From: Candidatus Omnitrophota bacterium
GTDB lineage: Bacteria > Omnitrophota > Gorgyraeia > JAFGIU01
Assembly (NCBI GenBank): GCA_016929445.1
Contig: JAFGIU010000012.1
Location: 1 to 36,624 of the forward strand
DNA length: 36,624 nt
Direction: 5' to 3'
The position numbers and the translations under genes are program-made. Shown here one piece after another: positions 1 through 36,624 of this stretch (positions are counted from its first letter, which is position 1; every line of letters starts with the position of its first letter). The notes under the pieces are model-generated. The model made no database searches. It saw nothing but the letters and a program-made list of their open reading frames with translations, and was not told where the DNA came from.

Positions 1-108
1 ACCTCTTCCCAGCCCGCGCCCATGAGCTCCAGCGAACTCGTCCAGCTCTTTACCGACATCACCGAACTGGACTCCGCCCTGGCCCCCCTGCGATCCAAAA
101 ACGAGTAA
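1..108 (+). CDS. C-terminal end of an unidentified protein (partial)
   Basis: Frame 1 is open from the window edge and ends at a TAA at 106-108, giving the last 35 residues of a protein. The tail is Ser/Pro-rich, then an acidic amphipathic stretch (ELVQLFTDITELDSALAPL) that could be helical. No family can be recognised from so little. It is followed by about 100 bases without a gene before thyA, so it is not obviously co-translated with it. Reality as a coding tail is inferred from the open frame and its position upstream of a same-strand operon. Confidence 0.45.
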   Translation, partial: TSSQPAPMSSSELVQLFTDITELDSALAPLRSKNE

Positions 109-210
109 GCGTTTACACACACCTCATGAGTCTTCTCCAAAGCACCTCGCCCGCAAGGAGTTCGGACAAGGCTTGAAAGTCTCTTCGATTTGAAGGAATC
201 TATAAACTCC

Positions 211-1005
211 ATGAAACAATATCTCCACTTAATGCAGCATGTGCTTGAAAACGGGGCGCGCAAAAATGACCGGACCGGCACCGGGACTCTGAGTGTTTTC
301 GGCCACCAAATGCGCTTTGATCTCTCAAAGGGTTTTCCCCTGATCACCACTAAAAAGCTTCATCTAAAATCCATTATTTACGAGTTACTCTGGTTCCTGA
401 AGGGGGACACCAATGTCAAATACCTGCACGATCACGGGGTGACAATTTGGGATGAGTGGGCGGATCAGAACGGGGACCTGGGTCCGATTTACGGGCATCA
501 ATGGCGCAGCTGGCCCACGGCCTGCCAGGGCACAGTGGATCAGATTTCCAGCGTTCTGAATCAAATCAAAACCAATCCGAACTCCCGGCGCCTCATTATT
601 TCGGCATGGAATGTGGCGGATATCGAACGTATGAAGCTACCGCCTTGCCACTGTTTCTTCCAGTTCTATGTGGCCGGCGGCCGCCTCTCTTGCCAGCTCT
701 TCCAGCGCAGCGCGGATATCTTTCTGGGGGTTCCTTTCAATATTGCCTCTTATTCCCTGCTGACGCTGATGTTTGCACAAGTCTGCGGACTGGAGCCGGG
801 AGATTTTGTTCACACCTTGGGGGATGCGCACATCTATCTCAACCACCTGGAGCAGGCGCAGTTGCAGTTGAGCCGTGAGCCCTATCCCTTGCCCGCCATT
901 GTTCTGAATCCGGAAGTAAAGTCCTTGTTCGACTTCCACTATGAGGATTTCAGTTTGGAAAACTACCAGCACCACCCGCACATCAAGGCCCAGGTAGCCG
1001 TATGA
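211..1005 (+). CDS. thyA: Thymidylate synthase ThyA
   Basis: Makes dTMP from dUMP with methylene-tetrahydrofolate as methyl donor and reductant, in the cytoplasm. From the ATG at 211 the protein is 264 residues, the same length as E. coli ThyA, and it aligns with it from the first residues (MKQYLHLMQ) to the last. The catalytic Cys is in [12 protein letters not shown], about residue 146; the dUMP-binding [17 protein letters not shown] and the N-terminal RTGTGT loop are present. A TTG at 190 would add seven residues, but family length and an AAGGA at 193-197 favour the ATG. The stop overlaps the folA start as ATGA at 1002-1005. Pairing with folA is logical because ThyA generates the dihydrofolate that FolA recycles. 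Confidence 0.97.
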
Positions 1006-1583
1006 ATGTGTCGCTTATTGCAGCGGCATCCCGCAATAACATTATCGGCTCCAAAAACAAACTCCCCTGGAAGCTTTCGGCAGACCTCAAGCACTTCAAG
1101 TCACTCACCCTCAACAATGCTGTGATCATGGGCCGCAAGACCTACGAGTCCATCGGCCATTTGCTGCCCCAGCGCACGAATATCGTGATTACGCGCCAGC
1201 AAGGATTTAATGCGCCTTGCTGCGCAGTGGTGCACTCCATGAAGCAGGCATTGGCGATCTGCACAGACGAGGAGGAGGTCTTCGTCATCGGCGGCGCCCA
1301 GATCTACGAAGCCGCACTGCCCTATGCAAACCGGATCTACCTGACACGCATCCATAAAGATTTCAGCGGAGATACAGAGCTTTTTGAGATTAGTGAGAAG
1401 ACCTGGACAGAGATTCAGCGCGAAGAACATGAAGCGGATGATAAGAATCCTCATGCTTACAGCTTTGTGGTGCTGGAAAGAACGGAAATTAGGAGACACA
1501 TCTCCGAAGGAGATATATCCCCCGAAGCTAGACTAAACGACTTGCAGGGACGCTTCTCTGAGCGGAGCTACACGAAGTCATGA
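1002..1583 (+). CDS. folA: Dihydrofolate reductase FolA with a repeat-derived C-terminal tail
   Basis: Reduces dihydrofolate to tetrahydrofolate with NADPH. Family signatures are clear: [30 protein letters not shown] at the start (the substrate-binding acidic residue is D28 in SADLKHFK), [11 protein letters not shown] and VIGGAQIY for NADPH, and AYSFVVLER closing the fold near residue 160. E. coli FolA ends at the equivalent point (159 residues); this one runs 33 residues further (nt 1482-1580) with no family similarity. That tail is encoded by short inverted repeats, including half of a 14-bp-arm palindrome at 1545-1595, so it is probably an accidental extension by a mobile palindromic repeat. 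Starts inside the thyA stop and overlaps the thioesterase start by ATGA at 1580-1583. Confidence 0.95.
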
Positions 1584-1595
1584 GAAACGTCCCTG
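1545..1595. repeat. Palindromic repeat spanning the folA stop and the next start
   Basis: CAGGGACGCTTCTC at 1545-1558 is the reverse complement of GAGAAACGTCCCTG at 1582-1595 in 13 of 14 positions, with a 23-base centre at 1559-1581. The element carries the folA stop and the thioesterase ATG, supplying the end of one protein and the first residues of the next. Just upstream, TCTCC at 1501-1505 can pair either with GGAGA at 1492-1496 or with GGAGA at 1509-1513. The shape is that of a REP/MITE-like genomic palindrome; copy number elsewhere cannot be seen here. Confidence 0.7.
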
Positions 1596-1993
1596 TCTCT
1601 CACTACTCCCACAAAATTGAAATCAAAGTCCGGGATTACGAGTGCGACTTGCAAGGGATTGTAAACAATGCCGTGTACCATCACTATCTGGAACACGCGC
1701 GGCATGAATTCCTCAACACGGTGGGAATCAACTTTTCCAGTCTGTCAGAGCGTGGCGTGGATTTGGTGCTGACCCGGGCCGAAATCGACTACAAATTCCC
1801 TCTGCGAAGCGGGGATTGCTTCTGGGTGGGGACAAATGCGATCCAAGTATCCAAACTCCGCTTTGGCTTCCTTCAGGATATTTATCGTCTCAAGGACGAC
1901 AAGCTCATCCTGCAGGCCAAAATGACCGGCACCTCTCTGAGCAAAGACGGAAAGCCGATCCCTCTCAAGGAACTTGAAGACCTGGCTCTCTAG
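1580..1993 (+). CDS. Hot-dog fold acyl-CoA thioesterase (4HBT, YbgC/FadM type)
   Basis: A 137-residue single-domain hot-dog protein, the usual size for the 4HBT family. The active-site region reads [29 protein letters not shown], matching the family pattern with the catalytic Asp in ECDLQG and the long helix ending in EHAR. It probably hydrolyses an acyl-CoA in the cytoplasm; the acyl chain cannot be predicted. The ATG overlaps the folA stop, so it is translationally coupled. Its first eight residues (MRNVPVSH) lie in a palindromic repeat, so the ancestral start was probably slightly downstream or replaced. The stop TAG shares the palindrome CTAG (1990-1993) with the stop of the convergent gene. 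Confidence 0.88.
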
Positions 1994-4689
1994 AACCTTG
2001 AAAGATACTCTCCGTAACCTTCTTCTTCCAATTTCTCAACGGGAATAAAGCGCAAGGCCGCGGAGTTGATACAATAGCGCTGACCCGTGGGCTGCGGGCC
2101 ATCGTCGAAAACATGCCCCAAATGTGCATCTGCCCGCTTGCTGCGAATCTCAACGCGCCTCATGCCAAAGCTATGGTCCTCAACTTCCACAATCTCCTCA
2201 GGCTCAAGAGGCCGGGTGAAACTCGGCCAACCCGTGCCCGACTCAAATTTGTCCGTGGAGATAAACAGGGGGACCCCGGAAATCACGTCCACATAAAGAC
2301 CGGGCTTCTTGTTGTCCCAGAGCGCATTCTGAAACGCGGGTTCTGTGCCGCATTCCCGGGTCACATGGTACTGTTCCGGAGTCAAAAGACTCCGAAGTTC
2401 TTCGTTGGACTTGTTTGAATGATCGTTCATTTGCCCACCTTTCGGCATCTCCAGCAGTTTCAAATACTCTTTCTCCTGCTCGTCGCTGAACGGCGAGCAG
2501 CGTAAAGCTGTAGTCAACAACAAGACCTTGTCCCCAAAAAAGATCTGAGGCTGGCGCAGGGCTGCAGCCCGGTCCAAAAGACGGACACCCTTTTCCTGCG
2601 CTTCCAAGGCGCCCTCCATGTCATTAAGGCCCTCGAGCGCGCGCGCCAGGTTGATGTAGCCATGCGCGAATGCGGGCTCCGCGGAAAGTGCCTTTCTGAA
2701 AAGGCCGGCCGCCGAGTCAAAACGGCCCTCAGCCCACGCGCGCCAACCGGCATTGTTGAGCTGCACCCATTTCTGATTCTCCAAGATCAACCCGCGCGAC
2801 TTTGGGGCTTTAACAACCAATCCATTGGCCAAACGCGAGCGGGCCACTTCCGTGCGATGAGCACAAGCCGCGGCCTCTTCGGGATTCCCGGAAAGGGCGT
2901 AGAGCAGGGCTAACTGGTCCCAGGCCGGGAAAAAGTCTTTGTTGAGATCAACTGCCTTGCGCAAAAGTCCAGCGGCCTCCGCACTTTTCCCGTCTTGTTG
3001 CAAAACCTGCGACTGGACTAAGAAAAGAGCGGAATCTGCGGATCTCTCCAATCCCTGCTGTGCCAGGCGAAGGGCCGCGTTCCTCTCCCCTGATTCCAGG
3101 AGCACTTTTGCCAGTGCACAGGTATTGGCCGCAGAGGTGTCCTTCTCATAAGCCTTCTGATAGTCTTCCAGATTCAGGTCAAACAGCAAATGCGTGCCGT
3201 AAAAAACGTGATCCGGCGCATGGGATCTGAGCCACGCATAGGTCTCCAATGGATCCAGAAAATCCCAATAATCCGCGGCCTGCACCAAGATTCTCCCCAG
3301 CACCGGTTTTCCAGGATCCATGACCATGGGTCCCCAGGATTCCAGCTCTTTCTCGACCAAGGGCCCTGTTTGCCCCCAATCCAGATTGGAATCCAAAAAC
3401 ATTTTATAGGCCTGCCCGGGCCCGCCGGAGATCTCATTGAAGTAACCGGTCTCATTTGGGTGACTGAGCGCCGAGGCAGCCAGATACCAAACCCCAAAGC
3501 CGGCCACGGCCAAAGGCCCCAAGACTTTCTGCCAGGCAACTTCCCCGACAATACGCGACAACACAATCACCAAAGGCGCATACAGCGGCAAGAGATAACG
3601 CAAACCCTGGGCCCGGGGATTACAGAATGAAAAATACAGGGCCACGACTCCGATCAGCAGCAACAGCATCCCCTCGCCGTGGACAAAACGCGGCCGTTTG
3701 AAGACCTTCCATCCGGCATATCCCACAACCAAAAGCAAAAAGGGTGCGGGATTCTTGTACAAAAAGCTCAGGGCCTGATACTGAGGCCATCCGCTCATCG
3801 AGAATTCGCCGTTCAAAAATCCCGGGAATCCCACGGAAGAGAGATAGAACTGGAAGTCCAGGCTCCGCACAAAGAGCCCGGGCAAGGGAAGAGGAATCCG
3901 GTTCAGGACAGGGACCTGGCTCAAACTCAAGAAAAGATTCGAAAGATAGCTGTGGGCTGCCAGGCTTTGCCCAAATCCGTTGAATGCATAGCCCGCATTG
4001 AGCACCGCTAAGGCGCTCAATCCCACAAAGACCAAGCGGCGCAAGGCCTCTCCCGCGGCGCGGATGCCCTGGGCCCGCGCTCCGGCCAAACCCTCAACAA
4101 TCGCCGCCAACACCAAGACCCCGGCAGCCAAGAGGGCCACATGCTTGGTCAGCAGAGCCAAGCCCAACCAAAGCCCTGAGGCCAGCGCATGCCCCCAATG
4201 CCACTCCTTGGCCGCCTTCCACCAGTGATAAAAAGCCGCAAGGATCAGGGCACTGACCGGCACATCCAGATTGCCGGTTGAAGCATGACCTGCCAACACC
4301 GGATTCCACAGCAACAAAAAGAGTGCCGCCACTGCCGGGGGCGCGCCGTACATTTCCCGGGCCCACCGGAAGGTATAAAAGCCCAGCAAGAGACTAAAAC
4401 CCAGACCCGCAATGCGAACCGCGTACAGATCCAGACCGCTGTGACTCAGGCCTACAACTCGAAGCAAGCCCTCTTGCAAGAGCGGCCACAGGGGCGGGTG
4501 ATGCAGAAGAAAGCGCACATCCCAGTTGATGGGAGGATTCCACAGAGCCCGGCGCATGGCCTCGTAAAAGGGCTCGTCCCCGGTCGGACCCGTGCTAAGT
4601 GCCCGCAAAACTGCAAACAGGAGAAAACCCAGGGTGAAGGCCGTGACCCAAAGCCCGGTGCGCCGCGAGGATCTCAACGCAGAGTTCAT
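1990..4689 (-). CDS. GT-C membrane glycosyltransferase-TPR protein fused to MsrB
   Basis: 899 residues in three parts. Residues 1-500 form a polytopic membrane enzyme of the ArnT/PMT (GT39-like) class, with an acidic first loop after helix 1 (TGDEPF, D38/E39) and HHPPLWP; such enzymes move a sugar from a polyprenyl carrier. Residues 520-705 contain TPR-like helices, probably periplasmic. Residues 754-899 are a complete MsrB, reducing methionine-R-sulfoxide: [17 protein letters not shown] and catalytic Cys in RYCINSA (about C873). It is the zinc-free kind, lacking both CxxC pairs. The join is in frame with no stop, and an internal ATG at 2430 has its own AGGTGG upstream, suggesting two genes that lost the separating stop. 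The start overlaps the upstream gene by ATGA at 4686-4689. Confidence 0.85.
2428..2442 (-). promoter_or_regulatory. msrB: Internal ribosome binding site and ATG for free MsrB
   Basis: Reading the minus strand, AAAGGTGGGCAAATG puts a Shine-Dalgarno-like AGGTGG a few bases before the ATG at 2430. Initiation here would give a free 146-residue MsrB (1990-2430), the normal length for the family and starting as stand-alone MsrB proteins do. In the fused frame these bases are read as the linker KGGQ. Both products may be made. Confidence 0.5.
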
Positions 4690-6173
4690 AGGAGTTCCTC
4701 CCTTTGCAACTCACGGGGGACATAGATGTGGAAGAAATAGGTCAAAGAAATATCCCGCATGGGGATGAGCGCGCGGACCTCGTAGTTCCGGTCAATGGCC
4801 TCTTGGACCTCGGGAAGATACAAAACAAAGTGTGCCACAATCTCCTTAAAGCGCCGGGCCTCGATATCGGCAAGCAACTTTTCCAACATCACCCTCCGGG
4901 GTTCTTCCTGAAAAGCTCCGGCTTTTTCCAACACGTAGTAGGTATTGGGTTCAAAGAGAATGGGTCTCTGTGCCCTGAGGAGGGCGGTGTACCAAGTATC
5001 CATCAATACCGGACCCTCCACCTGAGCAATATGTTCGGACATGGCTCGATAGATCCGCACGTCCTCGCGGGTGGGCATGGGATAGGCCCCCTTGGCATAG
5101 GCCGCGCCTTGAAACGCAAGAAGCAGAATCCCGGTGAGTAAAGGCAAAGCCTGCTGAGTCTTCAGCGAAATCTCCCGAAGCCGGAGCAACAAATACCCAA
5201 ATAGAAAACAGGCGATCGCGGAAACGGGGATGAAGTAGTAATAGGAAGAGCCTTTTCGGGCGATTCCAAAGATCGTAAAGACCCAAAGCAAGGCATAGAA
5301 AATATCGAGCGCATTGGCCCGGCCTTCCTTCCAGCGCCAGAGGGTCGCAACCGCGGCTCCAGCCAGAAGGACCGCGTTGAGCTTCAGGTAAGGGACAACC
5401 AGATTCCATCCCCATGTCCGGTCCGCACACGCCTGCGCACCCCATCCCGTATGGACAAGCCACCCACCCCTTGTAAAGACGGCCAGCAGCATCCAGATCC
5501 CGGCCAAGGCCAGCAAAGTCAACGCGGTTGGGCGTAAAGCCTTGCGGGGTCTTTCCCTCCACACAGCACACAGGATTGCCAGCACGGCCAGAATCCCTGT
5601 TTGCTTGACCCCTGCTGCCAAGAAAGCACACCCCAGACCCAGGGCCAAGGCCTTGCCCCGCGCCCCGCGCACAGCCACCCAGTACACGGCAAAAACGCTC
5701 AGGCCCGCTGCCAAGGGATCCACCCTCCCGATCGCGTACCACTGGGCCAAGGCCTTATCACCGAAGAACAGCCCTAAAACAGCCCAGGGAATCCAAGGAC
5801 TGGAAGTCTGCTTGCGAGTCCCGTGCCAAAGACATCCGGCCACCAGCCCCACGGAAAACACGCTAATCAGACGCGCCGGCAGCAGGCTGGGCCCGAAAAG
5901 CCAAAGAAAGGGTTTTAAGAGAAGAGGGTAAAGCGGCGGATAAATAAAGATGACAAAGGGATAATCAGAAGGCGAGGAATAGAGCGGCTCTCCGGAAAAC
6001 AAGCGGTCTGCGGCAAAGAGCATAATCCCTTCAAAACCGTTCCACTCTCCAGGCAGAGCCAGGACACTGGCCGTATATTGCACAAAAGCCACCACAGCCG
6101 CAAACAGCAACAAAAGCGGAACCGCGGACACAATTTCCCAATGCCTCTTGATCAGAAAAGATGAATCGCCCAT
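4686..6173 (-). CDS. Polytopic GT-C type glycosyltransferase (GT39/DUF2029-like)
   Basis: A 495-residue membrane protein with about ten or more hydrophobic segments. The first periplasmic loop is acidic (NGFEGIML), followed by the [11 protein letters not shown] motif seen in dolichyl/undecaprenyl-phosphate sugar-dependent GT-C enzymes. It probably transfers a sugar to a lipid or glycan on the outer face of the inner membrane; substrate unknown. The same frame is open upstream to 6632, but that 153-residue part is antisense to the flippase gene, hydrophilic and low-complexity, so the ATG at 6173 ([16 protein letters not shown]) is chosen. The following gene has a GGAGG ribosome site within this gene's end and overlaps by ATGA, so the pair is an operon. 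A TACAAT box lies 10 bases upstream of the ATG. Confidence 0.82.
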
Positions 6174-6177
6174 GCAG

Positions 6178-6232
6178 GTCCCTATTGTACTCTCGAGACC
6201 TGGCAGGGTCGATGCCGATGTATAATAGGGAC
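6178..6232. promoter_or_regulatory. Mirror-symmetric divergent promoter pair
   Basis: GTCCCTATTGTAC at 6178-6190 and GTATAATAGGGAC at 6220-6232 are inverted copies (12 of 13 positions). Each arm contains a -10-like box facing outward: TACAAT on the minus strand (6189-6184) for the GT-C gene and TATAAT on the plus strand (6221-6226) for the flippase. Both are followed by AGGGAC. Neither has a good -35 box at 17 bases, so an activator or a shared regulator binding between them is possible. Inference from sequence only. Confidence 0.5.
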
Positions 6233-6234
6233 TT

Positions 6235-6267
6235 ATGAAAAACAGCCTCACAAAACAATTTGAATGA
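6235..6267 (+). CDS. Possible 10-residue leader peptide before the flippase
   Basis: An ATG at 6235, eight bases after the TATAAT box, opens a tiny frame MKNSLTKQFE whose TGA (6265-6267) overlaps the flippase ATG (6264-6266). It could be a leaderless start that couples translation to the flippase, which otherwise has no visible ribosome site. It may also be chance; there is no conservation evidence. Confidence 0.25.
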   Translation: MKNSLTKQFE

Positions 6268-7817
6268 CGAGTCCGCCTCGAGAGACCCCCAAGAACTTCA
6301 GCGACCAGCTCATCCGCAATAGCGGCTCCAGCTTTGTGGTGCTGCTCGGAGGCCGCTTTGCCCTCACTCTGCTCTCGGTGCTGGGCGTGGCCCTGACAAC
6401 CCGGCTCCTCGGGGTGGCTGGATTCGGCCGGTGGAGCATGTACCTGGCCGTCATCTACTTGGTCTGGACTGCTCTGACCGCCTGGAATTACAATGCCCTC
6501 TTTCGCTACGGGCTGGAGGAATACCAACAAACCCGCAGCCTTCAACTGAGTTTTTGGACCCGCAACAGTATTCTTTTCCCCCTCCTTTTGCTCGCCATTT
6601 TCGCCCTCGTGAAGTTTGAGGACCCGATTCAACGGTATATCGGAGCGCCCATACCCTGGCTTTGGATACTTCTGGGAAGTCTTGCTCTCATTGCCAAAGA
6701 AATATCCGGCACCCTCTTACAAGCCTGCGGCCGGCTGCGCACCTTTGGGATTGTGGACGTTGCCGAGAAGCTGCTCTTTGTGACCGGTATTGTTTTGGTC
6801 CTCTTCTTCAAACCGGATTCTCCCCTCATGATGGTCGTGGGCATTTCGATACTGGCCACTGCGGCCGTAAGTATCGGTATTCTTGTAAGCCTGTCAAAAT
6901 TTCTGGGAAAGCCCAAGACTACTCGAGCGGAAATTATCCGGCACTTGCGCTTTTCCTGGCCATATATTTTCCAATGTCTGATCAACACCTATGTCCTCAA
7001 TTGGGTTCATTTATGGCTGCTGCGACTCTGGATGGATGAGGCTGCCGTTGGGATCTTTGCCCTGGCATATAGAGCCATGAGCTTGACTCAAAACATCACC
7101 ACCGCGCTGCAAACACTGATCAGCCCTGTGGTCATTTCCTGGAAGACCGAAGGACAAACGCACCGCACAGCGGAATTTGTCCGCGTCCTTGTCCCGCAAA
7201 TGGCTTTCTTGTGGATGAGCGCGCTCAGTCTGGCAATCCTGTTCAGCCCGGAAATTTGTTTGCTTCTGGGAGGGCCGGAGTTCAGAAGAGCGGGCCCGCC
7301 CTTAGGACTCCTCCTGATTGCGCTTTTGCCGAGCTTTCTGGGCTCCATGTACTTCAAGGTTCTCTTGGCGGAAGAACGCTCTCTGCACATTTTTCTGGTG
7401 AACCTGGGCGGTTCGCTGGTCACCATCGGTGCATCCATATTTCTTATTCCCCGTCTTGGGGTATATGGATCCGTGGCAGGTGTTCTCCTGGGATTCCTAA
7501 CCATTGCCATACTTTCCGCCCTTGCCGTGTCCAAGACACTGCCGCTAAGATTCGGTTTCCCCGGCGGGATGGCTCTTGTGCCCGGAGCTGCCTTCCTGGC
7601 GATTGTGAGTTCCTCTTCACCGCAACGGATTCTGCTGAGCACACTTACTCTGCTGCTTTGGGTCCTGCTCTTCAAACGACTCCGTATTTTCGCTGAAAAA
7701 GATATTTTGCGGATGCAACAAGCAGGCGTTCCAAAGATCTGGTGTGAAAGAGTCTGCCGTACGTTCATGATTCTCAGGCTCTTGCCAAGACAACCCTGCA
7801 AGAATCCCGAGCTATAG
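6264..7817 (+). CDS. Wzx-like polysaccharide flippase (MOP superfamily)
   Basis: A 517-residue, highly hydrophobic protein with about 12-14 membrane helices. The opening GGRFALTLLSVLGVALTTRLLGVAGFGRWSMYLAVI is the characteristic first two helices and loop of polysaccharide-biosynthesis flippases (RfbX/Wzx, PF01943/PF13440-like). It would move an undecaprenyl-linked oligosaccharide to the outer face of the inner membrane. The stop is one base before the ATG of a GT2 glycosyltransferase, so the two act together. Start 6264 overlaps the stop of a possible leader peptide. The C-terminal 30 residues are basic and cytoplasmic in character. The transported glycan cannot be told from sequence. Confidence 0.88.
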   Translation: MTSPPRETPKNFSDQLIRNSGSSFVVLLGGRFALTLLSVLGVALTTRLLGVAGFGRWSMYLAVIYLVWTALTAWNYNALFRYGLEEYQQTRSLQLSFWTRNSILFPLLLLAIFALVKFEDPIQRYIGAPIPWLWILLGSLALIAKEISGTLLQACGRLRTFGIVDVAEKLLFVTGIVLVLFFKPDSPLMMVVGISILATAAVSIGILVSLSKFLGKPKTTRAEIIRHLRFSWPYIFQCLINTYVLNWVHLWLLRLWMDEAAVGIFALAYRAMSLTQNITTALQTLISPVVISWKTEGQTHRTAEFVRVLVPQMAFLWMSALSLAILFSPEICLLLGGPEFRRAGPPLGLLLIALLPSFLGSMYFKVLLAEERSLHIFLVNLGGSLVTIGASIFLIPRLGVYGSVAGVLLGFLTIAILSALAVSKTLPLRFGFPGGMALVPGAAFLAIVSSSSPQRILLSTLTLLLWVLLFKRLRIFAEKDILRMQQAGVPKIWCERVCRTFMILRLLPRQPCKNPEL

Positions 7818-7818
7818 A

Positions 7819-8523
7819 ATGGACCTGTCCATCGTTATCCCTATCCGGAATGAGGCCGCGGCAATAGAAGCTCTTCAAGGATCTCTGGTCGAGGTTCTAT
7901 CCCAACTCAACTTGAGCTCTGAGGTTATTCTCTGCGACGATGACAGTACGGACGGTAGCAACTACCTGATAAGGACGGCCTGCAAGGAGGACTCCCGTTT
8001 CCGCCTCCATTCCATGTCCAAGCACAGCGGACAAATGGCCACTTTGACCGAGGGACTGATGATCGCTCAAGGGTCTCTGCTCATGACCCTCGATGCAGAC
8101 CTGCAAATTCATCCTAGAGAAATCCCGCGTTTTGTGGAAAAAATTAAATCAGGGTGTGACTTTGTAAACGGCCACCGCACAAGCCGGGCAAAAAGATCAA
8201 GGCCCAGAAAATTGGCGTCCAGACTGACCGCTCGTTACCTCGACTTGCTCTCAGGACAAAGTCACGTGGATTGGGGATGCGGAATGACGGCATTTACGCG
8301 GGAGTGTTGGGGACGAGCGCTTGAGACCATCAATGGGAAGACATTGACGAAATTTGATTTGATCGCTTCCGCGAAATGCGTGGGCTGTGTGGATGTTGTG
8401 GAGGAAGCCAGGCAAACAGGGAGCTCAAAATACATGCCGCTGCAGGGCTGCAAAACTCTGATTTGGTATGCGTGCAGGGCCACAAGTTCCCGGCTGCGGA
8501 AAGTTTTTAAGAAGCCAGCATAG
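7819..8523 (+). CDS. GT2 family glycosyltransferase (DPM1/GtrB-like)
   Basis: A 234-residue GT-A fold enzyme. LSIVIPIRNEAAAI opens the fold; CDDDSTDGS (about residues 39-47) binds the nucleotide sugar; KHSGQMATLTEGL and LDADLQIHP (about 91-99, metal-binding DAD) are typical of polyprenyl-phosphate mannose/glucose synthases. It lacks the C-terminal membrane helices of GtrB, so is of the soluble DPM1-like sort. It probably loads a sugar onto polyprenyl phosphate, giving the donor used by the GT-C enzymes nearby. One base separates it from the flippase. Its last 17 bases overlap the convergent DJ-1 gene. Confidence 0.88.
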   Translation: MDLSIVIPIRNEAAAIEALQGSLVEVLSQLNLSSEVILCDDDSTDGSNYLIRTACKEDSRFRLHSMSKHSGQMATLTEGLMIAQGSLLMTLDADLQIHPREIPRFVEKIKSGCDFVNGHRTSRAKRSRPRKLASRLTARYLDLLSGQSHVDWGCGMTAFTRECWGRALETINGKTLTKFDLIASAKCVGCVDVVEEARQTGSSKYMPLQGCKTLIWYACRATSSRLRKVFKKPA

Positions 8524-9058
8524 GGCCAGCCACCTGCGCCCTCTTTTCGGGCCCGTAGAGTAATTCCACCAGGGTCAGAGCGAATTCCATGGCCGTACCC
8601 GGGCCCCTGCTGGTCACACAATTCCCGTCGATCACCACTCTGCAATCCACGGCCTCCTGGTTACCCAGTTTTGAAGAATAATTGGGGTGGGCGGTTGCCC
8701 GGCAATTCTCCAGCAAACCGTGGTGCTCCAGAACAATTGCCGGCGCCGCGCAAATCGCGGCATAAATCTTTCCGGCATCCCGGTGGCGGTGGAGGAGTTC
8801 GATCAACTCGTCACATTCGGCCAGAAAATCGGCCCCCGGCATGCCGCCGGGCAAAACAATGAGATCGTACTCCTCATCCACACAATTCTCGATCAGATCA
8901 TCGGCAATCAGGCGAACACCCCTGGAGGCCACGACTTCCTCGTCCGTCACAGACGCGACAAGAACCTCGGCCCCGGCCCGGCGCAACACATCAATCACCG
9001 TGACGGCTTCAATCTCTTCTGTTCCGTCGGCTATCGGGACAAGGACTCGTTTGGACAT
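8507..9058 (-). CDS. DJ-1/PfpI family protein
   Basis: A 183-residue member of the DJ-1/ThiJ/YajL family. GTEEIEAVTVIDVLRRAG supplies the conserved acidic residue, LPGGMPGA the oxyanion loop, and AAICAAPAIVL the reactive nucleophile-elbow Cys (about C103). Family members act on methylglyoxal/glyoxal adducts or as oxidative-stress chaperones; which applies is not determinable. A GTG at 9067 would add three residues, but a strong GGGAGGTGA immediately precedes the ATG at 9058 and overlaps that GTG, deciding for the ATG. Monocistronic or preceded by a GT-C gene 44 bases upstream. Convergent overlap with the GT2 gene. Confidence 0.92.
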   Translation of the reverse strand: MSKRVLVPIADGTEEIEAVTVIDVLRRAGAEVLVASVTDEEVVASRGVRLIADDLIENCVDEEYDLIVLPGGMPGADFLAECDELIELLHRHRDAGKIYAAICAAPAIVLEHHGLLENCRATAHPNYSSKLGNQEAVDCRVVIDGNCVTSRGPGTAMEFALTLVELLYGPEKRAQVAGPMLAS

Positions 9059-9102
9059 ATGGCTCACCTCCCACTCTCCTTCGGTTTAGATCCACACCCT
9101 TG

Positions 9103-10773
9103 TCATTCTCGCCCGGCGGCAGGCTCACCAACAACATAAAGAGTGACGCTCTCAACCGGCCCCCGGGAAAAGGCATAGGGCAGAAATCCCCACGCATGCG
9201 AATAAAATCCTGACAGAGCTTTGTGAGACATCGTTCGAATTGGAGAATCTGATTCAAGGTCAAAGCGTTGTATCTCCATCAACCGCATTTCATTCTCCTC
9301 AGATAAACGCCAAGGACATGCAAGGTCCGACCGGAACACAAAATCCCCCGGCTCAGGCTCTTTGTCTTTTGCCAGATAGGAAGCGCCCGCCACGTGCATA
9401 TAGTAACGGAATCCCCACTCCCCGATATACCAACACTCACTCTGCTTATTTAGAAATCCCCTCTTAACGATATTGTCCACAAACTGCCGGCAACTGTTGG
9501 CCAGGTGATAGTCTGCTGCAGCCACGAGCAAACCCACCAATGCGGTCAGCATTACCGCAGGCCTCAACAATTTCTTTGCCCGGTCCGCGTCAAACCGAAG
9601 CACCCAAAGCAAGAGAACCGGGGGAATGACCGGCAACCAATAGCGTACAGCTCCGAACGGCAGCAACATAATTGCCAAAAAGGCATAACTTAGGATCCAC
9701 CACAATAGAAAACCCTTTTTAGGGTCTCGCCAATCCGAAAATGGCAAGAAAAGCGCCCCCACGCCGGCCAAGAGACACACCATGAGCAAGACGCGATTCA
9801 AAAGTGTGTGAGCACAAAGCTCCTGTCGCAGAAGCCCGCAAGCCAAAACAATACCCCCTGCGGCAACAAGAAGTCCTATCCACCTTCGGATAGTGGGTTT
9901 GTGAAACACAATAAGAAAGACCGGGAAAATCGTCGCTCCTCCCAATGAGATAATCAGACTGGCAAGGATCTCTGCCCGGTCTTCTGTTATATTTCTGAAC
10001 GCCCATAAATACTTCAGCCACTCCGCATGAAACCCAAAGATAGGCTCCAGCCCTAAAGGCCACAGACTTCCCAAGAGTACCAGGATGGCCACACCCCAAG
10101 GTAAGAGCAGCCGCAGCGCCACAGTACGAATGCCTTTCCAGCCCGAGGAGAACCACCCAAAAGCCAGCAGCGCCGGAATGATCCAAAAAGTCGTATACCG
10201 GATCATGGATCCACAAAAGAAGAACAGCACGCTCGCCGGCGCATTCCACGGACTCTGGGAGTCCCAGCTGCGGAGGAAATAATAAATTCCTCCAAGGATC
10301 AGAGCCAGGGCCGGAACATCACTCATCACATTGTGAGCATTTAGAAGAAATCCCGGAGTGCACAGGAGCCCCAGAGCCACCCAAAAGGCATGCGAAGTAT
10401 ACATTCGTGCAACTAAATAGCAGAAAAGAACACTAATGAATGTGAAGCACAGCATGAGCAGATGATAATGGACCTCTGATGCTTGCGGCACAACCGAGCG
10501 AAAACCACGAAGAAGATGTACAAGAAAGGGCGGGTGAAAAAAAGACTTGGACAGGGTCATGGGCTGGCCAAACACGTATCCTGGAAAAGTGTACCGGGCA
10601 AAGTTCGCATGCACGGTTTGTGAACGTGTTTCTCTGGAAAACCCAACAAAATAAGCACTATCCACATGGTAGGCTTTACCGGTAAACGGGAGACAAAAAA
10701 CCAACACTGCCGCCAATAAAAGCAGGATCTCAATCCGGAAGCACCTGACTTCCTTGATTTCAGCCCTGGACAT
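9103..10773 (-). CDS. Polytopic GT-C type glycosyltransferase
   Basis: A 556-residue membrane protein. Helix 1 is followed by a periplasmic loop with an acidic residue (KAYHVDSAYFVGFSRE, D38), then HPPFLVHLL, and many hydrophobic segments to about residue 430, ending in a soluble domain of some 130 residues. This is the topology of ArnT/PMT-like enzymes using polyprenyl-phosphate sugars. The substrate is unknown. The ATG at 10773 lies 5 bases after AAGGAGT, a strong ribosome site placed inside the end of the DegT gene, with which it overlaps by 14 bases; the aminotransferase may make the amino sugar used by this enzyme. Confidence 0.82.
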   Translation of the reverse strand: MSRAEIKEVRCFRIEILLLLAAVLVFCLPFTGKAYHVDSAYFVGFSRETRSQTVHANFARYTFPGYVFGQPMTLSKSFFHPPFLVHLLRGFRSVVPQASEVHYHLLMLCFTFISVLFCYLVARMYTSHAFWVALGLLCTPGFLLNAHNVMSDVPALALILGGIYYFLRSWDSQSPWNAPASVLFFFCGSMIRYTTFWIIPALLAFGWFSSGWKGIRTVALRLLLPWGVAILVLLGSLWPLGLEPIFGFHAEWLKYLWAFRNITEDRAEILASLIISLGGATIFPVFLIVFHKPTIRRWIGLLVAAGGIVLACGLLRQELCAHTLLNRVLLMVCLLAGVGALFLPFSDWRDPKKGFLLWWILSYAFLAIMLLPFGAVRYWLPVIPPVLLLWVLRFDADRAKKLLRPAVMLTALVGLLVAAADYHLANSCRQFVDNIVKRGFLNKQSECWYIGEWGFRYYMHVAGASYLAKDKEPEPGDFVFRSDLACPWRLSEENEMRLMEIQRFDLESDSPIRTMSHKALSGFYSHAWGFLPYAFSRGPVESVTLYVVGEPAAGRE

Positions 10774-11827
10774 GAAGACTCCTTAGCGCTTCTTCGATTC
10801 TCAAGAACTCCGGGTCTTCCATAAGGGGATATAAAGGAAGCGTGACGACCTCAGCACAAACCTTTTCAGATACCGGAAGACTTTTGGCCGCAATTCCTAG
10901 GCGTTGAAGGGAAGGTTGGCGATGCAAAGGAACAGGATAATGCATCCCGGTTTCTACGCCATAATTGAGCATCTTCTGTCTAAGACCCTTCCGATCTGGA
11001 ACCCGAATAGCCATCATGTGGTATACATGACTCCCCTTGGGGCCCGGGCACTGGTAACCCATGCCACAATCATCCAGAACTGTCCGGTACCGCTGCGCCC
11101 ACAGAATGCGCCGGGCATTCCAATCCTCCAGACGCCGGAGCTTGGCGCGCAACACAGCTGCTTGCATGGCATCCATCCGGTGACTGAAGCCCAGTTCCTG
11201 ATGAACCTGATAGCCTTCTTGCCCATGATTCCTAAGAGTTCGAACGCGCGCCGCCAAACCAGGATCATGGGTCACAACCGCACCCGCATCTCCCCAGGCT
11301 CCCAAGTTCTTGGTCGGATAAAAGCTGAAACAACCGATATCTGCGAAAGTCCCGGCTTTCAGACCCCCAAGAACTGCACCATGCGCCTGGGCAGCGTCTT
11401 CGACGACCCGCACACCAAATTCGTTCGTCAGATCCAGCAGTTCCCTCATTGGCGTCATCCGGCCGTAAAGATGTACGGGAATCACTGCGCGTACACGGGA
11501 CCTCTGACGCAACGCCTGCCGCACACCGGCTAAGTCGATCAAAAAGGAACCGGGATCTATATCCACAAAAACCGGGGTCGCTCCCACATGGCACACGGCC
11601 TCAGCAGTCGCCACAAACGACGCGGCCGGCACCACAACTTCGTCCCCGAGTCCGATTCCAAGGGCCCTGAGCGCAAGGGAAAGGGCGTCAGTGCCGGAAG
11701 AAACGCCCACACAATGGCCTGATCCACAGTAAGCGGCAAATTCCTGTTCAAAGGTCTCTACCTCTTCCCCAAGAACGAATTCCGAGGCCTCCGCAACACG
11801 TGTAACGGCCTGGGACACCTCGGACAA
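10760..11827 (-). CDS. DegT/DnrJ/EryC1 aminotransferase for nucleotide sugars
   Basis: A PLP enzyme that aminates keto-sugar nucleotides. The listed TTG start gives 355 residues: SSGTDALSLALRALGIG binds PLP phosphate, VEDAAQAHGA carries the conserved Asp, SFYPTKNLGAWGDAG the internal-aldimine Lys (about K173), and HYPVPLHRQPSL the substrate loop. The family's N-terminus is clearly longer: the same frame upstream reads EVSLFAPSRENALVLSEV, a normal DegT opening, and stays open to 11930-11932 (TAG), yet contains no ATG, GTG or TTG before the TTG at 11827. An ATG at 11886 lies in another frame. Either a non-standard start is used, or a frameshift (biological or in the assembly) hides the start. 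Confidence 0.9.
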   Translation of the reverse strand: MSEVSQAVTRVAEASEFVLGEEVETFEQEFAAYCGSGHCVGVSSGTDALSLALRALGIGLGDEVVVPAASFVATAEAVCHVGATPVFVDIDPGSFLIDLAGVRQALRQRSRVRAVIPVHLYGRMTPMRELLDLTNEFGVRVVEDAAQAHGAVLGGLKAGTFADIGCFSFYPTKNLGAWGDAGAVVTHDPGLAARVRTLRNHGQEGYQVHQELGFSHRMDAMQAAVLRAKLRRLEDWNARRILWAQRYRTVLDDCGMGYQCPGPKGSHVYHMMAIRVPDRKGLRQKMLNYGVETGMHYPVPLHRQPSLQRLGIAAKSLPVSEKVCAEVVTLPLYPLMEDPEFLRIEEALRSLHVQG

Positions 11828-11902
11828 AACAAGCGCATTTTCTCTTGAAGGAGCAAAGAGAGAGACTTCCGGGCAGGAGGAATCATATGCGGGATGTGCT
11901 TT

Positions 11903-11911
11903 TGTTATAAT
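11903..11911 (+). promoter_or_regulatory. Extended -10 element, possibly bidirectional
   Basis: TGTTATAAT is an extended -10 (TGn plus TATAAT) pointing to the sulfatase-fold gene. Read on the other strand the same bases give TATAAC, pointing toward the DegT gene. No convincing -35 box is seen in either direction, which fits an extended -10 promoter. Symmetric -10 boxes that fire both ways are known in bacteria. Confidence 0.45.
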
Positions 11912-11979
11912 GGCTGCGCTCCAGGAAGACTAAAACCAAGTTTGTATTATCTCATATGTCCTGCCGCCCGGGAGACCCT

Positions 11980-13338
11980 GTGAAGGCCAAACTCATTCTA
12001 ATCTGTTTATGCCTGCTTCTAGCAATAGTCGCTGTCAAGGCGCTCCTGTCCGATAGGGTCCCTGCCCGAAACAAAAGCCCGAACCTTATCCTCATCTCAA
12101 TTGATTCCCTGAGAGCCGACCATCTTGGCTGTTATCACTATGGAAAGCCAACATCTCCCAATATTGACCGTCTGGCAAAACAAGGCATTCTTTTCACCGA
12201 TTGTACGGCTAGCTCGTCTTGGACACTTCCCTCACACGTCAGCATGATGACGGGCATGTACCCCAGTTCTCATGGGGTCATTAATCCCAATTTCAAGCTC
12301 CGTGATGAGGCCGATACTCTCGCGGAACAACTCAAATCCAATGGATATTCCACTGCGGCCTTTGTCTCCGGCCCCCTGGTTACTTCGACTTTCGGATTTG
12401 ACCAAGGCTTTGACATTTTCGAGGAAAGCAATAGCAGCACCCTCGAGGAAAAAGGGGCCGGCGATATCACCTCCCCTGGTCTCACACAGGCAATAATCTC
12501 CTGGCTGAAGAAGCCTGGCAAAGACCCGTTCTTTCTCTTCCTGCATTTTTGGGACGTGCACTACGACTATATCCCGCCGGATCCCTATGCAGGCTTGTTC
12601 GACAGAGACTATACCGGAACCTTTGACGGAAGAGATTATGTCCACACTGATATTCTCGGCCCCCCCGTAGATGCGAATGCACTAAACCACGCACAAGCCC
12701 TTTATGACGGAGAGCTGCGCTGGGTGGATTACCACGTGGGATTAATTCTCGATGCGTTGGAAGAGCTGGATCTCGACACCCATACTGTTATCCTGCTCAC
12801 CTCCGATCATGGAGATGAGTTCAATGACCACGGAAATCTAGGTCACGGCAAGAATCTCTATGAGAGCACGCTTCGGGTTCCTTTGATCTTGGCATCGCCC
12901 TATCATCCAAAAGGAGTTGAAATCTCCACACCTACCTCAATTGTGGATATCCCTGCTACCCTTCTGGACGCCGTTGGAGTCGTCTCGAGTATCCCTACCG
13001 AAGGAGCTTCCATTCTGGCCCAATCCGCTCACACGGCACGACCCATATTTTCGGAACTCCATGAGGAGTTCAAATCCGTACGGATTGGTGTAAATAAGGG
13101 CATTTTTGATTCCAGGGATCAATTGATTGAAGCGTACGATCTGGCCACAGATCCCCGCGAATATTCCAATCTTGTCTCAAATCCAAACACATCCTTCGAG
13201 ATGACCGCCCGGAAACTTAAGGAGAAATACACTACGTGGCAGGATACAGTACGGAAGAAACAGAATTGGGCAGTGCGCAGGGCTAAGCAACAGGAGGAAA
13301 TCTCAGAACAACTCCGGTCCTTGGGTTACCTGCACTAG
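11980..13338 (+). CDS. Membrane-anchored sulfatase-fold hydrolase/phosphotransferase
   Basis: An alkaline-phosphatase-superfamily protein of 452 residues from GTG 11980, with an N-terminal anchor or signal (LILICLCLLLAIVAV). LISIDSLRADHLGCY holds the first metal-binding Asp, WTLPSHVSMMTG the nucleophile site, and SDHGDEFNDHG plus GHGKNLYE the second metal site. The nucleophile position is Thr (TLPSH) rather than the Cys/Ser of a formylglycine sulfatase (CxPxR), so true sulfatase activity is doubtful; phosphoglycerol/phosphoethanolamine-type transfer is an alternative. The catalytic domain should face the periplasm. GGGAG at 11970-11974 sits 5 bases before the GTG; an in-frame ATG at 11956 has no ribosome site. 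Overlaps the convergent radical SAM gene by 36 bases. Confidence 0.85.
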   Translation: MKAKLILICLCLLLAIVAVKALLSDRVPARNKSPNLILISIDSLRADHLGCYHYGKPTSPNIDRLAKQGILFTDCTASSSWTLPSHVSMMTGMYPSSHGVINPNFKLRDEADTLAEQLKSNGYSTAAFVSGPLVTSTFGFDQGFDIFEESNSSTLEEKGAGDITSPGLTQAIISWLKKPGKDPFFLFLHFWDVHYDYIPPDPYAGLFDRDYTGTFDGRDYVHTDILGPPVDANALNHAQALYDGELRWVDYHVGLILDALEELDLDTHTVILLTSDHGDEFNDHGNLGHGKNLYESTLRVPLILASPYHPKGVEISTPTSIVDIPATLLDAVGVVSSIPTEGASILAQSAHTARPIFSELHEEFKSVRIGVNKGIFDSRDQLIEAYDLATDPREYSNLVSNPNTSFEMTARKLKEKYTTWQDTVRKKQNWAVRRAKQQEEISEQLRSLGYLH

Positions 13339-14751
13339 GACTTCGGAGGATTGTTTTTGGACTTGACGCCAAGCCTCGTGCCGGAGACGTTTAAGGTCAT
13401 CCGGCCCAAATTCAGAGGTTTGAATATTCCCCTTTGCAAAACGCAAATCAATCAACCGGGTTCCTTTAACAAGAAACCCCTCCTCAATACATTGATTCCA
13501 TAAAGGGGTACCCGGAAAAGGTGTCGCAATCGAAAAGGTCGCACTGTCCAACTCAAGGGCAAGAGCCATCTTCACCGTACGGTACATGTCCTCTAAAGTC
13601 TCTCCGGGATATCCCAACATGAATGTCCCATCCGCGAACATACCCAAGTCCTTGACGCTCCGGACCAAGGCAGGTACCCGGCCAAGCAAGACAGGCTTAC
13701 CCATGGAGTCTAACCGGCTTTTGTCTGCCACCTCGATAGGCAGACCCACCCTGTAACAACCGCTGGCACGCATCTTTTCAAGAAGGGCCTGATCCAAGGT
13801 CCAAATCGCCAACCCGACCACCGCATACCAACTTAGACCCAAGCCACGCTCCACCATTCCGTCAAAGAGCTTCGCCGCATACCTTTTATTCAGAGTAAGA
13901 TTGTCGTCAAAGAAATGCATTTCCCGTATTCCCGAGGATACCAAGAGCTCCATCTCGTCGAGCACATCTTCGACATCCCTCAAACGATAGGACGAACCCC
14001 AGAGACTTTCAGAGGCACAGAAGGAACAGCCCACCGGACAGCCTCGCGATACGACAACCGGAGTGAACGGATGACGCAGCACAGGACGGTAACCAAAAGG
14101 ACGTATTGTCAACTCTGAGTACCTCTTGATCGGCAACAGATGCCGGGCCGGCAAGGGCAGCTTCTTCGCGCACAACGGCATCAAAGGCCGGCTGGCCGTT
14201 CGGTGCTGTTCATCACCATCCCGGAATGCGATTCCCCGGACAGTGTTGAGGTCCTTCCCGGCACTTAGGGCCCGCACAAGCTCGAGAAAGGTCTCTTCTC
14301 CTTCTCCCAAAACAGAGATATCCACGGTATCGTCGTTCAAAACTTGGCCTGTCAGGACAGTCGGATAAACCCCTCCCATCACCGTCACGATATCCGGATC
14401 GATCCTCTTAACAAGACGGCAGACTTGATGGGATTGCTCTGCCTGAACAAAATGGAGGCAGGAGACACCCACCAAATCAGGCTGAAACTCCCGGATTCTT
14501 TGCTCGATATCTTCTGTCCCGAGGCCGTATTCAAAGAGCCCCTCTTCCAGGAGTCTGTGCTGAGCGTATCCCTCGAGAATGGTGTCCAAGATTTGCACCT
14601 CACACTCAGGCTCCAGCGCAGCAGCCAAATAAGCCAAGCCCAAGGGCGGGTAGGTGCGTTTACTCTCCCCCTCTTCCAAACAGGTGGTCGGCGGCAACAC
14701 AAGCAAGATGCGATGAATGGGGCGTTGTCCTTTGCGCTTATTTCTTGTCAT
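13303..14751 (-). CDS. B12-binding radical SAM protein (C)
   Basis: 482 residues. An N-terminal cobalamin-binding Rossmann domain (ILLVLPP through GGVYPT, about 15-150) precedes a radical SAM domain with the cluster motif CPVGCSFC (C238, C242, C245), then YPGETLEDM and TPFPGTPLW typical of this class. Such enzymes methylate or rearrange unactivated carbons. The substrate is unknown; GT and lipid neighbours suggest a glycan or lipid. It is the last gene of a six-gene minus-strand operon and starts 78 bases after the UbiV-like gene, with GGGGAT upstream of its ATG. It overlaps the convergent sulfatase-fold gene by 36 bases. Confidence 0.9.
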   Translation of the reverse strand: MTRNKRKGQRPIHRILLVLPPTTCLEEGESKRTYPPLGLAYLAAALEPECEVQILDTILEGYAQHRLLEEGLFEYGLGTEDIEQRIREFQPDLVGVSCLHFVQAEQSHQVCRLVKRIDPDIVTVMGGVYPTVLTGQVLNDDTVDISVLGEGEETFLELVRALSAGKDLNTVRGIAFRDGDEQHRTASRPLMPLCAKKLPLPARHLLPIKRYSELTIRPFGYRPVLRHPFTPVVVSRGCPVGCSFCASESLWGSSYRLRDVEDVLDEMELLVSSGIREMHFFDDNLTLNKRYAAKLFDGMVERGLGLSWYAVVGLAIWTLDQALLEKMRASGCYRVGLPIEVADKSRLDSMGKPVLLGRVPALVRSVKDLGMFADGTFMLGYPGETLEDMYRTVKMALALELDSATFSIATPFPGTPLWNQCIEEGFLVKGTRLIDLRFAKGNIQTSEFGPDDLKRLRHEAWRQVQKQSSEVLVQVTQGPELF

Positions 14752-14829
14752 GTGCGATCCCCATTCCCGGAGTCCCGTCTGGCGTCAAACCGTCAACCTC
14801 AATACATTGATTCCGAATAACGTCTGCCT

Positions 14830-15681
14830 TCATATCGGCAAATCAGGCTGAAAAACAAACCGAGTCACAAAAGGGTAAGACAAAACCTCTGGAATGCTGC
14901 GGGAACTCTTGTAGAACTGGGTGTTTCCCTTGAGCAAAAGGCCGCCCGGAACACTCGAGTGCGCAAGCTTGTAGCCCCCTCCCCGGCACTCTTGCGCACA
15001 GGACCTGGCACCCAGGCCCCCCCGGTTGAAAACACAGTCGCGAGTGTTCGTCACGACCGCATAAGGCCAATATAAGGAAACCGCGATCCCAGTTCCGGTG
15101 AACTCATCTTCGACTCCCTGGTCCAGGACATCCAGTTCGACTCGACTCACACCCAGTCCCTCAAGGAACGAAACGGCTTGCTTGCTCAGACCCATTTGGC
15201 GCATTCTCTGTTGAGCTCCTGAGGGCAACTCATCGAAATAGGGAAGAATGCGCGGGTCTCTGCGCTGCTTGTTAAGCAGCCTCCCTTGGACAGGCTTTAA
15301 ACCATACTGCCGGCAAAGTCTCAACACACCCCAGTCGTTGTAGACAACCTCGGCATCCGGTAAGGACTCCGAGAGAAAAGACAACAGACTCTCCGCCCGG
15401 TCCAAAAAGTCTTCCCCAACAGGTGGAGTCAGCAGCGTAAGAGGTCTACAGATCTTGCCCGCTTCCAACACAAGATCCTGAAGTTCTTCAACGCTCGGCA
15501 TCAGATAGTGGCAGAATTCGTTTCCATAATAGATGCGGTCCCAGCTCTCACTGGATGCAATAGACGCAACGGTTTGAGCGTGAAGCGCTGCTTCACATCC
15601 GGGCCGGGCAGCATTAATTAAGCCCGGGACTTTCTGAGGATTACGCGTAGTAGCAATAACGACGTTCACAATCATTCCCAT
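14830..15681 (-). CDS. U32 family protein, UbiV-like
   Basis: 283 residues of the peptidase-U32/UbiUV superfamily TIM-barrel type: YYGNEFCHYLMPSVEELQDLV, PPVGEDFLDRAESLL and VVYNDWGVLRLC are characteristic. Cysteines at 57, 216, 228 and 232 (CX11CX3C at the end) closely match the spacing of the four iron-sulfur ligands known in E. coli UbiV (C39, C180, C193, C197). UbiV with UbiU hydroxylates a ring without oxygen. Here the ubiquinone genes and UbiT are absent, so the substrate is probably different. It overlaps the UbiU-like gene by 41 bases, implying coupled translation and probably a heterodimer. GTG 15669 is an alternative start. Confidence 0.82.
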   Translation of the reverse strand: MGMIVNVVIATTRNPQKVPGLINAARPGCEAALHAQTVASIASSESWDRIYYGNEFCHYLMPSVEELQDLVLEAGKICRPLTLLTPPVGEDFLDRAESLLSFLSESLPDAEVVYNDWGVLRLCRQYGLKPVQGRLLNKQRRDPRILPYFDELPSGAQQRMRQMGLSKQAVSFLEGLGVSRVELDVLDQGVEDEFTGTGIAVSLYWPYAVVTNTRDCVFNRGGLGARSCAQECRGGGYKLAHSSVPGGLLLKGNTQFYKSSRSIPEVLSYPFVTRFVFQPDLPI

Positions 15682-16684
15682 AGTGATTTTGGTAAATTCG
15701 ACGCATTTTACTTTCGTGTTCCTCCGGTGACTGGGTTTCCAGTACCGCTAACCCCTGCTTTACCATCCGGACTGCTTGGAGTTTTCGAGACAATGAATAC
15801 TCACGGCCGGCTATCTTCAAGTAGGACACTCCCGCATTGCGTAAGTCACCAAGATTGCACAAACCACACGCCTGCAGAGATTTCGAAAGACTCTCTTGGA
15901 CAGGCTTTGTCCATCTCTTGTGCCAGTCCTCCGAAGCGCCTGACAAGGGGCTAATGTCGTAGTCCAAACAGCAGCCAAAACTTGCCCGCATCATCCTGTG
16001 GTCTATCTTTTCCGAAACCCTCAATGGCAATTGGTTCACAATCGCTTTGGCCAAGGATGTCGCACGCAAATCCATCAGACTAAACCACTTCCCAACTCCC
16101 AACCCATGCTGAAAAGTACAAAAGGCATCCACATTCTTGCAACGGGTGTTCATGACCAAGATTTCAAAGTCCAGGTCAGGAACCTTTCGGACCAATGTGG
16201 CAATTTCGGCCAATGCTAAGTGCCTCGGCAAAATTACCCGCGAAACTCCAAGATCACGATAGAGTTTCGCTCCATCCGAATTCAAAACGCCACTCAAGAG
16301 ACTCAAGTGTATTTCAAAGTCTCCTGAAAATTCCTTTCTCAAGACATGAATCAATCCAGGATCTGCCACAATACAGCTTTTCAACCCGGACCCCGCCAAC
16401 TGCCTGATTTGTTCCAGGACCCAATCGAGTTGCGGCTGAGAATACGATTCGTTCAGGGCAAGGCTGATGCCTGCACTCTGCTCACTTGCCGTGCGAACAG
16501 CCTCCTTAAATGCCTGCGTGCCTCCAAAAGATCCGTGCGGACAGTACCGCCGGTTGGGCCCCCCTAAATGACTGTACTCCTGGGTCCAGTCGCGTTCAAA
16601 AATCCCGCAGAAAAACTCATCTGCTCCTGCCTCAATCAGCGGAAGCACTTCTAAACCTTCAGAGAGTGGCGCAACGATCTGCAC
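15641..16684 (-). CDS. U32 family protein, UbiU-like
   Basis: 347 residues of the U32 superfamily: EAGADEFFCGIF at the start, the family signature VSRVILPRHLALAEI near 147-161, and AGVSYLKIAGRE near 284-294. Cys182 and Cys189 have the CX6C spacing of UbiU (C169/C176), followed by C238/C239 and CGLC (273-276), enough to hold a [4Fe-4S] cluster. The end CERRYCYYA adds two more cysteines. Likely partner of the adjacent UbiV-like protein. GTG start with GAGG five to six bases upstream. Overlaps the WbqC gene end by 26 bases. Family relatives hydroxylate ubiquinone precursors, tRNA or rRNA using prephenate; the target here is unknown. Confidence 0.85.
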   Translation of the reverse strand: MQIVAPLSEGLEVLPLIEAGADEFFCGIFERDWTQEYSHLGGPNRRYCPHGSFGGTQAFKEAVRTASEQSAGISLALNESYSQPQLDWVLEQIRQLAGSGLKSCIVADPGLIHVLRKEFSGDFEIHLSLLSGVLNSDGAKLYRDLGVSRVILPRHLALAEIATLVRKVPDLDFEILVMNTRCKNVDAFCTFQHGLGVGKWFSLMDLRATSLAKAIVNQLPLRVSEKIDHRMMRASFGCCLDYDISPLSGASEDWHKRWTKPVQESLSKSLQACGLCNLGDLRNAGVSYLKIAGREYSLSRKLQAVRMVKQGLAVLETQSPEEHESKMRRIYQNHYGNDCERRYCYYA

Positions 16685-17372
16685 TTTGACCTCGCGTGAT
16701 CACGGCCAGGCTTTCCGGCCCTGCATTAAAAAGAAGGTCGGGGATTCCCATATAAGGAATGAACCCCTCGTAAACCTGCGAATATCGAGGATGAAGATAG
16801 TCCTGATATTGAAACTGGATATTTGCCTGGTGAAGCTCTTGCTCATCAAGGTATACGCGCGCTGCAGACGAAGAAAGATAGTCTGTGGCCCCGAGTTCCC
16901 GGCAAATAGAGATCACCCCGTCTGTCTTTGTAGCCTTGGAGCTAAGGTCTGTGGACAAAATTATTTCCGTCTCAATTCCCAGCTCTCTTACACACCACAA
17001 AATAATCTCCAGGTCCAAGTCGACCAAATTGCGCCATGTCCTCTTGAGCAAAATGCTTTCAAAAAAGCCGGCATAAGAATTAAAGTAGGGAGCCCTTCTG
17101 TAGCTATCTCTCAAAGTCTTCCAGTGCTTCAAAGCCCAGCCCTTGTGGTTATCAACTTTGACTTCCTTTAGACTCTGGCCAAATCGTCCTCTTGAGAACA
17201 CAGGCACCGATAACCAGACAGGCCCGTGAGAACTCCGGATTCGGTTCCGGTTCCTCCAGGAATGCCGGTCATACTGAACATCCAGATGCAACACAAAGGC
17301 ATCGCAGCGATGAATCTGGTCAAAAAAACCAAGCCAAGGAAGATACCCGACCTGGTGAATTCCTATGCGCAC
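16659..17372 (-). CDS. WbqC-like family protein
   Basis: 237 residues matching the WbqC family (PF08889): IHQVGYLPWLGFFDQIHRCDAFVLHLDVQYDRHSWRNRNRI is the diagnostic opening, followed by WLSVPV and the helical KHWKTLRDSYRRAPYF region. WbqC proteins occur in O-antigen and glycolipid clusters and are thought to act in sugar or lipid modification; the mechanism is not established. The frame opens at a GTG at 17387, but the GTG at 17372 has GGGAG eight bases upstream and starts just before the conserved IHQ, as in homologues, so it is chosen. Five bases separate it from the preceding radical SAM gene's stop. Confidence 0.88.
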   Translation of the reverse strand: MRIGIHQVGYLPWLGFFDQIHRCDAFVLHLDVQYDRHSWRNRNRIRSSHGPVWLSVPVFSRGRFGQSLKEVKVDNHKGWALKHWKTLRDSYRRAPYFNSYAGFFESILLKRTWRNLVDLDLEIILWCVRELGIETEIILSTDLSSKATKTDGVISICRELGATDYLSSSAARVYLDEQELHQANIQFQYQDYLHPRYSQVYEGFIPYMGIPDLLFNAGPESLAVITRGQSADRCATL

Positions 17373-17377
17373 AGGTT

Positions 17378-18850
17378 CTACTCCCACAAGGTCTTTATGG
17401 CATACTTAAGCCGCAACCACCACGATTTCCAAGCAAGACCCCGGCGTGTTTTTGTAATGCGCCGCACCGGTCTTCCATTACGCGTAAACGCGCCAAAAAA
17501 ACCTATCCATAGTCCACGCAACTGGTAAATACGATAATACAGAGGGGATAACGGCAATGAAATAAGCAAGCCCCTTATAGAGTACAAGCAGGGGTGTGCA
17601 ACAAGAATTGCAAACAGATGATGTAGATTTGTAACCTGCCGTTCATACTTCCTATCTGCAAATTTCAACGGGGAACGGGGTCGGTAGAAAGCCATGCTGC
17701 TAAGCTTGTTCGAGTCACCATTGTAGTACCCTTCCTTGATAGCTTTCTGAGTTAAGGGCAGATTAGGAAAGGGCTTAAAGAAAAACGCCATAGGGTTCAC
17801 AGGCTGGACCAAGTAATTAATCTTCAGAGTATGCAATTCTGCTTCTATGTCGGATCCCGGCACTGCCAAGATATTGTAGAGAGAAAAGGGCACATGACAT
17901 TTCTTGAGCAGATGAACAGCACGCACAAAGGTCCGCTGAGACATGCGCCGTCCCATCACCTCCTTCCGGATCTGCACATCACCTGACTCTAACCCCAACG
18001 AAGCTAGAGTACACCCCGCATCTTTCAGCATATTCGCTATAGGCTCCGTAATGAGCTCTGCTCTCAGATTACAGTGAAATGGTAATCCTATCTTCTCTTT
18101 ATAGGTCGCAAAAAAGTCTTCCAACCAAGCCATCGGAGGCAGTATCAGAATATCATCATAGAAACCGATAACAGATCCTGGATACATCGACTTCACTTGT
18201 TTAAGTTCCTCCATAAGACTCCCAACACTTCTTCTTCGGACCCTCTTCCCTTTTCCTTTGTAAAGTTCCGCATAGACAGGAACGTAGCAATAGGTACACG
18301 AAAAGGGACACCCCCGACTTGCCATGGCAGGCTGATGAAACTCATTGGGGGGGTACTTCCCTTTGAAGAGGTCTCGATCCGGAAAAGGAAGCTCATCCAG
18401 ATCTGAAATAAGAGGTTGAATATCGTTCTTGTGCCAATGATCCCCTTCTCGAACCCACCAATTTGGCACATCGTACAAAGACTCTCCATCTTGCAGTCTA
18501 CGAATCATCTCCACCATGGCGATCTCGCCCTCTCCCCTGCAAAATGCATCAATACACTTTGCTTTCGCAACATCCTCCGGAGCATAGGTTGGGTGGGGTC
18601 CTCCAAAACATATGAAGGCATTCGACTCGCGCTTCACCTGCGATGCAAGATATAGGAATCTCGAGAAGCACATGCTTGGAGTGCTAAATGCAACCACATC
18701 ATAGGTTTTTTCCCTAAAGGCTCTGCGGATTTCTGTAATTGACCCGTCCACGCATTGGACCTCATGCCCTCTGCACTTCAATACCGACGATAGGCACATC
18801 ACTCCTAGCGGAGCCGGCTGATGGAGACTTGCAACAAAAAGAATTTTCAT
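17378..18850 (-). CDS. B12-binding radical SAM protein (B)
   Basis: 490 residues. KILFVASLHQPAPLGVMCLSSVL starts the cobalamin-binding domain, which continues to CFGGPHPTYAPED (about 81-93). The radical SAM cluster motif is CPFSCTYC (C181, C185, C188), followed by DDILILPP and LGLESGD. The C-terminal region contains hydrophobic stretches (LFAILVAHPCLYSIRGLLISLPL), which suggest membrane contact and so a lipid-linked substrate. The ATG at 18850 overlaps the upstream gene's stop (ATGA 18847-18850); the frame runs further upstream but only antisense-like sequence is added. Substrate unknown. Confidence 0.9.
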   Translation of the reverse strand: MKILFVASLHQPAPLGVMCLSSVLKCRGHEVQCVDGSITEIRRAFREKTYDVVAFSTPSMCFSRFLYLASQVKRESNAFICFGGPHPTYAPEDVAKAKCIDAFCRGEGEIAMVEMIRRLQDGESLYDVPNWWVREGDHWHKNDIQPLISDLDELPFPDRDLFKGKYPPNEFHQPAMASRGCPFSCTYCYVPVYAELYKGKGKRVRRRSVGSLMEELKQVKSMYPGSVIGFYDDILILPPMAWLEDFFATYKEKIGLPFHCNLRAELITEPIANMLKDAGCTLASLGLESGDVQIRKEVMGRRMSQRTFVRAVHLLKKCHVPFSLYNILAVPGSDIEAELHTLKINYLVQPVNPMAFFFKPFPNLPLTQKAIKEGYYNGDSNKLSSMAFYRPRSPLKFADRKYERQVTNLHHLFAILVAHPCLYSIRGLLISLPLSPLYYRIYQLRGLWIGFFGAFTRNGRPVRRITKTRRGLAWKSWWLRLKYAIKTLWE

Positions 18851-20310
18851 TTTTGGCTGCGATCCCTTTCCGGAAAACAGACACGTCCAAGCGCGTGCAT
18901 CATTCGAGATATTATGATCGTCTGAAAATTCATCCATGCAATCTGCAGGAGGGTCCAAATCAAAAATCCCCGGCTGACATCCGCAGTAAAATTAGCCTTT
19001 TCCAGGCGTCCGTTGGATATGTCGTCGTAGAAATATCCCCAGTTCTCAAATGTCTGAGGAGGCTCCCAGCCTCGCTTCTCCAATTCCTCTGCAAGAGGTG
19101 TGCCGGGAACGGGCCTGAATATATGCGGGTAAACAATCATTTTGGCCCCAAACTTACCGACCTTCATAGGTATTCGGGCCATCTCCTTGCAAAACTTCAG
19201 TGTCTCTCGTATATGAGCCTTGGTCTCATCCGGCAGCATGAGCATCACTCCTACAGACGGCGCAATACGCTGCTCTTTGGCCGATCGGACAAAAGACAAC
19301 GAACGATCCCGGTTCTTGAAGCTCGCATAAGACCTAAGAAAATCCTCCTCGGCAGTTTCAATCCCGGCATAGACAAACGAACAACCCGCTTCCTTCATCA
19401 ACTCCAATGTCTCCGTCTTGGTGTTCACATCCACCTCGGACCAAAAGGAGAGATTGAGTTTAAGATCAATAATCGCCTTCAGAACATCCCGCACTGCCTT
19501 CTCGTTTCCCGTAAAGCTGTCATCGACAAAACTCACGCGCCGACCTTTCATATCGACTCTTTCCGAAATAGCTACAAGTTCCTGCACCACAGCCTGGGTG
19601 GGGCGGTGTCGCCATGAGTAATACTTCTCATACCCCGATAAATAGCAAAATGAGCAACGATGATGGCAACCCCTGGAAAGCTGCACCCCAATTGTCCGGT
19701 AGTCTTTCAAATCCAGAATCGTATGATCCGGAATAGGTAACTGCGAAAGATCTGATACCAGCGAATTCGGAGTTACAACCACATCCCCATCCTTCCAGTA
19801 ACAGACTCCCTCGGTGGGAAGAGAATCCGCTTTGCCTTCTATAAACTCCAATACCTGAGGCACAATCCAATCCGATTCACCCACAAACACATAGTCTGCG
19901 ACCGTGGTCCTCAGACTCTGCTCGGGAAGCAAACTGACGTGAGGACCCCCAAGAAATATCAAACATCCGAGCTGACTCTTCAAAAACCGGGACATCTTAT
20001 CGATCCAAACCAAATTGCCCCCGGCAGAACAAGTGAAACCGACCACATCCGGAGAATAGTCGATGACTTCCTGGATATCAGCTCCTTGGAGAAAGTTGAA
20101 GATCTTGACGTCGTGATTGGCCTTCAGAATGGTGGCCAGTTGAACCAGGCCGGTAGGGTATAGGTTGTCCAGATGAAAAAACTTGCGGGTTATGGGAGAC
20201 CACACTTGATTCCAAAGCTTGCTCCGGGATAAGTCATGCAAGAACCTGAATCCCGAATTACTACGCATCTCTCCCGTATCCATCCCAGGCATCAGAAGCG
20301 CGATTTTCAT
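18847..20310 (-). CDS. B12-binding radical SAM protein (A), first gene of the operon
   Basis: 487 residues: cobalamin-binding domain (KIALLMPGM, YPTGLVQLATILK, FLGGPHVSLLPEQ), then radical SAM motif CHHRCSFC (C215, C219, C222), DDSFTGN and YAGIETAEED. The last 60 residues include a hydrophobic stretch (GFLIWTLLQIAWMNFQTIII), again hinting at membrane association. First of six co-directional genes with overlaps or very short gaps. A TATCAT box at 20331-20326 on the minus strand lies about 15 bases upstream of the ATG with no ribosome site between, so the message may be almost leaderless. Divergent from the nucleotidyltransferase gene across 139 bases. Confidence 0.9.
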   Translation of the reverse strand: MKIALLMPGMDTGEMRSNSGFRFLHDLSRSKLWNQVWSPITRKFFHLDNLYPTGLVQLATILKANHDVKIFNFLQGADIQEVIDYSPDVVGFTCSAGGNLVWIDKMSRFLKSQLGCLIFLGGPHVSLLPEQSLRTTVADYVFVGESDWIVPQVLEFIEGKADSLPTEGVCYWKDGDVVVTPNSLVSDLSQLPIPDHTILDLKDYRTIGVQLSRGCHHRCSFCYLSGYEKYYSWRHRPTQAVVQELVAISERVDMKGRRVSFVDDSFTGNEKAVRDVLKAIIDLKLNLSFWSEVDVNTKTETLELMKEAGCSFVYAGIETAEEDFLRSYASFKNRDRSLSFVRSAKEQRIAPSVGVMLMLPDETKAHIRETLKFCKEMARIPMKVGKFGAKMIVYPHIFRPVPGTPLAEELEKRGWEPPQTFENWGYFYDDISNGRLEKANFTADVSRGFLIWTLLQIAWMNFQTIIISRMMHALGRVCFPERDRSQK

Positions 20311-20449
20311 TGCTGAAACCGTGTTATGATAATGTCATCCTTTTCGAATAGGACTGATCTGGACGTGGCGAACTTTTAAGTTTAGTCTTTTTGGAAGATC
20401 TCATCAACCCCCACCCCAACCTGAGGACAAAATAACAGGACTCTAACAG

Positions 20450-21382
20450 TTGCTTATAGATCATCCGCTTTACAAACCGCTAATCTCCAACCTACTTTCC
20501 TGGGCTCAGGAAGAACCCGATATCCGGGCCATACTCGTATGGGGATCCACTGTCCGGAGTCTAAAACCAGGCGCACCTGGAGCCGATCTTGACCTTGTCA
20601 TCATCGCAAAACAACCCCATCACTACTTGGATACAGCAGAATGGCTAGCCAATATCGGCGATTCCTGGCTCGCTCTGCCTATTCGACAAATGCTCCACGG
20701 AGAGAAACGCAAGGCTCTTGTCCACACTGCCGTCTTTGATGAGAGGACTATTTTGGATTTTGCCTTTTGTAGCCCGACCGCTGTACGCATTGGCTATTTT
20801 GGGACAATAATGGCAGACAATCTGCCTTTTCTCGGCCGGCTTCTCCCGACTTCTCTTATGGAGACCACCCACATCTTTGCCCGCATATTCCGTCTTGGAC
20901 ACAAAGTCCTGCTTGATAAGGACAACTGGTCCTGGTACGTAAGACGACTAACCTCCCTCGCCCCAAGATCTCCGATGCCTTCGCAAGCTCAGTTCCATTA
21001 CACCATCTCTCAGTTCTTCCGATATGCCTTGTGTGCCGCAACTTTTCAACGCCGGAAAGAGACTTGGTCCGCGATTCATATGCTCAGCTGTCTCACGACA
21101 GGACCCTTGCTTCAAATGTTACGTTGGCATGCACAGGCCATTCAAGGCGAGGAAGTTGAAACATGGTGGCAGGGAAAGTTTATTGAAGACTGGGTGGACA
21201 AGACATTTCTTGAGATGCTTCCCGGTCTTTTCCCTCGCTATGACAGCACTGAAATACAGAATGCTTTAGTGAGTAACTTATGCCTGTTCGATAACGTAAG
21301 TCAAGAAACGGCGAAGGCTTTGGGCTTTAGTTACCCAATGACAATGGCCGACAAAACCAAACTGGCTATCCAAAACCCCTAG
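20450..21382 (+). CDS. Nucleotidyltransferase of the AadK/ANT(6)-like family
   Basis: 310 residues. The N-terminal polymerase-beta-type nucleotidyltransferase core is seen as AILVWGSTVRS then GADLDLVIIA (catalytic D46 and D48), followed by HHYLDTAEWLANIGD, the pattern of aminoglycoside 6-adenylyltransferases (PF04439). The C-terminal half is helical. Homologues on plasmids adenylylate streptomycin, but chromosomal relatives act on unknown targets, and this context (glycan and radical SAM genes) argues against a resistance role. TTG start with AGGA ten bases upstream. It is followed after 9 bases by an exported TPR protein, so the two are probably co-transcribed. Confidence 0.75.
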   Translation: MLIDHPLYKPLISNLLSWAQEEPDIRAILVWGSTVRSLKPGAPGADLDLVIIAKQPHHYLDTAEWLANIGDSWLALPIRQMLHGEKRKALVHTAVFDERTILDFAFCSPTAVRIGYFGTIMADNLPFLGRLLPTSLMETTHIFARIFRLGHKVLLDKDNWSWYVRRLTSLAPRSPMPSQAQFHYTISQFFRYALCAATFQRRKETWSAIHMLSCLTTGPLLQMLRWHAQAIQGEEVETWWQGKFIEDWVDKTFLEMLPGLFPRYDSTEIQNALVSNLCLFDNVSQETAKALGFSYPMTMADKTKLAIQNP

Positions 21383-21391
21383 GGTGCAAAC

Positions 21392-22078
21392 ATGGCTAAA
21401 ATATCACCATTTCTCAGCTTTGTCCTTCTTTTGGGAGCCACTTGCTCCAGTGGATTTGCCTTTCAGGCTTCCACAACTTCCGAAATCACACTAGCGGACA
21501 GTTACCTCGATTCATTTCAGACCAAAGAAGCAATTAAGATTTATGAATCACTTCTGGATCCCATGTCTGAGGATCCTATGAACATCCATGTTTGGATTCA
21601 ATTAGGCAAAGCCTACATTCAAGGAGCTCGAACAAATGATGCGATTATTCACTTTCAAAAACTTCGACAGTTAAGCTCAGACTATGCGGCAATTTGTGCT
21701 GAGTACATTCTTCTGGCGCGCGCAACTGGTGCTCTTATATCTGAACAATATGAGGAGGCTATTCACCTCTTCCAGGAATATCTTGGGATAAACCCAACCT
21801 ATGTGATGGCTCTGACCCGGCTCAGTCGATGTTATCTTTTGACCAATCGACCTAGGCAAGCCTTGGAATACGCGGACAAGGCTTTGGCTATCGATCCCGC
21901 TCAAACCTGGGTGCACCCGGTTCGGGCGGACGCTCTAATTGGGATGGAAAGATATGAGGAGGCGCTGGCCTCCTTGCGAATCTATATATCCGATAGTGAA
22001 AGCCGTGGAAGCGAAAACCGCCATGTGCAAAGGATGAGGCAAAAGGCTGAAGAAATCGCAGCTCTACTCCAGGACTAG
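21392..22078 (+). CDS. Exported TPR-repeat protein
   Basis: 228 residues. An N-terminal signal peptide (ISPFLSFVLLLGATCSSGFA) is probably cut after SGFA; the Cys within it is not in a good lipobox. The rest is tetratricopeptide repeats, with canonical pieces such as VWIQLGKAYIQGARTNDAIIHFQKL, YEEAIHLFQEYLGINP and PRQALEYADKALAIDP. It is likely a periplasmic scaffold for protein-protein contact. AGGGTG precedes its ATG. It lies between the nucleotidyltransferase and the methyltransferase-sulfatase fusion, 16 bases from the latter, so partnership with the fusion is plausible. Confidence 0.85.
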   Translation: MAKISPFLSFVLLLGATCSSGFAFQASTTSEITLADSYLDSFQTKEAIKIYESLLDPMSEDPMNIHVWIQLGKAYIQGARTNDAIIHFQKLRQLSSDYAAICAEYILLARATGALISEQYEEAIHLFQEYLGINPTYVMALTRLSRCYLLTNRPRQALEYADKALAIDPAQTWVHPVRADALIGMERYEEALASLRIYISDSESRGSENRHVQRMRQKAEEIAALLQD

Positions 22079-22094
22079 AAACCAAGACAGATTC

Positions 22095-24431
22095 TTGGCC
22101 CGGCTCACCTTCCAAGTTTTTTTACTCTTGGCGATTACAGCCGCGGCCTGTTCCGACTCGAGAAGCCTGGAAGTGACTCGGGATGATCAGGCGGTCAGAC
22201 TCATTAAAGTTTCGGAATTTAGTGAGAGTTTAATCCATCTGCCCACGGTCTTCTTCACTGAAGAAGGCGACCCCTTACGAACCCTCCTGAGCCGACAAGA
22301 CCTGAGTTCGGCAAAAACCGTTTTGGATATCGGTACAGGCACAGGCATCCTGGGGTTGATCGCTCTCAAACACGGTGCCGGACGCGTCGTGGCCACAGAC
22401 ATTAACCCTGAAGCAATAAGAAATGCGCGGTTGAACGCAGAGCGCCTGGGTTATTCAGCGGACAATTTCGAAGCAAGACTCGTAGCCCCGGAGAAGCCGC
22501 AAGCCTTTTCAGTCATCGAGCCCGAAGAGAAGTTCGACCTTATCCTCTCCAACCCACCCTGGAAAGAAGGGCCGGTCAAAAGCATCGAAGACTACGGGCA
22601 GTACGACCCAAACCGGGTTCTGCTGGGGAGCCTGATGCGCGGACTCAAGGCCCACTTGAGCCCTGCAGGCCGGGCATGGCTCTTCTTGGGCAGGGAGGAG
22701 ACAATCAATCTGGCCCTGGAATTGAGCTCGGAAGAGGCTTTAAACACACGTCTGCTGGATGACAAGACCCTTGACCCGCTGAATCGCCGTGTTGTGATCC
22801 TGGAAATCACGCACCCCCAACATGTCATCCTCATCTCTCTCGATGCCCTCCGGGCGGACCACCTTTCTTGTTATGGTTACGAACGCAAAACCTCCCCGCA
22901 CATCGACCATCTTGCCGAAGATTCGCTCCTCTTTAAGAGGGCTCATGCCACATCCTATTACACTCTGCCTTCGCACGCCTCGCTATTCACCGGCCTGGAA
23001 CTTAACTCCCACGGCGTATCCACGGCCTCTCCCCTGGCTGGCACCATCCCCACTCTCAGCGAAACCCTTAGATCCCGAGGCTTTAGAACAGGAGCCTACG
23101 TGGCCGACATCCCCTGGTTCAGTCCCGGCTACGGTCTCGATAGAGGATTCGATACTTTTGAGCAGATTCCGGTCCATGCCGAGGACCAAATCAATCGCGC
23201 GATTCGCTGGATCGGAAAGAATCGAAATTCCGATTATTTCCTTTTCTTACACATCTTTGATATTCACTCTGATACCGACGTACTCCCCTATGATGCTCCC
23301 GAACCGTTTGCTGGAATGTGGTCAACTTCCCCGGACCCGAGCCTCCGGGCCCGGTGGGAGTCTCTGTCCCAAAGCCCCAGTGAATACCTTTGGGAACTTT
23401 CTTGGTCCGAGGACACTTTGCCGCCTGAACAAATTCAGTTTCTCCGGGACTCCTACGATGAAGGCATTGCCTACGTGGACCACGAGTTGGGCAGGCTGAT
23501 TTCCTTTCTCAAGTCAGAGAGGTTATACGAAGGCACCTGGATATTTCTTCACTCGGATCACGGCGAAGAGCTCGGCGATCATGGTAAATTTTTCCACATC
23601 CAAACCTATGAAGAGGTGCTCCGGGTCCCCTTGATCCTAAAGCCCGCTTCCGGAAGGCTCCCCCCGGCTCATCTCTCGGAACCCGTGAGCCTTGTCGACA
23701 TCTTCCCCACTCTGCTTGAACTCCTGGGCGTACCCTTAGCAAAACCCGTAGACGGCCGAACGCTTGTGCCGCTGATGCTCGGGAGGCCTTGGACAAGCTC
23801 GCCTGTGTACGCCATTCGGAGTATCGGGGGAGAGTACGTTGCCTGGATCGGCCCCTGGAAGGGCATTTATGAGTCCTGGAGAAATAAACTGAAGACACTC
23901 TACAATCTGGATCTGGATCCACAAGAGCGCCGGAACCGCCTCCATGACGCGCCTGAAAACCAGATCAGACTATTTGACGAGACTTTCCGGTCCTTTTCTT
24001 CCCGTCTCCCGGATGACCGGTCAATCATTCTCTCGGTCGACGGCCCTCAGGCAGAACGCGAGTCGCTTATAATTACCCTCACCAGTCCCGGAGTCTTGGA
24101 CTTTGGACCCCTGCCTCCCTTTATCCAGACTGATATTTCTGCTGTGCCAAACGGGTTCCAATACAAGCCCACAAAATTCCTTGCTCTGCTCAGAATCAAG
24201 GTGACTCCTGAAGAGGCTCCCATTCAGTTGGATGTAAACAGGGAAGGCATCCGGGCGGAACCCGGTATTGTCTATTTCGGATCCCCTCTCAGCCATCCGC
24301 AAAGTCTCCCCTTTGAGTTTCAGATGAAAGATGTAGGCAGTGTGGATGTGGAACGCAATTTGATTGGGCAAACTCAAGCCCGGATAATCTTGCACAGCCT
24401 GAAGAAGGCTGAAGCACTCACCCGCAAGTAG
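22095..24431 (+). CDS. Signal sequence + SAM methyltransferase + sulfatase-fold fusion protein
   Basis: 778 residues. Residues 1-19 are a signal or lipoprotein-like sequence (VFLLLAITAAACSDS, Cys19). Residues 45-235 are a class I methyltransferase: VLDIGTGTGILGL (motif I, 77-84), VVATDINPEA, and DLILSNPPW (motif IV, 148-156), resembling PrmA/HemK-type enzymes. Residues 243-600 are an alkaline-phosphatase/sulfatase fold: LISLDALRADHLSCYGY (metal Asp 250), YYTLPSHASLFTG (Thr290 at the nucleophile site, no formylglycine motif), HSDHGEELGDHG. Residues 640-778 look like a beta-sandwich. If exported, the methyltransferase domain would have no SAM. Start is TTG 22095; no ATG or GTG lies upstream in frame before a stop. 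The frame shows no break at the junction. Overlaps the convergent gene by 14 bases. Confidence 0.82.
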   Translation: MARLTFQVFLLLAITAAACSDSRSLEVTRDDQAVRLIKVSEFSESLIHLPTVFFTEEGDPLRTLLSRQDLSSAKTVLDIGTGTGILGLIALKHGAGRVVATDINPEAIRNARLNAERLGYSADNFEARLVAPEKPQAFSVIEPEEKFDLILSNPPWKEGPVKSIEDYGQYDPNRVLLGSLMRGLKAHLSPAGRAWLFLGREETINLALELSSEEALNTRLLDDKTLDPLNRRVVILEITHPQHVILISLDALRADHLSCYGYERKTSPHIDHLAEDSLLFKRAHATSYYTLPSHASLFTGLELNSHGVSTASPLAGTIPTLSETLRSRGFRTGAYVADIPWFSPGYGLDRGFDTFEQIPVHAEDQINRAIRWIGKNRNSDYFLFLHIFDIHSDTDVLPYDAPEPFAGMWSTSPDPSLRARWESLSQSPSEYLWELSWSEDTLPPEQIQFLRDSYDEGIAYVDHELGRLISFLKSERLYEGTWIFLHSDHGEELGDHGKFFHIQTYEEVLRVPLILKPASGRLPPAHLSEPVSLVDIFPTLLELLGVPLAKPVDGRTLVPLMLGRPWTSSPVYAIRSIGGEYVAWIGPWKGIYESWRNKLKTLYNLDLDPQERRNRLHDAPENQIRLFDETFRSFSSRLPDDRSIILSVDGPQAERESLIITLTSPGVLDFGPLPPFIQTDISAVPNGFQYKPTKFLALLRIKVTPEEAPIQLDVNREGIRAEPGIVYFGSPLSHPQSLPFEFQMKDVGSVDVERNLIGQTQARIILHSLKKAEALTRK

Positions 24432-25158
24432 GGCACTTGGGGTTCTTGCGCATCTTGAAGCGCGAAAAGCTCACGGTATTTCCGTCCCAGACAAGCAGCT
24501 CATTCTTCAGAGGCTCGCCCACACCCGTGAGACACTTGAGCGTCTCCAGGGCCTGCATGGATCCGATGACCCCGGGAGTCGCCCCCACAATGGGAAAGAC
24601 CTCCGGCGGCGGGCCCTCGGGGAAAACACAGTTCAGGCAAGGCGTCAGAGGTGGATGGAAAACACTCAACCTGCCCTCCAAACCCCAGACAGCGCCGAAC
24701 ACATAAGGAATGGAATGCTTCACGCTCACCCGGTTCAGGGCAAAGCGCGTGGGGAAATTGTCCATACAGTCGACAATGATGTCTGCGCCGCCCACAAGCT
24801 CCTCGGCATTCTCGGCCGTGATCTTCTCCTCAAGGGCGGTCACCACAATATCTTCGTTCAGGGCTTCCAAGCTCTGTTTTGCAGACAGGGCCTTAGGCAC
24901 ATTGACGCGTGCGGGGTTGTGCAGGATTTGCCGGTTGAGATTAGAGTAATCCACCGTATCAAAATCACAGAGGCGCAGAGTCCCCACGCCCGCCACTGCC
25001 AGGTAAGTCAGAACCGGAGAACCTAAACCCCCGGCCCCGGCCACAAAAACCGTGGACTGCTTGAGCCGCTTCTGCCCGGCCGCTCCCCATCCCTCCAAAA
25101 TCATCTGGCGATTGTAGCGTTTGAGTTCGTTCTCGTTCATCGCAATTTCAGTTGTCAC
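24418..25158 (-). CDS. E1-like adenylyltransferase (MoeB/ThiF/HesA family)
   Basis: 246 residues, the size of MoeB and ThiF. RYNRQMILEGWGAAGQ, the nucleotide-binding GAGGLGSP (about 41-48), DFDTVDYSNLNRQ and DCMDNFPTRF are family hallmarks; zinc-binding pairs CLNC and C-terminal CPTC are present. It activates the C-terminal Gly-Gly of a ubiquitin-like sulfur carrier by adenylylation. Whether for molybdopterin or thiamin cannot be decided since no carrier gene is near. GTG 25158 follows GTGAGG at good spacing; the ATG at 25140 has no such site. Seven bases downstream of the small lipoprotein gene, so probably co-transcribed. Confidence 0.92.
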   Translation of the reverse strand: MTTEIAMNENELKRYNRQMILEGWGAAGQKRLKQSTVFVAGAGGLGSPVLTYLAVAGVGTLRLCDFDTVDYSNLNRQILHNPARVNVPKALSAKQSLEALNEDIVVTALEEKITAENAEELVGGADIIVDCMDNFPTRFALNRVSVKHSIPYVFGAVWGLEGRLSVFHPPLTPCLNCVFPEGPPPEVFPIVGATPGVIGSMQALETLKCLTGVGEPLKNELLVWDGNTVSFSRFKMRKNPKCPTCG

Positions 25159-25165
25159 ACAAACC

Positions 25166-25501
25166 TCACTCTTTGGTCTTGTGAAAGCTTACGATGGGCG
25201 CTTGGGTTTCCAAAGTCTCCGGCCGTCCCCACTGCGACAGACGCCCGTCCTGAAAAACCACCCAAAAGGTTTCCGGATTCTTACCCTTATTATCCGTGAC
25301 CGTGTACTCCCAGACTTCGATCTCGGCTGTGCCGTAATCTTTGCCCTGCACGGCCTTCGGCGCACCCAGCATATCCTCGACTGCCCCTTCGCTCATCCCA
25401 AAGGCAAGGTCCTTGAACACGGGCTTCTTGGGCAGGGTGGCGCAGCTGCTCAAGGCACTCCCGATCAGCAAGATGAATATAAAACTCAGAATCCTGTCCA
25501 T
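25166..25501 (-). CDS. Small outer-membrane-type lipoprotein, BamE/SmpA-like
   Basis: 111 residues. Signal sequence with a clear lipobox (IGSALSSC, Cys20), so lipid-anchored. The mature part FKDLAFGMSEGAVEDMLGAPKAVQGKDYGTAEIEVWEYTV resembles the SmpA/OmlA fold (small alpha-beta domain with the G-M-S/T...V...LG.P pattern). BamE in this fold assists outer-membrane protein assembly, but many relatives have other roles. GGGGAGGA lies seven bases before the ATG, and a TATAAT box is further upstream. Function inferred only at fold level. Confidence 0.82.
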   Translation of the reverse strand: MDRILSFIFILLIGSALSSCATLPKKPVFKDLAFGMSEGAVEDMLGAPKAVQGKDYGTAEIEVWEYTVTDNKGKNPETFWVVFQDGRLSQWGRPETLETQAPIVSFHKTKE

Positions 25502-25529
25502 AGTGGGCTCCTCCCCAATTTAGGCGATT

Positions 25530-25535
25530 ATTATA
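25530..25535 (-). promoter_or_regulatory. -10 box for the lipoprotein-ThiF operon
   Basis: A perfect TATAAT on the minus strand, about 29 bases before the lipoprotein ATG, leaving a short leader that contains GGGGAGGA. No good -35 box stands 16-18 bases further upstream. Confidence 0.45.
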
Positions 25536-25588
25536 GAACTTTGGCGGGATTCACACCATGAGCGCCTTTCTGGTACCCTAAAGAGCCT

Positions 25589-26368
25589 ATGGATACGCTT
25601 CACATCACCCCCCTTGAGGCATTTACGGACAATTACATTTGGCTGCTGCGGGACGGCGCAAGCCCAAGCGCGGCAGTCGTGGACCCCGGAGACGCAGAGC
25701 CTGTCCTGCATACACTCCAGAAAGAGGGGCTGAATCTTACTGCGATTCTCATCACCCATCATCACTCCGATCATACCGGGGGAATCCGGGAATTGCTGTG
25801 GAATTATCCGCAAACCCCGGTCTATGGTCCGGCCCGGGAGTCCATTCCCGGCCTCACCCATCTTCTTCATGAAGGAGGTACTGTATCCCCGGAAGGCTTG
25901 AATACGGTCCTCAGGGTCCTCGATGTGCCCGGGCACACCGCAGGTCATATTGCCTATCACGGGGCAGGGGCGCTCTTTTGCGGAGATACGCTTTTCTCCG
26001 TAGGCTGCGGACGGCTCTTTGAAGGCAGCGCAAAACAAATGGTCTCTTCTCTGGACAAGCTGCGGCAGCTGCCTGAAGAGACGCGTGTTTACTGCGCCCA
26101 TGAATACACCCTAAGTAATATTCGATTTGCCAAAGCAGTGGAAGGAAGCAATCCGGACCTGAAACAGTGGGAGCAGGACGCATTGGCCCTGCTGTCTCAG
26201 GGGCAACCGACTCTGCCCACAACCCTGGGTTTGGAGCGGCGCGCCAATCCCTTCCTGCGCTGGGATGTGCCCGCAGTGCAGGCCTCCCTCTTGGAACACA
26301 CCGGACTGGCGCTCCGGGATAGCGCCGAGGTCTTTGCGGCTCTGCGCCAATGGAAGGAAACTGGGTAG
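25589..26368 (+). CDS. gloB: Glyoxalase II (hydroxyacylglutathione hydrolase)
   Basis: 259 residues. Metallo-beta-lactamase fold with THHHSDHTGG (56-65) for the binuclear metal site, VPGHTAGH (113-120), FCGDTLFSVGCGRLFEG (130-146) and CAHEYTLSN (His171). The C-terminal part (RANPFLRW) is the HAGH helical domain that binds glutathione. It hydrolyses S-lactoylglutathione, finishing methylglyoxal detoxification. The DJ-1 protein 16 kb away may act in the same stress. AAAGAG precedes the ATG. Divergent from the lipoprotein gene. Confidence 0.95.
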   Translation: MDTLHITPLEAFTDNYIWLLRDGASPSAAVVDPGDAEPVLHTLQKEGLNLTAILITHHHSDHTGGIRELLWNYPQTPVYGPARESIPGLTHLLHEGGTVSPEGLNTVLRVLDVPGHTAGHIAYHGAGALFCGDTLFSVGCGRLFEGSAKQMVSSLDKLRQLPEETRVYCAHEYTLSNIRFAKAVEGSNPDLKQWEQDALALLSQGQPTLPTTLGLERRANPFLRWDVPAVQASLLEHTGLALRDSAEVFAALRQWKETG

Positions 26369-26387
26369 GCGCGCAATACATCCTGAT

Positions 26388-26417
26388 ATGACGTACTCCT
26401 GACGGAGATTGTATACT
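26388..26417 (+). promoter_or_regulatory. Sigma-70-like promoter before the deacetylase gene
   Basis: ATGACG at 26388-26393 and TATACT at 26412-26417 are separated by 18 bases. The -10 ends only seven bases before the ATG at 26425, so the transcript would start at or next to the start codon (leaderless). No ribosome binding site is visible there, which is consistent. Confidence 0.45.
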
Positions 26418-26424
26418 GGTCCTC

Positions 26425-27198
26425 ATGAACATGCTCGAATACGACCCCACACCGGTCATCACCCTGGATTTGGATTGGGCCCCGGATTTCTGTATAGATT
26501 ACTGTGCCCAAGTCCTTATAGATCAACAGGTTAAGGCGACTTGGTTCCTGACCCATCTCTCCCCTGCTGTGGAACGGCTCCGTAATCATCCGAAACTGTT
26601 TGAGTTGGGTTGGCACCCCAACTTTATGCCCGGCTCCACCCACGGCTCGACGATGAACGAGGTGTTTGACCACATGAAGACTCTGGTCCCGGAAGCCCGG
26701 TGCATGAGGACTCACAATTTGGTGCAATCCACTTCCATGATGCGCATGGCTTCGGTGGAATACGGGGTGGAGACCGATGTGTCTCTCTGTTTGCTTGGCA
26801 CTAATTTTCTGATGCCTCACCGTATCCACTATCTCAAGGGACACCCCGGTATTTTGAGGATCCCTTACTATTGGGAAGACGACCTCATTGCCATGACAGA
26901 CACTCCGGACTGGCAAGCCCGCTCCTTCCACACTCCGGGTCTGAGAATCTATGATTTTCATCCAATCCACGTTTGGTTGAATATGTCGGACCTTTCACAG
27001 CACCGGCAAATGAAGGACCGGTATCCAATGGGCTGCCAATCGCCGGAACAAAGCACCCCATTTATCAATCCTGGAGAAGGTACAGGCACGTTTTTCAAGG
27101 CACTGGTAGATATCGCGAGCCAGAGCCGCTCCTCAACGATTAGTGAAATCAGCGACAGGTACGTCGCGGCGGAAAGCCCGGCCGGAGGAGTCTCCTAG
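26425..27198 (+). CDS. Polysaccharide deacetylase-like protein (WbmS type)
   Basis: 257 residues. VITLDLDWAPDFCIDY is the metal-binding Asp motif, FELGWHPNF supplies the His motif and CMRTHNL the motif-3 equivalent of a carbohydrate esterase 4-like NodB fold; the arrangement recalls the WbmS group found in O-antigen loci. It would remove an N-acetyl (or other acyl) group from a sugar. Its stop is directly followed by the ATG of a sugar formyltransferase, so a sugar could be deacetylated then formylated. ATG 26425 or 26431 could be the start; a promoter lies immediately upstream. Confidence 0.8.
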   Translation: MNMLEYDPTPVITLDLDWAPDFCIDYCAQVLIDQQVKATWFLTHLSPAVERLRNHPKLFELGWHPNFMPGSTHGSTMNEVFDHMKTLVPEARCMRTHNLVQSTSMMRMASVEYGVETDVSLCLLGTNFLMPHRIHYLKGHPGILRIPYYWEDDLIAMTDTPDWQARSFHTPGLRIYDFHPIHVWLNMSDLSQHRQMKDRYPMGCQSPEQSTPFINPGEGTGTFFKALVDIASQSRSSTISEISDRYVAAESPAGGVS

Positions 27199-28209
27199 AT
27201 GAAGGTACTCATTCTCGGCAGGCAGGAGAGCCTCTACAACGCCGCTAAACTCCTTGCCGAGCAGACCTCTCATGAGGTCGTGGCCATTATCACCTCCAAA
27301 TCCATGCCCGAGTACCTCAAAGACGAGAAGGACTTTGAAAATCTGGCGGCCGGGTGCGGAGCCCCTTTCCTAAAGACTCAAAACCTGGATGAAAACACCC
27401 TCAAGCTCATCAAAAAGTCCAATGCGGACATCGGAGTCTCCCTGAACTGGCCGGCTCTTATTTCGCAAGAAGTTCTGGATATGTTTCCTTTGGGGATCCT
27501 AAACGCCCATTCGGGGAATCTTCCGAGATTCCGCGGAAATGCCGTGGCCAATTGGGCGATCTTGAACGGCGAAGACAAAATTGTGTTCACCATTCACCAG
27601 ATGGTGGCCTCAGGGGTGGATGAAGGCGCAATCCTTTTGCAAAGAGAAATGCCTCTGAATGACGAAACCACGATTCAGGACATCAACGAGCGCGGTGCTC
27701 TGGAATACCCTGCAATGTTCGCTGAAGTCCTGGCCGGATTGGAAGCCGGCAATCTGAGCCCCATTCCTCAGTCCATCCGGGGAGTGTCCCCGGTACGCTG
27801 CTATCCCCGCTTGCCGCGGGACGGCAGAATTAACTGGAGCTTGCCAGCCATGGAAATTCACGCTCTGGTGCGCTCGCTGACAAAGCCCTATGCCGGCGCA
27901 TTCACTTACTACCGGGACAGCCAGGACAAGTTGAGGAGACTTTACATTTGGAAGACACGCCTCGCGGCCCCTGATGGAAGCGGCGTACTCGGTATGCCGG
28001 GTCATGTCATTGAGAATAACCCTGGCACAGGGGAATCACGGGTCCTCACAGGGGACGGGATTCTTACTCTGTGTGAGGCCTCCCACGGGCTTGAGGAATC
28101 CACCTTTAAGCCCGGGAAGCTTTGGAAGAGTGTCCGAATGCGCCTGGGCATGGATGTGGAGGAAGAAATCTTCAGAATCATCAGTACGACAGAACTGCGT
28201 TCAACTTAA
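27199..28209 (+). CDS. Fmt/PurN-like formyltransferase, probably acting on an amino sugar
   Basis: 336 residues. Formyltransferase core with the catalytic triad visible: Asn102 and His104 in LNAHSGNLPRFRGNA, and Asp141 in SGVDEGAIL. The C-terminal part (about 205-320) resembles the Fmt C-terminal/OB region. The enzyme takes formyl from N10-formyltetrahydrofolate. Because it sits immediately after a deacetylase and before a membrane glycosyltransferase, a nucleotide- or lipid-linked amino sugar is a better substrate guess than Met-tRNA; this is inference. No gap from the upstream gene's stop. Confidence 0.85.
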   Translation: MKVLILGRQESLYNAAKLLAEQTSHEVVAIITSKSMPEYLKDEKDFENLAAGCGAPFLKTQNLDENTLKLIKKSNADIGVSLNWPALISQEVLDMFPLGILNAHSGNLPRFRGNAVANWAILNGEDKIVFTIHQMVASGVDEGAILLQREMPLNDETTIQDINERGALEYPAMFAEVLAGLEAGNLSPIPQSIRGVSPVRCYPRLPRDGRINWSLPAMEIHALVRSLTKPYAGAFTYYRDSQDKLRRLYIWKTRLAAPDGSGVLGMPGHVIENNPGTGESRVLTGDGILTLCEASHGLEESTFKPGKLWKSVRMRLGMDVEEEIFRIISTTELRST

Positions 28210-28214
28210 TTTCT

Positions 28215-29630
28215 ATGGCCTGGATCGCCGCTCTCACACTTTCTTTGATTACCTTTCTCATACGCTTCTGGCCACGAGTCCGCCTGCTGAAATACGGAGA
28301 CGACACCTGGTTCCATCTACTGATCGCGGATGTATATCGCAAAGAAAAGGCCCTCCCCCGAAAGTACCCGCATTTTATTCCCCCCAGCGACTCGGACTAT
28401 CCGCCCGGCTTTTCGATGCTGCTGTCCCTGCTGAACAAGCAATGGCTGGACCGGTGGGAGCGCTATCTGGCCCCTGCAATGGAGGGGGTCACATCCGCCG
28501 CAATCTTCGGATTTGCATTTTGGCTGACTCATAGCCTGTGGGTCGCGTCCTTTGCCGCCCTGCTCTATGCCTTAACCCCGGCCGTGGCCTTTCAGGCAGC
28601 CAGCCTGAACCCAAGGCTCGTGGGTTATTTTCTGCACCTCTTAACAGGGCTTTGCCTTGTCTGGGGCGGCAACGAATTCCACTGGGCCGTCTTCGGTATC
28701 GTGATCCTCTTGGGCGCCCTAATCCTATACACCCACAAGATGACCGCCCAGGCCTGGATTGCGCTTGTCCTGGGCTATGCCCTGCTGCAAGGGGTGTGGG
28801 CCTACGTGTGGGGAATCCCTCTCGCGCTGATTTTGGCCTGCGGTCTTTCAAAAGGGCACTACCTGAAGGTCTTGCGCGGACACATCAAGCTGGTTCGCAT
28901 GCATCTGAGATCTCTTCTGGACCCCGCCATGCAAGTCTACTCGGCGGACACACGGAAGCAGGCCCTGATCAAAGGCGGCATCTGGGCGGGATTGCTGCTC
29001 TTCTTCTCCGCGGCCATTCCGGACAAATCCCCTGCGCTTTGGGCTTTATTCGCTTGGGCCTGGAGTCTCTTCGCGGCTTTTGCGCTGACCAGCTTTGTGC
29101 GCCCGCTCAGGTGTTTGGGAGAAGGCTATCGTTATCTGGAGTACGGGATGGCCCCATGGGTCATCTTGTGGGGTATTTCCCTGCTGCAGCCGGGGCCCTT
29201 TCGCTTGATCTTGGGGGCCGCGGCCATCCTGTATATCGGTTTGGGTTGGATTCAAATTCGCAGAAACTGCGAAGTCCACCGGAATCACTATCCGAATATC
29301 GTGGATGAGGACCGGATGACCGTTTATCAGTTTATGAACGGGTTAGCTAAAGAAGGCGGGGTCCTGTGCTGCCCCAGCGGCATGTCCTATGCTACAGCGT
29401 ATTTCACTCGATTCCAGGTCTTGTGGATGCCGAATTCCGGTTGGGAGCAAGTGCCTTGGCTCTTTCCCCAAATTACCCCCAACCCGAGCCTTCCCTTTTC
29501 CGGCATCGTGAGCCAATACGGGATTCGCTATATCCTGCATCATCAAAACTTCTGCAAACCCGCTCAGCTCAAACTGACCAATGCGGAAGTACTCATTCAC
29601 AAGGGGCCTTATCGCTTGCTCAAGGTGTAG
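28215..29630 (+). CDS. Polytopic GT-C type membrane protein
   Basis: 471 residues with about ten membrane helices. After helix 1 comes YGDDTWFHLLIADVYRKEKALPRKYPHF, an acidic loop (D29/D30, H34) like the first catalytic loop of GT-C enzymes and oligosaccharyltransferases, then YPPGFSMLL. The C-terminal ~90 residues are soluble. It probably uses a polyprenyl-linked donor. The frame is open 93 bases further up, but that lies in the formyltransferase gene; the ATG at 28215 is five bases after that gene's stop and starts a normal signal-anchor helix. Confidence 0.8.
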   Translation: MAWIAALTLSLITFLIRFWPRVRLLKYGDDTWFHLLIADVYRKEKALPRKYPHFIPPSDSDYPPGFSMLLSLLNKQWLDRWERYLAPAMEGVTSAAIFGFAFWLTHSLWVASFAALLYALTPAVAFQAASLNPRLVGYFLHLLTGLCLVWGGNEFHWAVFGIVILLGALILYTHKMTAQAWIALVLGYALLQGVWAYVWGIPLALILACGLSKGHYLKVLRGHIKLVRMHLRSLLDPAMQVYSADTRKQALIKGGIWAGLLLFFSAAIPDKSPALWALFAWAWSLFAAFALTSFVRPLRCLGEGYRYLEYGMAPWVILWGISLLQPGPFRLILGAAAILYIGLGWIQIRRNCEVHRNHYPNIVDEDRMTVYQFMNGLAKEGGVLCCPSGMSYATAYFTRFQVLWMPNSGWEQVPWLFPQITPNPSLPFSGIVSQYGIRYILHHQNFCKPAQLKLTNAEVLIHKGPYRLLKV

Positions 29631-29638
29631 CCCTCATT

Positions 29639-30319
29639 TCAATACTCGATATCTTCCTCAGTTGAAACTGCAGCCACCTTGTTAAAGCCGTCTTGCCGGC
29701 TGAGCGAATCCACCACTTCGGAAATCTTCACGTTCTTCTTGGGAGTCACGCTGTAAACCAGCTCAAAATCATCTCCGCTGCCGTTGCGGCTCATATTCAG
29801 CAGCACGCTCTTCTTCAGCTTCTTATTGAAAATTTCTTTTAGAACTTCCTCACTGTGGCTGCCCGCACTCATAAACAGCCGGAGAATATAGTTGTCGGCC
29901 AAGAGCGATCCGTAGTTGAGCTTGGTAAAGATGACCATCATCAAGGAGATGAACACAGTACTCACAATCGCTACCTGATAGTTCTGCGTGCCCACAGCCA
30001 TGCCCACGGCCAAGGCAAAGAAGATATAGGCCGTGTCCTTCGTGTCTTTCACGACCGTCCTGAACCGGATGATAGACAAGGCACCCACCAATCCGAACGC
30101 CACGGCCAAGTTGCTTCCAATGACCATCATGACCACCGCAATCAGACTCGTCACAAAGACCAAAGTAAACACGAAGGATCTCGAATACGAAAACCCGCTA
30201 TGCGTCCGCATATAGACAGAGCTGATGATGAGCCCAAGGACTAGCGCCAATGTCAGGACGAACAACACAGTAAACACCGAATATTCGCCCTGGCTGGCCG
30301 TTAATAAATTGTCGAGCAC
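29639..30319 (-). CDS. DUF4956 membrane protein
   Basis: 226 residues. Four hydrophobic segments in the first 130 residues, with the DUF4956 core AFGLVGALSIIRFRTVVKDTKDTAYIFFALAVGMAVG (about 73-109), then a soluble C-terminal domain (about 140-226). The family is uncharacterised but is repeatedly seen beside VTC-domain and CotH genes, as here. It lies 16 bases after the VTC gene and ends eight bases from the convergent GT-C gene. Confidence 0.9.
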   Translation of the reverse strand: MLDNLLTASQGEYSVFTVLFVLTLALVLGLIISSVYMRTHSGFSYSRSFVFTLVFVTSLIAVVMMVIGSNLAVAFGLVGALSIIRFRTVVKDTKDTAYIFFALAVGMAVGTQNYQVAIVSTVFISLMMVIFTKLNYGSLLADNYILRLFMSAGSHSEEVLKEIFNKKLKKSVLLNMSRNGSGDDFELVYSVTPKKNVKISEVVDSLSRQDGFNKVAAVSTEEDIEY

Positions 30320-30335
30320 GATTTCCTCCGCCTTT

Positions 30336-31184
30336 TTATTGAAACACCCGTTCCCTTGTCACTTCCGGAACAGCCGTTCCTTTTCTATGAGCTCTGCACT
30401 TCTTCTTCCGGCGTATTTCAGCCAAAAGCTGGCTTAAGAAACAATACCGGTCCGGATCGGATTCCAATCCACAACCGTTAATCGCATGCACATACTTGGA
30501 AACAGGCACTCTGGAAAGCTCATAGTCTTTCACCACCTGCCCGAACCATGCGGGCAAATGGCCCCTAAATTTGCTTTCCAATACACGGTAACCCGTAATA
30601 TCCGTGTCCCCTGCTTTCTGATCCGCATCCATAGACAAATAGCCCCGATAGGGTAATGCCTTGACCCGGGAATCAAAGGTCACCCTGAATCTCGGATCAA
30701 AACGCCCCTGGTAAGCGAGGCGGTTGTATATTACATAAACAACCGGCTTCAAACGCCTCCTGACTTTTTGGACAAGAAATTCGCTCAAAAGCTTGTGGAG
30801 TTTTCCCTTGGCAGCCAAGGCCCATAAGGGCTCGGGATCCTCCAGTAAGCTGTGCAATTGGCCATAGGATATCACCACCCGGTCCTTGACCACGAACTCA
30901 TTTTGTTTGCCTTTGCACTCCAGAAAAATCGGTGTCTTAGAATTAAAGTGCTTTGCATAGGTCCGGATCCGGAACTTCTTCCTTGTCTTAACGCCCCAGA
31001 GCTTCTCCCAATAGGCGCTGTAGTCGTCACTGTCAAAGTAAATACTATTCACCGTGTAGGGGATGTCTTCTTGCATATGCGCGTCTCGCAGCATGAAATG
31101 CTTCAACTCCCGCCAAAGCTGGGAATAGCGGTCCGGACGGATCAAGTACTTAAATTCATGTCTTCTAAAGTGCAGCTTTTCCAT
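30336..31184 (-). CDS. VTC-domain protein (polyphosphate polymerase-like)
   Basis: 282 residues, one VTC domain (PF09359). The basic tunnel residues are seen in RRHEFKYLIR (K12), KKFRIRTY (R72, R74), FLECKGK (E89, K91) and VLESKF near residue 205, matching the catalytic set of yeast Vtc4, which makes polyphosphate from ATP. In bacteria many VTC proteins of unknown role are coupled with DUF4956 and CotH, as here. Three bases separate its ATG from the CotH gene's stop. Cytoplasmic, no signal. Confidence 0.9.
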   Translation of the reverse strand: MEKLHFRRHEFKYLIRPDRYSQLWRELKHFMLRDAHMQEDIPYTVNSIYFDSDDYSAYWEKLWGVKTRKKFRIRTYAKHFNSKTPIFLECKGKQNEFVVKDRVVISYGQLHSLLEDPEPLWALAAKGKLHKLLSEFLVQKVRRRLKPVVYVIYNRLAYQGRFDPRFRVTFDSRVKALPYRGYLSMDADQKAGDTDITGYRVLESKFRGHLPAWFGQVVKDYELSRVPVSKYVHAINGCGLESDPDRYCFLSQLLAEIRRKKKCRAHRKGTAVPEVTRERVFQ

Positions 31185-31187
31185 CGA

Positions 31188-34073
31188 TCAGTGATTTCCT
31201 TTGTACCCCTGGGAAACTCCGTCCCCCGAATCTTTCAGGAACCCGTCCGCACTGAGCCTCTCAGCCCCAACGCCCGTTAATGTTGAGACCAATTCAACTT
31301 TGGAGTCCTCACTTTGGGAAATATCCATTTGATTGCCGGCCAGTACGGAATTCTCCACCCTCACACTCCCCCCGCCAAAATAGGCCTTTTTCTGATAGAG
31401 CGAGATACCCACCGCACTTTGGGCTATGGTGGAATACAAAATCCTCACAGTGGAGAGATCCTTGACCGCCACCCCGATTTCAGCCCGCTCAATATAGTGG
31501 TTATCTATCTCTATATTGGATTTCTCCCCTACGGAAACCCCCTTATCGCCGATCCCTTTTATGATATTGCCTGACAAATAGGTCGTTGAGTAGGATAAAT
31601 CGATTCCGTCATTCCCTGAGTTCTCAAACACAGAGTCTTCTATCGAGCCCTGACAGTAATCAAAGTCAATAGAATCAGCGCTGTTGTTTTCAAAATAGCA
31701 ATTCCTCACCACAGAACTCGAGTACTTGCAATTGAGGCCGTCATCTCCTTGGGAATCCTGAACCCGGCAATTGGTAAAATCTGCGGAAGCATTGTAAAAA
31801 CAGACTGCGCCTGAATAGAAAACGCCCTCCAAAGTGTCCTCTGAACCCCCTGCAAAACTGACGTGGTCCAGACGGCTCCTCTGGGTACTGTTGCGGACGG
31901 CAAAGACCCCGAAGTTTGTCCCGGCATCACGAGGACCAATATGAATGGGGGCAGTTTGAGTCCCCAACGCGCTTAAGGTCCCTTCAGGGATAAGCACAGA
32001 AACGCCCGGAGCTAAGAATAGCTCTGTTCCGGGGCTTATCTCTAAATGAGATCCCTCAGGCAAGAGAGTGTCTTCATTCAAAACGACTTCTCCCGGCCCC
32101 CAAACCAAGGGCGCCTTTGGCAGAGCAGGCTCAGCACTCTCCTCTGACTTGCCGGATGCCGGATAGCTTTCCTTGAGCAGCTCCCTTTTCGCCAGAAAGG
32201 TCTTTGAATGCAGCTCATCTCCCTCCTGCCAGGTGGAGGGAATGCGCTCTCCGGTCACTGCATTCAACACGTCCACTGCTTCATCTCCAACAGCCAAGGT
32301 CCATCCTTCATTACCCAGCCGGCCCTCACCGAGAAGAAAATAGTCTGCAAAACAAGCTCCGGCCAGCAGCACTTGGCCGGACAAGCTCAGCTCAGGCACA
32401 TCCCTGAGCCGTTCGTCCAGACTGGGCGTCCCTGCAGGGGGTATCACCCCGGCTAAGACCACGGAATCTGTAGCCAGCCTGAGCCGCCGGATTTCTTCAA
32501 TGGTCTCCAGGCCGGCGGCAGTCGGAAGACCTTCGTCCGAATCATCCAAGCGGCCGTTCCTGTTTGTATCGCGAACCAATTGATATGCCCGCGGATTCTC
32601 AGTCTGCGCAACAGCGCTTTGCAGAGTCAGCCCTTGCAGCCGCACAGAGACTTTGTCCGTGCTGCTAAGCCTGAAGCCCCCTAACAAGTCCCAATCCGCG
32701 CCCTGCCACTCCACCGGCACCGTTTCCGTCTCTTCCTTATAGATGAAGTTGAAATTCGCCCTGCCAAGTTCTTTTCGAATCTGCTGATGCTTTTTCTTCA
32801 CAATCTGCTTCAAGCTGGCCACGCTCTTCTCAAAGGTCTTGTTGGAGTAAAAGTCCTCATAGAGCTTCTTGTTGTAAAAATAGTCTTTCAGAGGGTCCGC
32901 ATACACGTCCGGCTTGATCTTCCGGTGCATCTCCTCCACCAGTTGAAGAGTTTTTGCTTCCGAAACAGGGCCGTTTACGGCCCTCCACAAGATCTCATCC
33001 CGGCGGTGGTGGAATTCGGGGATCAAGAGTATCCGGTACATTAACCGGTGGTGGATGTAGTCAAGCGGCAAAAATAGGCTCGAGTATTCCCAATCCATCT
33101 GAGCCCCCAGCCCTTTGACATCCCAAGGAATCGGTTCAAAGCGCCTCAAGACCGGGTCAAAGTAAAGTTTGATATTGTGCCTGTTTTGATGCGTGCTCCC
33201 TACAAGAGACGCGTGCGCCACCCAAGTCAGAAAAGTCTCCATATCCAAAATCTTGGGAATCTCTCTCTTGAAGCTCTCCCCATCCGTGTCGTTGAGCACA
33301 TTCAACAGGGAGATAATCGGGGTGAAATCACCTTCCCGGCCCTCTGCAGACGCATATTTCCGCCATGCACTGGGGTCTCTCCAGAGGGCCGCGATATGCG
33401 CAATTTCTCCGTAAACATCCCCCCGGGGCCTCCCGGAATATTCCAAGAAGGATTTGTCCGGCTGGCTAAATCCCACTTGAACGCCCTGGTACTGACCATT
33501 TAGGCGCATATGAATAAAAAACATTTCCGCAGTGAGCAAGCCCATGGCCTTGGCCAATTCAGTGACCAAAACTTCGCTCATAATATCCACGGACTTTGGA
33601 TTGTTGATATTGAGCTTCCGGATTCCATGATACAGATGGTCCTTGGGGAACTTTACCCGCCAGGATTTTTGAGGCTTCCCCCAATGCCAATAGTTGTCCC
33701 CTCGAAACCGGACCTTAACCTGGTACTCTTCTCCGTCAATAACGAGCTGCCCCTTGGCCCAGGACTTCTCGGGCATGACCAACACCTCGGAATTTAAGGA
33801 GGGAATTTCACTCTTAAGAAGATTTAGGGCCTTGGGCTTAATATTCAAATCAAAAACAGGCAGTTCCGTCGTGTTCAGATTCTCTCTGACAAAAGTGCGG
33901 GGTTTCAGTCCAACGGCATTCCGGAGCCTGCGCCCCCAGGACAAGTGGACCGCATGCTCCCTGAAGGACTCAATCTGCGTACGGTTCATCTTAAGGAGCA
34001 CCCAGAAATTGAGGGAGGACAAGACTACAACACCCATAAGAATTAAAGCTAGAAGAATTCCCTTGATCCGCAT
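31188..34073 (-). CDS. CotH-kinase-like protein with EF-hand and beta-helix domains
   Basis: 961 residues. An N-terminal signal-anchor (IKGILLALILMGVVVLSSL) precedes a CotH domain (about 85-430): VRFRGDNYWHWGKPQKSWRVKF, KLNINNPKS and NIKLYFDPVLRRFEPIPWDVKG. CotH proteins are atypical kinases phosphorylating proteins outside the cytoplasm. Around residue 520 the loop DTNRNGRLDDSDE is a calcium-binding EF-hand/dockerin-like motif. Residues 690-940 carry parallel beta-helix repeats (NCYFENNSADSI, SVFENSGNDGI), typical of carbohydrate-binding solenoids. The ATG 34073 has GGAGA eight bases upstream; the frame extends to a TTG at 34118 without support. First gene of CotH-VTC-DUF4956. Confidence 0.88.
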   Translation of the reverse strand: MRIKGILLALILMGVVVLSSLNFWVLLKMNRTQIESFREHAVHLSWGRRLRNAVGLKPRTFVRENLNTTELPVFDLNIKPKALNLLKSEIPSLNSEVLVMPEKSWAKGQLVIDGEEYQVKVRFRGDNYWHWGKPQKSWRVKFPKDHLYHGIRKLNINNPKSVDIMSEVLVTELAKAMGLLTAEMFFIHMRLNGQYQGVQVGFSQPDKSFLEYSGRPRGDVYGEIAHIAALWRDPSAWRKYASAEGREGDFTPIISLLNVLNDTDGESFKREIPKILDMETFLTWVAHASLVGSTHQNRHNIKLYFDPVLRRFEPIPWDVKGLGAQMDWEYSSLFLPLDYIHHRLMYRILLIPEFHHRRDEILWRAVNGPVSEAKTLQLVEEMHRKIKPDVYADPLKDYFYNKKLYEDFYSNKTFEKSVASLKQIVKKKHQQIRKELGRANFNFIYKEETETVPVEWQGADWDLLGGFRLSSTDKVSVRLQGLTLQSAVAQTENPRAYQLVRDTNRNGRLDDSDEGLPTAAGLETIEEIRRLRLATDSVVLAGVIPPAGTPSLDERLRDVPELSLSGQVLLAGACFADYFLLGEGRLGNEGWTLAVGDEAVDVLNAVTGERIPSTWQEGDELHSKTFLAKRELLKESYPASGKSEESAEPALPKAPLVWGPGEVVLNEDTLLPEGSHLEISPGTELFLAPGVSVLIPEGTLSALGTQTAPIHIGPRDAGTNFGVFAVRNSTQRSRLDHVSFAGGSEDTLEGVFYSGAVCFYNASADFTNCRVQDSQGDDGLNCKYSSSVVRNCYFENNSADSIDFDYCQGSIEDSVFENSGNDGIDLSYSTTYLSGNIIKGIGDKGVSVGEKSNIEIDNHYIERAEIGVAVKDLSTVRILYSTIAQSAVGISLYQKKAYFGGGSVRVENSVLAGNQMDISQSEDSKVELVSTLTGVGAERLSADGFLKDSGDGVSQGYKGNH

Positions 34074-34221
34074 TCTTAAAGTCTCCGAGAAAATCGGCCG
34101 GATACAGCCGGATGGCAACCTGGGTCAATACTTCCTTATTTTAAGTGAGTATAGGCCTTAGAGCAATCGACCCGACTCCTTATCCGGATAGCAGATTTAA
34201 AGCAGGATAAATCATAGCGTC

Positions 34222-35367
34222 TTAGTCGGAGGGAACAAAGCGATTTTCCAGAATGGCGTCTGCATAATCCTGGGCGAGCAACCGAAAGCCGGGCTCGAGA
34301 TAGTGCACATAGTCGAGAAACAGCTCCCGCCTTCCTCCAAAAACCGCCTCATTGTCGACACACACAAGACCCATTTCAGAGGCCACCTCGTGAATCGCCT
34401 GGTTGTACGCCTGATGGTGGGCCACGAACTCCTCATGCAAAGGATAAATCACAGTGTCGTTATAGGGCTTAAAGGCAACGTGCCGTCTGAAATACTCTTC
34501 ACTTGGCTCCAGAGGCTGCGTGCCCAACACACACGGGATTCTGTTAGCCTTGGCCAATGTCACAAAGGACCTCAGATTGCGTTTAAAGACCTCCACCGCG
34601 ACAGGATCCGGCTCCAAACCATAGGAACGCCGGGTCAGCTTGGCTTCGGCCTGGCCACTTGTCTTTGTGGACGCCATAATCCACTTCTGCTTCAGCAGAT
34701 TTATCCGGTGCCACACAAACCAATAGAGCTGCGAGTGTTGAAACAAAGCGTTGGTGGCGGTATAGACCGACTCGTAGTCCGGAATTCCATAGTACTTATT
34801 CCGGAACTTGTTCGAGTAGTCAAAAGTAAAGCCCGGCCAATACTGGGCTGAGAGGTCATTGATATTGTGGCTGAGGATAATCAGATCCGGCTCCCAGGAC
34901 AACACATCCAATTCCAAAAGAATCAGCGAATGCGGGGTGGCATAGCCCGCAGCCCCCACATTGATGACTTCAATCTTATCCGTCCCCAAACGGGACCGGA
35001 GTTCTTGCTCAAGCAAGGCCGGGTAGTGCCGGCCATTGGGATCTTTGGCCGTAGTGGATCCGCCGAAACACACAATCCGGAAAGTACCCTCCGGCTTTTG
35101 CAGAGGATAAAAGGCATCCCCGTCCGCAGAAGAGATGCAGCGCACGCCTCCCTCTTCACAATACAAATCAAAACCGCTTGTGCGAAAAGGAATGAGCGGC
35201 CTGCGAACACGTGCCAGTTCGTTCCGGTGCTGAGAGAAGAAGCCCCTGCCCAGGAACAGGTCTCCCGCTCGAATCCCCAGCTCCAAGACAACAAGAGTCA
35301 CCAGAAGAGCCAGGAATCCGATCCTGAGGGCTTGCCACTTATTTGGTTTTGAGATGGGATTTCTCAC
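34222..35367 (-). CDS. Membrane-anchored SGNH/GDSL hydrolase
   Basis: 381 residues with one N-terminal hydrophobic helix (IGFLALLVTLVVLELGI). The SGNH blocks are present: FGGSTT (nucleophile Ser104), GAAGYATPHS, SHNINDLS (Asn) and DYVHYLEPG near 352 (catalytic Asp-x-x-His). Such enzymes are acyl esterases or acetyltransfer partners in alginate and O-antigen acetylation; the anchor would put it in the periplasm. GTG start at 35367. No ribosome site better than GAAGAAG is seen. 148 bases of non-coding DNA separate it from the CotH gene downstream, and 112 from the divergent sulfotransferase. Confidence 0.85.
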   Translation of the reverse strand: MRNPISKPNKWQALRIGFLALLVTLVVLELGIRAGDLFLGRGFFSQHRNELARVRRPLIPFRTSGFDLYCEEGGVRCISSADGDAFYPLQKPEGTFRIVCFGGSTTAKDPNGRHYPALLEQELRSRLGTDKIEVINVGAAGYATPHSLILLELDVLSWEPDLIILSHNINDLSAQYWPGFTFDYSNKFRNKYYGIPDYESVYTATNALFQHSQLYWFVWHRINLLKQKWIMASTKTSGQAEAKLTRRSYGLEPDPVAVEVFKRNLRSFVTLAKANRIPCVLGTQPLEPSEEYFRRHVAFKPYNDTVIYPLHEEFVAHHQAYNQAIHEVASEMGLVCVDNEAVFGGRRELFLDYVHYLEPGFRLLAQDYADAILENRFVPSD

Positions 35368-35479
35368 AGTTCATCTTCTTCGCAGGAATTCTCAAGCCAA
35401 CAGGTCCATTGTAGAAAGAAAATGCCAAAAGGGCCAGCACACCCGTCCAGCACTTCTGCCAACACCGCTTTAGCAAAGC

Positions 35480-36343
35480 GTGCCCCCCTTGATAAAAAGG
35501 CTTCGCTACTGTATTTTGGTGGCCGGGGTTACCCTGTTTGCGACGCCCCATTACAGAGAGTTCTCCTTGGACATTGTTGGATACGCTGACAATCTCAATC
35601 CTCGCTATGCAATGTATCTGGCCCTCTTCCATGGCTACCGCGCCTTCATGCCCCTAGGTCTTCAGAAAGCCTATAGTGCCTGGATAGGCCCCAAGCGCGA
35701 ACAAGCGGTTTTCCTGTGGATTCCCAAATCCGCCGGATCGAGCGTCTGGACAGCCCTGCAAAAATATCATTGTCCAAAGCTAAGAGACCCCTGGGAAGTC
35801 CGGTTTTGTTTCTGCCAGAAGGGCCTTGTGACCTTCGGGCACCAGTCCTATTGGAGTCTTTTTGACTTGGGGCTTATTTCCGAGGGCTTCCACCAACGTT
35901 CATTCAAGTTCGCATTCGTCCGGAACCCCTACGACCGCGCAATATCTCTCTGGGGGTACCTCAAACGGGTGGAATGGATCCCCAACAATCTCTCCTTCAG
36001 AACTTTTGCTTATCTATTGCAAGACCGGGCTTTTCCTCCAGTAGGCCCCTATCACGTCAAGGGCCTCAGCCACTGCAACCCACAGGTATGCTGGCTCAAG
36101 AATCCGGAAGGCAAAATCTTTGCTGATTACGTGGGAAAACTGGAAAACATAAACGAGGATTTTGCAAATATCTGTAAACGGCTGGACATCGAGGTCGAAT
36201 TACCCCACCTAAACAAGACTTCCCACAAACCCTACCAAGAATATTACGACGAAGAAACAAAAGAAATTATCGGAAGAGTCTACGCCGAAGACCTCAGCGC
36301 ATTTGGATACACGTTTGAAGAGTCAACTCGCCAATCTGCCTAA
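35480..36343 (+). CDS. Sulfotransferase family protein (carbohydrate sulfotransferase-like)
   Basis: 287 residues. The 5'-phosphosulfate loop IPKSAGSSVW (81-90) and the 3'-phosphate site FVRNPYDRAISL (146-157) are the two PAPS-binding signatures of the Sulfotransfer_2 family. It would move sulfate from PAPS to a hydroxyl on a glycan. No PAPS synthesis gene is in the window. The start is uncertain: GTG 35480 is the first codon of the frame, with only a weak AAAG upstream, and the 50 residues before the PAPS loop are not family-conserved, so a later start is possible. Confidence 0.82.
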   Translation: MPPLIKRLRYCILVAGVTLFATPHYREFSLDIVGYADNLNPRYAMYLALFHGYRAFMPLGLQKAYSAWIGPKREQAVFLWIPKSAGSSVWTALQKYHCPKLRDPWEVRFCFCQKGLVTFGHQSYWSLFDLGLISEGFHQRSFKFAFVRNPYDRAISLWGYLKRVEWIPNNLSFRTFAYLLQDRAFPPVGPYHVKGLSHCNPQVCWLKNPEGKIFADYVGKLENINEDFANICKRLDIEVELPHLNKTSHKPYQEYYDEETKEIIGRVYAEDLSAFGYTFEESTRQSA

Positions 36344-36434
36344 GCTTCAATACCGGCCCATCCTTCCAGCACGCCACAATGTGCTCTTCCTTGAGGATTA
36401 ATCGTGGGTTTTCAGCTAAGGAAGGCGAAACACA

Positions 36435-36463
36435 GATTGCTTCGCTAACGCTCGCAATGACGG
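36435..36463. repeat. Interspersed palindromic repeat, GATTGC...GCAATGACGG type
   Basis: This stretch has inverted ends ATTGC and GCAAT around TTCGCTAACGCTC. Sequences of this general form (a reverse complement beginning CGTCATTGCGAGCG) are common extragenic repeats in many bacterial genomes. Copy number in this genome is unknown. It lies between the sulfotransferase and the tRNA in a 130-base non-coding interval that holds nothing else I can name. Confidence 0.65.
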
Positions 36464-36473
36464 CAGGTAAAAC

Positions 36474-36549
36474 TGGAGCCAGCGAAGAGAGTCGAACTCT
36501 TGACCTACGGTTTACGAAACCGTTGCTCTGCCAACTGAGCTACGCTGGC
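36474..36549 (-). tRNA. tRNA-Thr (anticodon CGT)
   Basis: Read on the minus strand, the 76-base gene folds into a full cloverleaf: acceptor GCCAGCG/CGCTGGC, D arm GCTC/GAGC, anticodon stem ACGGT/ACCGT with loop TTCGTAA (anticodon CGT, decodes ACG), variable AGGTC and T arm AAGAG/CTCTT with loop TTCGACT. The discriminator is T, and the CCA end is encoded in the DNA. Confidence 0.96.
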
Positions 36550-36578
36550 TCCAAAAGAATTGAATTGTCTGCCAACTG

Positions 36579-36620
36579 TGCGCCATACTTCATGGCGCAT
36601 CCGCCACGCCTTGTGGCGGA
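36579..36620. repeat. Two tandem 8-bp hairpins
   Basis: TGCGCCAT-ACTTC-ATGGCGCA (36579-36599) is immediately followed by TCCGCCAC-GCCTT-GTGGCGGA (36600-36620), two perfect 8-bp stems with 5-base loops and no spacer. Upstream of the tRNA on its strand. The two units share architecture but not sequence, so this is not a CRISPR array; it looks like a genomic palindromic repeat or a processing/attenuation structure. Confidence 0.65.
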
Positions 36621-36624
36621 AGCT

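Follow-up and report, generated by a model that had tools for sequence, protein, structure and literature searches.

A U32-fold protein pair encoded with B12-binding radical SAM enzymes in Omnitrophota: a candidate family of O2-independent hydroxylases

Introduction

Few enzymes hydroxylate without O2, and in the literature covered here the characterized ones of the U32 family act in ubiquinone synthesis and RNA modification only. In ubiquinone synthesis the relevant proteins are UbiU and UbiV, two adjacent U32-fold proteins whose cysteine motifs—CX6CX16CX38C in UbiU and CXnCX12CX3C in UbiV—are associated with one [4Fe-4S] cluster each (PMC6747719). The RNA-modifying RlhA and TrhP act as single proteins; for these U32 oxidases a Cys-ligated cluster is proposed, and their O2-independent hydroxylation has been linked to prephenate as oxygen donor (PMC11574389). 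Hydroxylation with O2 is exemplified by QhpG, the flavin enzyme that dihydroxylates a Trp residue of the gamma subunit of quinohemoprotein amine dehydrogenase (PMC7876137).

Here we analyze a stretch of 36,624 nucleotides (the window), which is the entire contig JAFGIU010000012.1 of an Omnitrophota MAG (2.43 Mb, 97% complete; GCA_016929445.1). The relatives returned for this genome are of the same class, with none closer, and the class-mates include Omnitrophota MAGs. A sequence-only reading of the window had proposed that six genes encoding three B12-binding radical SAM proteins, a UbiU/UbiV-like pair (U and V) and a WbqC-family protein form an undescribed anaerobic modification system, with flanking sulfatase-fold proteins acting at a later stage.

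Results

Organization of the locus

All six ORFs were found on the minus strand at 13303–20310, as that reading had placed them. The first gene, rSAM_C (18847..20310), encodes a B12-binding radical SAM protein (PF02310, 4.8e-14; PF04055, 9.7e-20) with the motif CHHRCSFC. The second, rSAM_B (17378..18850; PF04055, 8.8e-18; PF02310, 2.7e-16; CPFSCTYC), is listed as an ORF of 17378–18958 that overlaps the end of the rSAM_C ORF; judging from the sequence, its start is most likely the ATG at 18850, which shares 4 nt (ATGA) with the rSAM_C stop. The third encodes the WbqC-family protein (16659..17387; PF08889, 7.2e-70, 235.7 bits against a gathering cut-off of 21.3) and overlaps both of its neighbors, rSAM_B and U. 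U (15641..16684; PF01136, 5.9e-27), a predicted UbiU-like U32 Fe-S protein with 7–8 conserved cysteines, overlaps in turn by some 35–41 nt with V (14830..15681), a predicted UbiV-like U32-fold Fe-S protein whose start is uncertain, as the model has pLDDT values of 58–66 across residues 1–20. The first five genes thus overlap, and the last one, rSAM_A (13303..14751; PF02310, 4.6e-21; PF04055, 9.2e-17; CPVGCSFC), starts 78 bases after V. Pfam detects the B12-binding and Radical_SAM domains in all three radical SAM proteins, with CxxxCxxC intact, and confirms U and WbqC; the assignment of V holds through its Cys pattern and its model.

The B12-binding domains of the genome number 12 in 2.43 Mb. 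Three of these lie within 6 kb here, compared with 0.12 expected per 24 kb, which argues for clustering beyond chance. An Rfam scan of the window for RNA regulators, the cobalamin riboswitch included, matched one tRNA only, and in a promoter scan the real sequence scored no better than shuffles.

Immediately downstream of the operon and on the same strand are genes for a PMT_2 glycosyltransferase and a DegT sugar-type aminotransferase (9103..11827), two families that recur beside the U/V pairs of the window's group of loci (defined below). A convergent sulfatase gene on the plus strand (11956..13338; PF00884, 1.5e-48) overlaps the 3' end of rSAM_A by 36 nt. The wider neighborhood encodes a flippase, GT2 and GT-C glycosyltransferases, DegT, a WbmS-like deacetylase and a formyltransferase, and the window itself contains no gene that names the substrate. 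Other ORFs of the window were noted as well. A small methyltransferase-type domain is fused to a sulfatase domain (22095–24431), and PMT_2 glycosyltransferase, TPR and SelR domains are combined in one ORF (1990–4689). A 502-aa ORF with no Pfam match (28122–29630) follows the deacetylase and formyltransferase genes, and consecutive DUF4956, VTC-domain and CotH genes occupy 29639–34118, the CotH protein having a beta-helix.

U and V compared with UbiU and UbiV

Profile comparison with hhalign aligns U with E. coli UbiU (99.1%, E 1.5e-18), along the barrel. The same comparison of V with E. coli UbiV is not significant (E 0.056), and searches of Pfam and NCBIfam gave no match for V; we call it a U32 protein on the basis of its UbiV-like Cys pattern and of a model that best matches the U32 structure 5D88. 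AlphaFold2 models of U (pLDDT 88.8) and V (pLDDT 91.1) both have 5D88 as their best PDB fold, so that a TIM-barrel (U32) fold is predicted for the two subunits. Sequence searches of the PDB with U, V and WbqC gave no meaningful match.

The cysteines of both proteins are strongly conserved. In U, C182, C189, C238, C273, C276, C339 and C344 are invariant in all 57 aligned homologues and C26 is present in 53 of the 57. Their spacing—CX6C, then CX48CX34CX2CX62CX4C—keeps the CX6C of UbiU but not its CX16CX38C, and the published UbiU motif lacks the CX2C and CX4C that contribute to the seven invariant cysteines of U. V presents the pattern CXnCX11CX3C, with the cysteines kept in 70–71 of 71 homologues; this retains the UbiV arrangement with one spacer shorter by a single residue (X11 versus X12). 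The conserved cysteines of both proteins are candidate metal ligands, and U, through its additional CX2C and CX4C, may accommodate a second cluster. By their sequences, U and V are distinct relatives of UbiU and UbiV: the two pairs are alike in being adjacent U32-fold proteins, but U and V are found among radical SAM and glycan genes and not among quinone genes.

The homology of U to UbiU, together with the three UbiA-family genes of the host genome, is what would be expected if the pair were a genuine UbiU/UbiV serving anaerobic synthesis of ubiquinone or another quinone, with the B12-radical-SAM genes as mere neighbors. We give this a slim chance. U reaches only 64 bits against the NCBIfam UbiU equivalog cut-off of 440, its Cys motif is altered and carries extra cysteines, and its context is one of radical SAM genes. 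Moreover, UbiA was not found in the pair-carrying genomes G051 and G097 (the latter only 75% complete), so the pair need not serve ubiquinone. On the UbiU score and these two carriers, a ubiquinone role is disfavored.

Distribution and genomic context of the pair

Relatives of V were sought in 84,980 species genomes; the 164 stretches that encode one were kept as 78 loci. The hosts are Omnitrophota, Elusimicrobiota, Verrucomicrobiota, Thermodesulfobacteriota, Myxococcota, Acidobacteriota, Chloroflexota, Bacillota, and DPANN and Asgard archaea. U is adjacent for 65 of the 85 V genes. V genes without an adjacent U are mostly deltaproteobacterial and have contexts of their own (L062, L063, L066–L068, L071, L080, L082, L083, L085, L086 and L098). 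Within Omnitrophota, V is present in 8 of 99 genomes, with U adjoining. In both the U and the V trees (97/82 and 95/93) the window groups with the loci L108 (Omnitrophota DeMMO2_11) and L102 (UBA6249), each of which has 2–3 B12-radical-SAM genes and GT-C enzymes nearby.

For comparison of contexts, L108, L102, the window and the neighboring tree groups were pooled. The resulting 19 loci, which we call the window's group although their status as a clade is unproven, were set against 43 other loci, with neighbors tabulated within 10 kb. A B12-radical-SAM gene lies within this distance in 15 of the 19 loci versus 4 of the 43 (Fisher 1e-7, a value that ignores kinship and comes from group lists and search seeds drawn up after some contexts had been seen). 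DegT shows the same tendency (10/19 versus 0/43). The window's group also has an FAD oxidoreductase at 10, a Tes-like radical SAM protein at 11 and a GT-C enzyme of PMT type at 7 of its 19 loci. Among 96 neighboring proteins of the pair, 51 are radical SAM and 29 are B12-binding, in genomes with 2 to 35 B12-binding matches in total. Simple Poisson values for this enrichment, in four genomes, range from 7e-3 to 2e-6; these are overstated because B12-radical-SAM genes cluster in these genomes anyway.

The remaining genes of the operon behave differently from the pair. The WbqC gene is present in 21 of the 99 Omnitrophota genomes, yet at 0 of the 78 other U/V loci, and the literature search found no paper on WbqC function. 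Sulfatases accompany the pair in the window and at L126 only, among the 62 tabulated loci; the proposed later action of the flanking sulfatase-fold proteins is unsupported. Close homologues of rSAM_B are found in 52 of the 99 Omnitrophota genomes, mostly without the pair, and a homologue with 34% identity lies at the U/V locus of DeMMO2_11; rSAM_C has no close orthologue among the 99. A strict orthology of either protein to pair-linked genes is thus unsupported. Elsewhere in Omnitrophota, at L141 and L142, WbqC is found next to B12-radical-SAM-like genes without U/V.

The three radical SAM enzymes share the domains PF02310 and PF04055 and the CxxxCxxC motif with known B12-binding enzymes (methyltransferases, HpnJ, BchE), but none reaches an NCBIfam equivalog cut-off (P-methyltransferase, HpnJ, BchE, HpnR and others). 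The best NCBIfam match of rSAM_A is the P-methyltransferase family NF038361 (E 9e-71), as it would be in a phosphonate or phosphinate pathway in which rSAM_A is a P-methyltransferase of the PhpK or Sden_1168 type. Such a pathway has hardly any likelihood in our estimate and is disfavored: the score of 239 bits is far from the cut-off of 575, and the host genome has no PEP mutase match above cut-off.

At other loci, several of the window's group among them, a Tes/TrsS-like radical SAM gene directly precedes U and V (L050:7558-8949; also L053, L055, L057, L058, L075, L078, L081, L089 and L106), in Omnitrophota, Verrucomicrobia, Lentisphaerae, Elusimicrobia and other hosts. Where scanned, this protein has the HMPTM zinc ribbon that it shares with the tetraether synthase Tes (PMC8941075), but the example tested, from a relative, reaches 173 where the Tes cut-off is 450. 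A Tes-type lipid synthase was rejected for the window's system, as no zinc-ribbon domain was found in the host genome and the relative's neighbor falls below the Tes cut-off.

These distributions bear on the possibility that the neighborhood is a loose one: an Omnitrophota glycan island of often-exchanged genes, in which U/V and each of the radical SAM enzymes belong to separate pathways. Neither WbqC nor the sulfatases show conservation alongside the pair, rSAM_B homologues are widespread without it, the B12-radical-SAM subtypes vary between loci (which also weakens the case for one fixed pathway), and the native clustering of these genes inflates the statistics. We nevertheless regard this explanation as unlikely, if deserving of real weight, given the overlapping genes transcribed in one direction and the enrichment of B12-radical-SAM genes around the pair across several phyla. 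The six-gene set as a conserved unit is rejected, since the pair is found elsewhere without WbqC and, L126 apart, without the sulfatases. What is conserved is the adjacency of U and V across phyla and, in the window's group, the recurrence of B12-radical-SAM neighbors. The robust part of the locus is the U-V pair with B12-radical-SAM enzymes; WbqC and the sulfatases are its accidental part.

V-U homologues in qhp operons

V-U homologues also lie within quinohemoprotein amine dehydrogenase (qhp) operons, in Acidobacteriota and one other MAG. At L109:159-9655 they are found among a full qhp set, with the alpha, beta and gamma subunits and QhpD above their NCBIfam cut-offs, QhpE just under (162 versus 165) and an ABC exporter in the cluster. 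At L120:5022-11862 they accompany the alpha, QhpD, gamma and beta genes, and at L113, L114, L115 and L119 they occur with QhpD and parts of the remaining qhp set.

No QhpG was seen within these clusters. As a query against the six genomes we used an FAD monooxygenase encoded in a plasmid-borne qhp operon and regarded as QhpG because of its position. This gave nothing in three of them and weak matches (E 1e-6 to 1e-3) in the other three, compared with 2e-33 for the control; these genomes are MAGs and may miss genes. In comparison with the described qhp operon (PMC7876137), V-U apparently takes the place of QhpG in those MAGs. Since these qhp operons contain V-U but apparently lack QhpG, the simplest interpretation is that V-U carries out the hydroxylation, which makes the V-U proteins of these loci, from gene context, a candidate O2-independent Trp dihydroxylase for assembly of the CTQ cofactor. 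The literature search found no paper covering both U32 proteins and quinohemoprotein amine dehydrogenase. The qhp loci sit on another U/V branch than the window, so the function is transferred to the window by homology within the U/V family as a whole. No qhp gene is present in the window, from which QhpA-D are absent.

The same operons could be taken to mean that the window encodes a RiPP-type module, with a ribosomal peptide as the target of the pair, in the way that we propose for the gamma subunit of qhp, and with the radical SAM enzymes as peptide maturases. Peptide substrates are further suggested for another Omnitrophota U/V group (L044, L047 and L092), where PqqD-like and additional radical SAM genes adjoin. 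In the window, however, the operon has no space left for a gene encoding a precursor peptide and lacks PqqD, rSAM_A–C fall far short of the cut-offs for RiPP maturases, and the neighbors are glycan genes. A peptide-modifying role of this operon is consequently improbable in our judgment.

Discussion

Our preferred explanation of the locus is an O2-independent hydroxylase pair that, with B12-radical-SAM enzymes, tailors a building block of a surface glycan or lipid. We give this reading as a whole an even chance, and its parts differ in strength. That U and V are an O2-independent hydroxylase is quite probable on the evidence of gene context, and their joint action with the B12-radical-SAM enzymes is fairly likely. 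A surface glycan or glycolipid as the substrate is favored by the surroundings of the window and the recurrent DegT and GT-C neighbors, and is proposed more tentatively, at slightly less than even likelihood.

The following mechanism can be envisaged. U and V would probably assemble into a heterodimer in which both subunits are [4Fe-4S] proteins with the U32 fold, and this heterodimer would probably hydroxylate an unactivated carbon, a step for which the gene context provides the argument. Unlike RlhA and TrhP, members of the same U32 family that act on RNA as single proteins, this would be the work of a pair encoded in biosynthetic operons. By analogy with the proposal for UbiU/UbiV, the likely oxygen donor is prephenate; a chorismate mutase was found in each of the eight genomes with the pair that were searched for it. 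Of the known reactions of B12-radical-SAM enzymes, methylation is the most common. The three enzymes of the operon may carry out additional radical steps, C-methylation being the most likely, on the molecule that the pair hydroxylates or on precursors of it. The molecule itself would most likely be a cell-surface sugar or a lipid-linked sugar, and WbqC may be a further modifying enzyme, added in this genome. Of the sequence-only reading, then, an undescribed anaerobic system survives as an O2-independent module of a U32 pair and B12-radical-SAM enzymes in a glycan neighborhood, while the six-gene unit does not. In agreement with that reading, no described pathway with this gene set was found.

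At the level of the family, it is an evenly balanced proposition that U-V is a portable two-subunit O2-independent hydroxylase, recruited to surface glycan or lipid B12-radical-SAM pathways in Omnitrophota and relatives, and replacing QhpG in tryptophylquinone assembly. The qhp context is a directly testable case, with a known substrate, a known product mass and genetics, and could settle the function of the family before the more difficult Omnitrophota substrate is tackled. If the proposition is true, a widespread U32 relative in radical-SAM operons would extend O2-free hydroxylation to new substrates in bacteria and archaea that are uncultured.
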